The translations under genes were made by a program, and so were the position numbers. Below, piece after piece: positions 1-64,000 of a DNA stretch of 64,000 nt; the first letter of the stretch is position 1, and every line of letters starts with the position of its first letter. This stretch comes from Spirochaetales bacterium. GTDB lineage: Bacteria; Spirochaetota; Spirochaetia; Sphaerochaetales; Sphaerochaetaceae. Location of the stretch: positions 1 to 64,000 of the forward strand of contig JAGABZ010000007.1 in NCBI GenBank assembly GCA_017614375.1, read 5' to 3'. Below the pieces are notes generated by a model. It was not told the DNA's origin, did no database searches, and worked only from the letters and a program-made list of their open reading frames with translations.

Positions 1-26
1 CGACCCACGCGGTCGGGTTTTTGTTT
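1..26 (+). terminator. Intrinsic terminator, probably cut by window edge
   Basis: The first bases form a short GC stem (CGACC, bases 1-5, with GGTCG, bases 11-15) followed by a T-rich run. It probably ends a plus-strand gene lying before the window. The 5' arm may continue outside, so stem length is uncertain. Confidence 0.5.
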
Positions 27-172
27 GTTTCACGCAATTATTCTGGACTTGAAGCGGAGCGTGAGTCAAAACCCGAGCCGGCGCAGGGTTTTGCAGCGGA
101 GCCGGCCTGAGCCGGACTTCCGGGAGGCGAAGGCAAGTCCACTCTGCCCGCAAGACGCAATTATAGTCAGCA

Positions 173-201
173 TTGCAATATTGCATTATCCGGCTTATTC
201 T
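173..201 (+). promoter_or_regulatory. Possible sigma70-type promoter with 12-bp palindrome
   Basis: TTGCAA (173-178) and TATTCT (196-201) are 17 bp apart, a weak promoter match upstream of the phosphoesterase gene. A perfect palindrome TGCAATATTGCA (174-185) overlaps the -35 element and could be an operator. The rest of the first 290 bases shows nothing else I can name. Confidence 0.3.
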
Positions 202-290
202 GAAACCGGATGAAGTGACAGAGGAAAGGACAGCCGCCACGTCTCTGTTTGAATCGGTTCCGGCCTTCGTCGGAAAGTGAGGTTTCGGTT

Positions 291-1670
291 ATGAATAAAC
301 CCAAATGCGTGAAAGTGATTATTGTCCTGGTTTTCTGCGTGTCTACCCTTCTGTGCGGTTGCTCGACTACAAAGTTCGGGAGGAACCACGAGTTCGATCC
401 CGCGCACATCGTGTTCAGGGCAGGAGCGCTGAGCGACATACACCAGAACCTCAACAACGCGGACAACAACTCCTTCAAGATGGTCTACGCCCTCATGTAT
501 CTTGAGAAGCTCAGCGGCGGTGAACTCGATGCCGTCCTTGTCGCGGGGGACCTCACCGATACGGCCACAAAGGATCAGGTAGGCCAGTTCAAGAACAACT
601 ATCTCAGATGCTTTCAGCCGGAGGATGTCCCGCTGATCTACAGCATGGGAAACCATGATGCCAAGAACGAAACCTATGAAACCCTGAAGACATACCCCGA
701 ATGGTTCGGGCCAAGGTTCTTCCAGACCGACCAGGAAGATTCCCGCATCGAAGAAGGAAACCGGCACTGTGTTGTAAATGGAATCCATATCCTGACAATC
801 ATGCCTGAGAACTACGCCGTATACGGTGAGGTCGTGATGGGAGAGAAAACGCTGTCCTGGCTTGACGCCACCCTGGCAAAGATAACGACGGAGGAGCCGG
901 GAAAGCCCGTCTTCGTCCTCACTCACGCGATGCCGTATGACACCTGCTACGGAAGCGACCTCAAGCTCGGGGACACCAAGGGAAAACTCGGATGGTATTC
1001 AAGGGACATTGTCGATGTCCTGTCGAAATACAATCAGGTCATCACCCTCAGCGGCCATCTTCATTTCCCGCTGAATGACGAACGCAGCATCATGCAGACC
1101 GATTTCACCGCCCTGGGCTGCGGCTCCGTCCGGTTCATGGCGATTGAGAACGGGAATTTCGAGGACATGAGATCGGCGACTGTCATGAATGACTGCGCCG
1201 CCTACTCCCAGGGACTGTACATCGAAGTGGACATTTATGGAAACACGAGAATCGTACGTGTGGATTTCTACAATGATGGCCCCATCAAGGAGGATTGGAT
1301 AATCCCCGCGCCAAAGGCGGATGGATCACACCTGAAGGTCTATGGGAAGAACAGAGCTGAAAACCCGGCTCCCGTCTTCAACCAAGGCGGCTCTGCATAC
1401 GTAAACACGGACGGAACAATTACAGTCGGGTTCGCCGCTGCCACAGATGACGACCTGATCCACGATTATTCCGTTTTCATCTATGACAAAGAAGGGAATG
1501 AGCTTCGGAGATTCAACATTCTGGCTGATTTCTACAAGTACACCGACCCGGCGAAGATGAAGGATTCATACTCAATCAACATCGGAACGTTCAATCCGGC
1601 TGCCATCTTAATCAAGGTGGTTGCCAGGGACTCCTGGGGAAACGAGTGTGAACAACTAATCGCTTTCTGA
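291..1670 (+). CDS. Calcineurin-like metallophosphoesterase lipoprotein
   Basis: A predicted surface or periplasmic phosphoesterase of 459 residues. It begins with a lipoprotein signal: two lysines, a hydrophobic stretch and a lipobox ending LCGC, with the lipidated cysteine at about residue 24. The metallophosphoesterase motifs appear in order: D-x-H in SDIH (about 49-51), GDLTD (about 86-90), GNHD (about 120-123), a TH motif in LTHAMP, and SGHLHF. These supply the ligands of the two-metal centre in this superfamily. The last ~120 residues form a separate beta-rich C-terminal domain. I chose the start at 291 because GTGAGG lies 8 nt upstream and the signal peptide begins exactly there; an in-frame ATG at 249 would put 14 charged residues before it. 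The substrate (nucleotide, phosphodiester or phosphoprotein) cannot be told from sequence. Confidence 0.85.
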   Translation: MNKPKCVKVIIVLVFCVSTLLCGCSTTKFGRNHEFDPAHIVFRAGALSDIHQNLNNADNNSFKMVYALMYLEKLSGGELDAVLVAGDLTDTATKDQVGQFKNNYLRCFQPEDVPLIYSMGNHDAKNETYETLKTYPEWFGPRFFQTDQEDSRIEEGNRHCVVNGIHILTIMPENYAVYGEVVMGEKTLSWLDATLAKITTEEPGKPVFVLTHAMPYDTCYGSDLKLGDTKGKLGWYSRDIVDVLSKYNQVITLSGHLHFPLNDERSIMQTDFTALGCGSVRFMAIENGNFEDMRSATVMNDCAAYSQGLYIEVDIYGNTRIVRVDFYNDGPIKEDWIIPAPKADGSHLKVYGKNRAENPAPVFNQGGSAYVNTDGTITVGFAAATDDDLIHDYSVFIYDKEGNELRRFNILADFYKYTDPAKMKDSYSINIGTFNPAAILIKVVARDSWGNECEQLIAF

Positions 1671-1724
1671 GACTTGATACAGTGCTCAAATCCGGTCGGG
1701 ACAAACCGGCCGTAGGCGCGCTTT

Positions 1725-2621
1725 CTACGTCAGGTACCTTTCGATTATTGCGTCGATGCTCTCGGTCCTGAGAGGGTTTTGCGAATCTTCGTGGGTAACG
1801 ATCAGGTCTTGGCCGATAATATAGCCTGAGTCAAGGATTCTCATGAATCTGTTGAAATTCTTCCGGCAATACTCAGGGTCATCCATCCTTCCCAGATGTT
1901 CCCAGAAATACGCCTTTCTGGTCCTTTTGTTCAGAACATAGAAATCCGGGTGAAGTGTATCACTGTCAAAGGGGCTGAATCCCGTCACTTCGTAACCTTC
2001 CACCATTCCGAACTCATTGAAAACCGGTCTGGCCTTTTCCAATCCGGCTTCGGGAGGGAGCGCCACCTCATAGTGATATGGAATCCCTCTCACATACAGC
2101 CTGTCAGCGATAATCAGCTCACTCTTGGAGCCCACATAGTCGCCCCTGAGAGTCTTGTGCTTATGGTAGTCATCCTCTTTCCTGATGCTGTATTTCTTGA
2201 CCACAACGTTGCAATCCTGCCACTTTCGTGCATAACCCTCACCGGTCAGTTCCGAAAGCCGGGCATTGTTTCTGATTGCCTGCGCAAGCTTTCCGGCCAC
2301 CTTGTCCACATCCGAAGCCTCAGGGTTCTTCCCCAAAACTTCCAGACATCGGTCTATCTGTCTTTTCTCCTTCACCGCGGCGGCCCGGAGTTTCCCCTCA
2401 TAGTACTCCGTGGAAAGCCTCTCAATGCGTTTCCTGTCCGAGGTCCTGACATAAACGAGCCTTCCGTCCTTTCCCCGGCAATAATAGGCCGGCCGCCCCT
2501 TGATGAACTTCACATACAGCCTTTCCCCATCCGCAACCGGAGGCCGCGCGTTTGAACGGGCAATCTGCTCCAACTCTTCGGATGTTTCCCGCAGTATTCT
2601 CAGAATCTCGTCCTTGTTCAT
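1725..2621 (-). CDS. PD-(D/E)XK nuclease-like protein
   Basis: A 298-residue protein whose C-terminal half resembles the PD-(D/E)XK nuclease fold: a conserved glutamate in GSKSELIIADRL (about residue 168), the HPDFYV motif (aspartate about 226), and YFWEHLG (glutamate about 241, followed by H where many relatives have K). The WEHLGxMDDPEY pattern recurs in restriction- and repair-associated nuclease domains. The N-terminal ~120 residues are charged and helical, possibly for DNA or partner binding. The start at 2621 has no Shine-Dalgarno, but a promoter lies 8 nt upstream, suggesting a leaderless mRNA; the frame stays open further upstream without a plausible start. Four copies of an ATATAACTTTTT element cover the promoter, which points to tight repression. 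A defence, repair or mobile-element role is inference. Confidence 0.65.
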   Translation of the reverse strand: MNKDEILRILRETSEELEQIARSNARPPVADGERLYVKFIKGRPAYYCRGKDGRLVYVRTSDRKRIERLSTEYYEGKLRAAAVKEKRQIDRCLEVLGKNPEASDVDKVAGKLAQAIRNNARLSELTGEGYARKWQDCNVVVKKYSIRKEDDYHKHKTLRGDYVGSKSELIIADRLYVRGIPYHYEVALPPEAGLEKARPVFNEFGMVEGYEVTGFSPFDSDTLHPDFYVLNKRTRKAYFWEHLGRMDDPEYCRKNFNRFMRILDSGYIIGQDLIVTHEDSQNPLRTESIDAIIERYLT

Positions 2622-2629
2622 GGCTGCAT

Positions 2630-2658
2630 CATATAACTTTTTTCGCGGTTTTTGGCAA
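2630..2658 (-). promoter_or_regulatory. Promoter of the nuclease-like gene, no room for a leader
   Basis: On the minus strand TTGCCA (2658-2653) and TATATG (2635-2630) are 17 bp apart. The -10 element ends 8 nt before the ATG at 2621, so transcription should begin at or within a base or two of the start codon. Confidence 0.5.
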
Positions 2659-2709
2659 AAAAGTTGTGTTGATATAACTTTTTTCCTGAAAATCGGTGAA
2701 AAAGTTATA
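2631..2709. promoter_or_regulatory. Four-copy alternating operator array (ATATAACTTTTT)
   Basis: The element ATATAACTTTTTT occurs at 2631-2643 and 2672-2684. Its reverse complement (AAAAAGTTATA or AAAAAAGTTGTG) occurs at 2657-2668 and 2699-2709. The copies form two head-to-head pairs covering the -10 region of the nuclease-like gene, as expected for a dimeric repressor binding cooperatively. The AT-rich array stands out from the GC-rich surroundings. Confidence 0.6.
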
Positions 2710-2830
2710 CTCCCCCGCCCGATTGATGCCTCCATCACGCTGCATGGGCGGTCACCCGGCATTTCGGGCAAGGCCTGACCCAACCCGATACCGGTTCCCG
2801 GTTTGACGGCTTTCCGCTTCGCTGTTTGTG

Positions 2831-2848
2831 TGTTACCCTCAAGTAACA
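2831..2848. promoter_or_regulatory. Inverted repeat before the isochorismatase gene
   Basis: TGTTAC (2831-2836) and GTAACA (2843-2848) form a perfect 6-bp inverted repeat with a 6-bp spacer, ending 8 bp before the GGAGG ribosome-binding site at 2856-2860. It may be an operator or a leader hairpin affecting translation. Confidence 0.3.
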
Positions 2849-2865
2849 AGGGAATGGAGGCAGAT

Positions 2866-3393
2866 ATGGTTCTTCTCGTTGTTGATATGCAAAAGGCCCT
2901 GACCGGTGATGCCGCCCTGTATGACCGCGACAGGCTGATGAACAGAATCGCCAGGCTGATTGAAGCGGCGCGCAAAAACAACGTCGAAGTGATCTATTTC
3001 CAGCATGACGCCGGCTCGGGAAGCGGGTTCTCGGCCGGGGACGAGGCCTTTGAGATTGCCGACCAGGTGGCTCCGGGCGGGGACGACAAAGTCTTCGCCA
3101 AAAGCATAAACAGCTGCTTCGGGAACAGGGAATTCACCACCTATATGAACAGCCTGGAGGACAAACGCCTGATGGTCGTCGGGCTGCAGACGAACTGGTG
3201 CATCGACGCGACTGTGAAATCGGCGTTTGAGCGGGGCTTTAGCGTCATTGTGCCCGACGGGACGAACTCGACGTTTGACAACGACTACATGAGCGCGGAA
3301 ACGACCTGCCGGTATTACAACGACGAAATCTGGCCGGACTGCTTCGCCGACTGCGTCACATTTGACGAAGCCCTGGCAATGATCGGCAGATAA
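2866..3393 (+). CDS. Isochorismatase-like cysteine hydrolase
   Basis: A cytosolic cysteine hydrolase of 175 residues, normal for the isochorismatase/nicotinamidase superfamily. The catalytic triad is visible: aspartate in VVDMQ near the N-terminus, lysine in FAKSINSC, and the nucleophilic cysteine in TNWCIDAT. Members hydrolyse isochorismate, nicotinamide, N-carbamoyl compounds or related amides. This one has no clear zinc-site signature of a true nicotinamidase, so the substrate is open. The start at 2866 is set by GGAGG five bases upstream; earlier in-frame ATGs lack a ribosome-binding site. It diverges from the nuclease-like gene across the operator array, so both could share a regulator. 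Confidence 0.8.
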   Translation: MVLLVVDMQKALTGDAALYDRDRLMNRIARLIEAARKNNVEVIYFQHDAGSGSGFSAGDEAFEIADQVAPGGDDKVFAKSINSCFGNREFTTYMNSLEDKRLMVVGLQTNWCIDATVKSAFERGFSVIVPDGTNSTFDNDYMSAETTCRYYNDEIWPDCFADCVTFDEALAMIGR

Positions 3394-3405
3394 AACTGAA
3401 AACCT

Positions 3406-4002
3406 TTAGAACGAGACCTTTGCCGAGAGGGTGAATCCGCCCTCTCCTGAGCGTGTGACCAGCGGGAGGAATCCGACGGTCACCGAGCCCATCCCGAGCG
3501 CGTCGGAGAGCTTTGAATTGAATGAGCGGGCGTAGGTGTACGGCCGTATGCACTGCCAGATTCTGACAGCCACCAGACCGGCCAGACCGGCCACGGCCAG
3601 CTCTCCGCCGTGGCTTTCCCTGTCGTCGTGGTACAGTTCGTTATGGGCATTCGTGGCGGATTCGGAAATAAAGGCCGCGATAAGCAGGCTCGTGCTGACT
3701 ACGTCGCACCCTGCAAAGACGATGTGAAGCGGGTCCCCCTGGCTTTTGGAACCGGATCCGAAACCCAGAACGAGGTTCCACAGGAAACCTTCGGTCGCGG
3801 ACACCTGGTAACGGGTCCAGACGGAGTTCTTTTCCGAGTCGGTCAGCTGGCCGGACAGGGCCTTTATCTTTTCCGCATTCGCGTCGGAAAGCCGCCCGAA
3901 AGCCATAATCCTACTGACTTCCTTGTACGAGTCCGGGTCGGCGTAGAGCATCGAGCATGAAACAAGCAAAACTGCCAGAATAATGAAGACCTTCCGGGTC
4001 AT
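3406..4002 (-). CDS. P13-like envelope protein
   Basis: A 198-residue exported protein with an N-terminal signal peptide; cleavage is likely after LYA, although LVSC at residue 16 could also be read as a lipobox. Two or three hydrophobic segments follow (around FAGCDVVSTSLLIAAF and LAVAGLAGLVAV), and the chain ends in a phenylalanine after alternating residues (LSAKVSF). The layout, with the GS-x-x-QGD motif before the first membrane segment, resembles the spirochaetal P13 family known from Borrelia as a channel-forming envelope protein. The match is from memory of the family pattern and is moderate. I use the ATG at 4002 because GGAGG lies 8 nt upstream; the ATG at 4008 would be only 2 nt from it. 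Confidence 0.55.
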   Translation of the reverse strand: MTRKVFIILAVLLVSCSMLYADPDSYKEVSRIMAFGRLSDANAEKIKALSGQLTDSEKNSVWTRYQVSATEGFLWNLVLGFGSGSKSQGDPLHIVFAGCDVVSTSLLIAAFISESATNAHNELYHDDRESHGGELAVAGLAGLVAVRIWQCIRPYTYARSFNSKLSDALGMGSVTVGFLPLVTRSGEGGFTLSAKVSF

Positions 4003-4158
4003 GGTCATGTCCTCCGTTGCGTAAACAATGATAGCACACTTTCATGGGGATTGTACCGGGCAAAAAGCGCTGCGATGATGTCTGTCACGGGTAAATATTA
4101 TCTATATTCGTGTTCCCTGGAATAGGCGGAATACCCAGGCTGCCACCCGCCATAAGCC

Positions 4159-4188
4159 TTTACAACTATGCCACTACAATGGTATAGT
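4159..4188 (+). promoter_or_regulatory. Promoter of the DUF3990/HTH module
   Basis: TTTACA (4159-4164) and TATAGT (4183-4188), 18 bp apart, each match the sigma70 consensus at five of six bases. The -10 element ends 9 nt before the ATG at 4198, leaving essentially no untranslated leader. Confidence 0.6.
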
Positions 4189-4197
4189 TCAGATGAT

Positions 4198-4890
4198 ATG
4201 AATAGTCCGGATGTCATTACAATCTTCCATGGTTCCGAAGAAATAATCCGAAAGCCCCTGTACGGTATCGGAAACCCCAGAAACGACTACGGTAGGGGGT
4301 TCTACGGCACCCTTGTCCTTGATCTGGCAAAGGAATGGGCCTGTACCGAAACCCACGGAGGATACGCGAACAAATACAACCTGGACCTCGGCGGGTTGCA
4401 CATCCTGAACCTTTCCGACGGGCAATACAACATCCTCCATTGGCTGTCGCTTCTGCTGAAAAACCGAATCTTTGATACAAGGAATGCGGTTTCCGAGGCC
4501 GGCAGGCAGTACCTCATTGAGCATTTCGACATCGACACTTCCAACTTTGACATCATCCGCGGATACAGGGCCGATGACTCGTACTTTTCCTTTGCCCAGG
4601 CTTTTCTGGACAACACAATTACAGTCCGCAAACTCGCCGAGGCCATGCATCTGGGCAAACTGGGTGAACAGATAGTACTGGTCTCCCCTAATGCCTTTGC
4701 ACAGATTGAGTTCATCGGCTTCGAACCTGCTGAGCGGGACATCTTCTACCCGCTGCGAAAAAGCCGCGATGAGTTTGCCCGGAGCCGGTTCTTCAGCCTC
4801 CGCGATGCGCCGGGACTGAAACCGGACGATCTTTTCCTGGCCGACATAATCAGAGGAGGAATCACAGCCGATGATCCACGCCTACAGTGA
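4198..4890 (+). CDS. DUF3990 family protein, predicted ADP-ribosyltransferase-like toxin
   Basis: A 230-residue protein that I recognise as DUF3990. It has the HGS motif near residue 11, the NDYGRGFYGT segment, LAKEWACTE, YNILHWL, IIGYRADDSYF-like residues (here IRGYRADDSYFSFA) and LGKLGEQIVL. DUF3990 is considered related to ADP-ribosyltransferase folds and is usually found beside small HTH or DUF3791 genes in putative toxin-antitoxin modules. The next gene overlaps it by 20 bp and encodes the matching HTH partner. The start at 4198 is preferred because the family begins just before the HGS motif; an ATG at 4168 lies inside the promoter. No Shine-Dalgarno is present. Toxin function is inferred from family and neighbour. 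Confidence 0.75.
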   Translation: MNSPDVITIFHGSEEIIRKPLYGIGNPRNDYGRGFYGTLVLDLAKEWACTETHGGYANKYNLDLGGLHILNLSDGQYNILHWLSLLLKNRIFDTRNAVSEAGRQYLIEHFDIDTSNFDIIRGYRADDSYFSFAQAFLDNTITVRKLAEAMHLGKLGEQIVLVSPNAFAQIEFIGFEPAERDIFYPLRKSRDEFARSRFFSLRDAPGLKPDDLFLADIIRGGITADDPRLQ

Positions 4891-5476
4891 GCTGTATCTG
4901 ACCGGTGCATGCCGGATTATGGCAGCGTTGTTCGATTCTGCTCTCGGGACTATGACACCTTCGGAGTTCACCGGCCTGTTTTTGGATTCAACTGTTGCCG
5001 TTTCCTGGGAAGCAGGGAATCCGAAGTACATCGCGGGGAAATCCGGAGAAGAAATCCTCGAGGAGATTACCGGCAGAAATCCGGTTGTGTCGGCGCAACC
5101 ACAGGACCGTTCAGCGGCGTACTGGTGCGGTCATGTCTATGCATATGCCCAGTGGTACTTCGGGTGCCGGTTCGCGGAACTGTTTTCCGCAATCCCCATT
5201 GAGGAGCTTCTGTCACTGTACACTCCCCTGCATGAGGCTGACATCTCAAAAACCATGGCTTTGTTCCGACGCCGGCTGTTCCCCCAACCTGCCCTCAAAA
5301 CCTGGCGGGAAAAACGCAATCTGAGCCAGTCCCAGCTGGCCAGAATCAGTTCCGTCAGCCTACGTTCAATCAAGGCATATGAACAGGGTGATCTGGATAT
5401 TTCAAAGGCCGGTTATGAAACCCTCTGGAATCTGTCGCGCAGCCTCTGCTGCGAGGTCAGGGAACTGATTTCCTAG
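4871..5476 (+). CDS. HTH (XRE-type) partner of DUF3990, predicted antitoxin
   Basis: A 201-residue protein with an N-terminal domain (about 1-135) typical of the partner of DUF3990: MIHAYSELYL, a region around GNPKYIAGKSG, and the aromatic YWCGHVYAYAQWYFG. A C-terminal helix-turn-helix of XRE type follows (about 145-200, LSQSQLARISSVSLRSIKAYEQG). The N-terminal part probably binds the toxin and the C-terminal part DNA, giving autoregulation, as in many type II modules. Its start overlaps the end of the preceding gene; GAGGAGG lies 11 nt upstream, a slightly long spacing that still suggests independent ribosome entry. That would favour antitoxin synthesis if the leaderless first gene is poorly translated. 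Confidence 0.75.
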   Translation: MIHAYSELYLTGACRIMAALFDSALGTMTPSEFTGLFLDSTVAVSWEAGNPKYIAGKSGEEILEEITGRNPVVSAQPQDRSAAYWCGHVYAYAQWYFGCRFAELFSAIPIEELLSLYTPLHEADISKTMALFRRRLFPQPALKTWREKRNLSQSQLARISSVSLRSIKAYEQGDLDISKAGYETLWNLSRSLCCEVRELIS

Positions 5477-5524
5477 GCAAGCTGTTCCTTAAAACCGCCC
5501 TTCCTCGTGTTTCATTCATAGGAA

Positions 5525-5686
5525 GTGACAAGGAAGTGACATTTTCGATGTCACCATGTCACCACCTGATAACTTCCGGTCTCACAAGAAATAACAATCC
5601 GACTATCAGAGATGGTGACAGAGGAGGTGACAAGGAGGTGACATTTTTACCCGACATGGTGACAAGGAGGTGACAAGGAGGTGACA
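5525..5686. repeat. Array of GTGACA / AAGGAGGTGA repeats
   Basis: The 309-bp gap after the HTH gene holds eight forward GTGACA hexamers (5525, 5536, 5615, 5627, 5638, 5659, 5670, 5681) and two reversed ones, TGTCAC (5549, 5557). Neighbouring forward copies sit 11 or 12 bp apart, one helical turn. The joined units contain AAGGAGGTGA at 5632-5641, 5664-5673 and 5675-5684, a perfect complement of the usual 16S rRNA 3' tail. No gene starts at a suitable distance behind most copies. The rest of the gap shows no other feature. Confidence 0.7.
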
Positions 5687-5785
5687 TTTCCTGTTCTCGT
5701 GAGTAAGAATGTTTGAGTTCCTCGCCCGGAAAGAGGAAGAGTTGCGTCGTGCGGGATAATCCTGCATAATCCTCCCGAGGCGTAT

Positions 5786-6106
5786 ATGAAAACAGAGACT
5801 TTGGATAGAATCCGCCGGTTCACCGAGGACCGCGACTGGGACCAGTTCCATACCCCGGCCAATCTGGCCAAATCAATCGCAATCGAGGCTGCCGAGCTGC
5901 TTGAGTGCTTTCAGTGGTCGGATGACCGATATGACCTGAATGCCGTCCGGGAGGAACTGGCAGACGTGATGGTTTACTGCGTCGATTTGCTGGACAAGCT
6001 GGGACTGGACGCCGATGAGATCATCAACGCAAAGATGGACAAGAACGAGGCCAAGTACCCCGTCGAGCGGGCCAGGGGCAACGCCACCAAGTACGATAAG
6101 TTCTAG
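5786..6106 (+). CDS. MazG-like nucleotide pyrophosphohydrolase
   Basis: A 106-residue all-alpha NTP pyrophosphohydrolase. It shows the magnesium-binding EAAELLECFQW motif (about 34-44) and the downstream EELADVMVY (E-x-x-D) motif, with the single-domain length typical of the dCTPase/RS21-C6-like group. Such enzymes hydrolyse (d)NTPs, often non-canonical ones, to monophosphate and pyrophosphate as house-cleaning. Start at 5786 with a GAGG-containing site about 8 nt upstream. It follows the repeat array and stands alone on its strand; whether the array controls it is unknown. Confidence 0.85.
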   Translation: MKTETLDRIRRFTEDRDWDQFHTPANLAKSIAIEAAELLECFQWSDDRYDLNAVREELADVMVYCVDLLDKLGLDADEIINAKMDKNEAKYPVERARGNATKYDKF

Positions 6107-6115
6107 GTCCTGCCG

Positions 6116-6253
6116 TTAAGCGAACGAAATCCTGAGGCCCTTCTTGACGCAGTCGTCAAGGCACAGGTTGATGAGGGTCTGGTAAGGGACCCCGGAATCC
6201 GGGGCCATGTCCTTGAAGCAAGTGACGGTTGAAGTGTTCAAATTGATTGTCAC
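6116..6253 (-). CDS. Small ribbon-helix-helix antitoxin-like protein, probably truncated
   Basis: Reading from a GTG at 6253 gives 45 residues beginning VTINLNTSTVTCF and containing GVPYQTLINLCLDDC near the end. The GIPYQTLIN-x-YL-x-DC pattern is the hallmark of a common ribbon-helix-helix antitoxin family (CopG/BrnA-like), in which a beta strand (here VTINLN) pairs in a dimer and binds DNA. Full-length relatives carry about 35-40 more N-terminal residues; here that region would run into the 3' end of argD, so the gene is either a minimal RHH protein or a 3' remnant. No toxin gene is adjacent and the Shine-Dalgarno is poor. It lies 20 bp after argD on the same strand and may be read through from it. 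Confidence 0.5.
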   Translation of the reverse strand: MTINLNTSTVTCFKDMAPDSGVPYQTLINLCLDDCVKKGLRISFA

Positions 6254-6273
6254 CTGCTTAAAGCACGATTTGA

Positions 6274-7464
6274 TCAGTCTATACAGGAATCCAGGATTTC
6301 GGCCATCGCGTCGATGTGCTGCTTTTCAAGTACCAGCGGCGGGACGAAGCGGATGATTTCCGCTCCGGCGTTGATCAGAACCAGCCCCTTCTCAAGCGCC
6401 CTGTCGATAATCGGCCCGACCGGTCTGTCGAAGACCAGCCCCTGCATCAATCCCGCGCCGCGGCGCTCGATGATGCAACTGTGCCCGGCCTTGATTTCAT
6501 CCAGCTTCTTTTCCAGATAGGGGGCGACCTGCCGGACATGACCGGCGATATCGTCGCGGACGAAGATCTCCAGAACCTTCGCGGCGGCGCGGCAGGCCAG
6601 CGGGTTTCCGCCGTATGTGGTGCCGTGGTCGCCGGAGGTCAGGGAGTGCTGCGCCACTTCTTCGGTCAGCAGGAAAGCTCCGATCGGCACTCCGCAGCCC
6701 AGGGCCTTGGCACAGGTCATGATGTCAGGACGCACACCGTACTTCTGCCAGGCAAACGGGTAACCGGTGCGACCCATTCCGCACTGGATTTCATCCAGAA
6801 TCAGCAAAATGCCCTTCTCGTCGCAGAGGGCCCTGACGCCCCGCAGGAATTCCTCTGTGGCGGGGGTAAGCCCGCCCTCGCCCTGGACGGTCTCCATGAT
6901 GATGGCGCAGGTGTGTTCGTTGATGCATGCCTTTACGGAATCCAGGTCGTTGTAATCGGCGAAGCGGATGTTCCCGATTCCCGGCTCGAAGGCCTCACGG
7001 TAGTGGGGATTGCCCGTCACCGACAGAGCGCCCATCGTGCGGCCGTGGAACGATTTGTTCATCGCGATTATCTCGTGGTCGGTCCTGCCGTCCTTGAGCC
7101 AGGCGTATTTACGGGCAGCCTTGATGGCGCCTTCGACGGCCTCGGCTCCTGAGTTGCAGAAAAATACCCTGTCCATTCCCGAGTAGGCCTTCAGGGCCCG
7201 GGCGGCCTCGATGGCGGGGATGTTGTAGTAGTAGTTGGAGGTGTGCAGAATCTTGTCGACCTGGTCTTTGATGGCCGCATTATACTCTTTGTTGGCATAT
7301 CCCAGGGCAAACACGGCGATTCCGGCCACGAAATCCAGGTACTTCTTTCCTTCGATGTCGTAGAGGTACATGCCCTCCCCGCGGTCGAAGACAATCTGGT
7401 ACCTGTTGTAGGTGTGAAGAAGGTCGGCCTCTGCCCGGTCAATCCACTGCTTCATGTTCTGCAT
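6274..7464 (-). CDS. argD: Acetylornithine aminotransferase
   Basis: A 396-residue PLP-dependent class III aminotransferase that converts N-acetylglutamate semialdehyde to N-acetylornithine in arginine synthesis. Visible motifs: the phosphate-binding [16 protein letters not shown] region, the [11 protein letters not shown] segment carrying the PLP-contacting aspartate, and [14 protein letters not shown] with the Schiff-base lysine. The start at 7464 is fixed by AAGGAG about 7 nt upstream, overlapping the end of argB; the gap to the argB stop is one base. Last classical gene of the argC-GNAT-argJ-argB-argD operon. Some ArgD enzymes also act in lysine synthesis, which cannot be judged here. Confidence 0.95.
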
Positions 7465-7465
7465 C

Positions 7466-8347
7466 TTACGCTCCTTCATCCGGCACGATTGCCGTTCCGA
7501 TTCCTTCTTTGGTGAAGATCTCCAAAAGCAGACAGTGGGGAACACGCCCGTCGAGGATATGGACCTGGTTCACACCGCTGCGGATGGCGTCGGTGCAGTT
7601 GCCCAGCTTGGGAAGCATGCCCCCGCCTATCATCCCGCTGGAGATCAGCGCGTCCGCTTCGGACGCCGTCAGGCGGCTGATGAACGAGGACTTGTCGCTG
7701 AAGTCACGGTACAACCCCTCGACGTCGGTCAGGAACACCAGCTTGTCCGCGCCCAGGGCCTTGGCAATGGCGCAGGCCGCGTCATCGGCGTTGATGTTGT
7801 ACGTCTGGAAGCTGTCGTCCGTACCTATCGGGGCGATAATCGGCAGGAAGTCGTCGTTGAGCAGGTTCATAATCACCTTCGGGTCGACTGAGGTGATGCT
7901 GCCGACAAAGCCGATGTCCTGGCCGCCGGGTGTGTTCCGCCTGACTTTGAGCAGTCCGCCGTCCTTTCCGCTGATTCCCACGGCGCGGACGCCGAGCTCC
8001 TGGACCATGGTGACCAGCTTCTTGTTGACCCTGCCGAGAACCATCTCGGCCAGTTCCATCGTCTCGGCGTCGGTAACTCTCAGGCCGTTGACGAACTGCG
8101 GCTCCTTACCGACCTTTGCCACCCAGCGGCTGATTTCCTTGCCCCCGCCGTGGACGATTACCGGCTTGAATCCGACCAGTTTAAGGAGCGTAACGTCCTG
8201 AATCACATTGTGCTGGAGGGTTTCGTCCGCCATCGCGCTGCCGCCGTACTTGACGACGCAGATCCGGCGGTTGAACCGCTGTATGTAGGGAAGCGCCTCG
8301 ATCAGCACCTCCGTTTTTTTCATGATTTCATCCATGTCCTTGGACAT
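7466..8347 (-). CDS. argB: Acetylglutamate kinase
   Basis: A 293-residue kinase of the amino acid kinase family that phosphorylates N-acetylglutamate with ATP. Characteristic segments are VVKYGGSAM near the N-terminus (catalytic lysine and glycine loop), [13 protein letters not shown], and the [11 protein letters not shown] and LTDVEGLY motifs of the ATP half. The N-terminal helix before the kinase core, [19 protein letters not shown], is the extension typical of arginine-inhibited hexameric enzymes, so feedback control by arginine is likely. The start at 8347 follows GAGGAGGT with normal spacing. Confidence 0.95.
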
Positions 8348-8357
8348 CGGGACCTCC

Positions 8358-9581
8358 TCAGCTCCTGTAGTCGGCATTGATTTTGACATAGTCGAAGCTC
8401 AAATCGCAACCCCATGCCTCGGCGCCGCAACAGCCCATGTGCATGTCGACCACAGCGGTGACCTCGGGCTGGGACAGCACAGCGGTCGCCTCCTCTTCAG
8501 AGTAGGCCAGGGCCTGACCGCCCCCGTAAATGTGGATGGTCTTTCCCCCGCCCTCGAAGTACAGGTCCACGTTGTCCGGGTCGAAGGAGACCGAACTGTA
8601 GCCCAGGGCGCAGAGAATCCGGCCGAAGTTGCAGTCATGGCCGAAAATCATCGCCTTTGTCAGCGACGAGCAGATTACCGATTTGGCCAGAGTCCGGGCG
8701 TTTTCCTTGGTATCGGCCCCGGTGACCCGGCAGGCAAACAGGGCCGTGGCCCCCTCCCCGTCCTCGGCGATGCGCTTGGACAGAAACACGGTGACGGCGT
8801 GAAGCGCCTTTGCAAAGGTCTCGTAGTCCGCTCCGGGGCTGTCAATCAGAGGGTTGCCGGCCTGCCCGTTTGCCAGGACCAGGGCGGTATCGTTGGTCGA
8901 GGTATCTCCGTCTATGGAGATCATGTTGAACGAATCCGGCACGTCTTCCCTGAGGGCCTTTGTCAGCATCTGCTTGCTGATAGCAGCGTCGGTGGTGATG
9001 AAGGCGAGCATCGTGCACATGTTAGGGTGAATCATCCCGGAACCCTTGCACATCCCGCCGATGCGGACCGTCTTTCCGCCGATTTCAAAACTGAAGGCAA
9101 CTTCCTTGGGCCGGGTGTCGGTGGTCATGATTGCCCTCTCGGCGGCGGTGCCCGCCTCGAGGCTGTCGGAGAGTTTCGGGCAGAGGGCCTTGATTCCGTT
9201 TTGCAGTTTATCCTGAGGCATACCGGCTCCGATGACCCCGGTCGAACAGACAAGCACCGCCGACGGTTCGATTCCCAGTCCGGCAGCGACCTCCCGGGCC
9301 TCCAGGGCGCAGGTGTCCAGCCCCTGCTTTCCGGTACAGGCGTTCGCGATGCCCGAGTTGATCACTATGGCATTGACCGTATTTCCGCTTTCGACGATGT
9401 TTCTGTCCCAGATCACCGGCGCGGCCTTTACCACGTTTGTGGTGAAGGTCCCGGCGCAGACGCAGGGATTGTCGCTGTAAATCAGCGCCATGTCGTCACG
9501 GTTTTTGTATTTCAATCCCGCCGCGGTACTCGATGCTTTAAAGCCCCTGGCCGCGGTCACGCCGCCGTCGATTCTCTTCAT
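8358..9581 (-). CDS. argJ: Glutamate N-acetyltransferase / amino-acid acetyltransferase ArgJ
   Basis: A 407-residue ArgJ, which moves the acetyl group from N-acetylornithine back to glutamate and so makes the arginine pathway cyclic. The self-cleavage site is visible as MLAFITTDA, where the threonine at the TT junction becomes the N-terminal nucleophile of the beta chain. GGVTAARGF at the N-terminus and the [16 protein letters not shown] segment are typical. Whether it is also able to use acetyl-CoA (bifunctional) cannot be decided by eye. AGGAGG lies 5 nt before the ATG. Confidence 0.95.
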
Positions 9582-9590
9582 ACCAGCCTC

Positions 9591-10055
9591 CTATTTGTTG
9601 AACGCCGTTATGTTCTTTTCGTTGAGAGTAAAATCGTAGTAGTTCAGATCGCACCGCTTCGTCCAGCCGATGCGGTTCCAGAACGCGTTTCCTATGTCGT
9701 TGCGGGTAAAGGCGATGAGGCTGACCTTGTTTATCTGTTCCGAGCGCAGCGCCCTCATGCAGAAGACGACCATCTCGGTCCCGATTCCCATCCTGCGGAA
9801 ATCCTCCCGCACGCAGACGTGGTACAGACAGCCGCGCCGTCCGTCATGTCCGCAGAGGATACCTCCGACAATCTGTCCGTCGTATTCGGCCACCGCAGAG
9901 AGCCCCGGGTTCCTGGCCAGGAAGCGTCCGACCCCTTCACGGGAATCGTCGATGCTCCGGATTCCGAATCCCCTGATGCTCATCCACAGGCTCCGCAGCC
10001 CGTCGTAATCCCCGGGAACCATGGCGCGGACCGAAACCCCGACATTCTGCTTCAT
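9591..10055 (-). CDS. GNAT family N-acetyltransferase in the arg operon
   Basis: A 154-residue single-domain GNAT acetyltransferase with the acetyl-CoA pyrophosphate loop RRMGIGTEM (R-x-x-G-x-G) at about two thirds of its length, preceded by the LYHVCVREDFR strand. It lies between argC and argJ with 2-10 bp gaps, so it is co-transcribed with the arginine genes. No classical argA is present in the window. It could supply the first acetylglutamate (an anaplerotic N-acetylglutamate synthase) or acetylate an unrelated substrate; the position suggests the former but the sequence does not prove it. The ATG at 10055 has GAGGTG six bases upstream; the GTG at 10064 has no such site. Confidence 0.8.
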   Translation of the reverse strand: MKQNVGVSVRAMVPGDYDGLRSLWMSIRGFGIRSIDDSREGVGRFLARNPGLSAVAEYDGQIVGGILCGHDGRRGCLYHVCVREDFRRMGIGTEMVVFCMRALRSEQINKVSLIAFTRNDIGNAFWNRIGWTKRCDLNYYDFTLNEKNITAFNK

Positions 10056-10065
10056 TACCGTCACC

Positions 10066-11124
10066 TCAGGGGAACAGGGGCACGATTTCCAGCCCCGTGC
10101 TCTCCGGCAGCCCGAAGATCAGATTCATGTTCTGCACCGCCTGTCCGGCCGCGCCCTTGACCAGGTTGTCCAGCGCGCCCATCATCACGATTCTGCCGGT
10201 ACGCGGGTCGGTGACGAAGTTGATGTCGGTGTAGTTGCTCCCCTCCACCCACTTGGTCTCAGGCAGGACGCCTGCGGGCAAGACTCTGACGAACCGCTCC
10301 TTTGAATAGAACTCCTCATAACAGGCGCGGATCTCGTCATCGGTAGGCAGATTTCCGTCGGCTTTGGGAACCAGTGAGGCATACTCGGTGGCCAGGATTC
10401 CGCGGTTCATCGGCACCAGGTGGGGTGTGAAGTTGATGACGACTTCCTTTCCTGCGGCGTATCCGAGCTGCTCCTCGATTTCCGGTGTGTGCCGGTGGGT
10501 AGCAACGGCATAGGCCTTTATGTTCTCGTTGACCTCGCAGAACAGATTGGGAAGCTTGGCTCCCCTTCCGGCCCCGGATGTTCCGGACTTGGCATCGACA
10601 ATCAGGGTTGACGGGTCGATCAGCCCCGCCTTTACCAGAGGATAGGCCGTCAGAATCGAGCAGGTCGTGTAACAACCCGGATTGGCCACCAGCCTGGTTT
10701 CCGGCGTCGTTATGGCCCTGTTGATTTCACACAGGCCGTAAACCGCCTCGGCTATGAACTGCGGGGCCTTGTGCTCGATTCCGTACCACTTCTCATAGAC
10801 CTTGACGTCCTTCATTCTGAAGTCGGCGGACAGGTCTATGACCTTGGCGTTTCTAAGGATTTCCTCGGTGATCACTCCGGCCAGGTAGCCCTGGGGTGTG
10901 GCGGTAAAGATCACATCGACCTGCCTGGCCAGTTCGGGGAGGTTGTCGTCCAGACACTTCTGGTCGACTATCTCAAAGAAGTTGCCGTAAACCGAGGCAT
11001 AGGGGGTTCCGGTATAGGACCGCGAACCGTACCAGACAATCTCTGCCTGGGGATGGGCCGTCAGGAGCCTGACGAGCTCGGCTCCGGCGTATCCGGTAGA
11101 CCCTATGATTCCCACCTTAATCAT
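10066..11124 (-). CDS. argC: N-acetyl-gamma-glutamyl-phosphate reductase
   Basis: A 352-residue NADPH-dependent reductase that makes N-acetylglutamate semialdehyde. The N-terminal dinucleotide-binding loop IGSTGYAGAELVRLL and the catalytic cysteine in VANPGCYTT are clear, together with the C-terminal HRHTPEIEE and HLVPMNRGI segments. First gene of the arginine operon. The start at 11124 is fixed by CTGGAGG 8-9 nt upstream. A perfect ARG-box match lies about 90-105 bp before the start. Confidence 0.95.
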   Translation of the reverse strand: MIKVGIIGSTGYAGAELVRLLTAHPQAEIVWYGSRSYTGTPYASVYGNFFEIVDQKCLDDNLPELARQVDVIFTATPQGYLAGVITEEILRNAKVIDLSADFRMKDVKVYEKWYGIEHKAPQFIAEAVYGLCEINRAITTPETRLVANPGCYTTCSILTAYPLVKAGLIDPSTLIVDAKSGTSGAGRGAKLPNLFCEVNENIKAYAVATHRHTPEIEEQLGYAAGKEVVINFTPHLVPMNRGILATEYASLVPKADGNLPTDDEIRACYEEFYSKERFVRVLPAGVLPETKWVEGSNYTDINFVTDPRTGRIVMMGALDNLVKGAAGQAVQNMNLIFGLPESTGLEIVPLFP

Positions 11125-11212
11125 CCAGTTTTCCTCCAGATGCGGACATCTTAATCCTTTGAGGGGACACTGTCCATACGAAACGCGCCAATATTCAGAA
11201 AACGCAGACATT

Positions 11213-11230
11213 TCTGCATTTTTATTCAAA
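11213..11230 (-). promoter_or_regulatory. ARG box (ArgR operator) before argC
   Basis: Read on the minus strand, 11230-11213 is TTTGAATAAAAATGCAGA. It matches the ARG-box consensus TNTGNATWWWWATNCANA at every defined base. A second, half-conserved box beginning TCTGAAT lies at 11199-11182, separated by 13 bp, one helical turn more than the usual 2-3 bp. ArgR repression of the operon by arginine is the natural reading; no argR gene lies in the window. Confidence 0.75.
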
Positions 11231-11275
11231 TGCACAGGGGTTTGTCAGGCTTTCAGTATTTTTATGCCGATTTAC

Positions 11276-13054
11276 CTACAACAGCGTCCGTTTGAGGTCA
11301 ATCCTGGACTCGTCGATCTTGTAGTAGATCGTCCCGTAGTGGCTCACCCCGTTTCCTATGTAGATGTCGGAGCTGTACATCCTCAGCCAGCGGTCGTATG
11401 TGTAGGACCCCAGATAACGGTAGATTCCGCCGTCAATGGTGCATTTGCAAAGGTACAGGCAGATGACCGGCCGGTTGGTCGTGCAGGTCGACGGCTGGAT
11501 GAAAGAGCAGCGTTCGATTCTGACCGTGCAGGCGTTGATGTTCACACCTCCGTTGGGGATGCTCACTCCCTGCAGGAGAACAGGTTTTGAGGCCGGATAC
11601 TCAGCGGTTTCCGTGGAGTTGATTCTGAATGCATAGCCGCCGGCGTTTCCCGTCAGCCGGAACGTACCGTTCTTGATTGTGAACCCGGCTCCGTTGAGAA
11701 TCAGATTGGAATCAATCAGCAGAATCGTGCTCGAGCCCTGGCCGCCCGGAACAGTACCTGTGCAGCCGGAAACGGTGTGCCCGTTGAGGTCAAGAACCTT
11801 TGAGTTCATGTTCAGTACCAGGGGGTTCTCGATGGTGTATGCGCTGATATCGATGTCGGCATCTAGTCTGATTTTCGCCTTTCCTGATGAAACTGCGGAA
11901 ATCAGGGCATCAACCGAGGATACTCCGTAGTAGCCGGTGCTGTCGCCGTCCGGGACGTACGAGGGCACCGTCGTGCTCTTTCCGTCAAACCGGTTGTAGA
12001 AGTCCGTCTCTCTTTCCCGGGAGGTTTCGGCATCAATCTTTGTCCCGTCGGTCGCGATGAAAATGTAGCCCATCGTATAGTCGTCGAGGAACTTCGCCCC
12101 GGCGGACGTCCACATCTGGTAAACGGCTATGCTCACCGGAGCTCCCGAGGATGCCACCGCGTATTTCGGACTGACCTTTGAGGCAAATTCCTGGAGGACG
12201 GAGGTCTCACTGTGCCCGTGGTGCGGCATCTTGACTACGTCCGCCTTAAGCGCGGTCCCGTAGGTGTCGGTCAGGGTCTGGAGTCCGGCCTTGTACATGT
12301 CGCCTAGAAACAGGACCTTTACCGAGCCGTAGGTAAACCGCATGCAGAGCGAGGCGTTGTTCTGGTCCGCCTCGGCGGTCACCGATGTTCCCTGGATTTC
12401 CTCCGGCGGGTTGAGGATGTCGATACTGACCGCGCCTATGTTCAGGCTGTCGCCTTCCTTGAGGGACGAGTACCCTATCCCCTTCGCCTTGCATTTGTTG
12501 ATAATCGCCGTGTTTCCGGAGCAGGTGGTGCCGTTGTACCACACATGGTCGATGGTGAAGTGCTCGGCAATCCCGTCGGAGGCGGTGAACCCCTGGTAGT
12601 GGTCGGAATGCCCGTGGGTGAACACGAGGTAGTCGATCTTCTTGATGCCCAGCCTGTTGAGGTTCGCAATCAGCGTCTGGGTGTAGGCGGAGCTGCAGGC
12701 GTCGATCAGCATGACCTTTCCGTTGGGGAAGACGACCAGGTTGCTGTCCCCGATCTTCTGGGCCACTCCGCTGACCTCCGTTCCTTCGCCGGCCATGAAG
12801 TAGAAATAGAGTCTGCCGTCCTCGGTCGCTATCGACTTGCTGTCACCCACCCAGGGAAAGACGGCCGAACCGCTTACAGGCTGCCAGACCAAATCCTGGC
12901 CGGCAGGTGTCGGGGTCGGTGTAGGTGTAGGTGTCGGTGTCGGGTCGACAGGAGTAGGATCGATGGGATCCTGCCCGGGAATGGGACAGGAAACGAGGCA
13001 GAGAACTGCGGCGATTGCCAGCAAACAGCGCAGAAAGGCTCTAAATGTTTTCAT
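11276..13054 (-). CDS. Metallo-beta-lactamase-fold lipoprotein with beta-helix C-terminal part
   Basis: A 592-residue exported lipoprotein. It has a signal peptide ending in the lipobox LVSC (cysteine 23), then a proline-threonine linker (PTPTPTPTPTP, about 33-50) encoded by a GGTGTA-type repeat. A metallo-beta-lactamase domain follows, with the HGHSDHYQGF motif (H-x-H-x-D-H zinc ligands), a downstream LGDMYKAG aspartate and PHHGHSE. This arrangement is the ComEC/Rec2-type nuclease-like MBL subgroup. The last ~200 residues are rich in short beta strands with N and G turns and probably form a parallel beta helix. It may be a secreted nuclease or phosphodiesterase held at the cell surface. There is no Shine-Dalgarno; a promoter lies 9 nt before the ATG. 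Confidence 0.75.
   Translation of the reverse strand: MKTFRAFLRCLLAIAAVLCLVSCPIPGQDPIDPTPVDPTPTPTPTPTPTPAGQDLVWQPVSGSAVFPWVGDSKSIATEDGRLYFYFMAGEGTEVSGVAQKIGDSNLVVFPNGKVMLIDACSSAYTQTLIANLNRLGIKKIDYLVFTHGHSDHYQGFTASDGIAEHFTIDHVWYNGTTCSGNTAIINKCKAKGIGYSSLKEGDSLNIGAVSIDILNPPEEIQGTSVTAEADQNNASLCMRFTYGSVKVLFLGDMYKAGLQTLTDTYGTALKADVVKMPHHGHSETSVLQEFASKVSPKYAVASSGAPVSIAVYQMWTSAGAKFLDDYTMGYIFIATDGTKIDAETSRERETDFYNRFDGKSTTVPSYVPDGDSTGYYGVSSVDALISAVSSGKAKIRLDADIDISAYTIENPLVLNMNSKVLDLNGHTVSGCTGTVPGGQGSSTILLIDSNLILNGAGFTIKNGTFRLTGNAGGYAFRINSTETAEYPASKPVLLQGVSIPNGGVNINACTVRIERCSFIQPSTCTTNRPVICLYLCKCTIDGGIYRYLGSYTYDRWLRMYSSDIYIGNGVSHYGTIYYKIDESRIDLKRTLL
12910..12960. repeat. GGTGTA/GGTGTC hexamer repeat encoding the Pro-Thr linker
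   Basis: Short tandem hexamers (GGTGTA, GGTGTC and variants on the plus strand) encode the alternating Pro-Thr linker of the lipoprotein. Gains or losses of six bases would change linker length by one PT unit without breaking the frame. Confidence 0.6.
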
Positions 13055-13063
13055 GACATGGCC

Positions 13064-13092
13064 ATTATCAGCCCAAAACCGCGTCAGGTCAA
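13064..13092 (-). promoter_or_regulatory. Promoter of the MBL-fold lipoprotein gene, leaderless geometry
   Basis: On the minus strand TTGACC (13092-13087) and GATAAT (13069-13064) are 17 bp apart, each five of six to consensus. The -10 element ends 9 nt before the ATG at 13054, so the mRNA should have a leader of only about 2-4 nt. Confidence 0.6.
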
Positions 13093-13103
13093 CCGAGAGT
13101 CTG

Positions 13104-13664
13104 TCAGAAAAGCAACTGTTTCAGGGCCAGCAGAATCAGAAGAATACCGCCGATTACCGAGGAGGCACCCTCCAGTTTGGAGCCGAAGCGGTGGCTAGCC
13201 GCTCCCCCTGCCAGGCACAGGACGAAGGTTGTCAGCCCGATGCAGGCACAGGCCGGCAGGAGACGCACATCCTCGACCAGGGACAGTCCGAATCCGGCGG
13301 CCAGGGCGTCGATCGAGGTCGACACGGCCAGCAGAAGCAGTTCCCAGATTCCGACGGCCTTTGATGTCTGTTCCTCACTCTCCCCGGAGTCCTTTTTAAA
13401 TACGTCGGCAATCGTCTTGATACCCAGCAGGAGAAAGATTCCGAAGACGAGGTACTTCGAGTATGCGGAGACGAAACCGGATACCGCCTCACCGGCAAAG
13501 AACCCGATTACGGGCATCAGGAACTGAAAGAACCCGAAAGCTGCGGCGCACGAGAGAATCGTCCGCCCGCCGTGCTCCCCTGCCTTGAGCGTCTTTGCCA
13601 CGGTGACTACAAAGGCATCCACGCTCAGTCCGATGCCTACAATCAGCACTTCCCAGAAAGTCAT
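13104..13664 (-). CDS. mntP: Manganese efflux pump MntP
   Basis: A 186-residue inner-membrane protein with six hydrophobic segments. It has the two MntP signature repeats, GLSVDAFVV in the first segment and STSIDALAAGF in the fourth, whose aspartates bind the metal. The family exports Mn2+. Its ATG overlaps the TGA of the upstream EF-G gene as ATGA, so translation is coupled to fusA and the two share one mRNA, an unusual partner. No manganese riboswitch is visible because there is no leader. A short charged loop (KKDSGESEEQ) lies between the two halves. Confidence 0.9.
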   Translation of the reverse strand: MTFWEVLIVGIGLSVDAFVVTVAKTLKAGEHGGRTILSCAAAFGFFQFLMPVIGFFAGEAVSGFVSAYSKYLVFGIFLLLGIKTIADVFKKDSGESEEQTSKAVGIWELLLLAVSTSIDALAAGFGLSLVEDVRLLPACACIGLTTFVLCLAGGAASHRFGSKLEGASSVIGGILLILLALKQLLF

Positions 13665-15697
13665 GACTGTCTGTCCGACGGCGCGTAGTGGTCGAAACTC
13701 ATCGAGAAGGTTCCCCTCCCCTGGGTCGAGCTTCTGAGAGCGGTGGAATATCCGAAAAGTTTTGCCAGCGGTGCCTGGGCGTGGATGATATCGCCGTTGC
13801 TGCGGCTCTCCATGCTGGAAACCAGACCGCCGCGCATGGTGAGCGAGCTGATGACTTCCCCGACATACTGCGAGGGAACCGAGACGATCACATCCATCAC
13901 CGGCTCCATGATTACCGCTCCGGCACCGTTGCAGGCCTTGTCGAAGCACTGTGCCCCGGCAGCCTCAAAGGCGAATTCGGATGAAAGCAGCTCGGAGTAC
14001 TTCACCCCGGTCAGTTCGACCTTCATGTCGCAGACCTCATAGCCGAAACGGATTCCGCCCTGCATGGCGCTGCGCACCCCGCGCTCGACTGCGTCGAACA
14101 TCTCCCTCGGCATGGCCTTAAGGGAGACCTTGTTCTCGTACACGAGCCCGCCCTTGGGTCCGAGCGGAGTGACTTTCAGCGTAACTGTGGCGGTGTTTTC
14201 CTTCTGCGCTATGACTTTGGAGAAGACGAACGTCTCCTCGTTCTCGCTGAGGATGCTCTCACGGTACGAGACCTGCGGGTTGCCGACACGCACGTCGACC
14301 TTCATATCCTCGATCAGTCTGGTCGTCAGGACATCCAGATGCAGTTCGCCCATTCCGCTGATGACTATCTGGCCGGTTTCCTCGTTCTCCTTCCAGGTGA
14401 AGGTCGGGTCTTCCCAGGACAGAATCTGCAGGGCCCCGGCGAGCTTGTCGTGGTCGCTCATAGTCTTGGGCTCGATGGCCACGGTGATGACCGGATTCGG
14501 GAAACTCATCTCCTCCAGAGCAACCTGAAAGCCCTCCAGGGCTATCGTGTCGCCGGTCTGTCCGAGTTTGAAACCGACAATCACGCCGATGTCACCGGCC
14601 TCCAGAACACTCAGGTCCTCGGAGCGGTCGGCGTGCATCCTCAGGATGCGGTTGACCCTCTCCCGCTTTTTCTTTCCGACGTTCATCACCGCCTCGCCCT
14701 TTTTAAGGGTGCCGCTGTAGATGCGCACGAAGCACAGGGGGCCGGTTTCCTTTTCGTAGGTAACCTTGAAAATCAGCCCGGCAAGGGGGCCTTTTTTGTC
14801 GTTGGGAAGAGTTGTGGTGCCATCTTTCTTGACCAGGGCCGCGGTAATCGGCGGAACCTCGTCCGGAGAGGGCAGGTAGTCGACCACTCCGTCCAGGACG
14901 CACTGGACGCCTATGTTGCGAAGCGAAGAACCGACGAACACCGGCAGCAGGTTTCCGGAAAGGGTGCCCTTTCTCAGGGCGCTGCGTACCAGGGCCGGGT
15001 CGATGCTCTCGCCGGCGAAGTAGAGCTCCATGATGGAGTCGTCCATCGTAGATACCTGGTCGATGAGTTTGTCATACCACTGGCGGGCGGTGTCCTCCAT
15101 ATCGGCGGGGACCGGGCCGGTTATGATGTCCTGACCCTGATTCGAAGGGTCGAAGGTGAGCATTTTGTTTTCAAGCAGGTCAATCACACCGCAAAAGTTG
15201 CTCTCGCTGCCGACCGGAATGAACAGCGGGACCGGATTGACCGCCAGCTTTGTCCGGATTTCGTCCAGGACGCGGTAAAAATCGGCACCCAGGCGGTCCA
15301 TCTTGTTGATGTAGGCTATGCGGGGGACATGGTACTCGTCGGCCTGTTTCCACACCGTCTCGCTCTGCGGCTCCACTCCGCCTACGGCGCAGAAGATTCC
15401 CACTGCCCCGTCCAGGACCCGCAGCGACCTCTCGACCTCGGCGGTGAAATCCACGTGGCCCGGAGTGTCGATGATGTTGATCTGATGGCCCCTCCAGAAA
15501 CAGGTCGTCGCGGCGCTCTGGATGGTGATTCCCCTGTCCTGCTCCTGCTTCAGAAAGTCCATCGTCGCCTGGCCGCTGTCGACCTCTCCTATGCGGTGGT
15601 TCTCACCGGTGTAGTAGAGAATGCGCTCGGTGGTGGTCGTCTTGCCGGCGTCGATATGGGCGATGATTCCAATGTTTCTCGTGACTTTCGGGTCCAT
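13661..15697 (-). CDS. fusA: Elongation factor G
   Basis: A 678-residue translational GTPase with all EF-G domains. GTPase motifs: AHIDAGKT (G1), RGITIQSAAT (G2), DTPGHVDF (G3, with the catalytic histidine) and NKMD (G4). Domains II-V follow, with the domain IV/V segments typical of EF-G. Spirochaetes are known to carry two EF-Gs that divide translocation and ribosome recycling, as in mitochondria; which role this one has cannot be settled by eye. The start at 15697 is chosen because CGGAG lies 7 nt upstream and the G1 motif begins at the normal distance. Divergent from the EF-G-like gene across a 208-bp gap, and coupled to mntP downstream. Confidence 0.9.
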   Translation of the reverse strand: MDPKVTRNIGIIAHIDAGKTTTTERILYYTGENHRIGEVDSGQATMDFLKQEQDRGITIQSAATTCFWRGHQINIIDTPGHVDFTAEVERSLRVLDGAVGIFCAVGGVEPQSETVWKQADEYHVPRIAYINKMDRLGADFYRVLDEIRTKLAVNPVPLFIPVGSESNFCGVIDLLENKMLTFDPSNQGQDIITGPVPADMEDTARQWYDKLIDQVSTMDDSIMELYFAGESIDPALVRSALRKGTLSGNLLPVFVGSSLRNIGVQCVLDGVVDYLPSPDEVPPITAALVKKDGTTTLPNDKKGPLAGLIFKVTYEKETGPLCFVRIYSGTLKKGEAVMNVGKKKRERVNRILRMHADRSEDLSVLEAGDIGVIVGFKLGQTGDTIALEGFQVALEEMSFPNPVITVAIEPKTMSDHDKLAGALQILSWEDPTFTWKENEETGQIVISGMGELHLDVLTTRLIEDMKVDVRVGNPQVSYRESILSENEETFVFSKVIAQKENTATVTLKVTPLGPKGGLVYENKVSLKAMPREMFDAVERGVRSAMQGGIRFGYEVCDMKVELTGVKYSELLSSEFAFEAAGAQCFDKACNGAGAVIMEPVMDVIVSVPSQYVGEVISSLTMRGGLVSSMESRSNGDIIHAQAPLAKLFGYSTALRSSTQGRGTFSMSFDHYAPSDRQS

Positions 15698-15905
15698 CTT
15701 CTGCTCCGGAAGGGCTTTGCCTTTCCACGCAACAGTATCACAACCCTGTGGGCTTTTCAACAACATCGCCCCGAACGTCTCATGAAGTGTTTTCACGCAA
15801 AGGCAATTCATGATAGAATCTCTATCGCGTGTTTTTATCCGCGCGCGTGTAGAAGCACGCAGACAGCACACTTTACGGCTGAAAGCCAGCCACTTTGGAG
15901 GATAT

Positions 15906-17999
15906 ATGGGCATTTCGAGCGCTGATTTGAGAAACTTCGCCATAGCGGGACACAACGGAACCGGAAAGACGGCATTCCTTGACCAGCTTCTTTACTACGC
16001 CGGCGTCATTCAGAAGCCGGAGATGGTCGAGTCCGGAAAGACGACCAGTGACTACACCGAGGAGGAGATCGCCAGAAAGATCTCCGTCCACGCCGCCCTG
16101 GCATCGATGACCTGGAACGGAAAGACAATCAACGCCATCGACACTCCGGGTACCTCGGACTTCACCGGTGAGGTCGTCTGCGGCTTCCGCTCATGCGAAA
16201 GCGCCCTGATGCTCGTCGACGCACGCGAAGGTGCACAAATCGAGACCATCAAGCTGTGGCGCAGACTCAACCAGCAGGGCAGACCCAGAGCGATTTTCCT
16301 CAACAAGATGGAAAAGGAAAGAGTCGACTACGAAGCGACCATGGAGCACCTGAAAAAGGAACTGAAGATGACCCTCGTTCCGGTGACCATCCCGATGGGA
16401 CAGGCCCAGAACTTCAAGGGCGTCATCGACCTCCTCAACGGAAAGGCCTATGAGTTCCAGGCCGGCGGAAAGGAAAAGGAAACCGCCATCCCGGCCGAAT
16501 ACGCCGACCAGGTCGAAGAGGCCAAGATGACCCTCTGCGAGTGCGCCTCCGAGGGTGACGACGAGCTGATGGAGAAGTACCTCGAGGAGATGACCCTCTC
16601 CGACGAGGAAATCATCCGCGGACTTAAAGACGGGCTTGAAAAGAACCTCCTGGTTCCCGTCTTCGTCGGTTCCACCGTCAAGGGTTCCGGAATCACCAGT
16701 TTCCTCAACTTCGTCGCCTCGACCTTCCCCTGCCCGCTCGGGATGAAGGACTTCATCTACGACGCCAACGACGAATCCAAGACGATCAAGGAAATCGAGA
16801 TTGCCGAAGGCGACCAGGTTGCCGCCTATGTGTTCAAGACCTCGATCGACCAGTTCTCCGGAAAGCTCTCCTTCGTAAAGGTCATCCAGGGAACCCTCAC
16901 CCCGGACACCGACCTGGTCAACCCCGAGTTCGGAAAGAAGGAAAAGCCGGGCAAGCTGTTCAGGGCCGTTGGAAAGAAGCTCATCGAAACCTCTTCCCTG
17001 GCTGCCGGTGACATCGGAATCATCACCAAGAGCAACAGCGCCGCCACCAACTCGACCCTGTTCGGCGGTGCCGATCTGGGATACCGCTTCCAGCCCCTGC
17101 AGTTCCCCGCTCCGATCTATGCCCTGGCCATCAGCGCCAACGACAAGAACAGCGAGGTCAAGATGAACGACGCCATCCACAGGGTGACTGAGGAAGACCT
17201 GACCTTCCAGAGCACATACAACGAGGAAACCAAGGAATCGGTAATCTCCGGAATGGGAGAGCTCCATCTGAACATGATCCTCGACAAGATCAAGGACAAG
17301 CAGAAGATCGAGATCAACACCAAGATTCCCAAGATCGCCTACCGTGAGACCATCACCAAAAAGAGCGGAATCGCCGAGTACGCCCACAAGAAGCAGTCCG
17401 GCGGCCACGGCCAGTACGGAAAGGTCCTCATCGAGATCGAGCCGTCCGAGCGCGGTGCCTACTACACCTTCACCAACGCCATCAAGGGCGGAAGCGTCTC
17501 CAAGGGCTACATCCCCGGAATCGAAAAGGGTCTGCACGAGGCCATGACCGAGGGATTCCTCGCCGGATACCCGCTGGTTGACATCGCCATCACCCTGATC
17601 GACGGAAAGGAGCACCCGGTTGACTCCTCCGAAATGGCCTTCAAGCTTGCCGCAAAGGGAGCCATCAGACTGGCCCTCGAAAAGGCCGGCGCGGTTCTGC
17701 TCGAGCCGTTCATGAAGCTGACCGTGTACGTCGACAACCAGTACCTCGGGGACATCCTCTCCGACCTGTCCTCCAAGCGCGGACGCGTTCTGGGCCAGGA
17801 AGACCTCGGCGGAAACATGATCGCCGTCAATGCCGAAGTCCCCGACGCCGAGATGCTCACCTACGCCATCGACCTCAAGGCGATGACCTCCGGAACCGGA
17901 AGCTTCGAACTGGAGTTCGACCACTACGAGACCCTCCAGGGCAAGCTGGCCGAGGACGTGATCAAGGCCGCCAAGGCAGCCGCCGAAGAGAACAAGTAA
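15906..17999 (+). CDS. EF-G-like GTPase with altered catalytic motif
   Basis: A 697-residue protein with the full EF-G domain layout. The G1 motif is AGHNGTGKT, G3 is DTPGTSDF and G4 is NKME. Standard EF-G has DTPGHVDF, where the histidine activates water for GTP hydrolysis; here it is threonine. The NKxD aspartate that reads guanine is glutamate. Domain IV retains the KKQSGGHGQYG loop. Related EF-G-like proteins occur in spirochaetes and actinobacteria and are not the main translocase. Codon use is strongly biased (AAG, GGA, ATC, CTC, GAG), like ribosomal protein genes, so expression should be high. GGAGG precedes the ATG at 15906 by four bases; earlier ATGs in frame lack a site. A strong terminator follows. 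Confidence 0.85.
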   Translation: MGISSADLRNFAIAGHNGTGKTAFLDQLLYYAGVIQKPEMVESGKTTSDYTEEEIARKISVHAALASMTWNGKTINAIDTPGTSDFTGEVVCGFRSCESALMLVDAREGAQIETIKLWRRLNQQGRPRAIFLNKMEKERVDYEATMEHLKKELKMTLVPVTIPMGQAQNFKGVIDLLNGKAYEFQAGGKEKETAIPAEYADQVEEAKMTLCECASEGDDELMEKYLEEMTLSDEEIIRGLKDGLEKNLLVPVFVGSTVKGSGITSFLNFVASTFPCPLGMKDFIYDANDESKTIKEIEIAEGDQVAAYVFKTSIDQFSGKLSFVKVIQGTLTPDTDLVNPEFGKKEKPGKLFRAVGKKLIETSSLAAGDIGIITKSNSAATNSTLFGGADLGYRFQPLQFPAPIYALAISANDKNSEVKMNDAIHRVTEEDLTFQSTYNEETKESVISGMGELHLNMILDKIKDKQKIEINTKIPKIAYRETITKKSGIAEYAHKKQSGGHGQYGKVLIEIEPSERGAYYTFTNAIKGGSVSKGYIPGIEKGLHEAMTEGFLAGYPLVDIAITLIDGKEHPVDSSEMAFKLAAKGAIRLALEKAGAVLLEPFMKLTVYVDNQYLGDILSDLSSKRGRVLGQEDLGGNMIAVNAEVPDAEMLTYAIDLKAMTSGTGSFELEFDHYETLQGKLAEDVIKAAKAAAEENK

Positions 18000-18018
18000 A
18001 CAGCTTGTATCCGCTTAC

Positions 18019-18047
18019 AGTCCGGGCCGTCAGGTCCGGACTTTTTC
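18019..18047 (+). terminator. Intrinsic terminator after the EF-G-like gene
   Basis: AGTCCGG (18019-18025) pairs with CCGGACT (18036-18042), and the stem is followed by a run of five T (18042-18046). It separates the EF-G-like gene from trmB. Confidence 0.8.
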
Positions 18048-18059
18048 TATAGAGGTTCC

Positions 18060-18803
18060 ATGGAGGAGAAAACTACGCTGGAGCAGGTCATCGCCCTGCA
18101 CCCCGAAATCAACCACATCGAGGTCCGCCCTGAGGACAACCGCCGTCAGGTCAAGTCCTTTGTGCTGCGCGGCCAGAAACTCGGAACCCGCCAGCTAGAG
18201 GCCCTGCGGGACAGTTTTGATGAATACGCGATCAAGTGGACCGGGACACGGACAGACATCGGATCGCTGTTCCCGGTGCGACGCCCGGTTGTCATCGAAA
18301 TCGGATTCGGCATGGGTGAATCGACCATCCGGATTGCAAAAGAGCATCCGGATCTGAACTTTCTGGGCATCGAGGTTTTTCTCTTCGGCTTTTCAAAACT
18401 CCTGTACCGCATAGCCGATGCGGATCTGGACAACCTCAGGATTATGCGATTCGACGCCAAGGATGTGCTTCAGGTGATGGTTCCGGACGGCAGCGTGCGC
18501 GGGTTCCACATCTTCTTCCCCGACCCATGGCCGAAAAAGCGCCACCACAACCGCAGGCTGATCCAGCCTCAGTTCGCCTCCCTGCTTGCCTCAAAGCTGG
18601 AAAAAGGCGGCTACATCTACACGGTAACCGACTGGGAGGAGTACGCCCAACAGATGCTCGACGTCCTGTCCGCCACCCCGGGTCTGACCAACCGCTTCGA
18701 CGGCTACGCGGACCACGTGCCCTGGAGGCCTGAAACCGGCTTTGAGCGCAAGGGTCTGGAACAGAACCACGAAATCAGGGAGCTCTGGTTCGAGAAGCGG
18801 TAG
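18060..18803 (+). CDS. trmB: tRNA (guanine-N7-)-methyltransferase
   Basis: A 247-residue SAM-dependent methyltransferase that forms m7G46 in the tRNA variable loop. The SAM-binding strand-loop VIEIGFGMGES and the TrmB signature HIFFPDPWPKKRHHNRRL are both intact, and the C-terminal TGFERKGLEQNHEIREL is typical. About 40 extra N-terminal residues precede the core. GAGG lies about 7 nt before the ATG. It converges on mfd across the 12-mer repeat tract. Confidence 0.95.
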   Translation: MEEKTTLEQVIALHPEINHIEVRPEDNRRQVKSFVLRGQKLGTRQLEALRDSFDEYAIKWTGTRTDIGSLFPVRRPVVIEIGFGMGESTIRIAKEHPDLNFLGIEVFLFGFSKLLYRIADADLDNLRIMRFDAKDVLQVMVPDGSVRGFHIFFPDPWPKKRHHNRRLIQPQFASLLASKLEKGGYIYTVTDWEEYAQQMLDVLSATPGLTNRFDGYADHVPWRPETGFERKGLEQNHEIRELWFEKR

Positions 18804-18810
18804 TTCCGGT

Positions 18811-18906
18811 TTTATTGCTTCATTTATTGCTTCTTTTATTGATTCATTTATTGCTTCTTTTATTGATTCATTTATTGCTTCTTTTATTGATTCATTTATT
18901 GCTTCT
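18811..18906. repeat. Eight tandem 12-mers TTTATTG(C/A)TTC(A/T)
   Basis: Eight uninterrupted 12-bp units run from 18811 to 18906. From the second unit they alternate strictly between TTTATTGCTTCT and TTTATTGATTCA, giving a 24-bp higher-order unit. The tract fills most of the gap between the converging trmB and mfd genes and is AT-rich. On the minus strand it could encode repeats of EAINESIK within an open frame that continues into trmB antisense, but there is no sign that this is translated. Confidence 0.85.
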
Positions 18907-18946
18907 TTTGACACATTCAGCAGCTTGACTGACACAACAGGGGACA

Positions 18947-21900
18947 TCAGGTCACAAGCCTCTGGAACTTCTCCAACAGGAACAGCGACTTGTCCTTCAG
19001 GCTTATGGCCTGGGTTGTCATCGTCATTATGTTCGGACGGTTCGGATTGAGCTTTACCGCGCCGTTGCTCGTCCTGACCAGATCAATCAGGCGGTCAATC
19101 GGAACATCCGCCATCCGTGAAAACTCTGCGGTGATTGTTCCCCGGGTCTCCTTGAGGTGGTAAATGCCCAGTTTGCGGCAGATGATCTTCAGCTCTGCAA
19201 TGTACAGCAGGTTACTCACCTCCTCGGGCATCGGACCGAAGCGGTTCTGAAGCTCCGCAGTCAGCGCCGAGAGGGCCTCTTCTTCCTTTACCGAAGCGAT
19301 CTTCTTGTAAATCTCGAACTTGACCGACGGTGCGCTGATGTAGGAATCGGGGATGAATCCGGAGTAGTCCAGCTCGAAGTAGACCTCCCGCTCGACCTTG
19401 TCCGGGCTCTGGCGGAGGGTTGTGATTGCCTCGTCCAAAAGGCGCATGTACATGTCCAGACCCACCGAGGCCATCTGGCCGCTCTGCTCGCGCCCCAGGA
19501 TGTTGCCCGCCCCGCGGATCTCCATGTCCTTCATCGCCACCTTGAAACCCGACCCGAGTTCGGTGTTCTCCCCTATCACCTTCAGGCGCTTGAGCGCATC
19601 CTCGCTGATTACCCGGTCCCCGGGATAGAAGAGATAAGCCCAGGCCTGTCTGTCGCTCCTGCCGACCCGGCCGCGGAGCTGGTACAGCTGGCTCAGCCCG
19701 TATAGGTCTGCCCGGTCGATGATGATCGTGTTCACGTTGGGGATGTCGATACCGTTCTCGATGATCGTCGTGGAAACCAGGACCTGAATGCCCTCATAGA
19801 TAAAGCGCCGCATGATGTCATCGACTTCCGAGGCCTCCATCTGCCCGTGGACGCTCTCGATGAGGATGTCCGGCATCTCCCTGCGGAGCATCAGGACAAC
19901 CTCTTCCAGAGTCTCGATCCGGTTGTGAAGGTAAAACACCTGTCCCTGCCTGGAAACCTCTTCGCGGATGGCCCCGACCACCTGTCCCAGGTCGAACTGC
20001 CCTATCCGGGTGTGGATCGGGCGGCGGCTGATCGGAGCGGTGGTCAGCAGCGACATGTCGCGGATCTTCAGCAGCGACATGTACAGAGTCCTCGGAATCG
20101 GAGTGGCACTCAGGCTGAGACAGTCGACGTTTGTCTTAAGCTGCTTGATGCGTTCCTTGTCCTTTACTCCGAAGCGCTGCTCCTCGTCGACGACCAGCAG
20201 TCCCAGGTCGTTGAAGACGACATCCTTCTGCAGGATACGGTGGGTTCCGAAGATTATATCCAGAGAACCGTCCTTTAGCTGGGCTATCGCCTTTTTGATC
20301 TGCTTCGGGCTGACCATTCTGGACATCAGGGCGCTGCGAACCGGGAAACTCCCGCAGCGGTTCTGGAAATTGCGGAAGTGCTGTTCGGCCAGAATCGTAG
20401 TCGGAGCCAGGAAAGCCACCTGCTTGGAGCACATCACCGCCTTGAACGCTGCGCGAAAGGCAATCTCGGTCTTTCCGTATCCCACGTCCCCGCAGATCAG
20501 GCGGTCCATCACCACCGGGCTCTCCATATCCTTTTTAATATCGTCGATGCAGGCCAGCTGGTCCTCGGTCTCGTCGAACGGGAACTGTGCCTCGAACTGA
20601 AGCTGCCAGTCGGTGTCCTTTCCGAACGGGAATCCGGTGGTCTGCTTGCGCCGGGCGTACAGGTCAATCAGGCTCTTTGCCAGTTTCTCGGCGTTTTCCC
20701 GGGCCCGGGCCTTTTTATTCTCCCAGCCCGAGGTCCCCAGCCGGTCGATATGCGGCACCGCACCGGCGCTTCCTATGTACCTCTGGACCAGGTTTGCCTG
20801 CTCGATCGGCACATACAGGACATCATCGCCGGAGTACTGGATTTTGATATAGTCGCGCTCGTTGACCCGGTCGATCTTTAGAAACCGCCCCACCCCGTAG
20901 TTGACGTGGACAATGTAATCGCCCTCATTGAGTTCCACGAAGCTGTCCAGCGGCGAGCTCTGGGTCTTTGAAATCGTACGGGTCACCTGTCTGCGGCGGC
21001 CGAAGATCTCGAAATCCCCCATTACTATGTATTTCTTCTGCGGGATTCCGAACCCTCCGGAAATCACCCCGGTATGGTATCCGATTCCGTCGAAGGTACT
21101 GAGCATCTGCTTCAGGCGCTCCGACTGAATCGCGCTCGAGGCCCAGATGTCCACAGTCCAGCCGTTGCCCAGCAGCCCCTCCAGTTCGGACCTCAGGAAA
21201 GTGAAGTTTCCGAAGTACGACCTGGGCCCGTCGATCTGGAAGCGGTGCACGTCATCGGCAGAGGTGTCAAGGTCGAGCACCGTAAGCTTGCCCGCCAGCC
21301 CCCGGCAGAACACCGGGAAGTCCAGAAGCATCTCCTCGGGCCTCTTTACGAGGCGGTCCTCCATGTACGCCTTGCGGTACAGACTGCGCGCCTCGTTGGT
21401 CAGCGACTTGTAACTGTTCTCCAGCCTGCTTTGGCCGCAGAACACAAAGAAATCCCCGCGCCCGGTGTACTGCGTGATGAACCCCTGTCCCTGATCGGTC
21501 CCCACCGCCAGCGGAATCGAAACCGACTCCAGTTCGCGCACAGTCTGCTGACTGATCGGGTCAAAGACCGCAATCCGGCCTATCCGGTCCCAGTCGCAAA
21601 AGACGCGCACCGGTTCCTCGGCTCCTTTGGGGAAGACATCGGCGACCTCGCCGCGGATTGAGAATTCCCCGGCCATCGAGGTGGTCGGAACCCTTATGTA
21701 GCCGGATTCGGAGAGCCTCGTCGCCAGAGTTGAGCTGTCAAAAGCCCCGCCGTTTTGCAGGCGCACCGTGTTGCGTTTCAGGCTCTCCGGCGTCGGCACC
21801 GGCGAAACAAAGGCCCTGAGGGGGACGATTACCAGTTGCCCCCGGGTTCCCTGAATCTGCTCAAGCGCCTTTGCCCTGGCCAGGTCCTGGGCCCCCGTTT

Positions 21901-22177
21901 CCGAAGATGAATAATAGACCCGCGAATCGGACGGAAGGAAAACAGCCCGGTTGGAAAAGAGCGCCACCTTGCAGTCGGAGTACATCTGCCGGGCCGTTTC
22001 CTCCGTAGGACAGACCAGATACAGGTTTCCGTCTATCCTGCGGCTTTCAAGCAGGCAGGCACACAGGCGCAACAATGGCAGACCGTCGATACCGAAGGCC
22101 TTTCTGGGAAAACCCGGCTGTCGGAGAAAGTCGCGGTAAAGCGTGCTTTCCCTCAGAAACGAATCAAGGATCTTCAC
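18947..22177 (-). CDS. mfd: Transcription-repair coupling factor
   Basis: A 1076-residue Mfd ATPase that removes stalled RNA polymerase and recruits UvrA. Order of domains: N-terminal UvrB-like region, the RNA polymerase-interacting domain around NEGDYIVHVNYGVGRFLKI (about 415-430), and the RecG-like translocase with Walker A CGDVGYGKTE, DEEQRFG (Walker B) and SATPIPRTL. The relay and TRG segments follow (QLRGRVGRSDRQAWAY), then the C-terminal D7 domain. The start is a GTG at 22177, directly after the nrdR stop (22179), with no clear Shine-Dalgarno, so it probably depends on translation of nrdR. The C-terminus lies beside the repeat tract. Confidence 0.95.
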   Translation of the reverse strand: MKILDSFLRESTLYRDFLRQPGFPRKAFGIDGLPLLRLCACLLESRRIDGNLYLVCPTEETARQMYSDCKVALFSNRAVFLPSDSRVYYSSSETGAQDLARAKALEQIQGTRGQLVIVPLRAFVSPVPTPESLKRNTVRLQNGGAFDSSTLATRLSESGYIRVPTTSMAGEFSIRGEVADVFPKGAEEPVRVFCDWDRIGRIAVFDPISQQTVRELESVSIPLAVGTDQGQGFITQYTGRGDFFVFCGQSRLENSYKSLTNEARSLYRKAYMEDRLVKRPEEMLLDFPVFCRGLAGKLTVLDLDTSADDVHRFQIDGPRSYFGNFTFLRSELEGLLGNGWTVDIWASSAIQSERLKQMLSTFDGIGYHTGVISGGFGIPQKKYIVMGDFEIFGRRRQVTRTISKTQSSPLDSFVELNEGDYIVHVNYGVGRFLKIDRVNERDYIKIQYSGDDVLYVPIEQANLVQRYIGSAGAVPHIDRLGTSGWENKKARARENAEKLAKSLIDLYARRKQTTGFPFGKDTDWQLQFEAQFPFDETEDQLACIDDIKKDMESPVVMDRLICGDVGYGKTEIAFRAAFKAVMCSKQVAFLAPTTILAEQHFRNFQNRCGSFPVRSALMSRMVSPKQIKKAIAQLKDGSLDIIFGTHRILQKDVVFNDLGLLVVDEEQRFGVKDKERIKQLKTNVDCLSLSATPIPRTLYMSLLKIRDMSLLTTAPISRRPIHTRIGQFDLGQVVGAIREEVSRQGQVFYLHNRIETLEEVVLMLRREMPDILIESVHGQMEASEVDDIMRRFIYEGIQVLVSTTIIENGIDIPNVNTIIIDRADLYGLSQLYQLRGRVGRSDRQAWAYLFYPGDRVISEDALKRLKVIGENTELGSGFKVAMKDMEIRGAGNILGREQSGQMASVGLDMYMRLLDEAITTLRQSPDKVEREVYFELDYSGFIPDSYISAPSVKFEIYKKIASVKEEEALSALTAELQNRFGPMPEEVSNLLYIAELKIICRKLGIYHLKETRGTITAEFSRMADVPIDRLIDLVRTSNGAVKLNPNRPNIMTMTTQAISLKDKSLFLLEKFQRLVT

Positions 22178-22178
22178 T

Positions 22179-22682
22179 TTATCTGTTTTCTTCGGCGCTC
22201 TCGAACGGCGGATAACTGCCGTCGACCGTCTTGGCTATCTGCTCGATCTCCTGGATGAACTGCTGGAGGTCGCTGAATGACTTGTAGACCGATGCGAAGC
22301 GGACATATGCGACCTTGTCCACCCGGTAGATTTCCTTGAGCGCCTCCTCACCTATGGCCGATGAGGTGATGATCCGCTTCGAGCCGGCCTTTTTTACGAT
22401 TGCGTCCTCGATGTTGTGGACAAGCCGGTCGATCACATCCGGCTCAAGGTGACGCTTGTCGGTGCAGATCCTTATGCCTCTCTCCAGCTTGCTCAGGTCA
22501 AACGGCTCATAAGACTTGTCCTTCTTCTGGACCATCAGGGTCTTTTCCTCGACCTTTTCATAGCTGGTGAAGCGTGCCCCGCAGTCCAGACACTCACGGC
22601 GGCGGCGGATGGAGGAACCGTCCGAACTGGGACGGGACTCAATAACTTTGTCGTTCAGGCTTCCGCATTCGGGGCATTTCAT
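22179..22682 (-). CDS. nrdR: Transcriptional repressor NrdR
   Basis: A 167-residue repressor of ribonucleotide reductase genes. The N-terminal zinc ribbon (MKCPEC...ECLDCGARF) and the following ATP-cone domain (about 48-138, starting VQKKDKSYEPFD) match the family in length and order. Nucleotides (ATP/dATP) set its DNA binding. Start at 22682 with AAGGAGGAG upstream. A NrdR box lies upstream of its own promoter, so it probably represses itself. First gene of the nrdR-mfd unit. Confidence 0.95.
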   Translation of the reverse strand: MKCPECGSLNDKVIESRPSSDGSSIRRRRECLDCGARFTSYEKVEEKTLMVQKKDKSYEPFDLSKLERGIRICTDKRHLEPDVIDRLVHNIEDAIVKKAGSKRIITSSAIGEEALKEIYRVDKVAYVRFASVYKSFSDLQQFIQEIEQIAKTVDGSYPPFESAEENR

Positions 22683-22746
22683 CCGGGCTCCTCCTTGGCT
22701 GTACCGCTTCGGTACCTGTTTGCAATATAACACCGTTCATGTGAAA

Positions 22747-22762
22747 AATCTATATATAGCGT
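22747..22762 (-). promoter_or_regulatory. NrdR box upstream of nrdR
   Basis: AATCTATATATAGCGT (22747-22762, plus strand) contains the perfect core CTATATATAG of the NrdR-box consensus acaCwAtATaTwGtgt. It overlaps the expected -35 zone of nrdR, whose -10 may be TATATT at 22729-22724 on the minus strand. A degenerate half-site (CAATATA) lies 27 bp away. Autorepression is the simplest reading. Confidence 0.6.
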
Positions 22763-22863
22763 GTTTTCGCCCTTAATCCGGGGTAAAACCACACAAGAGA
22801 ACCGCAAGACCTTGATTATTTCACAGTTTTGTTAATAAAATAACAACACTTCGGAGGCCCGCT

Positions 22864-23520
22864 ATGAAAGGTTCAATCAGTGAGACGGTCAGGAAAACAG
22901 TCGACGCATCGCCGCAGATCAGACGGATGCTGGAGGCCGACCTTTTGAACTGCTCCTCGTACGCGGCCTCGATCAAGCAGGAAATCGAACAGGCCGTCGG
23001 GCACGGCATCGGGAGCAACTCCATCGTCATGGCCCTGCGCCGCTACGCCGCCGAACTCAGGCAGTCCGCCGCCGCTGACGCCCCTGCCCCCGTCGGCTAC
23101 CAGATTGTGATGCATACCAATATCTTTGACTTCAATCTGGAAAAGACCGACACCCTGCTGGGCAAGATCGCCGAGCTTTACAGAAACATCGAAGTCAACC
23201 AGAGGGAGTTCATAAACTCCGTCGTCGGAACAAACGAAATCGGAATCGTCGGGAGCGAGAAGTACCGCTCTTTGGTATCCGAGGCGATTCTCGGGGAAAA
23301 GGTGCTCCTGCACGAAGAGGACCTGGTGGCCGTAACCCTGGTTTTCGACGGCTCGTTTGCCCAGACTCCGGGGATAATCAGCGAGGCGACCGGCCGCCTG
23401 GCCGACGCCAGAATCAACCTTCTGGAGGTCGTGTCCACAATCAACGAACTGACTTTCGTGGTGCGGAGTCAGGACTCGATCCGGGCCTATCAGATTCTCC
23501 GCGGTTTCCAGAACATCTAG
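22864..23520 (+). CDS. ACT-domain regulatory protein, function unknown
   Basis: A 218-residue soluble protein. The last ~75 residues (from LVAVTLVFDG to the end) have the beta-alpha-beta pattern of an ACT domain, including ARINLLEVVSTINELTFVV, which in other proteins binds small ligands such as amino acids. The first ~65 residues resemble a small helical, possibly winged-helix, segment (a conserved NCSSYAASIKQEIEQ and IVMALRRY pattern seen in uncharacterised ACT proteins). No catalytic motif is visible. GGAGG precedes the ATG. It diverges from nrdR and converges on dgt with one base between the stops. Confidence 0.7.
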   Translation: MKGSISETVRKTVDASPQIRRMLEADLLNCSSYAASIKQEIEQAVGHGIGSNSIVMALRRYAAELRQSAAADAPAPVGYQIVMHTNIFDFNLEKTDTLLGKIAELYRNIEVNQREFINSVVGTNEIGIVGSEKYRSLVSEAILGEKVLLHEEDLVAVTLVFDGSFAQTPGIISEATGRLADARINLLEVVSTINELTFVVRSQDSIRAYQILRGFQNI

Positions 23521-23521
23521 T

Positions 23522-24661
23522 TCAGACCGTATCGAACCACTTTCCGGCGGCCATCTTTTCCATCGACTCGTTGATGTGCTCCGGGGTCAGTATCTCCCCC
23601 GCGCAGTCCAGACAGAAGTTGTCGGTCATCCCGGCGGTGTAGTCGAAGACCAGCCGTTCGAAGTTTCCGTCGTTGTCCAGGTAGCGCTGCCTGTCCTCGT
23701 TGATGTGGCGGCAGAACCCGGTGGCCAGCATGTTCTTTTCTTCGCGGTACGGTCTCTCGTCAAAGCCGAAACGACCGAACAGGTCATCAAGGTAGCCGAC
23801 AATCAGCCTGATCAGGCGCGAGAAGTACCTCTCGTAGCCCTCCATCAGCGATGAACGGTATATCTTCTGGTAGTTGAACTCCTTCATCTGCCTGACCGCG
23901 GCATAGACCGGCTCGGAAAAGCACAGCCCGTCGTTCTCATTCGTGTTTGCAATCAGGTCGTTGACCAGCGAGTTGATGATTTCTCCGTTTGTCCTGCCCA
24001 GAACCCCGGAGACTTCGGCAGGCAGGTCTTCCCGTCTGAGAACCCCCATCCTGCAGGCATCCTCGAAGTCACGCCCGAGGTATGCGATCTGGTCGGAGAA
24101 GCGGACCACGCAGCCCTCCCAGGTGGCGGGAATCAGGCCGTGAATCGTCTTTATGGCATCCAGATCCTTCTCTTTTCCCTCCGGCATCAGACTCCGCACA
24201 AAATGCTCGCCGCAGTGGCATACGATTCCGTCCCTGACGGCATAGGTCAGATCCAGAGGATAGAGCTTGTCCACGACCCTCAGGGAGAACACCTCATGCT
24301 GGAATGCGCCCAGACCCTTTTCCTGCATCATCTGGCTGATGATCTTCTCGCCGGTGTGGCCGAACGGAGCGTGTCCCAGATCATGTCCCATTCCGATTGC
24401 CCAGGCCAGCTCCCCGTCCAGTCCCAGTCCGCGGCAGATTGCCGAGGCTATGCTGGCTACATGCAGCGAATGCTCGATGCGGGTACAGATATGGTCATTG
24501 CTCGGGGCGAAGAAAACCTGGGTCTTGTGCTTCAGGCGCCTGAACGGAGAACTGTGCATTATCGCAGTGGTATCGCGGAAATACGCGCCGCGGACATCCT
24601 CGCTTCTGGGTCTGACCCTGTGCATCATTACCGAGCTGTCCAGCGTGTTGTGCAGTTCCAT
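23522..24661 (-). CDS. dgt: dGTP triphosphohydrolase
   Basis: A 379-residue HD-domain enzyme that cuts dGTP (or other dNTPs) to the nucleoside and triphosphate. The metal-binding residues are in RIEHSLHVA, GHDLGHAPFGHTGE (the HD pair) and a later SDQIAYLGRDFEDA. The N-terminal YFRDTTAIMHSSPFRRLKHKTQVF is the family signature. GGGGGAAG lies upstream of the start. With NrdR next door, it points to local attention to dNTP pools. Confidence 0.9.
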   Translation of the reverse strand: MELHNTLDSSVMMHRVRPRSEDVRGAYFRDTTAIMHSSPFRRLKHKTQVFFAPSNDHICTRIEHSLHVASIASAICRGLGLDGELAWAIGMGHDLGHAPFGHTGEKIISQMMQEKGLGAFQHEVFSLRVVDKLYPLDLTYAVRDGIVCHCGEHFVRSLMPEGKEKDLDAIKTIHGLIPATWEGCVVRFSDQIAYLGRDFEDACRMGVLRREDLPAEVSGVLGRTNGEIINSLVNDLIANTNENDGLCFSEPVYAAVRQMKEFNYQKIYRSSLMEGYERYFSRLIRLIVGYLDDLFGRFGFDERPYREEKNMLATGFCRHINEDRQRYLDNDGNFERLVFDYTAGMTDNFCLDCAGEILTPEHINESMEKMAAGKWFDTV

Positions 24662-24681
24662 AACTTCCCCCTTTTGGCTCT

Positions 24682-24710
24682 TTTACGTTTCTGTGCTGAT
24701 ATGTTATCAT
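24682..24710 (+). promoter_or_regulatory. Promoter of the 24737 membrane-protein gene
   Basis: TTTACG (24682-24687) and TATCAT (24705-24710) with a 17-bp spacer; a leader of about 20 nt follows, with GGAG before the ATG. Confidence 0.45.
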
Positions 24711-24736
24711 CAATCCGTCGCTGTGTGGAGATGTAG

Positions 24737-25138
24737 ATGAGTCCGTATTATTTGCCCGTACTGAGTTTGGCCCTGCTGGTTGTTGCGCTGGTCCTCTGCG
24801 TCCGCAGCCTGCTGACCCGCCTCTTCTACCTCTGGATCATCCCGACCCTGCTCACTCTGGGACTGATCGTCTTCACCCTGCTTGTCCTGCTTCCGATGGT
24901 GAGCAACGCCACCGTAAACTTCGGCCTGTCAGGCAATCCGCTGGTCCTCTACATTGCCGACCTCCTGTGGCTGGTCATGCTGATTCTGTTCAGGGTCCGT
25001 CTCTTCTCAGACAGCAGGACCCGGAGCCGGATCAACCGCAGCGAATACGCCTACATCCGCCCGCGCAAGTCCCGAAAGGACAACCAGAACGGCCCCGGCT
25101 CCCTCAACCGCACCGACCCGCCGTTCGAGCAACTCTGA
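24737..25138 (+). CDS. Small membrane protein, unknown function
   Basis: A 133-residue protein with three hydrophobic segments (about 4-23, 28-52 and 68-86) and a basic, polar C-terminal tail of about 45 residues (starting SDSRTRSRINRSEYAYIRPRK) likely to face the cytoplasm. I do not recognise the family. GGAG lies 6 nt before the ATG. It diverges from dgt. Confidence 0.6.
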   Translation: MSPYYLPVLSLALLVVALVLCVRSLLTRLFYLWIIPTLLTLGLIVFTLLVLLPMVSNATVNFGLSGNPLVLYIADLLWLVMLILFRVRLFSDSRTRSRINRSEYAYIRPRKSRKDNQNGPGSLNRTDPPFEQL

Positions 25139-25201
25139 CAGCCGCCTGACAATCATTTCTTCCCCCGAGGCGTGCTTTTTGTCGGAAAACCTGTCGTCCA
25201 T

Positions 25202-25255
25202 GGCCTCGCTTTGTCAAAAACAGGCAAAGGTAGTCCGTTTTCGGCCTCGCTTTGT
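25202..25255 (+). repeat. Direct repeat GGCCTCGCTTTGT
   Basis: GGCCTCGCTTTGT occurs at 25202-25214 and 25243-25255, 41 bp apart start to start, each followed by a run of A. The 236-bp gap between the membrane-protein gene and the helicase gene holds this repeat and the helicase promoter; I see nothing else in it. Confidence 0.45.
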
Positions 25256-25359
25256 AAAAAAACTGCATAGCGAGGACGAAAAGAACCTCACCGCACCCCA
25301 AGACCTCAGGCCCGGATTGCAGTTAATTCCGGGCAACCTGTGTTTTTTCCCGGATTATG

Positions 25360-25368
25360 TGCTACAAT
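25360..25368 (+). promoter_or_regulatory. Extended -10 promoter of the XPB helicase gene
   Basis: TGCTACAAT is an extended -10 element (TG-n-TACAAT). It ends 6 nt before the ATG at 25375, and no good -35 is seen, as usual for extended -10 promoters. The transcript should start at or next to the start codon. Confidence 0.5.
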
Positions 25369-25374
25369 GACAAG

Positions 25375-27039
25375 ATGCGGAAAATGGAAGACAGACCTCT
25401 CATCATCCAGACTGACAAGAGCCTCCTGCTGGAAGTCGACTCTCCGGCCTTTGAGGCGTGCCGTGACCAAATCTCACCCTTTGCCGAGCTGATAAGGTCC
25501 CCCGAGCACATCCATACCTATCAGATTTCAGGAATCTCGATTTGGAACGCCCTCGGGGCCGGGCTGACTTTGGAGAACATCCTCGACACCCTCCGGCGCT
25601 GGACCAAGTTCCCCATTCCGCAGATTGTCGTCTCCTACATCACCGAGACAGCCCGCCGCTTCGGCAGGCTGGTCCTGACAAAGGAGGACGAGAACACCCT
25701 CTGTCTCACCGCCGCCGACGAAGCCCTGTTCAGGGAGATCAGGGCCAACAAACATCTCTGCGGCCTGTTCTCCGGTTCGGACAGCGCCAGGCGCGCCCTG
25801 TTTCTAAGCCCCTTGCAGAGAGGAAACATCAAAGCCCAGCTGATTCGCCTGGACTACCCCGTGGAAGACCTGATTCCGTTTGAAGTGCAACAGGACTTCC
25901 CCGTCAGCCTCAAGCCGGAACTGAAACTGCGCGACTACCAGGTTTCCGCGGTCCGTTCGGTTCTGGGAAACGGGGAACCGGGTACCGGTTACGGAGTGGT
26001 CGTCCTGCCCTGCGGCTCGGGAAAGACAATCGTCGGCATGGCGATCATGGCCGCCCTGTGCACCCCCACCCTGATTATCTGCCCCAACGTTATAGCGGTA
26101 CGTCAGTGGATTGCCGAGCTCAAGGACAAAACTCAGATTCCTCCTGAAGAAATCGGTGAATACAGCGGGGAAAAGAAGCAGATCCGGAACATCACAGTCT
26201 GCACGTACCAGGTTCTGATTTACCAATCCGAGAACCCCGATCAGGAGCAGCAGGCGCAGATGAACCACCTGAGCATCCTCGGCGCCAGGCCATGGGGTCT
26301 GGTGATCTTCGATGAGGTTCACCTGCTGCCCGCCCCGATGTTCAGGTTCACCGCCAGCATCCAGACAGCCCACCGGGTAGGAATGACCGCCACCCTGATC
26401 CGCGAGGACGGACTTGAACGGGACGTGTTCAGTCTGATCGGCCCCAAACGCTGCGATGTGCCGTGGAGCGTACTGGAGCAGAAGGGCTGGATTGCCCAGG
26501 CCCTCTGTACCGAAGTCCGCGTCCCCCTCTCCGAGCAGGACACTCTGGCCTATGCCATAGGAAGCCGCTACGAAAAGAACCGTATCGCCGCGGTCAATCC
26601 CCTCAAAATCGATGTCGTATTGGAGTTGATCAAGCGGCATAAAGATGAGTTTATCCTGATTATAGGCCATTATATCAGCCAACTCAGGCAGATCGGCCAG
26701 TACGTGGACTGTCCGGTCATCACCGGAAGCATGCCGAACCGGGAACGTGAGAAATACTTCGAAGATTTCAGACAGGGCCGGACACACATCCTGATAGTCT
26801 CCAGGGTGGCGAACTTTGCCGTCGACCTTCCCGACGCCTCGGTTGCCATCCAGGTTTCCGGAATCTTCGGCTCCAGGCAGGAGGAGGCCCAGAGACTGGG
26901 GCGGATTCTGCGCCCCAAGGAGAGACACAGCAGCTTCTACTCCGTAATCACCCGCTTCTCGGTCGAGGAGGAGTTTGCCGCCAACAGGCAGAAGTTCCTC
27001 ATCGAACAGGGCTACTCATACAGGACGGAGGAGCGATGA
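25375..27039 (+). CDS. XPB/Rad25-type DNA helicase
   Basis: A ~554-residue superfamily 2 helicase of the bacterial XPB group. Motifs in order: LPCGSGKTIVGM (Walker A, about residue 220), the DEVH box in VIFDEVHLLPAP, MTATLIREDG (motif III), and QEEAQRLGRILRP (motif VI, Q-x-x-R-x-G-R). The N-terminal ~170 residues match the damage-recognition/N-terminal region of XPB. Bacterial XPB is a 3'-5' unwinding enzyme linked to repair. The start is placed at 25375, exactly where the mRNA should begin; an ATG at 25384 is the alternative, and an ATG at 25357 lies inside the promoter. Its TGA overlaps the next start as ATGA. Confidence 0.88.
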   Translation: MRKMEDRPLIIQTDKSLLLEVDSPAFEACRDQISPFAELIRSPEHIHTYQISGISIWNALGAGLTLENILDTLRRWTKFPIPQIVVSYITETARRFGRLVLTKEDENTLCLTAADEALFREIRANKHLCGLFSGSDSARRALFLSPLQRGNIKAQLIRLDYPVEDLIPFEVQQDFPVSLKPELKLRDYQVSAVRSVLGNGEPGTGYGVVVLPCGSGKTIVGMAIMAALCTPTLIICPNVIAVRQWIAELKDKTQIPPEEIGEYSGEKKQIRNITVCTYQVLIYQSENPDQEQQAQMNHLSILGARPWGLVIFDEVHLLPAPMFRFTASIQTAHRVGMTATLIREDGLERDVFSLIGPKRCDVPWSVLEQKGWIAQALCTEVRVPLSEQDTLAYAIGSRYEKNRIAAVNPLKIDVVLELIKRHKDEFILIIGHYISQLRQIGQYVDCPVITGSMPNREREKYFEDFRQGRTHILIVSRVANFAVDLPDASVAIQVSGIFGSRQEEAQRLGRILRPKERHSSFYSVITRFSVEEEFAANRQKFLIEQGYSYRTEER

Positions 27040-28961
27040 CAGACTCCCCCGTCGGAAAGCTCCGCTCCCAGTTGGCGGGAATGGACGAGGACGAGTTCCT
27101 CGCCTGTTACGGCAACTGTGTCGGAAAAATCCGCACTCCTTATAACCGGCCGCAGTTGGAAAGTGAACTGGCCGTGTTCTTCGTCTCAGGCGAAACCCGG
27201 CAATCCCTGCTGCGTTCCGTCTCTCCCCTGGACGGGGCCATCTGCTATCTGGTCTCCCGTCTGGGAAGCTGCACCGCGCAGCAGATAGTGTCGTTCTTTG
27301 TTCCGGCACAACCCAAACAGACCGTCTCCGACGCAATCGACAACCTCAGAAGGAGATTGATCCTCATTGCCGACAGAAGCGACGGCGAGCTCAGAATCAA
27401 CGGAGTTCTTGAGCAGCCTCTGCTGGAAAACAAGACTTCCCTTGACTCCTTCCTCGACTGCGCCGCCCAGCCCGGCCTGCCGGCACTCGGGGAACTTTCC
27501 CGGGCCTGGGAGCCGGAGCTGTTCATCGGAACGCCCGCCCTGCTTGCCGCCGCCAGCACCCTGGGCAAGACAACCAAAAACATCGTTTCGCTGAGCCGGC
27601 AGCTGGACTGCGACCGTACCTTTCCCCTGATTCCGAGGATAATCAGGCCGGTTGTTCTGAATCTGCTTCTCAACCTCATCGACACCCAGGCCTGCGAAAC
27701 CGAGACCTCCGGCCGGACACAAACCCACAGACTGGACGAGACGGCCCTTTCCTCCCTGCTGGGGCTCAGGCCGCTTGAACTTGCCGTCCTGATTTCCTGC
27801 CCGGACAACCCCGGAGTGCAGAACGCCGCGCTGGGGGCGGTGACGGTATTGTCTCAAAGCGGACCGATGAACCAAGGCAGACTGTTTGCCCTGATCAAGC
27901 TTCTTCTTTTGAAGGAAGGACAGCAGACCTTCAGTCCGTGGATCGTGCTTTTCAGGCTTGTCATTCTGAACGCAATCCGCGTCGATGAATCAGCAAACGC
28001 CATGGCCAATCCCGCCGTCTGTCAGGCTCCCCCTGTTCCCCGCTCTGCCTTCGTCGCGGGCGGAGGCGGCGAGTTCTCCTTTTACGGAGACCCCGGCCCG
28101 GACGACGCACCGCTGGCTTTCCTCGCCCAGATCAGAACCAATGACCGGATGTCGACCTACACCCTCTCATACCGGGGATATCAGGCGCTCAGGCAGTTCT
28201 GCCATGAGCCGGAAGCAGTGTCGGCACAGTTCGAAGGAACCCCGGCCGATGCCGCAATACGCAAATTCAAAACCGAATTCGAGCGTTTTTCGCTGTATGA
28301 GGGCTTTCTTTTGGAGTGCTCCGACCCGCTGGTTGCCAGGACAGTCTCCAGCATGCCCTCCGTCAGTCCCTATATCATCAAAGCCGTCGGGGACTCGGCC
28401 TTTCTTCTGAGCCGGGCGGATATCGACAGATGGGCCCCCACGCTGAACCAGTTCATCGGACTGATTCCGTCGATGGCCAACCTGCAATGGGACAAGGACC
28501 GCCGCAAACCCCTGAAAAAGGCCAGACCTCCGCGCCGGCCCCAGATATCCTGGCTGACCGGAGAAACCCCGGCAAACGCGGTGAAGTTCGAGAACGACGA
28601 GCTGAAAACCGAGCTCAGGGCACTTGTGAAGAATCCCGACGAATACAAGGAAAACCTCATGACTGACATCGAGCGGTCACTGGTTTTCGACGCCAGGCAA
28701 CTGGCCTTCTACCGCAGACAGGGTCCGGACACTCCGGCCGGATCACGCCCTTCGCAGCAGATGGAATCCAAACTCAGGGCACTGATTGATTCACAGAACG
28801 CCCGCATACTTATCCGGTGCGGGGGCAAGACCTTGATGGTCACCCCCATTTCACTTGAGAACCCCGGAACACCGGAGTCCTCCCTGCGGTTCCTGGAGTA
28901 TCCTTCGAAAACAGAAAAAACAGCGGAAATCAGCTCAATCCAACTTATCAGCCGACTCTGA
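27036..28961 (+). CDS. XPB-associated helicase-domain protein
   Basis: A 641-residue protein translated in coupling with the XPB helicase (ATGA overlap). It lacks Walker motifs. It resembles the non-catalytic proteins annotated as helicase-associated, with an XPB/Ssl2-like N-terminal domain of repeated helical units (for example the segment around AFVAGGGGEFSFYGDPGPDD) and a later region, RSLVFDARQLAFYRRQG. The likely role is a partner that positions the helicase on DNA or on RNA polymerase. The 3' end overlaps the convergent aroDE-type gene by 14 bp. Exact domain edges cannot be set by eye. Confidence 0.65.
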   Translation: MTDSPVGKLRSQLAGMDEDEFLACYGNCVGKIRTPYNRPQLESELAVFFVSGETRQSLLRSVSPLDGAICYLVSRLGSCTAQQIVSFFVPAQPKQTVSDAIDNLRRRLILIADRSDGELRINGVLEQPLLENKTSLDSFLDCAAQPGLPALGELSRAWEPELFIGTPALLAAASTLGKTTKNIVSLSRQLDCDRTFPLIPRIIRPVVLNLLLNLIDTQACETETSGRTQTHRLDETALSSLLGLRPLELAVLISCPDNPGVQNAALGAVTVLSQSGPMNQGRLFALIKLLLLKEGQQTFSPWIVLFRLVILNAIRVDESANAMANPAVCQAPPVPRSAFVAGGGGEFSFYGDPGPDDAPLAFLAQIRTNDRMSTYTLSYRGYQALRQFCHEPEAVSAQFEGTPADAAIRKFKTEFERFSLYEGFLLECSDPLVARTVSSMPSVSPYIIKAVGDSAFLLSRADIDRWAPTLNQFIGLIPSMANLQWDKDRRKPLKKARPPRRPQISWLTGETPANAVKFENDELKTELRALVKNPDEYKENLMTDIERSLVFDARQLAFYRRQGPDTPAGSRPSQQMESKLRALIDSQNARILIRCGGKTLMVTPISLENPGTPESSLRFLEYPSKTEKTAEISSIQLISRL

Positions 28962-30411
28962 CCGAGGCCTGCAACATCGGACGGGCCCCCTCCGGATAAG
29001 ATTGCCCTGCAAAAGCGGCGAACTGGAGCCTGGCCTGGGTCAGAATCAGATCGATTCCGTAAAACACCTTGCAACCGGCCTTTTCGGCGCGGGACAGAAA
29101 GGCCGTATGGACCGGATTGTAAACCAGTTCGCAGACCATTTCCTTTCCGGTGAATTCAAGCGTCGGAACCGGGTCGGTCCCTTCAAGCGGGGCCATGCCG
29201 ACATTGGTCGCCTGAACGATGAAGGAGGCAGTCCCGGAGTATTTCCCGGCGTTTTCCAGGCTGTCCCATTGGCACATGGCATACTCCCCCAGCCTGCGGG
29301 CATGGTCGGGGTTTCTGTTGAGAATCACCACTTTGCAGCCGCTGCTTTTGAGGGCCCAGACCACCGAGGCGGCCGCGCCGCCGGCGCCGATTACGATGGC
29401 GTTGGAGCCGGGGACAATGAACTGTCCGCACATGGTCAAAAAGCCGTGGTAGTCGGTGTTTATTCCCTTCCAGAGATTCGGGACCCGGATCAGGGTGTTG
29501 CACGATCCGATCAGTTTTATGTCCCTCGCGCCCTTGCCCAGATACGGCAGGACTTCCTTTTTAAACGGGGTCGTGACGGAAAATCCGCGGATATCCAGTT
29601 GCTCGGCCAGCTTGAAAAACGCCCTGACGCTGTCGGTGAGAAACGGCACATAAACCGCGTCCATCCCTAGGGCACGGAAACCGGGATTGTGGATTCCCGG
29701 CGAGACGGAGTGGTATACGGGATTCCCGATGACGCCGTAAACGGCAGTCTCCGGTCCGATGGAATCCGCCCGGTAAAGCCTGCTGAGAATCTGCGGGTCC
29801 AATACCCCGTCGGGGATTGAAGAGTCGTAGGAACAGTATCCGATCATCGAGCCCGTCAGTCTGTAGAGAATCCTGCCGGGGATTCCGAACGGGCCTTCGG
29901 TGACAATGATCTTTTCCGGAACCGAGGCCAGCTCCTGCCGGATTCTGAACACCGTGCAGAGGTCCCCGATTCCTCGGGGATTGACTATCAGCTGGGGAAT
30001 ATCCCCCTTGGCGGCAAGCCGGGCGGTTTTTATGAACAGATCAGGCGGAACCCCTTCCCCGTCCCGGAATGTACGGATGATTCTGACGTTATGGACTTTG
30101 CAGAGTTCCTCCAGCCGGGGGCGTTTGAGCGAACTGTCTATTTCGATGTACTTGAATCCCTGCACGACCAGGGAACAGAGCAAATCTGCCCTCTCCCTCT
30201 CGGTGCCGGTCCAGCGCCCACCGTCGGAGAGCCGTCGGCAGCTGAGGATCAGCGGGTACTTCGTGCCGGCGACCAGGTCCCCGACCCGGCCGAGCTGGTC
30301 CCTGTCCAGACAGTCGCAGCAGAGGCGGGCGATCGAGACGAAAGCGACAGCATCATCCAGCTGTTTGAGATTATCCTCAATCGTCCTTCCTGAAAGGGTC
30401 AGACAGAGCAA
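28948..30411 (-). CDS. aroE: Degenerate AroD - shikimate dehydrogenase AroE fusion
   Basis: A ~487-residue fusion. The C-terminal half (from about residue 225) is a complete shikimate dehydrogenase: GNPVYHSVSPGIHN (substrate serines), SVTTPFKKEV (catalytic lysine), NTDYHGF (catalytic aspartate), GAGGAAASVVWAL (NADP loop), NRNP and the C-terminal GIDLILTQARLQF. The N-terminal half has the type I 3-dehydroquinate dehydratase fold pattern (LCLTLSGRTIEDN, LILSCRR), but the Schiff-base lysine position reads GDIPQLIV (normally DIPKIAV) and the catalytic histidine (normally YHDF) is absent from IRTFRDGEG. The start is a TTG at 30411 with GGGGGAGG 5 nt upstream; a TTG at 30447 has no site. Confidence 0.85.
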   Translation of the reverse strand: MLCLTLSGRTIEDNLKQLDDAVAFVSIARLCCDCLDRDQLGRVGDLVAGTKYPLILSCRRLSDGGRWTGTERERADLLCSLVVQGFKYIEIDSSLKRPRLEELCKVHNVRIIRTFRDGEGVPPDLFIKTARLAAKGDIPQLIVNPRGIGDLCTVFRIRQELASVPEKIIVTEGPFGIPGRILYRLTGSMIGYCSYDSSIPDGVLDPQILSRLYRADSIGPETAVYGVIGNPVYHSVSPGIHNPGFRALGMDAVYVPFLTDSVRAFFKLAEQLDIRGFSVTTPFKKEVLPYLGKGARDIKLIGSCNTLIRVPNLWKGINTDYHGFLTMCGQFIVPGSNAIVIGAGGAAASVVWALKSSGCKVVILNRNPDHARRLGEYAMCQWDSLENAGKYSGTASFIVQATNVGMAPLEGTDPVPTLEFTGKEMVCELVYNPVHTAFLSRAEKAGCKVFYGIDLILTQARLQFAAFAGQSYPEGARPMLQASVRVG

Positions 30412-30511
30412 ACAGACCTCCCCCGCGGCGTCCTTGAAACAGTCCAAGGAATAATGGTATGAGTAATTCTAGCCCCGCGGGGGCAAAAGTTCAACACACA
30501 GGTTGGCAGGC

Positions 30512-32434
30512 ATGAGCACCCTTCAGTTATCCTCAATCAACCTTTCCTTCGGTGACAGGGACCTTTTGAAGGACGTCTCCATGACCGTCGACTCCGGAAC
30601 CCGCGCCGCCCTCGCAGGCGGAAACGGCGAAGGCAAGTCGACCCTGCTCAAGATTGCCTGCTCGGTCATGGAACCGGACAGCGGGAACATAAGCATGACC
30701 CGCGGCCTGTTTCTGTCGTACCTGCCCCAGAGCGACATCGTTCTGGGAACCGACACGGTCTATCAGGAAATCGAAAAGGGGTTCGACCGGTACAAGGCCA
30801 AGGCCGACCGCCAGCAGGAGCTGGCCCACCAGATGTCCGCAGCCCCTCTGTCCGAGGCGCTGGCACTGGAGTACCAGAACCTTCAGGAACAGCTCGAGGA
30901 AACAGGTTATTATCTGCGGGCCAAGAAAATAGGAATCATTGCCTCCGGACTGGGATTCAGCACTTCGGATCTGGAGCGCCCCTGCAGCACCTTTTCCGGC
31001 GGATATCAGATGCGCATAGCCCTGGCCCGCACCCTGGCCGCCGCCCCGGACATCCTTCTGCTCGATGAACCGACCAACTATCTGGACATCGATGCCAGAG
31101 TCTGGCTCAAGAACTACATCCTCAGCTACAGCGGCGGAGTCGTCATCGTCTGCCACGACCGGAGCTTTCTCGACCAGACCGTAAACGAGGTCTATGAACT
31201 CTGCCGGGGAAAGCTGACCCGCTACAAGGGCACCTATACCGACTACGAACGCCAGCGCCGCGAACAGATCCAGCAGCTCGAGGAAGCATGGAAAAAGCAG
31301 CAGGCGGAAATCGAGCACAACCAGGCTTTTATCGAGCGTTTCAGGTACAAGGCCACCAAGAGCAAGCAGGTCCAGAGCCGGATCAAGATGCTTGAAAGGA
31401 TGGAGCCGATCTTTGTTCCGACCCATCTCAAAAAGCTCAGTTTCTCCTTTCCCGAGCCGCCCCACAGTCCCAACGACATGGTCGTCATCCGCGACCTGCA
31501 CAAGAGCTACGGGGACAACGTCGTCTACGACGGCTTTGACCTGATCGTGAACAAGGGCGACAGGCTGGCGGTGGCGGGCCAGAACGGAAAGGGCAAAAGC
31601 ACGCTGTTGAGGATAATAGCCCGCAGCGACACGGCCTATAGCGGGACGGTGAACTGGGGGCCGAACGTCTCCATCGGATACTTCGCCCAGGACAACCAGG
31701 ACAGCCTCAATCCCAAAAACACGGTCCTCGAGGAGGTCAGTCAGGTCGCCTCGACTTCACAGCTTCCTGCCCTGCGCAACATCCTCGGGAACTTCCTCTT
31801 TTCAGGCGATGACATCTTCAAGCCGGTTAGCGTTCTTAGCGGCGGAGAAAAGAGCAGGCTCGCGTTGCTGAAGATCCTGCTTCACCCGGTATCGCTCCTG
31901 ATTCTGGACGAACCGACTAACCATCTGGACCTCAACGCCCAGGACATGCTTCTGGAGGCCCTCAAGCAGTACCGCGGCACGCTTGTCTTCGTAAGCCACG
32001 ATAGCTACTTCATCTCCCGGCTGGCCACCAGGATTCTCTATCTCTCCGACGAACGGCCCCAGATCTTCGAGGGCGACTATGAGTACTTCTCCTGGAAACT
32101 CGAGCAGAAGGACGCCTATGCCGCCGAACTCATCGGCAAAAAACCGGAAACCGCACAGCGCTCCGGCGTCCCTGCCGACAGAAAGGAAGCAAACCGGATC
32201 AGGAATCAGAAGCAGAAGATCAAACGGCAGACGGACGAACTGCTTGAGCAGATGGAAATAATCAAATCCCAGATCAGGGATCTGGACGAGGAAATCTCCA
32301 AACCGGAAAACTACAGCAACCCCGGCAGGATAACCGCGTTGGTCAACTCCCGTGAATCGCTGAAAAACAGCCTGGAGGCAAAGGAAGAACAGTGGCTGGA
32401 GATGGCAGGACTGCTGGAGGGGCAGGAAGAATGA
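30512..32434 (+). CDS. ABC-F family ATPase
   Basis: A ~640-residue soluble protein with two ABC ATPase domains and no membrane segment: Walker A GGNGEGKST and GQNGKGKST, signatures FSGGYQMRIALA and LSGGEKSRLALL, Walker B LLLDEPTNYLD and LILDEPTNHLD. A charged interdomain linker (about 235-300, RRREQIQQLEEAWKK) and a C-terminal coiled coil (about 565-640) mark it as ABC-F, a family that binds the ribosomal E site and relieves stalls or gives antibiotic protection. It looks closest to the Uup/YdiF-like housekeeping members. The start is weakly supported: ATG 30512 or TTG 30503, both with poor Shine-Dalgarno. Its TGA overlaps the maf start. Confidence 0.9.
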   Translation: MSTLQLSSINLSFGDRDLLKDVSMTVDSGTRAALAGGNGEGKSTLLKIACSVMEPDSGNISMTRGLFLSYLPQSDIVLGTDTVYQEIEKGFDRYKAKADRQQELAHQMSAAPLSEALALEYQNLQEQLEETGYYLRAKKIGIIASGLGFSTSDLERPCSTFSGGYQMRIALARTLAAAPDILLLDEPTNYLDIDARVWLKNYILSYSGGVVIVCHDRSFLDQTVNEVYELCRGKLTRYKGTYTDYERQRREQIQQLEEAWKKQQAEIEHNQAFIERFRYKATKSKQVQSRIKMLERMEPIFVPTHLKKLSFSFPEPPHSPNDMVVIRDLHKSYGDNVVYDGFDLIVNKGDRLAVAGQNGKGKSTLLRIIARSDTAYSGTVNWGPNVSIGYFAQDNQDSLNPKNTVLEEVSQVASTSQLPALRNILGNFLFSGDDIFKPVSVLSGGEKSRLALLKILLHPVSLLILDEPTNHLDLNAQDMLLEALKQYRGTLVFVSHDSYFISRLATRILYLSDERPQIFEGDYEYFSWKLEQKDAYAAELIGKKPETAQRSGVPADRKEANRIRNQKQKIKRQTDELLEQMEIIKSQIRDLDEEISKPENYSNPGRITALVNSRESLKNSLEAKEEQWLEMAGLLEGQEE

Positions 32435-33033
32435 GCATCCTTTCATCCCTGGGGCAGGTCATTCTGGCCAGTGCCTCCCCCGCCCGCCTGCAGGTCCTGC
32501 GCGAGGCCGGAGTCGACGCGATCAGCATGCCTACCGACGCCGACGAACACTGCCTGCTTACCGAAGCTGGCGCCGTTGTGGAGGAACTGGCCTCACGAAA
32601 GATGGCGGCCTTCAGACAGGCACATCCGGACTGCGTGGGACCTGTGATCACCTGCGACACCCTGATCAGTTTCAAAGGGCATCTTATCGGAAAGCCGCGC
32701 GACCGTCAGGACGCCTTTGAGCAGCTTTCAGCCTTTTCCGGGCAGACCCACGAAGTATTTTCCGGCTACAACCTCCTTATCAACGGACAGGTGATCTGCG
32801 GACACGACCGCGCACAGGTCACCTTCAAAACTCTTTCGGGAAAGCAGATCAACGGCTATCTGGACAGCGGTGAGTACATCGGTGCGGCCGGCTCCTACCG
32901 GATTCAGGGACAGGCAAGCCGGTTCATCCTCTCAATCGACGGCGATACGGACACCGTCATAGGGATTCCGATGAAAAAACTGGAAGAACTCGTGTCCGGA
33001 CTCAGAGAAAGGTCATCAACGCCACAAAAGTGA
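32431..33033 (+). CDS. maf: Maf family nucleotide pyrophosphatase
   Basis: A 200-residue Maf protein, a house-cleaning NTP pyrophosphatase acting on modified nucleotides or dTTP/UTP. Family motifs: ASASPARLQ at the N-terminus, ITCDTLI, IGKPRDRQDAF, SGQTHEVFSGY and QGQASRFI. The start ATGA overlaps the ABC-F stop, with AGGAAG upstream, so both are translated together. Its last 32 bp overlap the 3' end of the convergent rseP gene. Confidence 0.9.
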   Translation: MSILSSLGQVILASASPARLQVLREAGVDAISMPTDADEHCLLTEAGAVVEELASRKMAAFRQAHPDCVGPVITCDTLISFKGHLIGKPRDRQDAFEQLSAFSGQTHEVFSGYNLLINGQVICGHDRAQVTFKTLSGKQINGYLDSGEYIGAAGSYRIQGQASRFILSIDGDTDTVIGIPMKKLEELVSGLRERSSTPQK

Positions 33034-34324
33034 TGACAATCACGAATCCCATTATCTGGAAAAACAGGTAGACCTTAGGCGAGGAGTTCTTTCCCTTGAC
33101 CAGCTCCACCAGAGAAAGCATGATCAGCCCTCCGTCCAGCGAGGGAAGAGGCAGGAGGTTGGCGATTGCCAGCGATGTGCTGACGGCGGCCATCAGATAG
33201 AGGCAGATTCTCACACCGGTGACGAAGTTCTGGTTGAAGCCCTCGACCGTTATCTCCCCTATCGATTCCGAAGCGGAAAAGGTTCCGGCGACCGTGCCCT
33301 TGAGTGAACCTCCTCCGAACAGGCCGACCAGGGCGTCCACCCCGGAGCTGAAAATAGAGCCGGTCTCAGCCACGGCCCTGCCCAGGGCCTTGAGCGGAGT
33401 GTAGGTGCGGACGAGCTTCCCCTCGGTACGCAGTTTGAAGTTCACCTTCAACAGGCCCGATTCAAGCACCTCAGGCACGTACACAAGCACGGCTTCCTTT
33501 CCGTCACGCAGAATCGTCATCAGGACCTCATCGGCGCTACTGTGCTGCAGAAGGAAGATGTCGAACATGTTTCCCACCGCCATTGAGTTTGCCGTTAATA
33601 TCCTGTCTCCGGCGCGAAGCCCCGCCTCGGCTTCCGGAGAGCCCTCTGCCACTTCTGAAACAACCGGCTCCACGAACTCGGCAAAGCCGAAAGATCCGTT
33701 TACCGGGCTTACCGTGTAATCCTGTCCGTCGGCGCGGAGAACCACAAAGCCGCAGTACCTGCGCTCGGTCAGCAACTGCTCGAACTCGTTCCACGACCCG
33801 ACGGGGATTCCGTCCACCGACTCCACCAGCTGTCCGGTATGCATCCCGGCCTCCAGCGCGGAGGTATTCGCCCCGGGAAACAACTGCTCATACTCACAGG
33901 CCAGGACGACCCTCGGCTGCGAATCCTTTACCGGTACCGGCAGATTCAGACAGACAAACAGGCAGATGACGGCAAAGATGATGTTCATCAGCGGACCGAA
34001 GAAGTACAGGACCATCCTCTTCAGGGGGCTGGCGGCGTAGAGAGAACCGCTTTCAGCATCCCTGACGTGGGTGTCCTTCCGGGCCAGGGCACGCTTGAGG
34101 TCATCCTCCCCCTTGAGCTTGCAAAGCCCGCCGAAGGGAATTACCCCTATCTGGAACCTCGGATTCTTTCCCCACTTGAAGATTCCCGGACCCAGTCCGA
34201 TTGAAACGACCTCGACATCTATTCCCAGGATGCAGGCTGCAATGAAATGCCCCGACTCATGGACGAGAATGATCAGGCTGATTCCGAGCAGGCCGACAAG
34301 GAAATAGATGATTGTGTTCAGCAT
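33002..34324 (-). CDS. rseP: RseP-type site-2 protease (M50 zinc metalloprotease)
   Basis: A 440-residue intramembrane protease. The zinc-binding HESGH motif (about residues 22-26) lies in the first membrane segment. PDZ-like regions follow (about 120-270, including EAGLRAGDRILTANS), and the second active-site motif NLLPLPSLDGG lies near the C-terminus within membrane segments. It would cut membrane-anchored anti-sigma factors or leftover signal peptides. Last gene of frr-uppS-cdsA-dxr-rseP; its start overlaps the dxr stop by 7 bp. Confidence 0.93.
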   Translation of the reverse strand: MLNTIIYFLVGLLGISLIILVHESGHFIAACILGIDVEVVSIGLGPGIFKWGKNPRFQIGVIPFGGLCKLKGEDDLKRALARKDTHVRDAESGSLYAASPLKRMVLYFFGPLMNIIFAVICLFVCLNLPVPVKDSQPRVVLACEYEQLFPGANTSALEAGMHTGQLVESVDGIPVGSWNEFEQLLTERRYCGFVVLRADGQDYTVSPVNGSFGFAEFVEPVVSEVAEGSPEAEAGLRAGDRILTANSMAVGNMFDIFLLQHSSADEVLMTILRDGKEAVLVYVPEVLESGLLKVNFKLRTEGKLVRTYTPLKALGRAVAETGSIFSSGVDALVGLFGGGSLKGTVAGTFSASESIGEITVEGFNQNFVTGVRICLYLMAAVSTSLAIANLLPLPSLDGGLIMLSLVELVKGKNSSPKVYLFFQIMGFVIVITFVALMTFL

Positions 34325-35466
34325 ATCACGGACCGGGAAAGCTCCCTTGCCAGAGAATCGTACATCAGCACGTCCTCAACGGTCTCCGGGGTGCCTGTGA
34401 ACGAGGCCCTTTCCAGGATCCGGACGACCGACGTGTCAATCTCCTCAAATCCGATGCGACCGTCAACAAAGGCCTGTACGGCGATTTCATCGGCCGCATT
34501 GAAGACAATCGGATACCACGAGCCATTGTTCAGACAGTCGTAGGCGCAGCGGACCAGAGGGAAACGTTCCGTGTCGATCCTGCGGAACTCCAGCGTCACC
34601 TCGGACAGGACATCAAAAAGAGCCGGCGAGAACTGCCGGTCGGCCTCCATCCCGAAACCATCGAAGATCGCGTTGAGAATCGGAAAAGTCATTGTCGGCT
34701 GTGACATCTGGGCGTAGGTCTGTCCGTTTTTCAGGCTTACCATCGAGTGGACGCAGGACTGCGGATGAATTACTGCCTGAATCCTCTGCGAAGCCACGTT
34801 GAACAGACGGCCCGCCTCGATTATCTCAAGCCCCTTGTTGGCCATGGTTGCGCTGTCGATTGAAATCTTTCGCCCCATCTTCCACGTCGGATGCCCGCAG
34901 GCACGCTCCACCGTTATTCCCTTCAGTTCGGACCGGGACAGATTTCTGAACGGGCCGCCGCTTGCTGTGATGATCAGCTTGTCGATGCTCTGAAACCCGA
35001 AGGCCTTTACCAGTTCATAGATGGCGCTGTGCTCACTGTCGACCGGGATGATCCTGCATCCCCGCTGCCCGGCCAGGTTGTTCAGAATCTCACCGGCCAT
35101 CACCATGCTTTCCTTGTTGGCCAGTGCGACGTCGATCCCCTGATTCAGGGCCGTGTAGGTCGCCGTCAGTCCAGCCGCACCGGATATCCCGTTGAGCACC
35201 AGATCGGAACCTGATCCGCGGATAAGCTCCCCTACGTCCGTAAACACCCTCAGCCCGGCCTTTTCAGCCTGAAAGCGGAAAGCATCGGTGGCGGCGGGGC
35301 TGGCCACGCAATCGCAGCCGAACTCCTTTGCCAGAGCGGGAAGAACGCTGAAATTCGAGTTGCAGGACAGGCCGGCAACCTCACAGAGCCCCGGATTAGC
35401 CCTCAGGGCATCAAGCGTCGTGGTTCCGATACTCCCGGTGCAGCCGAGAATCAGCAGACGTTTCAA
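34318..35466 (-). CDS. dxr: 1-deoxy-D-xylulose 5-phosphate reductoisomerase
   Basis: A 382-residue enzyme that makes 2-C-methylerythritol 4-phosphate with NADPH in the MEP isoprenoid pathway. Motifs: LGCTGSIGTTTLD (NADPH loop), LVLNGISGAAGL, ALANKESMVMAG, the metal-binding PVDSEHSAIYE and ASGGPF. The isoprenoid product feeds UppS two genes upstream. It overlaps cdsA by 4 bp. Confidence 0.95.
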   Translation of the reverse strand: MKRLLILGCTGSIGTTTLDALRANPGLCEVAGLSCNSNFSVLPALAKEFGCDCVASPAATDAFRFQAEKAGLRVFTDVGELIRGSGSDLVLNGISGAAGLTATYTALNQGIDVALANKESMVMAGEILNNLAGQRGCRIIPVDSEHSAIYELVKAFGFQSIDKLIITASGGPFRNLSRSELKGITVERACGHPTWKMGRKISIDSATMANKGLEIIEAGRLFNVASQRIQAVIHPQSCVHSMVSLKNGQTYAQMSQPTMTFPILNAIFDGFGMEADRQFSPALFDVLSEVTLEFRRIDTERFPLVRCAYDCLNNGSWYPIVFNAADEIAVQAFVDGRIGFEEIDTSVVRILERASFTGTPETVEDVLMYDSLARELSRSVIC

Positions 35467-36296
35467 AGCACCACCTCCAAAAGCAGGTAGAAAAGCGGAG
35501 CGGTGACCAGCACCGAATCCATGCAGTCCAGCATTCCCCCGCGGCCGGGGACGCAGTTTCCCGAGTCCTTGACCCCGGCGCTGCGCTTGAACAGACTCTC
35601 AAGCAGATCCCCGGCATCGGCGCTGATCGCCACCCCCAGACCGAGGACGGCGGCCGCGGCCGGGCTGATCCCGTCATAGAGCGTCAGCGACAGCACGATT
35701 GAGAGACAGACTGCCATCAAAGCTCCGCCGGCAAAACCCTGGATGCTCTTTTTCGGGCTTACGGGAACAACTCCCCCATGCCCCTTGCCCAGGAGCATTC
35801 CGAAAACATAGGCGAATATATCGTTTGCGAACACCAGAAGCAGCATATAAAGCAGCAGCCAACCGCCGCTGCGTTCAGGTGTCTCCAACGCAAGAATGCG
35901 GATTATGAAACAACCCAGATAACCCGGGTAAAAGACTCCCAGGGCAACCTTCGCGCAGTTTCCCAGGGAGACTGTATAATCCTGTCTGTCCCTGCCTATA
36001 CGGATCATCATCCACCCCAGGGCCAGGACCGCGGCGTAAACCTCCCCCAGTCCCAGGGCCGGAGAGAAAAACATCAAATCCAGATAGGTAAATGCCGGGG
36101 CGAGCCCGGAGAATACCGCCGCGCCGTGTCCCTTGCCGTAAAGCAGGCGGTCCATCTCAAAAGCCCCGATACAGACGCAGATGACGCAAAATGCGGCGAA
36201 TGCCAGATGGTTGTACCACGGCAGCAGAATCAACAGGCACACCACTGCCGGAACACCGAGAACCACAGTCAGCGTCCGCGCGGCCAGATTTGTCAT
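35463..36296 (-). CDS. cdsA: Phosphatidate cytidylyltransferase
   Basis: A 277-residue membrane enzyme that makes CDP-diacylglycerol from CTP and phosphatidate. Eight or so hydrophobic segments and a C-terminal signature (VKDSGNCVPGRGGMLDCMDS, compare KDSG...PGHGGxLDRxDS) are present. That motif carries the metal-binding aspartates, with cysteine in place of the usual arginine in LDCMDS. The start ATG at 36296 overlaps the uppS stop (TGATG). Confidence 0.93.
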   Translation of the reverse strand: MTNLAARTLTVVLGVPAVVCLLILLPWYNHLAFAAFCVICVCIGAFEMDRLLYGKGHGAAVFSGLAPAFTYLDLMFFSPALGLGEVYAAVLALGWMMIRIGRDRQDYTVSLGNCAKVALGVFYPGYLGCFIIRILALETPERSGGWLLLYMLLLVFANDIFAYVFGMLLGKGHGGVVPVSPKKSIQGFAGGALMAVCLSIVLSLTLYDGISPAAAAVLGLGVAISADAGDLLESLFKRSAGVKDSGNCVPGRGGMLDCMDSVLVTAPLFYLLLEVVL

Positions 36297-36967
36297 CACA
36301 GACCTCCGAAACGGCGGTTTCTGCTCTTGAACACCCTGATGACCTCGTCAATCTGGGCACTGTCCCAGTCCGGCCAGAGGTCCGGGCTGCTGTAAATTTC
36401 GGCGTAGGCGCTGTCCCACAGGAGGAAATTGCTCAGACGCAGTTCCCCGGCGCTGCGGGCGATGATGTCCGGAGGCGGCACCTGCACGTCCATGTTCTGA
36501 CGGATGTCGTCGGCGCTTATCGCCTGTCCCGGATGGGCCTGGATGAATCGGTTGACGCTGCGGACAATCTCATCCTGACCCCCGTAGTTCACGGCAAGCA
36601 CGCAGGTCAGGTTCTTTCCCCCGGCGGTATCGGCAACCAGCTTTTCCAGCGCCTGGCGCGGTTTCTGGGGAAGCCCTGACAGATCCCCCCGAACGAGGAT
36701 CCTGACCCCGTTTTCCCTCAGGAAAGGAGTCTCGGCAACCGTCCTCGAGGCCAGGAGGTTCATCAGATATTTGACCTCGACCTGGGGACGGCGCCAGTTT
36801 TCGGTGGAAAAGACGTACAGGGTCAGACAGTCCACCTCGGGGACTGTGGCCGAGTAGCGGATAATCCGCTTGAGAGCCTTCATCCCCTCGATGTGACCGG
36901 CGTCGCGGGGAAGCCCACGCTTCTGGGCCCAGCGCCCGTTTCCATCCATGATGAGACCGATGTGCAT
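36296..36967 (-). CDS. uppS: Undecaprenyl diphosphate synthase
   Basis: A 223-residue cis-prenyltransferase making the C55 carrier lipid for peptidoglycan. Motifs: MDGNGRWA with the catalytic aspartate at the N-terminus, LTLYVFSTENWRRP, and the C-terminal RSAGELRLSNFLLWDSAYAE region. The last has AGELRLSNF where most enzymes have GGEQRLSNF. Start overlaps the frr stop (TGATG). Confidence 0.95.
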   Translation of the reverse strand: MHIGLIMDGNGRWAQKRGLPRDAGHIEGMKALKRIIRYSATVPEVDCLTLYVFSTENWRRPQVEVKYLMNLLASRTVAETPFLRENGVRILVRGDLSGLPQKPRQALEKLVADTAGGKNLTCVLAVNYGGQDEIVRSVNRFIQAHPGQAISADDIRQNMDVQVPPPDIIARSAGELRLSNFLLWDSAYAEIYSSPDLWPDWDSAQIDEVIRVFKSRNRRFGGL

Positions 36968-37521
36968 CAGATCTCCATTATTTCCTTTTCCTTGGCGGCA
37001 GCGGCGTCGGCAACCTTAGCAATGTAGTTGTCCGTCATCTTCTGGAGCCGGGTCTCGGCGTCCTTCTGCTGATCCTCGGAAATGTCGCCGGACTTCTGGA
37101 GGCGCTTGATTTCCTCCATGCCGTCCCTGCGGATGTTGCGCACGGCAACCTTGCTCTGCTCGGAGATACCCTTGGCCTGCTTGGCGAGCTCTTTTCTGCG
37201 GGCCTCGGTGAGCGGCGGGAACGCGATGCGCAGGAGCTTTCCGTCGTTGCTCGGGTTCAGCCCGAGCTCGCTCTTCTGGATGGCCTTTTCAATCGGAGAC
37301 AACAGGGTCTTGTCCCACGGCTGGATTACGACAAGCCTGGCTTCCGGAGTGGAAATCGATGCGACCTGCGCAAGCGGAGTGGGAGTCCCGTAGTACTCGA
37401 CCTTGATCTTGTCAAACAGGGCGGCCGAAGCCCTGCCCGTCCTGATCGCCTGATAATCGGCGTTCAGCGCGGCGAGTGTTTTCTTCATCCTGTCTTCGCA
37501 GTTGTTGAGAATCTGTTCCAT
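36967..37521 (-). CDS. frr: Ribosome recycling factor
   Basis: A 184-residue RRF (family length about 185) that, with EF-G and GTP, splits post-termination ribosomes. The RTGRASAALFDKI segment and the C-terminal coiled-coil helices are typical. AGGGGG lies 5 nt before the ATG at 37521. An intrinsic terminator sits between tsf and frr, so the frr-uppS-cdsA-dxr-rseP genes are either read through it or have a separate start. Confidence 0.95.
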   Translation of the reverse strand: MEQILNNCEDRMKKTLAALNADYQAIRTGRASAALFDKIKVEYYGTPTPLAQVASISTPEARLVVIQPWDKTLLSPIEKAIQKSELGLNPSNDGKLLRIAFPPLTEARRKELAKQAKGISEQSKVAVRNIRRDGMEEIKRLQKSGDISEDQQKDAETRLQKMTDNYIAKVADAAAAKEKEIMEI

Positions 37522-37533
37522 TTTGTCCCCCTG

Positions 37534-37569
37534 TGAAAACAAAGGCCCCGCGGCATGAGTCACGGGGCC
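37534..37569 (-). terminator. Intrinsic terminator between tsf and frr
   Basis: On the minus strand GGCCCCG (37569-37563) pairs with CGGGGCC (37550-37544), and the stem is followed by TTTGTTTT. It would end or attenuate rpsB-tsf transcription just before frr. Confidence 0.8.
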
Positions 37570-37577
37570 GTCTGACG

Positions 37578-38426
37578 TCAGTCGTTTGCGCCGGCTCTGT
37601 AGCGGACGAAACTGTCGATGGTAACCTTGGCTCCGGCGGCCTTGGCGATCTTGGCCAGAAGCTGCTCGGTGGAGAGGTTGTCGGGATTGTCAAAGACGAA
37701 AGCCTGCTGGTTGAGGCAGATTTCGCCGAACAGCTTGTTGAGCTTGCCGCGTACGATGCCCTCCTTGACCTTTTCCGGCTTGTCGATCGACTCGACCTGC
37801 TTGCGGAAGATGCTCAGCTGCTCGTCGCAGTAATCCTGCGGGACGGACTTGGCGTCGAGGAACATCGGATCCTGGGCGCAGACCTGCATGGCGCACTGGA
37901 AGGCGAAGTTCTTGAAGGCCTCGTCGGCGAAGACCTCCGGCTTGTCGGCGGTGAACTTCACCGCGACGCCGATCTTGCCCTCACCGTGGATGTAGGTGGC
38001 CACGTACTCGTTCGCAGCGGTCTCGATGACGGTGAACCTCTTGATCTTCATGTTCTCGTTGATGGTGGCGATAAGTCCGTTGACCAGGTCCACGAGCTCG
38101 GGAACGATTTCGGTATAGCCGTTGTCGATGATGCTCTGGGCAACCTTGTTGCCGAGGGCGATGAACTCGGCGTTCTTGGCGACGAAGTCGGTCTCACAGG
38201 TGATGTCGACAATCGCGCACTTGCTGCCCTTCTTCAGGATGGTGACACGGCCCTCGTTGGTGGAGCGGTCAACTCTCTTTGCAACTGCGGCCAGTCCCAT
38301 TTCCTTGAGGATCTTCTCAGCTCCGGCGAAGTCGCCGTTGCTCTTGATCAGAGCCTTTTTGCAGTCCATGACGCCTGCGTGGGTGCTCTCTCTCAGTTCC
38401 TTTATCATTGCTGCGGTGATTTCCAT
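37578..38426 (-). CDS. tsf: Elongation factor Ts
   Basis: A 282-residue EF-Ts, the nucleotide exchange factor for EF-Tu. The N-terminal UBA-like segment (IKELRESTHAGVMDCKKAL) and the catalytic core beginning ITCETDFVAKN are clear. GAGGAG lies 7 nt before the ATG at 38426; the frame runs open upstream into rpsB but no site is there. Four bases separate it from the rpsB stop. Confidence 0.95.
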   Translation of the reverse strand: MEITAAMIKELRESTHAGVMDCKKALIKSNGDFAGAEKILKEMGLAAVAKRVDRSTNEGRVTILKKGSKCAIVDITCETDFVAKNAEFIALGNKVAQSIIDNGYTEIVPELVDLVNGLIATINENMKIKRFTVIETAANEYVATYIHGEGKIGVAVKFTADKPEVFADEAFKNFAFQCAMQVCAQDPMFLDAKSVPQDYCDEQLSIFRKQVESIDKPEKVKEGIVRGKLNKLFGEICLNQQAFVFDNPDNLSTEQLLAKIAKAAGAKVTIDSFVRYRAGAND

Positions 38427-38430
38427 AGGT

Positions 38431-39252
38431 TCACTCCTCTTTGTTCTCTTCGTCCTCGGCCGGGGTTTCATCGGCTTCGGCTTCTTCACTGTCCTTGTCC
38501 ATTACCGGCTCGACGATGGTCTGCTCGTCTTCCTGTCCCGGCAGAGAATCGACGATGCGGATGCCCTGATCGCTGTCGACGTCGATGACGGCGTTGGCGA
38601 TGATTTCGACAAACAGGCTGATGGCGCGGATGGCGTCATCGTTGCCCGGGATCGGATAATCGATGCCGGTCGGGTCGCAGTTGGTATCGACGACAGCCAC
38701 GACGGGGATTCCGAGCCTCTTGGCTTCGGCGACGGCGATGGCTTCCTTGCGGGTGTCGATGACGAAAACGATGCCCGGGAGGTCGGTCATTTCCTTGATT
38801 CCGCCGAGGTTCTTGTCCAGCTTGGACTTTTCCTTGGTCAGGAGGGCGACTTCCTTCTTGGTCAGGCTTTCAAAGGTTCCGTCGACTTCCATCTTCTCAA
38901 TCTTCTTGAGTCTGGCGATGGACTTCTTGATGGTGGTGAAATTGGTCAGCATGCCGCCCAGCCATCTGTTGTTGACATACGGCATGGAGCATCTCTTGGC
39001 CTCTGTTTCGATTGCGAGCTGGGCCTGCTTCTTGGTTCCGACGAAAAGGACATCCTTTCCGGACTTCACTGCGGCACGGACGGCGTTGTAAGCCTCAACG
39101 ATGCATGCGGTGGTTTTCTGCAGGTCGATGATGTGGATTCCGTTTCTCTCCTGGAAGATGAAACGGGCCATCTTCGGATTCCATCTTTTCGTCTGATGGC
39201 CGAAGTGGACGCCTGACTCGAGCAGGCTCTTCATGGTGACTACTGATGACAT
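38431..39252 (-). CDS. rpsB: 30S ribosomal protein uS2 with acidic tail
   Basis: A 273-residue uS2 with the usual start [25 protein letters not shown] and the [14 protein letters not shown] segment. The last ~35 residues form a tail rich in glutamate and aspartate (for example [20 protein letters not shown]), longer and more acidic than in E. coli. GGGAG lies 6 nt before the start, and a promoter lies about 90 bp upstream. Confidence 0.95.
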
Positions 39253-39344
39253 AGTTACTCCCTGTTCAGCGGATTTTTGTCCGCTCCCTTCGTTATTTCT
39301 CGCCTATGGCGGAATAGTCGGTCCTTTCGGGCCGCCGGTTGTTG

Positions 39345-39373
39345 ATTATTCCAAATTGACGCGGGAATTGCAA
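39345..39373 (-). promoter_or_regulatory. rpsB: Promoter of rpsB-tsf
   Basis: On the minus strand TTGCAA (39373-39368) and AATAAT (39350-39345) are 17 bp apart. The predicted start near 39338 leaves an ~85-nt leader, long enough for a uS2 autoregulatory structure, though none is obvious by eye. Confidence 0.55.
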
Positions 39374-39423
39374 GCCTTGGGCGACTGATTTCCGCAGTGT
39401 GTGCTGACCTCCCGGTAATTCGC

Positions 39424-40806
39424 TTATTCCTGTCTGACTTCGATATTCTCGAAATGCACCGTGCGCCAGTGGTATCCGAGGTGGATCGTTCCGACTTCGC
39501 CGTTACGCTGCTTGGCCACGATTACATCGATCGTATCGATTTCCGGACGCTCCTGCTGGTTCATGGCCCCGCCTGATTCCTGGCCGAGTTCAGCCTCGTC
39601 CTTGCGGTCCTTGTGGAGCATGATGACCAGATCGGCGTCCTGCTCGATTGAACCCGAGTCACGCAGATTTGCCAGCGTCGGGCGCTGTTTTTCACTTTCA
39701 CGGCCCACCTGGCAGAGGGCAACGACGGGGATGTTGAGCTCACGGGCCAGCTGCTTGAGCGAACGCGACACATAGGCCACCTGCTCCCACCGGGGATGGT
39801 CGCCCTTCATGTCGGCGTCGATCAGTCCCAGGTAGTCGATGAAGATGATTCTGACCTTTTCGTCGTGGACCATCTTCCTCGCCTGGGAGCGCAGATCGTA
39901 GAGCTTCATGTTCGGGGTGTCCTGGATCCAGAGGTTGGTCATGTCATAGAGCCTCTCGGCGGTCTTGAACACCCTGTCGTAATCCATGGTGGTGATCGCG
40001 CCGTTGCGGATGTGTGAGGCGTTTACCTTCGATTCCGCCGAAAGCAGCCTGTCCATCAGCGCGGTACCGCTCATCTCCAGGGAGAAGAACCCGACCTTGA
40101 CGTTCTGCCTGATGGCCATGTTTCCCGCCATCGAAAGGGCAAAGGCCGTCTTTCCGACCGAGGGACGGGCGGCGATTATGCTGTACTCCGCTTCCCTGAA
40201 TCCTCCGATAACCTGGTCCAGCAGGCTGTAGCCGGTGGGGATGCTGTCAAAGGCCCCTTCTTTGCGCCGCCTGTCGAGATTGCCCATCGACTTGGCAACC
40301 AGCACGCTGGCGTTCTCGAATGACCTGGTTCCGGAATAGTTGCTCAGTTCGCTGAAATTCTTGCCGAAATCATCAAGCAAGGTCACCGGGGATCTGGATT
40401 CATCGTATGCCCCGTCGTGGATCAGGCTGGACAGTTCCAGCAGCCTGCGGCGGATGGCGCAGTCCTTTACCATCTTCGCGTAGAGGCGGGCGTTGGTCAG
40501 GGTCGGGACATCTGCGGTCAGACCTGCCAGATAGGCGTTGTCCACGCAGTTCTGCACCCCGGGGACGTCGCTGGAGCGGATGAAATCGGAGATGGTCAGC
40601 AGGTCGATCTCCTGACCGGGTTTCTCCTGTCTGAAAGCCAGTACCGCCTTAAAGAGGTTCATGTGTGAAGTCTGGTAGAAGTCCTCCGGCTTGAGCAGGG
40701 TGGAGCTGATGTCCTCAAAAGCCTGTCTGCTCATGAGAACCGCACCGAGAACCGCTCTTTCGGCCTCGATGTTCTGCGGAGGTACCTGGGTCACATTGGC
40801 TGGCAT
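39424..40806 (-). CDS. dnaB: Replicative DNA helicase DnaB
   Basis: A 460-residue hexameric helicase. The N-terminal DnaB domain begins PPQNIEAERAVLGA. The RecA-like C-terminal domain has Walker A ARPSVGKTAF, SLEMS and Walker B IIFIDYLGLI, plus the LKQLARELNIPVVALCQ segment. No intein. AGGAG lies 5 nt before the ATG at 40806. It follows the rplI terminator. Confidence 0.96.
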   Translation of the reverse strand: MPANVTQVPPQNIEAERAVLGAVLMSRQAFEDISSTLLKPEDFYQTSHMNLFKAVLAFRQEKPGQEIDLLTISDFIRSSDVPGVQNCVDNAYLAGLTADVPTLTNARLYAKMVKDCAIRRRLLELSSLIHDGAYDESRSPVTLLDDFGKNFSELSNYSGTRSFENASVLVAKSMGNLDRRRKEGAFDSIPTGYSLLDQVIGGFREAEYSIIAARPSVGKTAFALSMAGNMAIRQNVKVGFFSLEMSGTALMDRLLSAESKVNASHIRNGAITTMDYDRVFKTAERLYDMTNLWIQDTPNMKLYDLRSQARKMVHDEKVRIIFIDYLGLIDADMKGDHPRWEQVAYVSRSLKQLARELNIPVVALCQVGRESEKQRPTLANLRDSGSIEQDADLVIMLHKDRKDEAELGQESGGAMNQQERPEIDTIDVIVAKQRNGEVGTIHLGYHWRTVHFENIEVRQE

Positions 40807-40829
40807 TGACAACTCCTTTGGTGCATCAG

Positions 40830-40863
40830 TCAAAAAAGCCCAGCCCTGAATCCAGGGCCGGGC
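40830..40863 (-). terminator. Intrinsic terminator between rplI and dnaB
   Basis: An 11-bp stem (40838-40848 with 40853-40863, loop of 4, including CAGGGCTGGGC on the minus strand) is followed by six T on the minus strand. It ends the rpsF-ssb-rpsR-DUF2232-rplI unit, with possible leakage into dnaB. Confidence 0.85.
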
Positions 40864-40880
40864 GGTGGTTGCCCAACCTT

Positions 40881-41525
40881 TTACTGGTTGTCGGCGGGCG
40901 CCTCTTCGGCGGGTGCCTCGGGCTCGGCTGCGGGCTCTTCGGCAGGAGCCGGCTCGGCTTCGGCCTGGGCCTCTTCGGCGGCCTTTGCCTGAAGCTCGGC
41001 GAGTCTGGCTTCCTCAGCCAGGCGCTTTTCCTCAGCGGCCTTGGCCTTTGCGGCCTCGGCTTCGGCCTTCTTCACCTCGGCTTCGCTCTTGACGACGATC
41101 TTGACGACGGAAACCTCGCTCTCGTACAGATGTACGCGCACGGTGTAGTTTCCGACTTCCTTGATCGCGTGGGTGGCGACTTCGATGCGCTTCTTCTCAA
41201 CTTCGATTCCCTGCTTGGCAATGGCCTCCTGAATCATCGCGGAAGTCACCGAACCGAACAGACGGCCGGTCTCGCCGGCGGAAACGACCAGCTCGAGGGT
41301 CATGGCATCCAGACGCTCCTTGAGGGAGGCGCTTTCCTGACGCTTGATTTCCTTGCGCTTCTCGATCGCTTCGGCTCTGCTCTTGAACAGGGCTACGCTC
41401 GCCTTGCTGTACAGTACCGCTGCACCAGTGGGCAGAAGATAGTTGCGAGCATATCCATCCTTTACCACACAGACATCTCCCTCTTCACCGAGGTTAGGTA
41501 CGTCACGATTCAAAATGATCTTCAT
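40881..41525 (-). CDS. rplI: 50S ribosomal protein bL9 with long Ala/Glu-rich tail
   Basis: The first ~148 residues are a normal bL9: MKIILNRDVPNLGEEGDVC, the GYARNYLLPTG signature, the connecting helix, and the C-terminal domain with LFGSVTSAMI. A further ~65 residues follow, first helical and charged (KKAEAEAAKAKAAEEKRLAEE), then disordered and acidic with repeated EAPAEE/EPA units. E. coli bL9 ends at 149. The start overlaps the end of the DUF2232 gene by 23 bp. Confidence 0.93.
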   Translation of the reverse strand: MKIILNRDVPNLGEEGDVCVVKDGYARNYLLPTGAAVLYSKASVALFKSRAEAIEKRKEIKRQESASLKERLDAMTLELVVSAGETGRLFGSVTSAMIQEAIAKQGIEVEKKRIEVATHAIKEVGNYTVRVHLYESEVSVVKIVVKSEAEVKKAEAEAAKAKAAEEKRLAEEARLAELQAKAAEEAQAEAEPAPAEEPAAEPEAPAEEAPADNQ

Positions 41526-42495
41526 ATGAATCCTCCTTGTTTGGTTTTCTCAATACAATCCATGTCTCCAACACCCCCAGCAGCGGCAGACCTGCAATCA
41601 TGACCGGGCTGGTCAGGGGTATCAGGGTCAGGAGCAGCAGCCACTTCAGCAGCCTGTGGGAGGCGTAGTAGGGATTTCTCTTCCTTATCCGGTAGACGAG
41701 GATGAGATACCCCTGGCCGGCGTACACCACGCAGCTGAGGACTGCCAGGTTGACCAGGACCAGTTCAACCGGGGCGGGAATACCGGCAAACGAGCCGGCA
41801 ATCGCCCCAATGAACGAGCCCAGCAGGACCCAGACGAAATCCGTCGGAATCCTCAGGCGGCAGAACATATCCTGCCATTGCCTGTCGCCCCGCCTGGCCA
41901 TCGACGAGGCGCTTACTATGCAGACTCCCAACGCTCCGACCATCATCGGAACCAGGGAGCAGAGGCATGCCTGGACGAAAACATCCAGGATTTCCGCTCC
42001 GCTGAGGGAGTAGTATCCGCCCAGCAGGTAGTCCAGCGGGACGGAAACCTCCGCCATCAGGGTCTGAACAGCCGGTCCGTCGGAACCGAGCCAGACGACC
42101 GAGGCGGCGCTTAGTACCGTTGTAGGCAGGGCGCAGAGGGCGAATCTGGTGTATCCCCTCAGTCCGGCCCCCTGTGTCATCGACCAAAGCGCCGCGCCTG
42201 TGCCTACGGCAAGCGGAATCAGGACAATCATCACGAACTGTCCGGTGTGAAAGCCCTCCGGATCCCTGCACGCCAGGGCGGTAAGCCCCACGGAGAGGAT
42301 CAGGGTAAGCCCATAGACTCCCGCCGTTATCCCCCTTCGTCTGAGGCCGTAGCAGGCCATCAGAAGCGGGATGGGAAACAGGAAGTCACCGACCGGCAGG
42401 CGTGAAAGGATGGTTGAAATCACTACGGCAAGCAACAGACCGGCAGGAATCCCCTGCCCTGAGCCTGAGTCAAGCCGCGGCTGTTCCCCGTCCAT
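41503..42495 (-). CDS. DUF2232-type (YybS-like) membrane protein
   Basis: A 330-residue integral membrane protein with eight or nine hydrophobic segments and a short polar N-terminus. The position between rpsR and rplI and the segment pattern fit the DUF2232/YybS family, which sits beside rplI or rpsR in several phyla and resembles S-components of ECF transporters. Function unknown. The GGCVVYAGQGY-like stretch near the C-terminal third (CVVYAGQGYLIL) matches the conserved family region. Confidence 0.7.
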   Translation of the reverse strand: MDGEQPRLDSGSGQGIPAGLLLAVVISTILSRLPVGDFLFPIPLLMACYGLRRRGITAGVYGLTLILSVGLTALACRDPEGFHTGQFVMIVLIPLAVGTGAALWSMTQGAGLRGYTRFALCALPTTVLSAASVVWLGSDGPAVQTLMAEVSVPLDYLLGGYYSLSGAEILDVFVQACLCSLVPMMVGALGVCIVSASSMARRGDRQWQDMFCRLRIPTDFVWVLLGSFIGAIAGSFAGIPAPVELVLVNLAVLSCVVYAGQGYLILVYRIRKRNPYYASHRLLKWLLLLTLIPLTSPVMIAGLPLLGVLETWIVLRKPNKEDSYEDHFES

Positions 42496-42510
42496 GGCCC
42501 TGAATCTGTC

Positions 42511-42807
42511 CTACTTGCGGTCGAAGGGAAGATAGGCCAGTACACGGGCCTTCTTGATTTCGGCAGTGACGGCTCTCTGATGCCTGGCGCAGTTTCCGGT
42601 GATTCTGGCCGGGAGGATCTTGCCGCGCTCGGTGGTGCATCTTCTGAGGGCTTCAGGGTTCTTGTAGTCGGGCTCGGCCTTTTGGGCACACCACTTGCAG
42701 AACTTCTTCTTGAAGCTCATCTTCTTCATTCCGTCTTTCTTGCCTTTGAAATCCTTATTGAAACCGGTGCCCTCTTCCTTTGAAGCACCAAACTTTTCAT
42801 CACGCAT
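42511..42807 (-). CDS. rpsR: 30S ribosomal protein bS18
   Basis: A 98-residue bS18 with a lysine-rich N-terminal extension of about 30 residues before the core. The core has FCKWCAQKAEPDYKN (a cysteine pair, as in zinc-type S18), LRRCTTERGKILPARITGNCARHQR and a C-terminal ARVLAYLPF. AGGAG precedes the start. bS18 binds bS6, encoded two genes upstream. Confidence 0.95.
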   Translation of the reverse strand: MRDEKFGASKEEGTGFNKDFKGKKDGMKKMSFKKKFCKWCAQKAEPDYKNPEALRRCTTERGKILPARITGNCARHQRAVTAEIKKARVLAYLPFDRK

Positions 42808-42825
42808 GTTTATCTCCTAAGTTAA

Positions 42826-43290
42826 TCAGAATGGGATGTCGGAATCGTCGAACTCCTCAGGACCCGAAAAGTCGGGAACCTGCTGGGCCGACGGAGAGGC
42901 CTGCCTGGGGGCAGGGGCAGCCTGCGGCGCGGGACGGGACTGCTGCTGGGCAGAACCCGCCGGCGAGCCGGTGAGCTGGATGTTGTTTACGGCGACTTCG
43001 ATTTTGCTTCTCGACTGGCCTTCGTTCTCCCAGCGGCTCTGGCGGAGTTCGCCGGTGACGCAGATCTGCTTGCCCTTTTCCAGATACGGGTTGAGGGTTT
43101 CGGCCTGCTTGCCCCAGAGGACACAGTCAATGAAGCTCACCTCGTCCTCCCACTTTCCGTCTGCGGTCTTTCTCCTTCTGTTGACGGCAAGGGAGAAGTG
43201 CGCTACGGGCGTTCCGCCTGCGGTGTACTTCAGTTCGCTTTCACGGGTCAGTCTTCCGACCAGGACGACGATGTTGATGTCGGCTGCCAT
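42826..43290 (-). CDS. ssb: Single-stranded DNA-binding protein
   Basis: A 154-residue SSB. The OB fold spans about 1-110 (NIVVLVGRLTRESELKYT, FIDCVLWGKQAE), followed by a Q/P/A-rich linker and the acidic protein-docking tip DDSDIPF. Encoded between rpsF and rpsR, the usual place. Confidence 0.97.
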   Translation of the reverse strand: MAADINIVVLVGRLTRESELKYTAGGTPVAHFSLAVNRRRKTADGKWEDEVSFIDCVLWGKQAETLNPYLEKGKQICVTGELRQSRWENEGQSRSKIEVAVNNIQLTGSPAGSAQQQSRPAPQAAPAPRQASPSAQQVPDFSGPEEFDDSDIPF

Positions 43291-43302
43291 AGTTATCCCC
43301 TA

Positions 43303-43578
43303 TTATTTCGCGACGAACAGGAACTTCAGCAGGTTTCCGGAGAGCATGAACTCGCCGGTCATCGCGGCGATCTTGTCCGGCTCTGCCTTGATTTCGTAGT
43401 AGCAGTAGTGCCCTTTGTCCTGTTTCTTGATCAGGTACGCCAGCTGTCTGACGCCCATGTCTTCACGGTTGACGATCTCAACCCCGTTTTCCTCGAATTT
43501 CTTCTGTACGAAATCCGACCCGGCTGTGGCCTTCTCCTCATCAGCGTAGAAGATGGCCGTGAACTCATAATCTCTCAT
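43303..43578 (-). CDS. rpsF: 30S ribosomal protein bS6
   Basis: A 91-residue bS6 (MRDYEFTAIFYADEE, RQLAYLIKKQDKGHYCYYEIK). First gene of the rpsF operon, with AAGGAGG upstream. A leader hairpin containing CCG lies 29-46 bp before the start. Confidence 0.95.
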   Translation of the reverse strand: MRDYEFTAIFYADEEKATAGSDFVQKKFEENGVEIVNREDMGVRQLAYLIKKQDKGHYCYYEIKAEPDKIAAMTGEFMLSGNLLKFLFVAK

Positions 43579-43606
43579 GGTTCCTCCTTACGGACATTTT
43601 TCATTG

Positions 43607-43624
43607 ATCCGCCTCAGGGCGGAT
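43607..43624 (-). promoter_or_regulatory. Leader hairpin before rpsF, possible bS6:bS18 site
   Basis: ATCCGCC pairs with GGCGGAT around a 4-nt loop in the rpsF leader. Known rpsF leaders carry a CCG-containing structure bound by the bS6:bS18 dimer for feedback; the CCG here is suggestive only, since it lies in the stem. Confidence 0.35.
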
Positions 43625-43696
43625 AAAGAGGTTCTAACAACTTACCACCAAGGATGAGAATAGTCAATAAAGTCGCAATCTTTTGACGGCACCGCC

Positions 43697-43725
43697 TTGA
43701 CGCGGCTGGGGGCTTTACGGATAAT
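43697..43725 (+). promoter_or_regulatory. Strong promoter of the 29-residue ribosomal protein gene
   Basis: TTGACG (43697-43702) and GATAAT (43720-43725) with a 17-bp spacer, each five of six to consensus. Predicted leader about 57 nt. Confidence 0.7.
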
Positions 43726-43788
43726 GGCAGGGTAATTACGTAATCCGGCCCGTCGTCGCAGGGCGGTCCGGGATAAGGAGACTCCACA

Positions 43789-43878
43789 GTGCCTTGCGGA
43801 AGAAAAAGAAAGAAGCACAAGATTGCTACCCATAAGCGCAAGAAGCAGCTTAGGAAGAATCGGCACAAGAAGAAGTAA
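43789..43878 (+). CDS. AURKAIP1/COX24-type small basic ribosomal protein (bS22-like)
   Basis: A 29-residue, extremely basic protein: MPCGRKKRKKHKIATHKR followed by KKQLRKNRHKKK. The KKHK-x-x-x-H-KRKK-x-L-RK-x-RHK pattern is that of the AURKAIP1/COX24 domain, known as bS22 in mycobacterial ribosomes and as short proteins in spirochaetes. The start codon is GTG at 43789 with AAGGAG 8 nt upstream. It has its own strong promoter and terminator, as expected of an abundant protein. It is too short for most gene finders. Confidence 0.82.
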   Translation: MPCGRKRKKHKIATHKRKKQLRKNRHKKK

Positions 43879-43898
43879 ACTTGGCCGTTTCGGCAATC

Positions 43899-43924
43899 AC
43901 CCCCGGTCGCTCCGGGGGTTTTTC
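43899..43924 (+). terminator. Intrinsic terminator after the small ribosomal protein gene
   Basis: ACCCCCGG (43899-43906) pairs with CCGGGGGT (43912-43919) around TCGCT, followed by TTTTT. Confidence 0.9.
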
Positions 43925-43964
43925 TTTTCCCGGAGCCTGTGATATCCTTGGCCGGGAGTCAGCA

Positions 43965-44561
43965 ATGAGCCGGATAGTGCAATTCATTTCAGGCATCTTC
44001 TCAGACCGCGGCAGCACAGAGGAACCGACCCGGACAACCGGACAGGAGCCTGTACGCACCGTTTTCTCCCCCGCCCTGAATGCCGGCCAGCGGCTTCTGG
44101 GGGCCCGCAAGGGCGAAGACCCGGAGGAAGTGCTCCTGGCCAGGCTGGTTCCGGCTCTGGCGGCAATCTGCACCTCGGGCCGGGATGACCCGGCTGTCCG
44201 GACACGGCTGAAACTCTATGCCGGCAGACGGTGCTTCTACTTCGATTCGGCCACCGCCGGGGACGGACGGCCCTGGACAGAGCCCGTTTCCGAAACCTAC
44301 GACAGATTCATCTCAACATCCGCGCCCTCTGCGGATGCCGTCATCGCTCTGGCCGGAGATCTGATTTCCCAGACGACCGACCCTGACGTAGTGCTGCTTT
44401 TCATCTTTGACAGCGTGCTTGAAATCATCGACCCGAAGTCGCAAACCGAGATCCTCAAGGCCCGGGACCTTTACATCAGGCTCGGGGGATCGGTCAGGAA
44501 TTGGCCGAAAGCCCTTAAAAAGGCCCGGAAAAACCGCAAAGCGGCGGCGAAATCCCTTTGA
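43965..44561 (+). CDS. Hypothetical protein
   Basis: A 198-residue soluble protein with no family I recognise. It has a disordered, T/E/P-rich stretch at about 17-35, a helical middle, hydrophobic helices near DVVLLFIFDSVLEII, and a strongly basic C-terminus (KALKKARKNRKAAAKSL). Start at 43965 with GGGAG 6 nt upstream, just after the terminator of the small ribosomal protein gene. It may be co-transcribed with murD 60 bp downstream. Confidence 0.6.
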   Translation: MSRIVQFISGIFSDRGSTEEPTRTTGQEPVRTVFSPALNAGQRLLGARKGEDPEEVLLARLVPALAAICTSGRDDPAVRTRLKLYAGRRCFYFDSATAGDGRPWTEPVSETYDRFISTSAPSADAVIALAGDLISQTTDPDVVLLFIFDSVLEIIDPKSQTEILKARDLYIRLGGSVRNWPKALKKARKNRKAAAKSL

Positions 44562-44622
44562 AACCGCGTTTTCTGCGTATCCTTTCGTTCCCTGAGTTGT
44601 TTTACCTGTTACGGGGAAAGTG

Positions 44623-45942
44623 ATGAAAGTACTGATTTTCGGATTCGGACTGCACGGCGGAGGCTTCGCTTCGGCGAAGTACTACCTGGACCGCGGCCAT
44701 GAACTTCGGATTACGGACCGCAACAGCATGGCCAAACTCGGGGACAGCCTGGCCTGGTTCAAGGACAGGGGCGTGGAGCTCGTGCTCGAGCAGCACCGCG
44801 ACTGTGATTTCGCCTGGGCGGACATAATCGTCAAAAGCCCGGCCGTCAGCCGCACATCCCCCTATCTGAAAAAGGCCCACGGCAGCGTCGTCACCGATTT
44901 CACCGAACTGTTCCGCTTCCCCGACATCGGGCAGATCAAGTTGGTGATGATCACCGGCACGAAGGGCAAGACCACGACCGCCGCAGCCGTGACCCATGTT
45001 CTGCAGCAGACCGGGCACGAGGTCATGATGTGTGGCAATATGGGCATCTCCTGCTTTGCAGTCCTGGACAATCTGGAGAACCGCCGCAGAAACGGAGAGA
45101 AATACCCCGATTACATAGTCTGCGAACTGTCCTCCTGGCAGATTGCCGATGCTTTCGCCTACTGCTCAGCCACCGAGATTCCCAGGTTCGAGGTCTGCTG
45201 CATGACTTCGGTCTATGAGGACCATCAGAACTACTACCGGAGCATGGAGGCCTACATAAACGACAAGCTCCTCCTGTTCAAGCAGGGAGCCGTGCACATA
45301 GTGGGCACCGAATCGATGAAGGACGCCCTGGCCCGTGCCGCCTGTGTTTCCCCTTCGAAGGTTGTCACGATCGAGCGCACAGCCAGAAAGACGGACAATT
45401 CGCTCTTCGCGCCTGCCTATGCCATCTGCCGGGCTCTGGGGCTGAAGCATGACCGGATTCTCTCAGCGCTCAAGACCTGTCCCGGTGTTCCCCACCGCAA
45501 CGAAATGGTCCGCTTCCATAAGAACGTCATCTTCATCAACGACAGCGCCGCGACCGTGCCGCAGGCGGTGGACTTCACCTGGAGCAGTTTCTACGCGTCT
45601 TCACCCGTGTTCCTCATCTGCGGAGGTACGGACAAGGCCTTGGGGGTCGCCGGCATGGAGCGCCCGCTTCGGCATGTCAAGGGAATCTACCTGCTGGACG
45701 GTTCGTTCACCCGTGAAAAACTCGTCCCGTTTCTGAAAGAGGCGGGGCTTGGGTACTGCGGTCCTTTCGGAGCGCTTGAGCCGGCGCTAAAGGCAGCCTA
45801 TTCGGACGCGGTCTCCTACTCTGCAGACAAAGGCCCCACCCCGATAGTCCTGCTTTCACCGGGGGCGGCGAGTTTCGAGCTTTTCCTTCATGAGTTCGAC
45901 CGCGGAGACCGTTTCAAGGCCCTGGTAGGCGAACTGGACTGA
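44623..45942 (+). CDS. murD: UDP-N-acetylmuramoylalanine--D-glutamate ligase
   Basis: A 439-residue Mur ligase. N-terminal UDP-binding Rossmann domain (FGFGLHGGGFASAKYY), ATP loop ITGTKGKTTTAAAV (about 109-122), central domain with VCELSSWQ, and C-terminal domain with NDSAATVPQA and LLSPGAASFELF. The SPGAASFELF signature separates MurD from other Mur ligases (usually SPAxASxDxF). It adds D-glutamate to the peptidoglycan precursor in the cytoplasm. GGGGAAAG precedes the ATG. It ends 3 bp from the convergent xdhD stop, with no terminator. Confidence 0.9.
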   Translation: MKVLIFGFGLHGGGFASAKYYLDRGHELRITDRNSMAKLGDSLAWFKDRGVELVLEQHRDCDFAWADIIVKSPAVSRTSPYLKKAHGSVVTDFTELFRFPDIGQIKLVMITGTKGKTTTAAAVTHVLQQTGHEVMMCGNMGISCFAVLDNLENRRRNGEKYPDYIVCELSSWQIADAFAYCSATEIPRFEVCCMTSVYEDHQNYYRSMEAYINDKLLLFKQGAVHIVGTESMKDALARAACVSPSKVVTIERTARKTDNSLFAPAYAICRALGLKHDRILSALKTCPGVPHRNEMVRFHKNVIFINDSAATVPQAVDFTWSSFYASSPVFLICGGTDKALGVAGMERPLRHVKGIYLLDGSFTREKLVPFLKEAGLGYCGPFGALEPALKAAYSDAVSYSADKGPTPIVLLSPGAASFELFLHEFDRGDRFKALVGELD

Positions 45943-45945
45943 ACC

Positions 45946-48810
45946 TCAGATTCTGCCCAGGCCCCGGAGGATCTTCTCAGGGGTCATCGGCCAGTCGCGG
46001 ATCCACACTCCGCAGGCATCGGCTATCGCGATTCCGATGGCCGGAGCGGCTCCGTTGGTGGCGATTTCGCTGATGCTCTTCGCTCCGAAAGGTCCGTAGT
46101 AGTCATTGATATCGATCAGGACCGCCTTGAAGTCATCCGGCTGCTCCCAGATCATCGGCACGCGGTAGTCGGTGAAATTGGGGTTCAGACAGACTCCGTT
46201 CTCATCGAGAATCATGCCTTCGTACAGGGTATGTCCGATGGACTTCAGTGCCGCGCCGTAAATCTGGCAGAGGGCCATGTCCGGGTTGATCGGAGTACCG
46301 GCGTCCTGGAAGGCGTAGAACTTCTCGACCTTGATCTCCCCTGTGCGGGTATTGACCGCAACCTGGGCAAAGTGCGCCCCGTACGGGATTGCCGCGTTGG
46401 TGGTGGCGAAGCTTCCCTCGGCCATAAGCTGGCCGCGCCCTGTCCCACCGGTGGCGGTATGGTTGATTTCAAAGAAACTCAGGGACTTGCCCGAAGTCGA
46501 AACCACCCTGCCGGGATACTCCAGACTGAGGTTGTCGGGGTTTTCGTCCATCTGCAGGGCCGCCTCTGCAATGATCTTCTTTTTCAGGTTCTCCGCCGCC
46601 AGAAGCGACGCGTTTCCGCTGTAGAAGGTTCCGCTGGATGCATAGGCTCCTGTGTCAAAGCCCGAGGCGTCGGTGTCTCCGGATATGACGGAAATCATAT
46701 CCATCGGCACTTTGAGGGTTTCGGCGGTCACCTTTGCGGTGATGGTGTCGAGTCCGGTGCCCAGGTCGCTTCCTCCGCTTTGGACAATGATGCTGCCGTC
46801 CGTCTCAAGCTTTGCTATGGCAGTTGCGTGGTCCAGTCCGGGCAGACCGCTGCCCTGCTGGAGCATTGCAAACCCCCTGCCCCGCTTCCAGTCGGAATCC
46901 GGGTCGTTCTCAAGCGGCCTGTCCCAACCCATCATGGCCGCTCCGCGCTCGATGGCCTGCATCAGGCCGCAGGAACCGACCGGCACCACCGCGCCGGCAC
47001 GTCCCTCGCCCAGTCCGGCGAGGATTTCGAGCATGTAGCCCTCTTCGACGCAGTTCTTCTTGACCATCGACAGATAGTCCTGGCCGACCGCCTTTGCCAG
47101 TTCACCCAGACACATCATCAGGGCATAGGTTCCCTTCGGTGCCCCGTATCCCTGATAGGCCCCGGTAGGCGGACAGTTGGTGTAGTACGTGTACACGTCG
47201 AACTTCATGTTGTCCACCTTGAACAGCGGCAGGGTCTTTGAGCAGGAGTTCATCGGCACCGTCAGGCAGTGGTTGCCGTAAGGACCGGTGTTCGCCCTGC
47301 AGTCAAAGCTTATGGCGGTTATCCGGCCGTCCTTCTTGGCGCCCATCTTTATGGTGACCTTCATCGGATGGCGGGTGCTGTTGGCGATGAACTCCTCGAC
47401 GCGGGTGTTGCGGGTGTAGATAGCCTTTCCCGTAATCCAGGTCATGTAGGCGCAGAGGTCCTCGATGAGGATGTCCTGCTTCGAGCCGTAGCCGCCGCCG
47501 ACCTTTTCCTTTATTACGTGGACCTTGCTCTCCGGGATGGAACAGACCTTTGCCACCACTCTGCGCAGATGGTACGGAATCTGGGTCGAGGCCTTGATGA
47601 CCAGCCTGCCGCCTTCGATCTTGGAGAAGCAGACGTGGACCTCCAGCGGGGTGCACTGGACCTGGTCGGTCTGGTATGTCCGCTCGATAACCTCGTCCGC
47701 CTCGGCAAAGCCCTTTTGAACATCGCCGATCTGACCGTGGGCGGCGGAAGCCAGATTGTGCTTCGGGTCGGCATTGATCGGGAACGGATAGTGGATTTTT
47801 CCTTCCCTCGGGTCGGCGCCGGCGTTGTACGCGTCCAGATTATCCGGGGCACCGACCCCGAAACTGACCTCTCCGCCCTGCACGACCGGAGCTCCGGGGG
47901 CCATGGCCTGCTCTACGGTGAGGACAGGTTCGAGGACCTGATATTCGACTTTAATCAGTTCTTTGGCTCTTTTTGCCGTTTCCCGGCTATCGGCAAGAAT
48001 AGCGGCAACCCTGTCACCGACGTGTCTGACCTTTTGGTTGAGCAGTTTCTTGTCGTGGGGCGAAGGCTCCGGCGACCCCTGTCCTGCGGTGGTGTAGTAA
48101 ATCTCAGGAACATCCTTGTAGGTGAGGATTTTCACCACACCTTCGAGTTTTTCAGCCTCGGAGGTATCGATGTCGGTGATATAGGCACTGGCATACGGCG
48201 AGCGCAGGACCTCCAGCCAGCAGGCGCCGGGCTCGACGAAATCCTCTACGTAAGCCTGCTCTCCTTTCACAAGCTGCGGTCCGTCCACCTTGGGCAGGGC
48301 CTTTCCGACATAATCGAGGTTCTTTCTGAACTCGGGAATCAGCTCGGACGGCTTTTTCCCCGTCACGGCCAGTTTCACCGCCAGATAGTAGTGCTCATAC
48401 CCGGCGTCGCGGATAAAGATTCCGCTGAGGGCATCGCGGATCTGTGCCCTCGTGGGATTGGGATGGTTCTCCAGAAGCCAGGTCAGCAGCAGCGCGGCCG
48501 CCGGCGCGTTGTACGCGCTCTGGACGATGCCGGCATCAATCATAGCCTGCTGCACTACCGTCAGCGAACGCCCCTGCGCAAGCCCGTCCGGTGTGCGGAT
48601 TTCCGCCCCGTCCGCCTGCCAGGCGCACATCAGGTTCGAATACACCGGACGCCCGTTGTACAGAATGGTATCGCTGCCGGCGAAGCCCTCCCGGTCGTCG
48701 CTGTCACGGACGCAGAAGTGCCCGGCATCGGCCAGGACCTGCCGCAGACATGCCGCGGGTTCGGCGTCCAGAACTGTCAGTTTCCCGTTGATTGTACAGT
48801 AGAACTTCAT
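45946..48810 (-). CDS. xdhD: XdhD-type molybdenum hydroxylase
   Basis: A 954-residue xanthine dehydrogenase-family protein closely matching E. coli XdhD along its length as remembered (SDD-x-x-GFAGSD near residue 40, VQSAYNAPAAALL, then the aldehyde oxidase/xanthine dehydrogenase molybdopterin domains). Molybdenum-site motifs include GGGYGSKQD, GAYQGYGAPKG, SGGSDLGTGLDT and GPFGAKSISE. The N-terminal ferredoxin-like domain keeps its shape but has lost the cysteines that bind the two [2Fe-2S] clusters. Expected role: hydroxylation or dehydroxylation at a purine ring, with electrons passing to YgfM and YgfK. Last gene of the purine operon; the start overlaps the ygfM stop (ATGA). Confidence 0.88.
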   Translation of the reverse strand: MKFYCTINGKLTVLDAEPAACLRQVLADAGHFCVRDSDDREGFAGSDTILYNGRPVYSNLMCAWQADGAEIRTPDGLAQGRSLTVVQQAMIDAGIVQSAYNAPAAALLLTWLLENHPNPTRAQIRDALSGIFIRDAGYEHYYLAVKLAVTGKKPSELIPEFRKNLDYVGKALPKVDGPQLVKGEQAYVEDFVEPGACWLEVLRSPYASAYITDIDTSEAEKLEGVVKILTYKDVPEIYYTTAGQGSPEPSPHDKKLLNQKVRHVGDRVAAILADSRETAKRAKELIKVEYQVLEPVLTVEQAMAPGAPVVQGGEVSFGVGAPDNLDAYNAGADPREGKIHYPFPINADPKHNLASAAHGQIGDVQKGFAEADEVIERTYQTDQVQCTPLEVHVCFSKIEGGRLVIKASTQIPYHLRRVVAKVCSIPESKVHVIKEKVGGGYGSKQDILIEDLCAYMTWITGKAIYTRNTRVEEFIANSTRHPMKVTIKMGAKKDGRITAISFDCRANTGPYGNHCLTVPMNSCSKTLPLFKVDNMKFDVYTYYTNCPPTGAYQGYGAPKGTYALMMCLGELAKAVGQDYLSMVKKNCVEEGYMLEILAGLGEGRAGAVVPVGSCGLMQAIERGAAMMGWDRPLENDPDSDWKRGRGFAMLQQGSGLPGLDHATAIAKLETDGSIIVQSGGSDLGTGLDTITAKVTAETLKVPMDMISVISGDTDASGFDTGAYASSGTFYSGNASLLAAENLKKKIIAEAALQMDENPDNLSLEYPGRVVSTSGKSLSFFEINHTATGGTGRGQLMAEGSFATTNAAIPYGAHFAQVAVNTRTGEIKVEKFYAFQDAGTPINPDMALCQIYGAALKSIGHTLYEGMILDENGVCLNPNFTDYRVPMIWEQPDDFKAVLIDINDYYGPFGAKSISEIATNGAAPAIGIAIADACGVWIRDWPMTPEKILRGLGRI

Positions 48811-49550
48811 CTGCCCGCCTCCTTGTGAAGGTCGAACAGGACCGTTTTCGTCAGATAGGCCTTGTATTCATCCGAACCGTAGATGTCCGAAACGAAGCGA
48901 ACGCCGGCCTGATTCAGAGCCCTGGCGACACAGTTTTCGCACTTCACGTCCGAGAACCCGACCTTCACGATTCCCGTGCCCTTTACCGCAGCCCAGGCAA
49001 AGTCCGGATTGGCGGCGGCGGCGGTCAGAACCGCCAGGCTTTCCTTTGTCATGGCGATCCTTTTTGAGACGACCGGGGCCTTCAGCGGAACCGATACGCA
49101 GCTGATGATCCGCTGCCTTAGGGAATCGAAGGAGGCCAGATACTCTTCTGCGGAAATCTCATCCTTCCAGTCCAGTTCAACCACGGCACCCGCGGCCAGA
49201 AGGGTCGGCACCAGATAACTGTCATCCCGGTGCAGATAGAGGTTGCCGGCTATGGTGGCCGCTTCCCTCTTTTGGAGCGAGCCCATGAAAGCAAGCGCCT
49301 CGCGCATATACGCGGGAGTTTTCGGATGGTCGATGGCAGCCTGGAAAGTTGTTCCCAGAGCGTAGCGGATCCGACCCTGCCGGGTCGAGATCCCGCCCTC
49401 CGGTTCGGCGAGGACGACGGCGTTTTCAGCCTTTATCAGAGAGCCGAGCCGGTTGAGTTCGGTTCCGCCCCCGTAAAGAACCGCATCGCCCTTTGAGAGC
49501 AGCGCCAGAGCCTCTGCCCGGTCACCGGCAAACAGGATCTTTCCTATCAT
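48807..49550 (-). CDS. ygfM: FAD-binding subunit of the XdhD-type hydroxylase
   Basis: A 247-residue protein of the molybdopterin dehydrogenase FAD-binding family: LYGGGTELNRL for the FAD loop, AATIAGNLYLHRDDSYLVPTLLAAGA for the second FAD-binding segment (normally TIGGN), and a CO dehydrogenase flavoprotein-like C-terminal domain. It would pass electrons from the molybdenum subunit to its acceptor. Coupled by ATGA overlaps to both neighbours. Confidence 0.85.
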   Translation of the reverse strand: MIGKILFAGDRAEALALLSKGDAVLYGGGTELNRLGSLIKAENAVVLAEPEGGISTRQGRIRYALGTTFQAAIDHPKTPAYMREALAFMGSLQKREAATIAGNLYLHRDDSYLVPTLLAAGAVVELDWKDEISAEEYLASFDSLRQRIISCVSVPLKAPVVSKRIAMTKESLAVLTAAAANPDFAWAAVKGTGIVKVGFSDVKCENCVARALNQAGVRFVSDIYGSDEYKAYLTKTVLFDLHKEAGR

Positions 49551-50920
49551 TGAAGTCCTCCCTTTCGAAGCAGCGCGGCGGCGGCTTCGTTGGCCCTGGC
49601 CGCGAGCTCCTCCTCGTCGGCACCGACAAGGTGTCCGTCGTCCACGACAACTCTGCCGTTGACGATGGTGTATTTCGTCTGATGATTGTAGCCGCAGAAA
49701 AGCAGAGCCGCCACCGGGTCGGACAGCGAACCGGCGTACTGCAGGCCTGTCATGTCGAAAACGGCAATGTCCGCCGCCCAGCCGGGCTCCAGTCTGCCGA
49801 TTCTGTCATAACCGAGCATCTCCGCCCCGTTTACGGTGGCCATTCTGAACACATCTGAGGCCTTTATTGCCGAAGAACCGTACTTCACCCGCTGCAGGAG
49901 CAGCGCCAGACGCATCTCCCCCAGCATATCCGAACTGTCATTGGAAGCGCTTCCGTCCACGGCCAGCCCGACGTTGATTCCCCTTTTCAGCATCTCAGTG
50001 ACCCGGCAGATTCCGCTGCCCAGCCTCATGTTGCTCGCCGGGCAGTGGGCCACCGAAGTCCCCGTCCGGGCCAGAACGTCCAGTTCCTCATCGTTGAACC
50101 AGATTCCGTGGGCATAGAACACATCCGGCCCGACCAGGGAGCACTGCTCCATCAGCTCCAGCGGCCTGACTCCGTGGATTTTCAGGCAGTCGTTCTCTTC
50201 GTCGATTGTCTCGCAAAGGTGGGTATGCAGGTGCACCCCGTATCTGCGGGCCAGGGCGGCGCTTTCGCTCATGCACTGCCTGGTAACCGAAAACGGCGAG
50301 CACGGAGCCAGCACAATCCTGTGCATGGCAAACGGTGACGGGTCGTGGAAAGCCCGGATGCACCGCTCGCTGTCCCGGATGATTTCATCCTCAGACTGCA
50401 CCACGCTGTCCGGGGGCAGGCCTCCGTCCTTGCGCGACTTGCTCATGCTTCCCCGGGTCGGAGAAAAGCGCATGCCGAGCCTGTCCGCCGCCTCGAACTG
50501 CAGAGCCATGATGTCACCCTCGAAGGAGCGGGGGTACAGATAGTGGTGGTCGGTGGTCAGGGTACAGCCGGTTTTAAGCAGTTCGGCCATAGCCAGAGTC
50601 GAAGAAACCGAAACGCCCTGCGCGTCGATGTTCTTCCAGATTTCATAGAGGTACACCAGCCAGTCGAAAAGCTTGGCATCCTGCACGGCTTTGAGGTTTC
50701 GCGTCAGAGTCTGGTAGAAGTGATGATGGGTATTGACAAAACCCGGGACGACGGTGCAACCGGAGCAGTCGATTGTCCGATCGGCCCGGACATCGAGGTT
50801 GGTCCCCACGGCTTTTACCGTATTGCCCTCGATCAGCAGATCCGCCCCGCTTTGGATTTCCTTGTCCGGGTCGGTCATCAGGGCGAAAATGTTCTTTAGA
50901 AGCAGGCTCTGTTTTTCCAT
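49547..50920 (-). CDS. 8-oxoguanine deaminase-like amidohydrolase
   Basis: A 457-residue amidohydrolase close to the 8-oxoguanine deaminase group, which turns 8-oxoguanine into urate. Metal ligands: NTHHHFYQTLTRN (H-x-H), LHTHLCETIDEENDC, the later histidine in FYAHGIWF, and the aspartate in AVDGSASNDSSDM. The FSPTRGSMS and GLPPDSVVQ segments and TSVAHCPASNMRLGSG are typical of that group and of related guanine deaminases. The start at 50920 is set by GGAG 6 nt upstream; the frame runs further upstream without a site. The 19-bp gap from ssnA keeps it in the operon. Confidence 0.82.
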   Translation of the reverse strand: MEKQSLLLKNIFALMTDPDKEIQSGADLLIEGNTVKAVGTNLDVRADRTIDCSGCTVVPGFVNTHHHFYQTLTRNLKAVQDAKLFDWLVYLYEIWKNIDAQGVSVSSTLAMAELLKTGCTLTTDHHYLYPRSFEGDIMALQFEAADRLGMRFSPTRGSMSKSRKDGGLPPDSVVQSEDEIIRDSERCIRAFHDPSPFAMHRIVLAPCSPFSVTRQCMSESAALARRYGVHLHTHLCETIDEENDCLKIHGVRPLELMEQCSLVGPDVFYAHGIWFNDEELDVLARTGTSVAHCPASNMRLGSGICRVTEMLKRGINVGLAVDGSASNDSSDMLGEMRLALLLQRVKYGSSAIKASDVFRMATVNGAEMLGYDRIGRLEPGWAADIAVFDMTGLQYAGSLSDPVAALLFCGYNHQTKYTIVNGRVVVDDGHLVGADEEELAARANEAAAALLRKGGLQ

Positions 50921-50939
50921 CGGTTTCTCCGTGTGCGCC

Positions 50940-52277
50940 TCAGGGCTTGATTCCGTCCACCTTCTTCCAGAGGCGTGCGGCAACCTCGGCAGCACGGGCA
51001 TAGATTTCCTGTGCGTCGACGAGGGTGAAGCGGCGGTTCTCGTAAACCGGAACACCGTCGATAATCACCGATTCGACGCATCCGGCATTCATACCCCAGA
51101 CAAAGTGCCCCGGGGCGTTCTGGGCAAGAAGCGGCGTCGGATTGTGATAGTCCAGAATCGCCAGGTCAGCCTTGTATCCCGGCTTCACCCTGCCCAGTCG
51201 GGCGTCCTTGAAGTACAGGCTGACCAGGTCGTTTCCCCTGTTGAGGGCGGCGACAAAGTCCGCCGGCCACCACGGCCCTCCCTGATCCTTGTGCTTGAAG
51301 AACGCAATCTTCAGCTCCTCGAACATGTTCCCGCCGCATCCGTCGGTTCCGATGATCAGTTTCTCGATGTCGGTCAGATGTGAGCAATAGCCGACGTTGT
51401 TGTTCATATTGCTCCGGCCGTTGTGGGCGAACCAGCAGCCGCGGTCGTTGAGCAGTTCCACTTCATGGGAGTTGATGTGAAGTCCGTGTACGAGCAGCGT
51501 GTCCGGCCTGAGCAGTCCGTAGCGGTCGAGCCTGTCGATGATGTCGGTTCCGTGGACATGGTGGCAGTGGACCACATCGTACTTGTCCTCCGCTATGTGG
51601 ATGTGGGCCCCGCGGCCGGTGTCCTCACAGGCCTGTCCCATCAGCTCAAGCCCCTCGTCGGGAATGGTGAACTGTGCATGGCCTCCGATCATCGCGTCGC
51701 ACATGACCCTTTCCCCGGCCCTGCGGCGCCTGTCAACCTCACGGGCGAAACGGACGTTTTCATTTACTCCCTCGCGGACCTCGTCCATCCCTTTGTTGCG
51801 GTCGGTGACCTCATAGCAGGTCAGTCCCCTCAGGCCGGTTTCCTCGATGCCGCGGGCAATGACCGAAAGCGATCCGTCTATGAACGACGGACTGGCATGA
51901 TGGTCTATAACCGAAGTAGTACCGGCCGCGATGGCATCAAGTGAGCAGATCAGGGAACTGTAATAGCAGGCCTCCTCGTCCAGACCCCGGTCCAGACGCC
52001 ACCACCATTCCTTGAGGACCTGGATGAAATCGGTCTGCGGCCCGGCGGAAATCAGCATTCCCCTGGACAGTCCGCTGTAGTAGTGGTGGTGGCCGCAGAC
52101 GTTGCCCGGAATCACCGTGCGTCCGGCGGCGTCGATGACCTTGTCAGGCTTCAGGCCGTCACCGGCTCCGGGACCGACGGCTGTGATTACCGAACCATCG
52201 ATAACGATGTCGGCATTCTCAATGACCTCGAACGGAGATCCGGTCTGCATCACTCTGGCGTTTTTTATGACAATCAT
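50940..52277 (-). CDS. ssnA: SsnA amidohydrolase
   Basis: A 445-residue amidohydrolase matching E. coli SsnA: PGNVCGHHHYYSGLSRGM with the H-x-H metal pair, FIQVLKEWWWRLDRGLDEE, SVIDHHASPSFIDGSLS, AHIHIAEDKYDV, FAHNGRSNMNNNVGY and GTDGCGGNMFEE. SsnA belongs to the purine-degradation gene cluster and is thought to act on a ring-opened or deaminated purine intermediate. GGAGGAATAG directly before the ATG overlaps the ygfK stop. Confidence 0.92.
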   Translation of the reverse strand: MIVIKNARVMQTGSPFEVIENADIVIDGSVITAVGPGAGDGLKPDKVIDAAGRTVIPGNVCGHHHYYSGLSRGMLISAGPQTDFIQVLKEWWWRLDRGLDEEACYYSSLICSLDAIAAGTTSVIDHHASPSFIDGSLSVIARGIEETGLRGLTCYEVTDRNKGMDEVREGVNENVRFAREVDRRRRAGERVMCDAMIGGHAQFTIPDEGLELMGQACEDTGRGAHIHIAEDKYDVVHCHHVHGTDIIDRLDRYGLLRPDTLLVHGLHINSHEVELLNDRGCWFAHNGRSNMNNNVGYCSHLTDIEKLIIGTDGCGGNMFEELKIAFFKHKDQGGPWWPADFVAALNRGNDLVSLYFKDARLGRVKPGYKADLAILDYHNPTPLLAQNAPGHFVWGMNAGCVESVIIDGVPVYENRRFTLVDAQEIYARAAEVAARLWKKVDGIKP

Positions 52278-55200
52278 CTATTCCTCCACCCTGCCCAGCA
52301 GGTAGTCGTAATCCTCGAGGATGATTTCAATCAGGGCCTTGGCCTGCGGATCGATATCCCCGCCGACCGCGCCGGTGTCGTCCACCGTGCACCTTACGAC
52401 CTCCCCGTCCGTCCTGACAAGCAGTCCGTCGCAGTCAAGCAGCATTCCGCTGTTCTGTGAGGACTCGAAATCGTCCTTTCTCGAGAAGATGGTGAACTTG
52501 TCCCTGTACGGACGACCCTGATGGTTGCAGAACACGGCGCAGTTTCCGCATTCGTTGCAGTAAGCGTCCAGATGGACAATCTGGAACGGGTCCTCGAACA
52601 GATCGCATCCGCGGACATCGATCGAGACATTTGCCCTGTTCGGACAGACCTCGACGCACTTGCCGCAGACGTACGGGCAGTCCAGACACCTGTGGGCCTC
52701 GTTCGACTCGAAGTCCTTGTCACCGTATTTCAGGCTGCAGCGGAATGAGGTCTTCTTGGCGTGGATGTCATCAAGCTCGGCCTGCTCCGCCTGAAGCAGT
52801 TCCTCCCTCTCCTCCTCGGAAAGCTCCTCGGTGCTGTAACCGCAGCCGCAGTCCTCATTGTCACAGTCGGTCCGGTCGCAGTTCCCGCAGTCCCCGGCAG
52901 AGCATTCGCAGCCCTCGGCTCCGGCCTCAATCTCGTCGGCGGCGTTCTCGAACTCGGTATCGATGGCATCCTCCACCGCGGCTCTTGCCGAAGCGATGCA
53001 ACGGACGACTGTCGACGGTCCGCTCTGGGCGTCGCCGATCAGGTACACACCCTCAATCGGGGTGCGCATCGTTTCATGGTCGGTAACCGGCCTGCGTTTC
53101 TCATCAAGCGGCAGCCCGAAGGACTCCAGCAGGTCCGAATCGCAGCGCTCTCCGGTGGCGGTGATCAGCAGAGAGCAGTCCAGGACAAAGGTTCCGCCGG
53201 TCTCCACCGGGCTCCTTCTGCCCGAAGCGTCCGCCTCCCCCAGTTCCATCACGCTGCACTCGAGCATGCCGTCCCTGAAGGCCTTCGGATTGGAAAGGAA
53301 ACGGAAGATCGTACCCTCTGCCAGCGCGTGTTCGTACTCCTCCCTGTCGGCCGGCATTTCCTGGGAACTTCTGCGGTAAACGACGGTGACGCTCTTTGTG
53401 CAGGGCAGTCTCAATGCCGCCCTGGCACAGTCCATAGCGGTGTTGCCTCCGCCGCAGATTACGATGTTTCCGCTGATTCCGCCGCCGGTGGGGTCCTTGG
53501 CGTATGCGGAAAGGAATTCAAGAGCCCCGACGACCGGCAGCCCGCCTTCATTGTCCAGCTTTATGAAGTTGTCCTTCGGTGTTCCGACCGCGTAAAAGAC
53601 ATAGTCGAAACCCTGATTCTTCAGAGCCTGTACAGTCTCCTCCTCGTCCCTGACGTTGAAGCGGAATTCAACCCCCGTTTTCATGATGTGGTCGATATCG
53701 GCCTGCACAGCCGAAGCGGGAATCCTGAACTCGGGGATGATCCTCTTCACCACTCCGCCGGCATCCGCGGCCCTTTCCAGGACGGTGACTCTGAAACCGG
53801 CCCTGGCGAGGAAATACGCCGCCGAGAGACCGGCCGGTCCGGCTCCGACAACGGCCGCCTTGATATCCGACAGCTCGGTTTCCGGCTTGAACCCGGCATA
53901 ATAGGCCGCCGAGCCCTTTTCAACCGCGACCTTTTTCATATCGCGGATTCTGACCGCGCCCTCGTAGTCCATCCTGCTGCAGTGCTTCTGACACTGGTGG
54001 TCACAGATGGCACAAGTGATGTTGGGCAGGGCATTGTCCTCATAAATCAGCTCCAGGGCCTCGGCGTACATTCCCCTGCCGGCCAGATAGACGTAGTCCG
54101 GAACATCCTGATGAATAGGACAGGCATCCTGGCACGGAGCCGTGAAGCAATCGAACATCTCCAGTTCGGAGGAACTTTTAGCCCTGTCCGTACCGCGGAA
54201 CTCCTTCTGCTGACTTGTCTCGGTCAGGGCACGTTCACTAAGTGCCCTCAAGGCATCCGGATCGACACCATCGGCATCCCACCGTTTGCTCTCCCTGATA
54301 AGCAGCTCTATCATCCGGGTCATTCTGGAGTACCCGCCCGGCTTGAGCATATCGGTGGCCAGCGTTATCGGCCGGATGCCCGTGTCAAACAGATCCTTCA
54401 CGGAGAATATATTGGCTCCTCCGGAGTACGAAATCGGAAGCTTTCCCGCAAACTCTTTCGAAAGCAGGGCGCCTACCCTGGTCGAAATCGGAAGCAGGGC
54501 CCGTCCGCTCATGTACATCTCCGCCCCGGGCAGCTGTCCCTGGTCGTTGACCGAACCGAGGGTATTGGTCAGCTTCACCCCGAATCCCAGTCCGAGTGAT
54601 GCAGCCAGATCCTTGAGCCTGTGAAGCATCGCCAGGGCGTCGGAGTACTGGAGATCCTTTTCAAAACTCTCCCGGCGCAGACCGACGTATGCGAAACCGG
54701 TCTTGTCGAGGATTTCACGGACCGCGTCATATCCGAGCAGTGTCGGGTTGAGTTTGACGAAGGTGTTCAGGCCCTTTTCACTGAGCATGTAGGTGCAGAT
54801 TGCCTCGATTTCCTTCGGGGGACAGCCGTGCATGGTGGAAATGGTGACCTGCCTGCATATATGGCTGTCGATCGAGGCCCCCAGATTGCCGAGTTTCCCC
54901 GCCAGGGCTTCAAACGGGGTATCGTCCAGCAGCCCGCCGGCAATCAGCTTTTCCATTTCGGCGATGTAGGTTTTAAAGGCCGGGACACCGGAGGCGTCCA
55001 TCATGTTGTTGATGAAATCCTGCATCCTCGGCTGCTTTATCCCCTCCAGGTTGTAGCCGACGCTCATGTTGAAGATGAACCGGTCGTCGGCAATCCTGCC
55101 CCCGCGCAGCAGCGCCTGAAGCAGATGGACGGCAATCCAGGCCTTCAGGTATTCGTCAAAGGCCTTGGGCAGGGTGTATTCGGTGCTCCACTCGACGTTG

Positions 55201-55514
55201 TACCCCTCATCCCGGGCGTCGATACAGGGTTTGTCGATATCCAGCGTGTCCATGATCTGGACCGTCTTGAGCTCTATGAACCGCCCGCCGGCCAGATAGG
55301 CTGTGATTATGTTCTGGGCCAGTTGCGTATGGGGACCGGCGGCGGGGCCGCACGGAGTCGAACATACCTGACCGAAAACATTGACGGCCTTTTTCTCGTC
55401 GTCCTCAAAGAACTGTCTCCTGCCCAGACCGAAAATCGAGTCCTCGTTCCTCAGCTCGGCAAACATCCTCTTAAGCAGTTCCGAAAACGGAACCGGACGC
55501 ATAATGTCACCCAT
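52278..55514 (-). CDS. ygfK: YgfK oxidoreductase with extra Cys-rich insert
   Basis: A 1078-residue iron-sulfur flavoprotein matching E. coli YgfK (about 1030 residues): MGDIMRPVPFSELL start, the N-terminal TIM-barrel dihydroorotate dehydrogenase-like domain (PCGPAAGPHTQLAQN, GRFIELKTVQIMDTL), and a linking Fe-S segment (APCQDACPIHQDVPDYVYL). Then come a GltD-like FAD/NAD domain (VVGAGPAGLSAAYFLARAG, VICGGGNTAMDCAR) and a C-terminal ferredoxin region (CLDCPYVCGKCVEVCP, CNECGNCAVFC). A cysteine-rich acidic insert, about residues 860-890 (GCECSAGDCGNCDRTDC onward), precedes the last domain. First gene of the operon; GGAGG lies 6 nt before the ATG. Confidence 0.92.
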   Translation of the reverse strand: MGDIMRPVPFSELLKRMFAELRNEDSIFGLGRRQFFEDDEKKAVNVFGQVCSTPCGPAAGPHTQLAQNIITAYLAGGRFIELKTVQIMDTLDIDKPCIDARDEGYNVEWSTEYTLPKAFDEYLKAWIAVHLLQALLRGGRIADDRFIFNMSVGYNLEGIKQPRMQDFINNMMDASGVPAFKTYIAEMEKLIAGGLLDDTPFEALAGKLGNLGASIDSHICRQVTISTMHGCPPKEIEAICTYMLSEKGLNTFVKLNPTLLGYDAVREILDKTGFAYVGLRRESFEKDLQYSDALAMLHRLKDLAASLGLGFGVKLTNTLGSVNDQGQLPGAEMYMSGRALLPISTRVGALLSKEFAGKLPISYSGGANIFSVKDLFDTGIRPITLATDMLKPGGYSRMTRMIELLIRESKRWDADGVDPDALRALSERALTETSQQKEFRGTDRAKSSSELEMFDCFTAPCQDACPIHQDVPDYVYLAGRGMYAEALELIYEDNALPNITCAICDHQCQKHCSRMDYEGAVRIRDMKKVAVEKGSAAYYAGFKPETELSDIKAAVVGAGPAGLSAAYFLARAGFRVTVLERAADAGGVVKRIIPEFRIPASAVQADIDHIMKTGVEFRFNVRDEEETVQALKNQGFDYVFYAVGTPKDNFIKLDNEGGLPVVGALEFLSAYAKDPTGGGISGNIVICGGGNTAMDCARAALRLPCTKSVTVVYRRSSQEMPADREEYEHALAEGTIFRFLSNPKAFRDGMLECSVMELGEADASGRRSPVETGGTFVLDCSLLITATGERCDSDLLESFGLPLDEKRRPVTDHETMRTPIEGVYLIGDAQSGPSTVVRCIASARAAVEDAIDTEFENAADEIEAGAEGCECSAGDCGNCDRTDCDNEDCGCGYSTEELSEEEREELLQAEQAELDDIHAKKTSFRCSLKYGDKDFESNEAHRCLDCPYVCGKCVEVCPNRANVSIDVRGCDLFEDPFQIVHLDAYCNECGNCAVFCNHQGRPYRDKFTIFSRKDDFESSQNSGMLLDCDGLLVRTDGEVVRCTVDDTGAVGGDIDPQAKALIEIILEDYDYLLGRVEE

Positions 55515-55548
55515 AACGGACCTCCAGAAAACATGGTTCTACAAATCA

Positions 55549-55576
55549 ATTCTAAACGATGCACACCGCAAGTCAA
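55549..55576 (-). promoter_or_regulatory. ygfK: Promoter of the ygfK operon
   Basis: On the minus strand TTGACT (55576-55571) and TAGAAT (55554-55549) are 16 bp apart, each five of six to consensus. The leader would be about 25-30 nt. Confidence 0.6.
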
Positions 55577-55688
55577 CAAAAAGCGCTCGCCGGACAGCAA
55601 CTTTACCGGCGCAAACACTGAATTGAAACGTTAAAACGGATCATATCCGAACCGTTCACATCAGGATTCACCCCGCCGTCGTTTTTTC

Positions 55689-55720
55689 TTGATTTTTCCG
55701 GAAAACGAATTAAAATCGTT
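55689..55720 (+). promoter_or_regulatory. Promoter of the HTH gene with palindromes
   Basis: TTGATT (55689-55694) and TAAAAT (55711-55716) are 16 bp apart. A perfect palindrome TTTTCCGGAAAA (55694-55705) fills the spacer, and AACGA...TCGTT (55704-55720) spans the -10, so a regulator could bind here. TATAGT at 55723-55728 is an alternative -10. Confidence 0.45.
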
Positions 55721-55749
55721 CTTATAGTAACTGACGGGGCATAAAGGAA

Positions 55750-56208
55750 ATGAGCGATTCTGACAGTTGTTGGAAAAACGATGGCGCGCCTGACTCCTCC
55801 GGCTTTTTCTCGGAGGAGAAAGCCGCCGATGCCCTGTGGGAACGTGTCCAGGACTGTATGACCTGCACCGGGGTGAAGTCCTTAAGAAAACTGGCTCAGA
55901 GCGCCTCGGTTTCGGTCAAGACCCTGTCGAATTGCCGCAACCTGCACCGTCTGCCCCGGGTTGAAACCCTTGTCAGGCTGGCCCTGACCCTCGGCGTATC
56001 CGTAGAGTACCTGCTGTTCGGCAAGGACCAATCCCTGAGAAACCGCAGGGAGCAGAATTTCCTGCAGAAGTTCAGGCACGACAGGGATTTCAGCCGCCTG
56101 TGCGACCTGATCGACCTGTATCCCTACCTGACTCACGGCCAGAGGACCTACGCGGAAATGATGATTGCGGCAGAGAAAAAAAGAAAGTACCGCAAGTCCG
56201 GATCCTGA
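55750..56208 (+). CDS. XRE-family HTH regulator divergent from the purine operon
   Basis: A 152-residue protein with a helix-turn-helix at about 38-98 (SLRKLAQSASVSVKTLSNCRN, then VETLVRLALTLGVSVEYLLFG), the XRE/Cro arrangement. A short acidic N-terminus and a charged C-terminal part of about 50 residues, perhaps for dimerisation, flank it. No ligand-binding domain is recognisable. It is divergent from ygfK with a 235-bp shared control region, so it is a candidate regulator of the purine operon; this is inference. AAGGAA lies directly before the ATG. Confidence 0.75.
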   Translation: MSDSDSCWKNDGAPDSSGFFSEEKAADALWERVQDCMTCTGVKSLRKLAQSASVSVKTLSNCRNLHRLPRVETLVRLALTLGVSVEYLLFGKDQSLRNRREQNFLQKFRHDRDFSRLCDLIDLYPYLTHGQRTYAEMMIAAEKKRKYRKSGS

Positions 56209-56222
56209 GTTGGAATTCACTG

Positions 56223-56251
56223 TTGACAATTTCCCGATTTTTGGGCATAGT
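56223..56251 (+). promoter_or_regulatory. Promoter of the tRNA cluster
   Basis: TTGACA (56223-56228, perfect -35) and CATAGT (56246-56251) with a 17-bp spacer; the first tRNA begins about 43 bp after the -10. Confidence 0.7.
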
Positions 56252-56293
56252 TACCACCGTTGAATCGCGCGAGTGTTCGGCGTGTGACTTCCT

Positions 56294-56366
56294 GGTGGAA
56301 GTAGTTCAATGGTAGAGCCCCAGATTGTGGATCTGGTTGTTGCGGGTTCGAGCCCCGTCTTCCACC
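56294..56366 (+). tRNA. tRNA-His(GTG)
   Basis: Full cloverleaf: acceptor GTGGAAG/CTTCCAC, anticodon stem CCAGA/TCTGG with loop TTGTGGA, anticodon GTG at 56327-56329. G at 56294 is the extra G-1 opposite C73 (56366), the histidine identity pair. CCA is not encoded. Confidence 0.95.
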
Positions 56367-56384
56367 CTAAGGGTTTCGCAATCT

Positions 56385-56458
56385 GCGCTCGTAGCTCAAT
56401 TGGATAGAGTGCTGGACTTCGAATCCATAGGTTGCAGGTTCGAGCCCTGCCGGGCGCG
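56385..56458 (+). tRNA. tRNA-Arg(TCG)
   Basis: Acceptor GCGCTCG/CGGGCGC, D-arm with GCTC/GAGT, anticodon loop CTTCGAA with anticodon TCG at 56419-56421, T-arm GCAGG TTCGAGC CCTGC. The first anticodon-stem pair (27-43) reads C-T, a mismatch. It should read CGA and CGG codons. CCA is not encoded. Confidence 0.93.
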
Positions 56459-56473
56459 TGAGAGTTCAACAAC

Positions 56474-56546
56474 GGGCCGCTAGCTCAGCTGGTAGAGCAG
56501 CAGACTCTTAATCTGCGGGTCAAAGGTTCGATCCCTTTGCGGCTCA
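56474..56546 (+). tRNA. tRNA-Lys(CTT)
   Basis: Acceptor GGGCCGC/GCGGCTC (one G-U pair), anticodon stem GCAGA/TCTGC, loop CTCTTAA with anticodon CTT at 56507-56509, T-arm AAAGG TTCGATC CCTTT. Discriminator A. AAG is the preferred lysine codon in this genome. Confidence 0.95.
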
Positions 56547-56554
56547 TTTCAAAA

Positions 56555-56583
56555 ACCTGTGGTCACACGACCGCAGGTTTTTT
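56555..56583 (+). terminator. Intrinsic terminator after the tRNA cluster
   Basis: ACCTGTGGTC (56555-56564) pairs with GACCGCAGGT (56569-56578) around ACAC, followed by six T. Confidence 0.92.
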
Positions 56584-56601
56584 GTTTATTCTCCCACAGG
56601 T

Positions 56602-56630
56602 TTCACTTCCCCGCCCCGTGGTGGTATAGT
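56602..56630 (+). promoter_or_regulatory. Promoter of the phosphofructokinase gene
   Basis: TTCACT (56602-56607) and TATAGT (56625-56630), 17 bp apart, about 34 bp before the start codon. Confidence 0.45.
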
Positions 56631-56663
56631 ATTATCCGCAGGCTTCGGCCGGGAGGATTGAAT

Positions 56664-57986
56664 ATGTCTGAGCAGATTGATTTCACGATTACTTCACTGG
56701 GCAAATGCACCGTGCCGTCTCCCATTTCCATGAGCGAGAGCAAGGGTGACAGTCTGGCCAACTACGTGGAGGACTCGGACCGGATCCTGTTCTCCCTGGA
56801 AACCAAGCTCCATGACGGCAAAAGGGTCTGCGCCTCCGATGAAACCGTGGAGCTCGCCGGTCCGAGAAAAAAGATCTATTTCAATCCCGTTCACGTCCAC
56901 GCCGCAATCTGTACCTGCGGGGGAATCTGCCCGGGACTGAACAACGTCATCCGCGCCATCGTCCGCTGCCTGTGGTACCGCTACGGTGTCAGGAGAATCT
57001 CAGGTATCAGATTCGGCTACCAGGGACTCCTGGCCACCTCGCCCTACCCCTTCATCAAGCTCGACCCGGAAGTGGTGGACGACATCCAGGAAAAGGGCGG
57101 AACCATCCTCGGCAGCGCCCGCGGCGGCGGTGAGCATACCGGCGAGATCGTCGACACCCTCGAAAGGATGAACGTCACCATGCTTTTCTGCATCGGCGGT
57201 GACGGCACCCTCCGCGGAGCCTCGGCCATCGCCCGCGAGATCCTCGACCGCGGCCTGAAGATCGCCGTGGTCGGTATTCCGAAGACAATCGACAACGACC
57301 TGTGCTTCATCCAGACCTCCTTCGGTTTCGACACGGCCGTCTCGATGGCAGTCCCTGTGGTCCGCAGCGCCCATGTCGAGGCAAAGAACGCGATCAACGG
57401 CGTGGGATTGGTAAAGGTCATGGGGCGCGAAAGCGGATTCATCGCCGCCAGCACCACCCTGGCCCAGAGCGATGTGAACTTCTGTCTGATTCCCGAGAAC
57501 CGCTTCGACCTCGGAGGCCCGAACGGCCTGTTGGAGAACCTTAAGCGGAGGCTGAACGACCGCGGTCACGCGGTGATTCTCGTCGCCGAGGGCGCCGGCC
57601 AGGAACTGATGCCGAAAACCGGGCGCAAGGATGCCTCCGGAAACGCCGTCTTCAACGACATCGGAATGTATCTCAAGCAGCAGATCAGCGATTACTTCAA
57701 ACAGCAGCAGATTCCGATCAACATCAAGTACATCGACCCCTCGTACATAATCCGCAGCGCGCCTGCGGACAGTTTCGACTCAATCTACTGCGCCCGTCTG
57801 GGGGCCCACGCCGTCCACGCTGCCATGTGTGGTAAGACCAACCTCCTGATCAGCATGATGAACAACTGCTTTGTCCACGTGCCGATTCAGCTGGCTGTCT
57901 CCAGACGCAACCACGTCTCCACCGAGAGCCCGCTCTGGCGCGATGTCCTTGAGAACACCCGCCAGCCGCTTCAGATGGTCAACTGA
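56664..57986 (+). CDS. 6-phosphofructokinase, long-form ATP-type
   Basis: A 440-residue phosphofructokinase of the longer family (about 430-460 residues). It has about 85 N-terminal residues before the sugar/nucleotide core that begins ICTCGGICPGLNNVIR. Active-site motifs: GGDGTLRGA, PKTIDNDL (catalytic TIDND), FGFDTAV, MGRESGFIA and PEnRFDLGG. The GGDGT (not GGDD) and PKTIDND forms favour ATP over pyrophosphate as phosphoryl donor. Strongly biased codons suggest high expression. GGGAGG lies 7-8 nt before the start at 56664. Confidence 0.9.
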   Translation: MSEQIDFTITSLGKCTVPSPISMSESKGDSLANYVEDSDRILFSLETKLHDGKRVCASDETVELAGPRKKIYFNPVHVHAAICTCGGICPGLNNVIRAIVRCLWYRYGVRRISGIRFGYQGLLATSPYPFIKLDPEVVDDIQEKGGTILGSARGGGEHTGEIVDTLERMNVTMLFCIGGDGTLRGASAIAREILDRGLKIAVVGIPKTIDNDLCFIQTSFGFDTAVSMAVPVVRSAHVEAKNAINGVGLVKVMGRESGFIAASTTLAQSDVNFCLIPENRFDLGGPNGLLENLKRRLNDRGHAVILVAEGAGQELMPKTGRKDASGNAVFNDIGMYLKQQISDYFKQQQIPINIKYIDPSYIIRSAPADSFDSIYCARLGAHAVHAAMCGKTNLLISMMNNCFVHVPIQLAVSRRNHVSTESPLWRDVLENTRQPLQMVN

Positions 57987-58011
57987 CCTCTATGATAAAG
58001 CACCCGGGTAA

Positions 58012-59478
58012 CTATTTCTTGATCGCCTTGAGGACTTTGGAGTAGTCTGCCTTCTTCATCGATTTTGCGAAGTACTGGCACATGGCCACGATCTGGTTGG
58101 TGCCTATGAACCGCTTGCCCTGGTCGACGTATTTCTGCCACAGGGCTTCGGACTCGTTGCGGGTCAGGTAACTCCAGTTTGTGATGTCGGGATCATACCA
58201 GAACACGGTCAGCGTGCCGAAAGCCCCCAGCCCGTCGTTGAAACAGGCTGAGACGTACTCGTACAGGCTCTTGAGGCTCTCGTCCGCGTCATCGTAAGAG
58301 GCCCATGTGCGCAGATCCGGTACGGTGTTCTTCAATTCCTTGAGGAAACACCCGTATGCCCCGGTTGCCTTGGCATAGGCGTACATGTCCGCCTTTTTGT
58401 CCAGGACGACGCTTTCCTTGTCCTCCAGGATGAAAATCACCTTGTTGGCCATCAGTTCCAGAGCCTCGTACAGGGTCGGAATCCTTGATTCCGTCAGATT
58501 CCCCTCGTACAACTTCAGCCGCAGACAGGTAAGCTGCTCATAGGTCCAGTCATCGACATAGTACGAATCCGGGAACCCCGGCCTGCCGACATAGTCCGAG
58601 GCGTTTGTCGTCCGTTTGAGCGAGCGGTCGTGCATCAGCACCGGAATCCCGTCCTTTGTGAAACGGAAATCGGTTTCAATTACATCCACACCCGCAAGAT
58701 ACGCGCTGTAGAAGCCCTCCAGCGAGTTCTCCGGATAGTAGATCATGTCTCCCCGGTGGGCGTAGGTCGAGACACGGCAATTGTCGTGTGACACCGCGTA
58801 GATTGTCTCATAGAAATCCCCCACCCACCCCGGAGACTTGTACTGCTTCATCCACACCGGCACGAAGTCCTGCGCCTGCGCAATGAACGGATTCTTTTCG
58901 TAAAGGTCCCAGAACACATAAGTGTACTCGTAAGGCTGCTCCAGCGAAGAGATTTCGCCCGACTGCACCTTTTCAATGAAGACGTTGACCGCGTTGACTG
59001 TGGCGAACGAACTGCCGCCGGCAATGACGATCTTCGCACCGTCGACTCTGATCGTGTAGTCCATCGGGCCGAGGCCGGCCAAGGCCTTGACGGTCTCGGT
59101 ACGGTTGGTGTTACCGACGAGAATCTCGCGCTTTGAAGTCGCCAGACCCAGAGATTTGTCATAAGGCTGGTAATAGGCGTCGTTGCCGGTCTTGACCCCG
59201 GGGAATGCATCCTTGAGCGTATACAAGGCGTTTGCGACGCGGGAAACGAAGTCGGTTGCGCTGCGCACCAGCGTGTAGGTGGATGCAATCTGCTCCGCAA
59301 CAGTGTCCCCGCCGAGAATCGGATCAGGCTCGGCCTGGGGATAGACAACCGGCTCCGTCGGAGCGGGGGCAACCCCGGCGCCTTTTTCAGCAACCTGGGT
59401 GACAGTCTCCGCGGTTCCGCAGGAAAGGAGGAGACAAGCCAGAACAACTATACCGACGATAAAACAAAACCTCTTCAT
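58012..59478 (-). CDS. Glycerophosphodiester phosphodiesterase lipoprotein
   Basis: A 488-residue exported lipoprotein with a signal peptide ending in the lipobox LLSC (cysteine 20). A linker and an N-terminal domain of about 150 residues follow (EILVGNTNRTETVKAL, DYTIRVDGAKIVIAGGSSFAT), a pattern seen beside glycan- and phosphodiester-degrading enzymes. Then comes a GDPD TIM-barrel (from about 245: TYAHRGDMIYYPENSLEGF, VIETDFRFTKDGIPVLMHDRSLKRTTN). The HRG and HD catalytic residues and the metal-binding E-x-D are present. It would release glycerol 3-phosphate or a headgroup alcohol at the cell surface. Start at 59478 next to the stop of the fusion gene upstream. Confidence 0.85.
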   Translation of the reverse strand: MKRFCFIVGIVVLACLLLSCGTAETVTQVAEKGAGVAPAPTEPVVYPQAEPDPILGGDTVAEQIASTYTLVRSATDFVSRVANALYTLKDAFPGVKTGNDAYYQPYDKSLGLATSKREILVGNTNRTETVKALAGLGPMDYTIRVDGAKIVIAGGSSFATVNAVNVFIEKVQSGEISSLEQPYEYTYVFWDLYEKNPFIAQAQDFVPVWMKQYKSPGWVGDFYETIYAVSHDNCRVSTYAHRGDMIYYPENSLEGFYSAYLAGVDVIETDFRFTKDGIPVLMHDRSLKRTTNASDYVGRPGFPDSYYVDDWTYEQLTCLRLKLYEGNLTESRIPTLYEALELMANKVIFILEDKESVVLDKKADMYAYAKATGAYGCFLKELKNTVPDLRTWASYDDADESLKSLYEYVSACFNDGLGAFGTLTVFWYDPDITNWSYLTRNESEALWQKYVDQGKRFIGTNQIVAMCQYFAKSMKKADYSKVLKAIKK

Positions 59479-59479
59479 A

Positions 59480-61126
59480 TCAACCCTGCCTGTTTCTGCC
59501 CTCGCGCCACCGGTCGACCACCTGCTTGATGTTGTTGCAGTCATTGGTCAGAATCACATCGCAACCCATGGCCAGATACTCCTCCGTCTGTTCCGGAGTG
59601 TCGGCGTAATAAACGTTGCAGATTATCCCGTGGCTGTGGGCCAGTTCGGTCATCTCACGTGTCACATGCCCGTGGAAGAGCTGGACCTTCTCGCATCCGA
59701 GTTCGATTGCCCTCTGGACTATGCGGTCCGGTTCGTCCCCGGCCCCGACGCAGCGCTTTATTCCCGGGGCGTACTCCTTCAGCTGGCGCAGGAGTATGTC
59801 GTTTCCGGTCATGAAGTAACACCAGTCCTCACAGCCGTACTTGTGAATCAGACCGGCAATCTTGCGGATCCGCTGTACATCGTAGACCAGACGGTTGTCG
59901 CCGGTCTTGATGTGGATGTTCATTATCACCCGGCAGGCGAACTGTGCCAGAACCTCCTCAAAGAGAGGGATCTTCAGGCCTTTGAACGCCTGTCCGTCTC
60001 CGAAGCGACAGCCGAAATCGAACTGCAGGAGCTCGGCATAGGTATAGTCCGTCACCAGACCTGTGCCGTTGCTGCACCGCTCCAGGCTGCGGTCATGGGA
60101 AACGACCAGTTCGCCGTCCCGTGTCCACCAGACATCGAACTCGATTTCCTCCGCTCCGAGGGCGACGGCCGCCCCGAATCCGGGCATGGTTCCCTCCGGT
60201 GCCACCGCCGGGAAACCGCGGTGGGCGCAGGTTCTCGGGTACGGGGTCAGTTTGTCGGAAAGACGTACCGAACTCCCCGCCTGGCGGTATTTCCACGGCC
60301 TGCGGCCCTGCTCGATGTACTGCCAGTGGCAGCAGTCCGGGTTGCCGAACCCGCCCGGTTTGAGGTACTTGCGGTGCGGGTCGATTTCAGCGACGGCGGT
60401 TCCGACCTCATGTCCGAGATTTTCGATTATCAGGCCGTCCGGCCCGACGATCATCGTGCCGCCGCCCAGATTCGAACCGTTGTCCACAGCCACGCAGGAA
60501 CGCAGAACATAGGCGCACGTGTTGTACGCCAGGAACTTGGTTATGGTCTCGGCGGTTTCCAGAGTATCGCTTTTCTGCTGGGAGCATCCGATGATTATGT
60601 CGACATTCTCCTTCGCGATGGCGGAGAACATCTCATAGAAGTAGAAATCGTAGCATGTCAGGAAGGCGAACCTGATACCGTCAACCGTCAGGATATAGGG
60701 GGCCTCGTATTCGTAGGTGTACGAGGCGTCGAGCTTGAGGTTTTGCTCCTCTCCCCGGGTAAGGTGCTGCTTGTAATACTTTCCGATGATTTCCCCGTCC
60801 CTGCCGAAAGCCAGGGTGGTGTTTCGGATCCCATTCTTTGTCGGGTAGTGGCAGTTGACGAACACCAGGGCATGGCAGCGGCGGGCCGTCTCTGAGGCTT
60901 TGTCCAACAGGGCTTTCTGGCTCGCCCCTGAAAGCAGGGCCACCTGAGCGGCATCGGCGCAGCGGGCCAGGATATCGGACCCCTCGGGCAGGACTATGAT
61001 GTCCATATCCGGATTACAGGCATCGAGGGTGTTTATCTCCCACTCGACGTACTCCCTGCTCTTTCGGACGATGTCCTCCTGAGAGACGCAGAACGGACTC
61101 TGGAATACGCAGACTTTCTGTTTCAT
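59480..61126 (-). CDS. Nitrilase-glycerophosphodiester phosphodiesterase fusion
   Basis: A 548-residue cytoplasmic fusion. Residues about 1-275 form a carbon-nitrogen hydrolase with the Glu-Lys-Cys triad: VLPEGSD, GKYYKQHLTRGEE and LTCYDFYFYEMF. Residues about 305-548 form a GDPD barrel: CAHRGFPAVAPEGTMPGFG, EEIEFDVWWTRDGELVVSHDRSLER, with the HRG, E-x-D and HD residues intact. I know of no common characterised enzyme with this order. It suggests a substrate carrying both an amide and a phosphodiester bond, imported by the adjoining ABC transporter. Start at 61126 with CAGGAG 6 nt upstream. It lies 14 bp after the permease stop. Confidence 0.82.
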   Translation of the reverse strand: MKQKVCVFQSPFCVSQEDIVRKSREYVEWEINTLDACNPDMDIIVLPEGSDILARCADAAQVALLSGASQKALLDKASETARRCHALVFVNCHYPTKNGIRNTTLAFGRDGEIIGKYYKQHLTRGEEQNLKLDASYTYEYEAPYILTVDGIRFAFLTCYDFYFYEMFSAIAKENVDIIIGCSQQKSDTLETAETITKFLAYNTCAYVLRSCVAVDNGSNLGGGTMIVGPDGLIIENLGHEVGTAVAEIDPHRKYLKPGGFGNPDCCHWQYIEQGRRPWKYRQAGSSVRLSDKLTPYPRTCAHRGFPAVAPEGTMPGFGAAVALGAEEIEFDVWWTRDGELVVSHDRSLERCSNGTGLVTDYTYAELLQFDFGCRFGDGQAFKGLKIPLFEEVLAQFACRVIMNIHIKTGDNRLVYDVQRIRKIAGLIHKYGCEDWCYFMTGNDILLRQLKEYAPGIKRCVGAGDEPDRIVQRAIELGCEKVQLFHGHVTREMTELAHSHGIICNVYYADTPEQTEEYLAMGCDVILTNDCNNIKQVVDRWREGRNRQG

Positions 61127-61140
61127 GGCTGACTCCTGCC

Positions 61141-62034
61141 CTATTTCCTCTTGAGTTTCGGGTCGAGCCTGTCGCGCAGCCAGTCGCCGTAGAGCGAGGC
61201 GGTCACGCAGAACAGAACGATGACCAGAGTCGGGATGAGTACCAACAGCGGCTTGAGGACCATGTAGTTCCGGCCGTTGTTGACCATGGTTCCGAGCGAA
61301 GCGTTGGGCGGCTGGATTCCGAAGCCGAGGAAGCTCAGCGAGCTCTCGAACAGGATCACGGCGCCGATGTTGTTGGTGAAGGTTACAATCAGCGGCGAGG
61401 CTATGTTCTTGATGATGTGCTCGAAAATAATCCTTATCGTCGAGGCTCCTATTGCCCGGCTGCACTCGATGAAGTTCTCCTTCTTAAGCTGGATTACCCC
61501 TGCCCTGGTCTGCCTGGCGAAGCCGGACCAGTAAATCAGCGTCGTCATCAGGATGACGATACCGGTTCCGAAACCGAAGATGGTCGAGACCGCCATACCT
61601 ATGATAATCGAGGGCAGTGAGTGACGGACGTTGATCATGAACATGACCACGTCGTCGACCCAGCCGCCGCAGATTCCGGCCAGGATTCCGACGGTCAGTC
61701 CGAGGACGACGGAGGAAAGGAGCCCCACGGTCGCCAGGGAAATGCTCGCCCGGATTGCGTAGAGGAGTCTGACGGCCACATCACGTCCCAGGGCATCTGT
61801 CCCGAGCAGGTACCCGGAATCGGACAGGCCGAAGATGCTCGGGTCAAGCAGCCGGTCCTTGAGGTTGGTGTCACCCAGGTCAATCGGGTACAGGTACGGG
61901 GCCAGATAGGAATAGAGAATCAGCCCCAGCGACATGATTACCAGCACCCAGATTCCGATGGGGAGTTTGCCGCTTCTGACCTTTATCGTTCTGTAAACAG
62001 GGGCTTTGCTTTGTGTTTTTTCTGCTTCTTTCAT
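61141..62034 (-). CDS. dppC: Dipeptide/oligopeptide-type ABC permease, DppC/OppC-like
   Basis: A 297-residue inner-membrane permease with the OppC-type N-terminal segment, six membrane spans, LLGTDALGRDV near the first periplasmic loop, and the coupling EAA-type motif SRAIGASTIRIIFEHIIKN. Start ATG at 62034 with AAGGGGG 6 nt upstream. Partner of the DppB-like permease upstream. The cargo is uncertain: the linked GDPD genes hint at glycerophosphodiester-type compounds rather than peptides. Confidence 0.9.
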   Translation of the reverse strand: MKEAEKTQSKAPVYRTIKVRSGKLPIGIWVLVIMSLGLILYSYLAPYLYPIDLGDTNLKDRLLDPSIFGLSDSGYLLGTDALGRDVAVRLLYAIRASISLATVGLLSSVVLGLTVGILAGICGGWVDDVVMFMINVRHSLPSIIIGMAVSTIFGFGTGIVILMTTLIYWSGFARQTRAGVIQLKKENFIECSRAIGASTIRIIFEHIIKNIASPLIVTFTNNIGAVILFESSLSFLGFGIQPPNASLGTMVNNGRNYMVLKPLLVLIPTLVIVLFCVTASLYGDWLRDRLDPKLKRK

Positions 62035-62045
62035 CACACACCCCC

Positions 62046-62981
62046 TTACTTGAACGACTCGCGGATTTTCGGGTTCAGGAATCCGTAACTTACGTCGACG
62101 AGGATGTTGACGAAAGTCACCGAGAAAGCGACCAGAAGGATTCCGTACTGGACGGTCGGGAAGTCTCTCTGTTTTGCCGAATTGACCAGCATCTGTCCCA
62201 TTCCGGGCCAGGCAAATACCGTCTCGACGACTACCGCTCCGCTGATGATGTTTCCAATCTGGGTTCCGACGGAAGTCACGACCGGAATCAGCGAGTTGCG
62301 AAGGGCGTGCTTGATCAGGACGGTGCGTTCGCTCAAGCCCTTCATCCTGGCACCGTCGATGTACTCCTTTGTCATGACGTCAAGCAACGAACCTCTGGTG
62401 AGCCTGGCTATGGAGGACATCGGGCCCCAGGCCAGGGTCAGCATCGGCATGACCAGGTGCTTCCAGGCGTCTGCCCCGCGGCCGGTTCCGAAGGTCGGAA
62501 GCCAGCCTAATTGAACGCTGAAGATGATTATCAATATTATGCCGAAACAGAAGCTCGGCATCGTGTGGCCTATTATGGTAATCATCATCAGCACCCTGTC
62601 AAAGATCGTGTTGTGTTTCAGGGCCGCGATTATGCCGAAAGACACCCCGATGATTATCGCCACGATAAAGGCCGGGATGGCCAGCCGGACCGTGTTCTGA
62701 AGGCGCTCCGAGTAGAGTTTGCGCACATCCTGCTTGTAGTAGTAACTCCGGCCGGCGTCACCTTTGAGGAGGTCACCCAGCGAATCGACATACTGCTTTG
62801 TCAGAGGTTCGTCGAGGTGCATGGCCTCCCGCAGTTCCTTGACCGCAGCTGAAGTCGCTCCGTCGGGAAGCATCCAGCCGGTCGGGTCCCCGGTGAGGCG
62901 GACGAGGAAGAAAATCAGGGTCCATATGAACCATACGCAGAGCAAACCCTTGAGCACTCTCTTGACGATGAAACTAAGCAT
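62046..62981 (-). CDS. dppB: Dipeptide/oligopeptide-type ABC permease, DppB/OppB-like
   Basis: A 311-residue permease with six membrane spans and the family segments FFLVRLTGDP, ARMKGLSERTVLIKHALRNS (EAA loop) and VETVFAWPGMGQM. GGAGG lies upstream of the ATG at 62981, inside the end of the ATPase gene; the two genes overlap by 8 bp. Confidence 0.92.
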   Translation of the reverse strand: MLSFIVKRVLKGLLCVWFIWTLIFFLVRLTGDPTGWMLPDGATSAAVKELREAMHLDEPLTKQYVDSLGDLLKGDAGRSYYYKQDVRKLYSERLQNTVRLAIPAFIVAIIIGVSFGIIAALKHNTIFDRVLMMITIIGHTMPSFCFGIILIIIFSVQLGWLPTFGTGRGADAWKHLVMPMLTLAWGPMSSIARLTRGSLLDVMTKEYIDGARMKGLSERTVLIKHALRNSLIPVVTSVGTQIGNIISGAVVVETVFAWPGMGQMLVNSAKQRDFPTVQYGILLVAFSVTFVNILVDVSYGFLNPKIRESFK

Positions 62982-63972
62982 TCTCCACCTCCCTTTCAGC
63001 ACCGTGGCACAGGTGGCAGGAAACCATATGTCCGTTGCCCATATCGGTCAGGTGCGGAGTCTCTTCCGAGCATCGCGCCGTGGCGTACGGACAGCGTTCG
63101 TGGAACGAGCAGCCCTTGGGAGGATTGATCGGGCTGGGAGGCTCCCCCGTAAGGTCGGCCTTCATCGACTCGACGGTCGGGTCGGGCACCGGGATGGCGT
63201 TCATCAGAGCTTTTGTGTAAGGATGCAGGGTGTTGTCGAAAAGCTCCTTCTTGTCGGCGAGTTCGACGATCTTTCCCAGGTACATGACGGCGATTCTGTC
63301 GGACACGTGCTTGATGACGCTCATGTCGTGGGAGATGAACAGGTAGGAGAACCCCAGTTCCTTCTGCAGGCCTTTGAACAGGTTCAGGACCTGGGCCTGG
63401 ATCGACATGTCCAGGGCCGAGACCGGCTCGTCACAGATCAGGAGTTCCGGGTTTGTGACCATCGCCCTGGCGATTCCGATTCTCTGTCTCTGGCCGCCCG
63501 AGAACTCGTGCGGGTACTTGACCAGAGCCTCGTACTCGATTCCGACCTTTGCGACAACCGGTCTGACTATCTCCTCCTTCTGAACGGCGGTCAGACCCTT
63601 CATATGGACCCGAAGCGGCTCTTCGATGATCCTGCCGACGCTCATGCGCGGATCGAGGGAGGAGTACGGATCCTGGAAAACCATCTGCACCTGGCGTCTG
63701 AACTGCATGATGTTTTCCGGTGTGACCTTGTTTCCCTTGTAATAGACTTCGCCGGCGGTGGCGGGTACCAGCTGCATGATCACCCTGGCCAGAGTGGACT
63801 TGCCGCAACCGGATTCACCGATGACCCCGAGGGTCTCGCCCTTGTACAGGACCAGGCTCACTCCGTCCAGCGCTTTGACGGTCTTGCGCTCTCCGCGTTC
63901 GAACCACCCCCTCTTTACGGGGAAGTACTTCTTCACGTTGACCGCTTCTATCAGAACTTCTCTGTTATCCAT
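62974..63972 (-). CDS. Oligopeptide-type ABC ATPase, DppF/OppF-like
   Basis: A 332-residue ATPase: Walker A GESGCGKST, signature EFSGGQRQRIGIARA, Walker B LLICDEPVSALD, H-loop FISHDMS. The C-terminal oligo_HPY region (PYTKALMNAIPVPDP) is followed by a cysteine cluster (CSFHERCPYATARCSEETPHL) that in relatives binds an Fe-S cluster. Start ATG at 63972 with GGGAG 8 nt upstream. It overlaps the stop of a gene entering from outside the window (TGATG). Confidence 0.92.
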   Translation of the reverse strand: MDNREVLIEAVNVKKYFPVKRGWFERGERKTVKALDGVSLVLYKGETLGVIGESGCGKSTLARVIMQLVPATAGEVYYKGNKVTPENIMQFRRQVQMVFQDPYSSLDPRMSVGRIIEEPLRVHMKGLTAVQKEEIVRPVVAKVGIEYEALVKYPHEFSGGQRQRIGIARAMVTNPELLICDEPVSALDMSIQAQVLNLFKGLQKELGFSYLFISHDMSVIKHVSDRIAVMYLGKIVELADKKELFDNTLHPYTKALMNAIPVPDPTVESMKADLTGEPPSPINPPKGCSFHERCPYATARCSEETPHLTDMGNGHMVSCHLCHGAEREVENA

Positions 63973-64000
63973 CAGTCCCACTCCCTGTCTGCGAAGACGC
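63972..64000 (-). CDS. Partial C-terminus, probably the DppD/OppD-like ATPase
   Basis: The last 29 bases, read on the minus strand, encode VFADREWD then TGA, overlapping the start of the next ATPase gene as TGATG. A DppD-type partner is expected at this place in the operon; eight residues are too few to prove it. Confidence 0.5.

Follow-up and report, generated by a model that had tools for sequence, protein, structure and literature searches.

The replication origin of P4 is annotated in its sequence record with type-1 repeats, i.e. copies of GGTGAACA that lie 10-11 bp apart in direct orientation, plus one inverted copy. Recognition of this origin by the alpha protein is established (Ziegelin et al., 1993, cited in PMC8628076). 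Iterons are also known points of conflict, as lambda origin iterons cloned with oop can exclude phage (PMC3349717) and satellite iterons are needed for cutting by the ICP1 Odn nuclease (PMC8263062). Here we describe a chromosomal array of GTGACA repeats in the 64,000-nt stretch of spirochaete-like DNA that was analysed (the window). These repeats had drawn attention by their likeness to Shine-Dalgarno sequences; most likely they form a binding site for a phage-type protein, stranded in or borrowed by the chromosome, and not a ribosome-binding RNA.

Anatomy of the GTGACA array

The array consists of eight GTGACA hexamers (starting at 5525, 5536, 5615, 5627, 5638, 5659, 5670 and 5681 of the window) and two TGTCAC hexamers (5549 and 5557) within 162 bp (5525-5686). 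All ten are where a previous sequence-only reading had placed them, and the array is real; it starts slightly earlier than the 5525 given in that reading, since its first block begins at ∼5520. The start-to-start steps of the ten hexamers are 11, 13, 8, 58, 12, 11, 21, 11 and 11 bp. Four of these nine steps are exactly 11 bp, in agreement with the claim that many copies are so spaced, and steps inside blocks are mostly 11-13 bp, so that these short, nearly identical repeats are helically phased. The ten sites observed in 170 bp compare with a maximum of three when the window was simulated 300 times with a first-order Markov model. Likewise, allowing up to three mismatches to GGTGACAAGGAGGTGACA returned four matches, every one inside the array, where 0.02 were expected. 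The array is the sole one of its kind in the 1.54-Mb genome, which holds no further GTGACANNGNNGTGACA pair and only one single-mismatch site; a dispersed REP or MITE-type repeat, by comparison, is defined by multiple genomic copies.

The hexamers fall into three blocks and an inverted pair. Block A (5520-5545, plus strand), AGGAAGTGACAAGGAAGTGACATTTT, comprises two direct copies 11 bp apart, with a unit also found in the G144 array described below. It is followed by the inverted pair ATGTCACCATGTCACCA (5548-5564), which reads GGTGACATGGTGACA on the minus strand, and by a 49-bp spacer (5564-5612) between this pair and block B. Block B (5609-5647, plus strand) has three direct copies, GAGATGGTGACAGAGGAGGTGACAAGGAGGTGACATTTT, and block C (5654-5689, plus strand) has three direct copies 11 bp apart, ACATGGTGACAAGGAGGTGACAAGGAGGTGACATTT. 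Blocks B and C open with ATGGTGACA, and ACATTT closes all three blocks. The spacer is only weakly A+T-rich (59% versus 42% for the window). In terms of orientation and gaps, the intergenic, mixed-orientation layout is >4>6<1<51>5>4>14>4>4>; forward and inverted copies surround a spacer, a trait shared with the P4 origin and the viral arrays considered below.

The sequence AAGGAGGTGA, of which at least three copies had been claimed, occurs exactly three times (5632, 5664 and 5675) and nowhere else in the window. No ATG stands at the usual distance after these three copies, which bears out the remark that most have no gene start behind them. The textbook 16S tail is TCACCTCCTT. AAGGAGGTGA is complementary to this textbook tail, the organism's own 16S 3′ end not being found in the assembly. 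The Shine-Dalgarno-like word is made up of the variable spacer and the start of the conserved hexamer. GTGACA itself never changes among the ten copies, unlike the spacers between them (AGGAA, GAGGAG, AGGAG and others), and only four copies have spacers with the AGGAGG that makes the Shine-Dalgarno match. That the hexamer is invariant while the Shine-Dalgarno-like spacer varies suggests that protein-DNA contacts, rather than rRNA pairing, have been kept.

Flanking genes and relatives of the array

The array sits in the 5477-5785 gap between a toxin-antitoxin-like gene pair and a MazG-like gene, flanks that had been recognized correctly from the letters alone. The first gene of the pair (4168-4890, plus strand) encodes a DUF3990 protein and the second (4871-5476, plus strand) an HTH protein (HTH_3); they are the PADLOC candidates PDC-M42A and PDC-M42B respectively. 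The next gene downstream of the array encodes the MazG-like pyrophosphohydrolase (5786-6106, plus strand), whose start at 5786 has its own GAGG ahead of it. G+C content is 50-58%, mostly 50-55%, over the first 6.1 kb and 59% in the arg operon, which is consistent with positions 1-6.1 kb being acquired, lower-GC DNA. On the minus strand, 1728-2981 encodes a protein without Pfam match that resembles the C-terminal part of PADLOC candidate PDC-S68; its position near the PDC-M42A/B-like pair makes a small defence cluster possible. A Borrelia P13-like membrane protein (3406-4008, minus strand) fits a spirochaete host. Elsewhere in the window, 18810-18909 holds 4.2 tandem copies of a 24-bp unit with 98% matches. 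The neighbours of the array (DUF3990, HTH, MazG and arg genes) include no replication gene, and thus no adjacent cognate primase-helicase or initiator gene. As the three primase-helicase families searched for, VapE-like, DUF5906 and DUF3987 (PF05272, PF19263 and PF13148), are absent from the whole genome, the array is an orphan with respect to these.

This gene context had made a regulatory role attractive: the adjacent HTH protein, or some other transcription factor, might control mazG or the DUF3990/HTH pair by binding to the phased GTGACA sites. The array does fill the space between genes ahead of the MazG-like gene, and a weak promoter-like pair (GTGACA at 5681, AAGAAT to 5710) overlaps its last copy. 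Moreover, in the phage contig that is the nearest viral sequence match among the matches listed (L237), an HTH gene is immediately preceded by an array almost identical to this one, which would fit an operator. Here, however, the array follows the HTH gene instead of preceding its operon, and no GTGACA cluster was present at the HTH homologues in 13 genomic loci, seven viral contigs and three phage or plasmid records. An antitoxin operator would be upstream of the operon and conserved with the DUF3990/HTH pair; this array is absent from all 23 homologous loci. The MazG loci of relatives likewise lack a GTGACA cluster, the gene order around the MazG-like gene has nothing in common with theirs, and argD was found in no other genome of the genus. 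Since homologues of both flanking genes occur without the array, it is no conserved part of either module, and the proposed role through the toxin-antitoxin or MazG genes is not supported. We consider an operator rather unlikely.

The array is not conserved in close relatives. A DNA search of 100 relatives gave chance coding matches only, the L007 match falls in apparently coding sequence, and plasmid and phage collections gave no blastn match to the intergenic region. Among the matches listed from 393 genomes of the phylum, the sole close parallel is at G144:C74:33117-33155 (L401/L433). This array, GATGGTGACAAGGAAGTGACAAGGAAGTGACAGGGAAGTGACATTTT, has the form GATGGTGACA(AGGAAGTGACA)nTTTT with spacers AGGAA and GGGAA. 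Its unit is that of block A in the window array and its ends are those of blocks B and C, and it is likewise an intergenic orphan; unlike the window array, it has four direct copies, lacks the inverted pair and has unrelated neighbouring genes. None of the ten neighbours tested is a recognized replication gene. Within 8 kb are a DUF2520 gene, a ThiF gene, a Schlafen-AlbA gene and a TaqI-type (restriction-type) methylase gene.

A functionless neutral repeat, produced by slippage and duplication of the 11-bp unit, would be in keeping with the resemblance of blocks B and C to duplicates, and the sequence-only reading had said that the lack of both a transcript and conservation in close relatives would point that way. 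The locus indeed shows no such conservation, yet slippage alone would not give inverted copies, nor an invariant hexamer with variable spacers, and a second genome (G144) with the same unit and block ends is not what it would lead one to expect. We therefore regard a neutral origin as unlikely.

Other repeats were noted as well. Two genomes of one genus in the class of the window genome (G328 and G357) have a perfect 12-bp tandem, (GTGACATTTTCA)n (L402 and L404). Several genomes of Prevotella and relatives share a conserved intergenic element of ∼100 bp, GGTGACAgGGTGACA...GGTGACAagGGTGACAggagGGTGACA (L040, L063, L074, L122 and L138). In Chloroflexi and others, tandem GGTGACA followed by inverted copies forms hairpin-like intergenic repeats (L039, L136 and L145), apparently a separate class.

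The GTGACA word at phage replication genes

Viral contigs were scanned for three close copies of GGTGACA, which yielded at least 120 loci; the figures that follow are for a sample. Raw counts of such triplets were not taken as evidence by themselves, because collagen-like coding sequence accounts for many of them and the reversed control gave ∼100 matches too. Array classes could be told apart only by orientation and neighbouring genes. Among the matches listed, 73 arrays were in a single orientation (mostly coding repeats) and 47 were in mixed orientation. A primase-helicase gene lay within 1.5 kb of 24 of these 47, mostly within 250 bp, but of 0/73 single-orientation arrays and 1/101 control arrays. 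As the primase-helicase profile had been trained on neighbours from clustering of the same GGTGACA loci, independent support comes from Pfam: eight of ten neighbours tested had VapE-like, D5_N, DUF5906, Prim-Pol or DUF3987 domains. In the viral arrays, clusters with two or three copies each oppose one another across 25-140 bp. For example, L172, L217, L223 and L225 resemble the window array in the hexamer, both orientations and a spacer of tens of bp; they differ in having a primase-helicase gene within ∼250 bp, where the window array has none. In bacterial genomes, a primase was near only one of 22 mixed-orientation arrays among the matches listed, which indicates that GTGACA arrays with other functions exist. 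Several of the bacterial arrays, mostly from Anaerolineae, look like intergenic hairpins.

Triplets of GTGACA phased at 11 bp were found in 20 viral contigs, compared with five for the reversed control, among the matches listed. Many of these arrays sit within a gene. Ten array genes or neighbours, nine from the phased-triplet contigs plus L432, were searched against PHROGs, and seven were assigned to replication initiation, O-like, replisome organizer or DnaD-like loader proteins; Pfam Phage_rep_org_N was present in one of those tested. L446 lies beside a VapE-type gene and L447 beside a DnaB-like gene. The O-like/DnaD-like in-gene arrays (such as L435, L444, L445 and L450) share the hexamer and the 11-bp period with the window array, but are inside an initiator gene, whereas the window array is intergenic without one around it. 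The lambda origin, inside gene O, is in principle comparable to these in-gene arrays. The Shine-Dalgarno-like spacer varies in phage arrays too, most of which lack the Shine-Dalgarno part. Since reversed-motif controls also land in array-like contexts, GTGACA is a common iteron word but not the universal one.

Collectively, GTGACA recurs, in many viral contigs, at two unrelated kinds of phage replication genes, encoding O-like/DnaD-like initiators and P4-like primase-helicases (e.g. L444, L445, L450, L225, L217 and L172). No paper describing this recurrence was found in literature searches for the repeat and for P4-type origins, with most subscription journals outside their coverage. A word common to several replication types may matter more than the window array itself and merits its own study.

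An orphan array compared with known origins

The sequence-only reading had offered either iteron-like protein-binding DNA or a ribosome-binding RNA, and the first half of this pair is the better supported: phage replication genes have the hexamer with the phasing and the arrangement in both directions seen here, and the P4 origin as annotated is similar. On balance, we lean towards an iteron array of the phage- or satellite-origin type, captured or left over as an orphan in the lower-GC segment, which also contains candidate anti-phage genes. This rests on the motif, layout, phasing and uniqueness observed here, and on the recurrence of the word and its layouts at phage initiator and primase-helicase genes. 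Counting against it are the missing replication gene, the weak A+T richness of the spacer, the rarity of primases near mixed-orientation arrays of bacterial genomes and the position of the L237 array before an HTH gene. The array would act as double-stranded DNA arranged for protein binding, as where temperate phages and P4-like satellites start replication, with GTGACA clusters of either orientation flanking a short spacer that is richer in A+T. The copies in a cluster, about one helical turn apart, would present the same helix face to what we infer to be an initiator-type protein. Any present-day binding would then be by an initiator acting in trans from an infecting phage or satellite.

The orphans in the window and in G144 could be vestiges of origins, origins used in trans by an element, or decoys. 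In the last case, a phage-origin mimic beside candidate defence genes might titrate or sense the initiator of an infecting phage through its iterons, and the G144 array, too, has a Schlafen-AlbA gene and a restriction-type methylase gene in its vicinity; we think this quite improbable. A MITE or insertion-sequence end in which transposase sites are repeated would match the direct and inverted copies within a segment of differing GC, but is very improbable given a single-copy array, the lack of a transposase among the flanking genes (for which two reasons an insertion-sequence end was dropped) and no DNA match to the array in the plasmid and phage collections. That an RNA of the array uses its repeated anti-anti-Shine-Dalgarno sequences to bind ribosomes or free 30S subunits is highly improbable: three exact 10-mers, AAGGAGGTGA, do match the textbook 16S tail as complements and folding of the plus-strand RNA is stronger than for shuffled sequences (z -2.85), but in the predicted fold the repeats are paired to the inverted copies instead of being free, the Shine-Dalgarno part is the spacer, which varies in the array, in G144 and in phages and is missing from most copies, from G144 and from most phage arrays while GTGACA is conserved, and the region has no Rfam family and no strong promoter or terminator. 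Ribosome binding by the array is probably incidental.

With the orphan iteron array as the preferred reading, an odd Shine-Dalgarno-like repeat leads to a class that can be tested, namely phage-type origin arrays that lie as orphans in the chromosomes of bacteria. The window array differs from the P4 origin in its word, GGTGACA instead of GGTGAACA, and in its setting, as P4 has the alpha primase-helicase and the window genome is without PF05272, PF19263 and PF13148 proteins. Both, however, have a short word of the GGTGA-CA type, copies 10-11 bp apart, inversion of part of the set (one inverted copy in P4) and clusters set apart by tens of bp.

Follow-up and report, generated by a model that had tools for sequence, protein, structure and literature searches.

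The anaerobic breakdown of urate has been described for Escherichia coli, where XdhD and YgfM convert urate to 2,8-dioxopurine, dearomatisation and opening of the ring fall to YgfK and SsnA, and the later steps belong to HyuA, YgeW, YgeY and YgeX (Li et al., 2025, PMC12507026). The first half of this pathway is reductive, so that urate accepts electrons en route to pyruvate and ammonia (PMC12507026). The pathway itself is already known; it was solved only in 2025, and it bears on host urate levels and on nitrogen recycling in the gut or in termites. The window analysed here, a stretch of 64,000 nucleotides from a Spirochaetales genome, contains orthologues of E. coli YgfK, SsnA, YgfM and XdhD in the same order. 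They are encoded, together with a deaminase, by five intact, co-directional and tightly packed open reading frames on the minus strand (55514-45946). The features are listed below in the direction of transcription, with scores in bits against NCBIfam and Pfam models and curated cut-offs in brackets.

55549..55576, minus strand: candidate sigma-70-like promoter ahead of ygfK, TTGACT-16-TAGAAT, 10/12 consensus
52278..55514, minus strand: ygfK, FMN/FAD/Fe-S reductase, TIGR03315 1329 (835)
50940..52277, minus strand: ssnA, amidohydrolase, NF005540 532 (444), TIGR03314 528 (456)
50921..50939, minus strand: ssnA/deaminase junction, 19 bp, the place of ygeY in two congeneric species
49547..50920, minus strand: deaminase of 8-oxoguanine (or guanine), 457 aa from the revised start, NF006055 593 (532)
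48807..49550, minus strand: ygfM, divergent FAD-binding subunit and XdhD partner, Pfam FAD_binding_5 over cut-off
45946..48810, minus strand: xdhD, molybdenum hydroxylase-type urate reductase, TIGR03313 1203 (1102)

Curated models were passed by four of the five proteins, including the adjoining YgfK and SsnA orthologues. The exception is the divergent YgfM, which reached 90 bits against TIGR03312 (cut-off 241) and 29% identity to its E. coli K-12 counterpart, while it passed the Pfam model and holds an operon position that is conserved in relatives. YgfK, SsnA and XdhD are each 51% identical to the K-12 proteins, and in a FastTree tree the window SsnA clusters with the E. coli-type SsnA. Glu606 of E. 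coli XdhD is kept in the window XdhD and is absent from both EcXdhA and the XdhA of the same genome; the N-terminal Fe-S domain is devoid of all eight cluster cysteines, like that of E. coli XdhD. Since the same gene set recurs in the same order in many related genomes, the arrangement is not due to chance, and the five-gene operon claimed in the sequence-only reading is confirmed by intact frames, family scores and recurring order alike. The promoter is suggestive only, because such sites are no more numerous in this region than in shuffled sequence, and no Rfam riboswitch was found in the window or in six further loci scanned.

We consider it likely that the operon constitutes the entry half of the reductive, oxygen-free urate pathway, with two further proteins, termed here PALP1 and PALP2, proposed for the last step. 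By orthology with the E. coli enzymes, XdhD-YgfM would reduce urate to 2,8-dioxopurine, YgfK would reduce the ring of this product and SsnA would convert the reduced ring to ureidomethyl-hydantoin. A hydantoinase, YgeW with carbamate kinase, and YgeY, all encoded outside the operon, would then give 2,3-diaminopropionate, ammonia and carbamoyl phosphate, the last of which would yield ATP. Finally, PALP1 and PALP2 would release pyruvate and ammonia from diaminopropionate by β-elimination, in the stead of YgeX. Had every other gene of the pathway been absent, the link to anaerobic urate breakdown drawn from the sequence would have lost its ground; most of them were found elsewhere in the genome. 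Both ygeW (TIGR03316, 740 bits, cut-off 500) and ygeY (TIGR03526, 609 bits, cut-off 322) are adjacent on contig C5, and a HyuA-type hydantoinase with 35% identity to E. coli HyuA lies far from the operon and falls just under its cut-off (TIGR02033, 386 against 393 bits). The genome profile search also revealed carbamate kinase, XdhABC and adenine deaminase, as well as two NCS2-family purine-type permeases, which are candidate counterparts of the urate permease UacT. The gene that was looked for and not recovered is ygeX. Overall the earlier reading is partly supported, its urate link included.

The names of three of the models (TIGR03313, TIGR03315 and TIGR03314) may bring to mind a selenate reductase or another system of selenium metabolism, and the genome does encode YqeB (TIGR03309, 342 bits, cut-off 220) and YqeC (TIGR03172, 124 bits, cut-off 73), both markers of the selenium-dependent molybdenum hydroxylase trait; an orphan-SelD association is described in PMC2276186. 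Yet this explanation is barely credible, since urate and 2,8-dioxopurine have been demonstrated as substrates of the E. coli enzymes orthologous to these proteins (PMC12507026). A selenium-dependent molybdenum cofactor accounts for the selenium link, and in C. difficile growth on urate requires YqeB (PMC11448449).

The start of the deaminase is most likely the ATG at 50920, 19 bp past the ssnA stop; the GTG at 51055 falls inside ssnA. Its best solved relative is 3hpa (446 bits), with which the His/Cys/Glu/Asp active-site motifs align. The enzyme would turn 8-oxoguanine into urate or guanine into xanthine, and from its family membership it may also accept guanine, since promiscuity in this family extends to isocytosine, guanine and N2,N2-dimethylguanine (PMC6186785, PMC13054789). 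The genome yielded no PF01979-type guanine deaminase; guanine-derived purines would enter via this deaminase without the classical enzyme, and it probably feeds them into the pathway. The same promiscuity could mean that the protein serves guanine analogues or repair scavenging, metabolically unlinked to urate breakdown. We regard this as unlikely, given that the product would be urate or xanthine and that the gene is present in 20 of 22 genera, usually within the urate cluster and often beside XDH or PALP1. This recurrence also means that the deaminase is not the local addition it had been taken for. The 3hpa/P. aeruginosa enzyme (Hall et al., 2010, cited in PMC6186785) belongs to the same amidohydrolase subfamily; in the portion of the literature covered no urate operon is reported for it, whereas the window deaminase lies inside one.

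Nearly all genomes of the order (133/139) encode SsnA, and complete clusters at two loci (L165 and L168) read hyuA-like-ygfK-ssnA-ygeY-PALP2-PALP1-deaminase-ygfM-xdhD-ygeW. In two species of the same genus as the window organism (L098 and L099) ygeY lies between ssnA and the deaminase gene. On this comparison of gene order, the operon ygeY is deleted in the window species; a foreign-type ygeY-ygeW pair is located elsewhere. It could be argued that the whole pathway is decaying or incomplete and that full urate breakdown is unsupported, as YgeX and the operon ygeY are gone and the molybdenum cofactor may be lacking: the PF00994 search of the genome for MoeA/MogA yielded CinA only, despite four encoded XDH-type enzymes. 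This result, the hydantoinase score below its cut-off and the weak YgfM also weigh against the main reading. We find such decay quite improbable, because all five operon frames are intact with conserved active-site residues, ygeY and ygeW elsewhere score over their cut-offs, PALP1 and PALP2 are intact, and the yqeB/yqeC maturation genes are retained; moreover, the assembly is 98% complete, so that missing genes could fall in gaps.

YgeX, the diaminopropionate ammonia-lyase, gave no TIGR03528 match in the window genome or in two congeners (3/3 genomes), while it is present in 115 of 139 genomes of the order. A candidate at 67.7 kb of contig C6 proved to be the threonine synthase ThrC. Two PLP fold-II genes occupy another contig:

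contig C9, about 23216-25908: PALP1 and PALP2

In sequence PALP1 resembles CysK and PALP2 resembles threonine synthase, and the PLP-binding lysines are conserved in both. Of 393 Spirochaetota genomes, 68 carry PALP1, and all but one of these (67) also encode SsnA (Fisher p = 4e-50, or 6e-28 when the window's own family is left out), although these p-values overstate independence, the genomes being kin. Among 54 stretches around ssnA, seven (one of them E. coli) carry ygeX only, 28 carry only PALP1/PALP2 orthologues and none carries both; in urate clusters across Spirochaetota the pair fills the ygeX slot. That PALP1 and PALP2 form a two-enzyme PLP-dependent end step replacing YgeX across much of Spirochaetota is, on this gene-context evidence, a proposal that may equally well hold or fail. 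Such a step would have stayed hidden so far because both proteins fall under the broad PALP domain, which served as the YgeX marker in PMC12507026; in the literature searched this pathway variant appears to be undescribed.

The pair might instead act in the pathway by another reaction, for example β-replacement of diaminopropionate to cysteine-like amino acids or elimination of the albizziin ureido group, and we take this as a tentative but serious possibility. Many relatives have both the pair and YgeX (outside the cluster where read), so the pair may catalyse a non-YgeX reaction, and the resemblance to CysK and threonine synthase would fit. Two PALP1-like genes on rhizobial plasmids lie near a TauE-type exporter and an M20 hydrolase, in one case also with RidA and pyruvate carboxylase; these contexts lean the same way but are a lead only. 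On the other hand, the pair sits in the ygeX slot and never alongside a cluster ygeX, and the other two PF00291 proteins of the genome are already a CysK-like protein and ThrC. Matches of PALP2 on haloarchaeal plasmids add nothing, being ThrC wherever annotated.

Almost throughout one order, the pathway thus has a spirochaete branch that probably draws in guanine-derived purines through the 8-oxoguanine deaminase and probably relies on other enzymes for its end. If PALP1 and PALP2 do replace YgeX, marker searches based on YgeX or on the PALP domain misjudge these organisms, and two widespread enzymes of unknown function gain a testable one.

Compared with E. coli, with which it shares the gene order and both XdhD features described above, the window operon has the deaminase inserted between ssnA and ygfM and its downstream genes are dispersed, while the genome has PALP1/PALP2 instead of YgeX and no PF01979-type GuaD. 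The urate clusters of C. difficile and C. sporogenes (PMC12507026, PMC12990295) follow the same overall chemistry and have SsnA, hydantoinase and YgeY in common with the window organism; they use the UacX and UacY variants, whereas the latter has YgfK and YgeW and is without YgeX. Within Spirochaetota, the Brachyspira-like and Treponema-like clusters (L172-L174 and L177; genus names inferred) also unite ssnA, ygfK, ygeW and ygeY, but they differ from the window organism in that ygeX is present, SsnA is divergent, and both the deaminase and the PALP pair are missing.

The five-gene operon ygfK-ssnA-deaminase-ygfM-xdhD, proposed in the sequence-only reading, is confirmed: all five genes are intact and lie on the minus strand, and four of the five proteins pass curated models, YgfM being the exception.

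55514-52278, minus strand: ygfK, intact reading frame, passes curated model
52277-50940, minus strand: ssnA, intact reading frame, passes curated model
start better placed at ATG 50920, 19 bp after ssnA, minus strand: 8-oxoguanine-deaminase-family gene, passes curated model
49550-48807, minus strand: ygfM, under the NCBIfam cut-off, passes Pfam FAD_binding_5
48810-45946, minus strand: xdhD, intact reading frame, passes curated model

GGAGG-type, ribosome-binding-like stretches are found upstream of ssnA, ygfM and xdhD, and ygfK is preceded by a sigma-70-like promoter (TTGACT-16-TAGAAT, 55576-55549), a kind of site that is no commoner here than in shuffled sequence. At 59480-61465 a nitrilase-like domain appears, by eye, to be fused to a glycerophosphodiester phosphodiesterase-like domain.

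The link to purine and urate breakdown was mostly right, with the correction that the pathway is reductive and has already been described (PMC12507026). XdhD-YgfM reduces urate to 2,8-dioxopurine (Li et al., 2025, using enzymes from E. coli and C. difficile; PMC12507026), YgfK and SsnA lead on to ureidomethyl-hydantoin, the ring of which is opened by HyuA, the ureido groups are taken off by YgeW or UacY, and YgeY, and YgeX converts 2,3-diaminopropionate to pyruvate (PMC12507026, where Spirochaetota SsnA is already mentioned). Percudani counted among the open points which electron donor XdhAC uses and in what sequence the ureido groups are cleaved (PMC12990295). For the window's organism we infer every reaction from linkage and homology, which are what sequence comparison shows.

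The window's XdhD retains Glu606, which has been proposed to direct urate towards 2,8-dioxopurine; this residue is present in the aligned XdhD orthologues and absent in XdhA. E. coli XdhD has other residues in place of all eight 2Fe-2S cysteines that XdhC-type proteins carry (residues 1-170 contain no cysteine), and the same holds for essentially all XdhD orthologues of the window's family, including the N-terminus of the window's own protein (45946-48810), while the full set is retained in two urate clusters of another spirochaete family (L165 and L168). Since NADH-dependent activity was reported for the E. coli complex, electrons would have to get from FAD to Mo without these clusters; the main text of PMC12507026 does not mention the missing cysteines.

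SsnA was found in 133 of the 139 genomes of the order. The deaminase, taken in the sequence-only reading for an addition to an E. coli-type set, is instead a recurrent cluster gene; its family occurs in 71 genomes of the order and in 20 of the 22 genera (a few being lower-scoring, more distant members), and in two large genera, g2 and g10, most genomes lack it. The window's protein falls in the 8-oxoguanine deaminase equivalog, its closest solved structure being 3hpa; relatives convert 8-oxoguanine to urate and guanine to xanthine (PMC6186785), and the subfamily was described as poorly efficient on guanine and widely promiscuous (PMC13054789). Within clusters the gene often comes after an XDH. 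Whether guanine reached urate by way of 8-oxoguanine or by way of xanthine, the pathway would be fed. The usual layout, in stretches from 20 genomes, is PALP2-PALP1 (two PLP fold-II genes) facing ygfK-ssnA-ygeY-(XDH)-deaminase-ygfM-xdhD-ygeW, in some followed by adenine deaminase and then an NCS2 permease. Where PALP1 would stand, the window carries a divergent CI/HTH_3-type regulator facing the operon (55750-56208), of which no relative was found in neighbouring-genome stretches.

Among the further pathway genes named in the sequence-only reading, ygeY, ygeW, a hydantoinase-like gene and NCS2 permeases were found elsewhere in the window's genome (1.54 Mb in 17 contigs, 98% complete), and YgeX is absent from it. 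ygeY and ygeW lie side by side on contig C5, both above cut-off; the hydantoinase, on C6, is just below the dihydropyrimidinase cut-off and directly adjoins gcvPB-, gcvPA- and gcvH-like (glycine-cleavage-like) genes and glyA, serine hydroxymethyltransferase (L018:8868-15041). One NCS2 permease adjoins adenine deaminase, and a second lies elsewhere. The genome's four PF01979 proteins are just the deaminase, SsnA, adenine deaminase and the hydantoinase, thus no GuaD of PF01979 type is encoded. XdhABC and two further XDH-type sets are present, as are yqeB and yqeC, for selenium-dependent molybdenum cofactor (C. difficile growth on urate requires YqeB; PMC11448449). Despite the four XDH-type enzymes encoded, a whole-genome PF00994 search for MoeA/MogA matched solely CinA (L060:9278-10696).

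YgeX occurs in 115 of the order's 139 genomes, but all three genomes of the window's genus lack it. Contig C9 carries two adjoining candidates for its role, about 1.2 kb from a carbamate kinase gene:

about 23216-24679 on C9: PALP1, weak CysK-like fold-II PLP protein, ~488 aa
ending at 25908 on C9: PALP2, threonine-synthase-like, two N-terminal CxxC motifs

The PLP lysine is conserved in both (PTGAHK, SFKDR). PALP2 matches, mostly at 53-75% identity and often ~6 kb from ssnA, occur in 131 of the 139 genomes. Across 393 Spirochaetota genomes PALP1 is present in 68 and SsnA in 98, 67 being common to both (Fisher p = 4e-50, which overstates independence given kinship among genomes). In other Spirochaetota families the pair stands within full clusters, e.g., L165 (hyuA-like, ygfK, ssnA, ygeY, PALP2, PALP1, deaminase, ygfM, xdhD, ygeW). 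Of 54 ssnA stretches, seven contain only ygeX (six spirochaetes and E. coli), 28 only a PALP orthologue (a raw tally of 29 minus one match at 29% identity), none both, and 18 neither inside the stretch. Spirochaete clusters of the ygeX type have a divergent SsnA and no deaminase. In the four relatives for which the neighbourhood of YgeX was read, the gene stands apart from the urate cluster. We infer that the pair would perform the last pathway step, or one close to it, and probably replaces YgeX. In PMC12507026 YgeX was marked by a PALP domain near SsnA, so the spirochaete nodes there may have been scored through PALP1/PALP2. On two rhizobial plasmids (L192, L193) PALP1 relatives (43%) lie near M20 hydrolases and a TauE-type exporter, one also near RidA and pyruvate carboxylase, a context hinting at a beta-eliminating lyase.

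The separate ygeY-ygeW pair (L022:8713-11415) is of the ygeX-cluster type. In both other genomes of the genus (L098, L099) ygeY stands between ssnA and the deaminase, a position occupied in the window by a 19-bp junction. In a FastTree tree the window species' YgeY joins the E. coli/Brachyspira-like type and that of G125, a genome from another genus, apart from its congeners' YgeY; compared with G125, ygeW is 91% and ygeY 82% identical, the remaining cluster genes 62-67%. This suggests horizontal replacement of ygeY/ygeW as the simplest reading.

The reductive urate pathway itself is already known; what comparison of these genomes adds is a spirochaete variant of it, with a recurrent deaminase and with PALP1/PALP2 probably standing in for YgeX.

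Follow-up and report, generated by a model that had tools for sequence, protein, structure and literature searches.

The xdhD locus and its altered N-terminal domain

The window analysed here, a stretch of 64,000 nucleotides from a Spirochaetales bacterium, carries xdhD and genes of the reductive urate pathway on its minus strand (Table 1). XdhD is a molybdenum enzyme for uric acid breakdown in some gut bacteria, and excess uric acid causes gout. The window protein matches TIGR03313 over residues 6-952 with 1202.9 bits (cut-off 1101.9), and the Mo-domain profiles PF02738, PF20256 and PF01315 of the xanthine oxidase family are all matched above their cut-offs. The TIGR03313 family carries the title XdhD, molybdopterin-dependent oxidoreductase Mo/Fe-S-binding subunit. 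The AF2 model (pLDDT 88.7) matches solved xanthine oxidase family members with Z up to 40.4, and its residues 1-953 superimpose on 1sij with Z 39.3 over 861 residues (rmsd 2.4), so that the predicted fold is retained over the whole chain.

Table 1. Genes and sites at the xdhD locus (positions in the window; conservation is that in 98 ligandless clusters)
Feature	Position	Strand	Basis or remark
xdhD, Mo-cofactor subunit with N-terminal ligand-less [2Fe-2S]-type domain	45946..48810	minus	954 aa; TIGR03313
Two-part [2Fe-2S]-type domain, XdhD residues 1-150, without all eight ligands	48361..48810	minus	Fer2_2 match
Ex-ligand sites, N-terminal (plant-ferredoxin-like) cluster	48634..48699	minus	alignment with cluster-intact XdhD
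D38	48697-48699	minus	conservation 1.00
A44	48679-48681	minus	conservation 0.60
D47	48670-48672	minus	conservation 1.00
N59	48634-48636	minus	conservation 0.97
Ex-ligand sites, helical-part cluster	48406..48519	minus	alignment with cluster-intact XdhD
S98	48517-48519	minus	conservation 0.98
N101	48508-48510	minus	conservation 1.00
I133	48412-48414	minus	conservation 0.90
D135	48406-48408	minus	conservation 1.00
ygfM, FAD-type subunit	48807..49550	minus	FAD_binding_5; end overlaps xdhD start by 4 bases
8-oxoguanine deaminase-like amidohydrolase, between ssnA and ygfM	49547..51055	minus	NF006055 593 bits, cut-off 532
ssnA aminohydrolase	50940..52277	minus	NF005540 532.1 bits, cut-off 444
ygfK, Fe-S flavoprotein	52278..55514	minus	TIGR03315

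The first-pass annotation had described a domain that keeps the [2Fe-2S] outline with its cysteine motifs replaced, and this description holds: the Fer2_2 profile matches residues 73-146 (52.1 bits, cut-off 30.3), the domain resembles solved Fe-S subunits (best 4zoh_C, 3.6e-20), and the motifs do read SDDREGFAGSD, VQSAYNAPA and FIRDAGY. Of the eight cysteines expected for the two [2Fe-2S] clusters of the xanthine oxidase family, none is found at its position (0/8). The cysteines that the window domain does have (C5, C21, C33 and C62) lie off the ligand sites. We rejected a leftover cluster held by other cysteines of the domain, as no column has cysteine in more than 58 of the 98 ligandless clusters and 18 of the 98 domains are free of cysteine altogether (counting all residues; 19 if window-aligned columns alone are counted). 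With all eight ligands replaced, the usual chain from molybdenum through two [2Fe-2S] clusters to FAD, which the annotation had held to be missing, could not exist as such, and the clusters are presumably absent from the ligandless XdhD protein. By sequence and fold, the window XdhD is a relative of the xanthine oxidase family, in a variant predicted to be without clusters.

The FAD subunit that the family calls for is apparently supplied by the adjoining ygfM, whose product matches FAD_binding_5 (36.2 bits, cut-off 27) and whose AF2 model (pLDDT 94.8) resembles the FAD subunit 1ffu_C (Z 24.1 over 246 residues, rmsd 3.1); FAD itself is predicted. The protein takes its name from position and homology only, its score against TIGR03312 being 89.6 bits for a cut-off of 241.5. 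Of 133 xdhD loci, repeats included, 125 have a YgfM call directly upstream. Among the eight loci with no such call, four begin at a contig end, in L017 and L021 an overlapping, longer frame carries the YgfM match, and L105 and L118 remain. The GGT and ATIGGN-type loops of YgfM, which we take to be FAD-binding, are retained in 123 systems with ligandless and 3 with intact XdhD; variants include ATIAGN (window) and GGS/STIGGE (E. coli). The window YgfK scores 1329.4 bits against TIGR03315 (cut-off 835.3). The gene order ygfK-ssnA-ygeY-deaminase-ygfM-xdhD-ygeW is common to intact and ligandless xdhD (L072, L083, L208, L209).

Replacement of the ligands among relatives

At 98% identity, XdhD proteins fall into 103 clusters, derived from 133 rows (132 surveyed XdhD rows plus Cetobacterium; the fragment L074, which has no domain, was excluded). 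The survey loci are an uneven sample, the best 80 of 528 relatives. Ninety-eight of the 103 clusters are ligandless and five are intact, in a sampling biased to near relatives, and no cluster has two to seven of the eight cysteines (0/103). A single ligand-site cysteine persists in 26 of the 98 ligandless clusters, at position 44, and none keeps two or more. Among the intact clusters, one genus code covers both L017 and L021. In XdhD of E. coli K-12 the eight positions are occupied by D, A, D, S, S, N, S and D, and the ligandless group also occurs in Spirochaetota, clostridial and Chloroflexi records. Chance or sequencing error is ruled out, since the loss recurs in E. coli K-12 and across 98 of the 103 clusters. 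Phylum samples of 398 around Porcincola (L129) and of 251 around a Chloroflexi genome (L089) each contained one XdhD above cut-off, that of the centre genome.

In the 98 ligandless clusters a single residue accounts for at least 95% at six of the eight ex-ligand sites, and when random sets of eight columns were drawn from the domain, just 175 of 100,000 matched the conservation of the eight sites. For eight close pairs only, the two domain halves show dN/dS values of 0.085 and 0.050, and the Mo domain one of 0.049; these values supersede an earlier run on 83 pairs, with repeats and saturated pairs, that gave 0.21, 0.16 and 0.15. Site conservation and dN/dS (from those eight close pairs) rule out pseudogene decay. 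Judged from its sequence, the domain is under purifying selection and has been rebuilt rather than decayed. The invariant R35 and R134 adjoin ex-ligand sites in sequence. Class-specific positions were computed from 128 ligandless rows (repeats included) versus 5 intact rows.

A single loss is compatible with the tree (AU p 0.545); the unconstrained tree requires two changes of ligand state. The cluster-intact Cetobacterium is the first branch within XdhD with an SH-aLRT of 98, in a quick tree with long outgroup branches; a first tree, made before Cetobacterium was added, had placed E. coli at the base with a support of 0.244, that is, left it unplaced. That the loss in E. coli and the loss in the remainder are one event is thus not proven. 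Our literature search on XdhD and cluster-lacking family members, with most subscription papers outside it, found no report of the missing ligands. The accessible part of PMC7191737 says that XdhD lacks an FAD domain and holds nothing on clusters. A gene fusion, suggested by 4.2 kb matches at Mogibacterium-type loci, was rejected, as the loci inspected show only adjoining xanthine dehydrogenase genes.

How electrons may reach molybdenum

In the accessible part of Li et al. 2025 (PMC12507026), purified E. coli XdhD, together with a protein of about 30 kDa that is "putatively YgfM", converts urate to yanthine with NADH, and YgfK is not among the components listed for this assay. The E. coli XdhD so reported as active is itself ligandless. 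The same accessible text gives 10 uM enzyme and no rate, and names YgfM from its size only, so that a trace redox carrier could have been present. It assigns to YgfK and SsnA the NAD(P)H-dependent dearomatisation of yanthine and the opening of the ring of reduced yanthine, making YgfK the yanthine reductase of E. coli, and in its model XdhD-YgfM is likened to an ordinary xanthine dehydrogenase, with no discussion there of the missing ligands. By homology and gene order only, we infer that the window XdhD is likewise a urate-to-yanthine reductase.

We give about an even chance to the reading that XdhD-YgfM is an NADH-linked urate reductase in which electrons pass from FAD to molybdenum without using the two-cluster chain. 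In the first step of the reductive urate pathway, XdhD with YgfM would strip the C6 oxygen of urate at molybdenum to give yanthine, the electrons from NADH probably entering at the FAD on YgfM. The N-terminal domain, clusterless in the group that includes the window and E. coli, would persist as a conserved spacer and docking piece between the FAD subunit and the Mo domain, with both cluster sites apparently remade as near-fixed polar sites (D38/D47/N59 and S98/N101/D135). If the geometry of xanthine dehydrogenase holds, the gap between FAD and molybdenum is about 25 A or more when there are no clusters. By the tunnelling rule, transfer would run at 0.001-0.01 per s over 25 A and at 1e-6 to 1e-5 per s over 30 A, too slow across the bare gap for a good enzyme, and thus some bridge is needed. 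Molybdenum would therefore be reached by some new relay, most likely inside the XdhD-YgfM complex. The near-perfect co-occurrence of YgfK with XdhD and the low TIGR03312 score of the window YgfM also count against this reading.

In the first-pass annotation, another protein was held to be necessary for the passage of electrons, with YgfK as the obvious candidate. The necessity is unsupported as stated, given the activity of E. coli XdhD and putative YgfM with NADH (PMC12507026, accessible part); electron transfer by XdhD-YgfM alone, which the annotation had named as one of the results that would speak against it, is there reported in vitro with YgfK unlisted. We regard it as doubtful that YgfK is the physiological donor, docking on XdhD-YgfM and handing electrons from its Fe-S clusters to molybdenum, but there is a case for it. 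YgfK is above cut-off in all 25 genomes with ligandless XdhD, and as 21 of these have no ygfK at the examined xdhD locus, the pairing is more than operon linkage. All 16 Spirochaetota genomes whose XdhD is above cut-off also have it (16/16), and 12 of these are ligandless. In the window family, by figures read by hand from tables, it is above cut-off in 95 of 102 genomes with XdhD and present as at least a fragment in 101 of 102 (ligand state was read in 39 of the 102, all ligandless). In the window genome, moreover, no protein other than YgfK matches the AegA (GltD-like) family with more than 25 bits; Cetobacterium, in whose cluster a UacX-like gene replaces ygfK, has an intact XdhD; and YgfK C240 (window numbering, outside the cluster motifs) occurs in 19 of 29 proteins found with ligandless XdhD and in 2 of 15 elsewhere. 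However, YgfK accompanies cluster-intact XdhD in four of four Spirochaetota genomes with identical gene order, its 15 cluster cysteines are identical between the ligandless and intact classes, and it shares a stretch with other Mo enzymes that retain their Fe-S motifs (L212-L218, L220). YgfK without an XdhD above cut-off is seen in 33 genomes of the Spirochaetota sample, and in genome G314, which is 93% complete, XdhD is present and no YgfK was found. YgfK also catalyses a substrate step of its own in E. coli, according to the accessible part of PMC12507026. The idea that YgfK might have gained extra clusters was dropped, as no additional cluster motif was seen; the window YgfK does have a cysteine-rich stretch that is missing from E. 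coli YgfK.

A separate [2Fe-2S] or [4Fe-4S] protein, for instance the small subunit of a neighbouring XdhA-XdhC-XdhB set or a YgfS-type ferredoxin, might instead give clusters in trans, which we consider unlikely. The window genome does encode two other Fer2_2 proteins, but each of their Fe-S domains has another Mo subunit no more than about 3 kb away. An XdhC-type subunit is visible in 23 of 29 ligandless loci of at least 22 kb, although most surveyed XdhC matches sit, by eye, in sets with XdhA and XdhB, and at the window locus and five further long ones the examined stretch contains none; one of these is the locus of E. coli, where xdhC is about 17 kb from xdhD. There are [4Fe-4S] proteins near ygfK in Collinsella and Salmonella clusters, and AegA, a relative of YgfT, has been connected with the formate-dependent loss of urate by E. 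coli (PMC8097209, accessible part), but the window genome has no AegA-family protein above cut-off. The domain of XdhD itself, in any case, still fills the place where such a subunit would sit. Less probable still is a transhydroxylase-like cycle without external electrons, in which oxygen is swapped between two purines at molybdenum and FAD and the domain are merely structural. Pyrogallol transhydroxylase is a Mo enzyme that works without net electron transfer, and a cycle of this kind would account for the loss of the wires. Against it are the retention of YgfM together with its loops and the net reduction of urate with NADH reported for E. coli XdhD in the accessible part of PMC12507026.

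The exchange of ligands in a domain under selection poses the question of what connects FAD to molybdenum, and natural pairs, in which an intact and a ligandless enzyme share one gene order, make this question testable. The annotation "Fe-S-binding subunit" for ligandless XdhD proteins should be reconsidered.

Comparison with known systems

The closest known system is E. coli XdhD-YgfM (TIGR03313/TIGR03312). The window XdhD belongs to the same family, with 51% identity and the same loss of eight ligands, and the two organisms share the pathway genes ygfK, ssnA, ygfM and xdhD. They differ in that a deaminase gene separates ssnA and ygfM in the window, while E. coli ssnA adjoins ygfM, and in that the window YgfM falls below the TIGR03312 cut-off. 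The four cluster-intact Spirochaetota XdhD proteins are above the TIGR03313 cut-off, like the window protein. These systems and that of Cetobacterium have a ygfM neighbour and urate-pathway genes as in the window; unlike the window XdhD, their XdhD proteins have all eight cysteines.

Among more distant relatives, 4-hydroxybenzoyl-CoA reductase (1rm6) has the top Z in the list for the XdhD Mo domain (40.4 over 726 residues). It is a reductive dehydroxylase, and its Fe-S domain is a separate, cluster-bearing subunit. The aldehyde oxidoreductase of Desulfovibrio gigas (Mop, 1sij) has the same chain order as XdhD, with the Fe-S domain followed by the Mo domain, and binds two [2Fe-2S] clusters. Mop has no FAD domain, according to the accessible part of PMC3958847.

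A cluster domain without cluster ligands

Over its first 150 residues (48361-48810), the window's XdhD remains recognisable as a [2Fe-2S] domain, both by profile and by similarity to solved iron-sulfur subunits, and its predicted model (pLDDT 88.7) can be aligned along the whole chain with Desulfovibrio aldehyde oxidoreductase (Z 39.3, 861 residues). The first-pass annotation had described this domain as lacking its ligands, an observation that is borne out and can be broadened: none of the eight cluster cysteines is left, the first site having D38, A44, D47 and N59 and the second S98, N101, I133 and D135 in their place. XdhD of E. coli K-12 shares this ligand loss.

We surveyed 133 XdhD rows, which form 103 clusters at 98% identity and are skewed toward the window's near relatives; 98 clusters are ligandless (cluster cysteines replaced) and five fully intact. 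A lone cysteine is found at position 44 in 26 of the 98 and two or more in none, while 18 have an N-terminal domain free of any cysteine, which rules out a cysteine-bound cluster in those 18. Ligand loss is a lineage trait, with ligandless records coming, by record names, from Sphaerochaetaceae, other Spirochaetales, Oscillospiraceae, Lachnospiraceae, Mogibacterium, Anaerolineaceae and Flexilinea, as well as from E. coli. The intact Cetobacterium protein is the first branch within XdhD, and the tree is compatible with a single loss (AU p 0.545), although two losses are also possible; an earlier tree was not resolved.

The replacements are non-random. D38, D47, N101 and D135 each occur in all 98 ligandless clusters, S98 in 96 and N59 in 95. 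Mean conservation is 0.93 at the eight former ligand sites versus 0.68 in the remaining 142 domain columns, a level equalled by 175 of 100,000 random eight-column sets. The two domain halves have dN/dS of 0.085 and 0.050, versus 0.049 for the Mo domain (eight close pairs). There are 63 class-specific XdhD positions, 18 of them within the first 150 residues; six of these are former ligand sites and seven others lie at most two residues from one.

Elsewhere in the protein, residue 553 (AYQGYGAPKG) is a glutamine invariant in 48 aligned XdhD. Common xanthine dehydrogenases have an AYRGYGAPQG-like reading here, and Cetobacterium XdhD has AYRGYGAPQG; glutamine versus arginine at this residue may bear on substrate choice.

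Gene order and the FAD-type subunit

Genes of the xdhD region in the window, in listed order
Gene	Coordinates	Strand	Position and remarks
ygfK	52278-55514	minus	first
ssnA	50940-52277	minus	second, after ygfK
8-oxoguanine deaminase-like gene	49547-51055	minus	third, after ssnA
ygfM	48807-49550	minus	fourth, after deaminase-like gene
xdhD	45946-48810	minus	fifth, after ygfM; score above TIGR03313 cut-off

The deaminase-like ORF as listed has a GTG start at 51055 and overlaps the ssnA ORF by 116 bases; the true start probably lies some 45 codons further downstream, since the profile is first matched at residue 48 and residue 46 is a Met.

YgfM, the FAD-type subunit, scores under the TIGR03312 cut-off in the window, and its predicted model matches FAD subunits (Z 24.1). 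The gene is called directly upstream in 125 of 133 xdhD loci (repeats kept in the count); the other eight comprise four at contig ends, two with YgfM in a longer overlapping frame and two unexplained. GGT and ATIGGN-type loops are kept, with some variants, in ligandless and intact systems. An xdhA-xdhB-xdhC set directly precedes ygfM-xdhD-ssnA-ygfK at surveyed loci L073, L076, L082, L086-L088, L093, L097 and L122, and many Spirochaetales loci have an xdhA-xdhC-xdhB set ahead of ygfM-xdhD; a joint complex or purine channelling between such sets and ygfM-xdhD is possible.

Routes for electrons to molybdenum

The interpretation that electrons must travel through another protein, YgfK being the candidate, is half right: the two-cluster chain would indeed be bypassed, but an obligatory third protein is not supported. 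According to the available part of Li et al. 2025 (PMC12507026), yanthine was formed from urate and NADH by E. coli XdhD that had co-purified with a ~30 kDa protein, putatively YgfM. This result speaks against an obligatory third protein but does not settle the matter; that part gives 10 uM enzyme and neither a rate nor an XdhD cofactor analysis. We put about even weight on electrons passing within XdhD-YgfM, by a relay that would bypass the two-cluster chain, and favour it on the grounds that selection maintains the domain, the former cluster sites have been rebuilt as near-fixed polar residues and YgfM is kept. At an assumed FAD-Mo distance of ~25 A, the Moser-Dutton rule puts direct tunnelling at roughly 0.001-0.01 per s, which with 10 uM enzyme would amount to 20-180 uM product per hour; at 30 A the same enzyme would yield <0.2 uM per hour. 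On these estimates, detectable yanthine is explicable by either a slow leak or a proper relay. We consider YgfK an unlikely donor to XdhD, another Fe-S protein supplying electrons in trans somewhat less likely again, and a closed cycle at Mo very improbable.

What speaks for YgfK is its near-complete co-occurrence with XdhD. YgfK is above cut-off in all 25 ligandless-XdhD genomes queried (21 picked since no ygfK was seen near xdhD), and in 16/16 Spirochaetota genomes with XdhD above cut-off. Within the window family, 95 genomes out of 102 have it above cut-off and six more have fragments, making 101 and leaving G314 as the only one in which none was found. Ligand state was read in 39 of the 102, all ligandless. 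XdhD and YgfK evidently go together in these sets, but four of the 16 Spirochaetota genomes have intact XdhD, with ygfK, ssnA, ygeY, deaminase, ygfM, xdhD and ygeW in one stretch. Moreover, ygfK shares a stretch with other Mo enzymes that keep all three Fe-S motifs (L212-L218, L220). In Collinsella it adjoins a gene that carries the annotation selenium-dependent xanthine dehydrogenase. YgfK occurs without XdhD above cut-off in 33 sampled Spirochaetota genomes, one of which (G074) has an XdhD-like gene truncated at a contig edge. No variation is seen in the 15 cluster cysteines of YgfK across 29 ligandless-type sequences and 15 others, although C240 of the window YgfK, outside those 15, is present in 19 of the 29 versus 2 of the 15. 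Ahead of its C-terminal dicluster domain the window YgfK also carries a cysteine-rich stretch, absent from E. coli YgfK, which may be metal binding or a lineage-specific linker.

Plasmid-borne relatives and known systems

Cetobacterium combines intact XdhD and YgfM with a short UacX-like protein (assigned by eye) having two [4Fe-4S] motifs, and ygfK is not among the annotated genes of the 31 kb stretch. On Cetobacterium somerae plasmid p1 (664 kb), L227:3870-18284 is an apparently complete urate-reduction cluster with intact XdhD, YgfM, SsnA, YgeY, diaminopropionate lyase, D-aminoacylase and the UacX-like protein. Salmonella enterica plasmid CP054717.1 (L230), typed conjugative, carries ygeW, dpaL, ygeY, hydA, ygfK, ssnA, ygfT and fdhF, along with separate 2Fe-2S and Mo genes, suggesting that the pathway may move between strains.

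In the literature searched, most subscription papers being outside its coverage, we found no report of the missing XdhD ligands. The main text of PMC12507026 does not contain the word "cysteine", and the part available has one match for "2Fe", inside the formula of ferrous ammonium sulfate. The available part of a commentary (PMC12990295) cites an XdhD-YgfM prediction of high confidence and names the electron donor of clostridial XdhAC as an open question. Within that literature, group-wide loss of both ligand sets is apparently unreported, in an enzyme whose family and reaction are already known. As far as the available part of PMC12507026 goes, the step after yanthine is carried out by YgfK and SsnA with NAD(P)H, and XdhD-YgfM is likened to Rhodobacter xanthine dehydrogenase.
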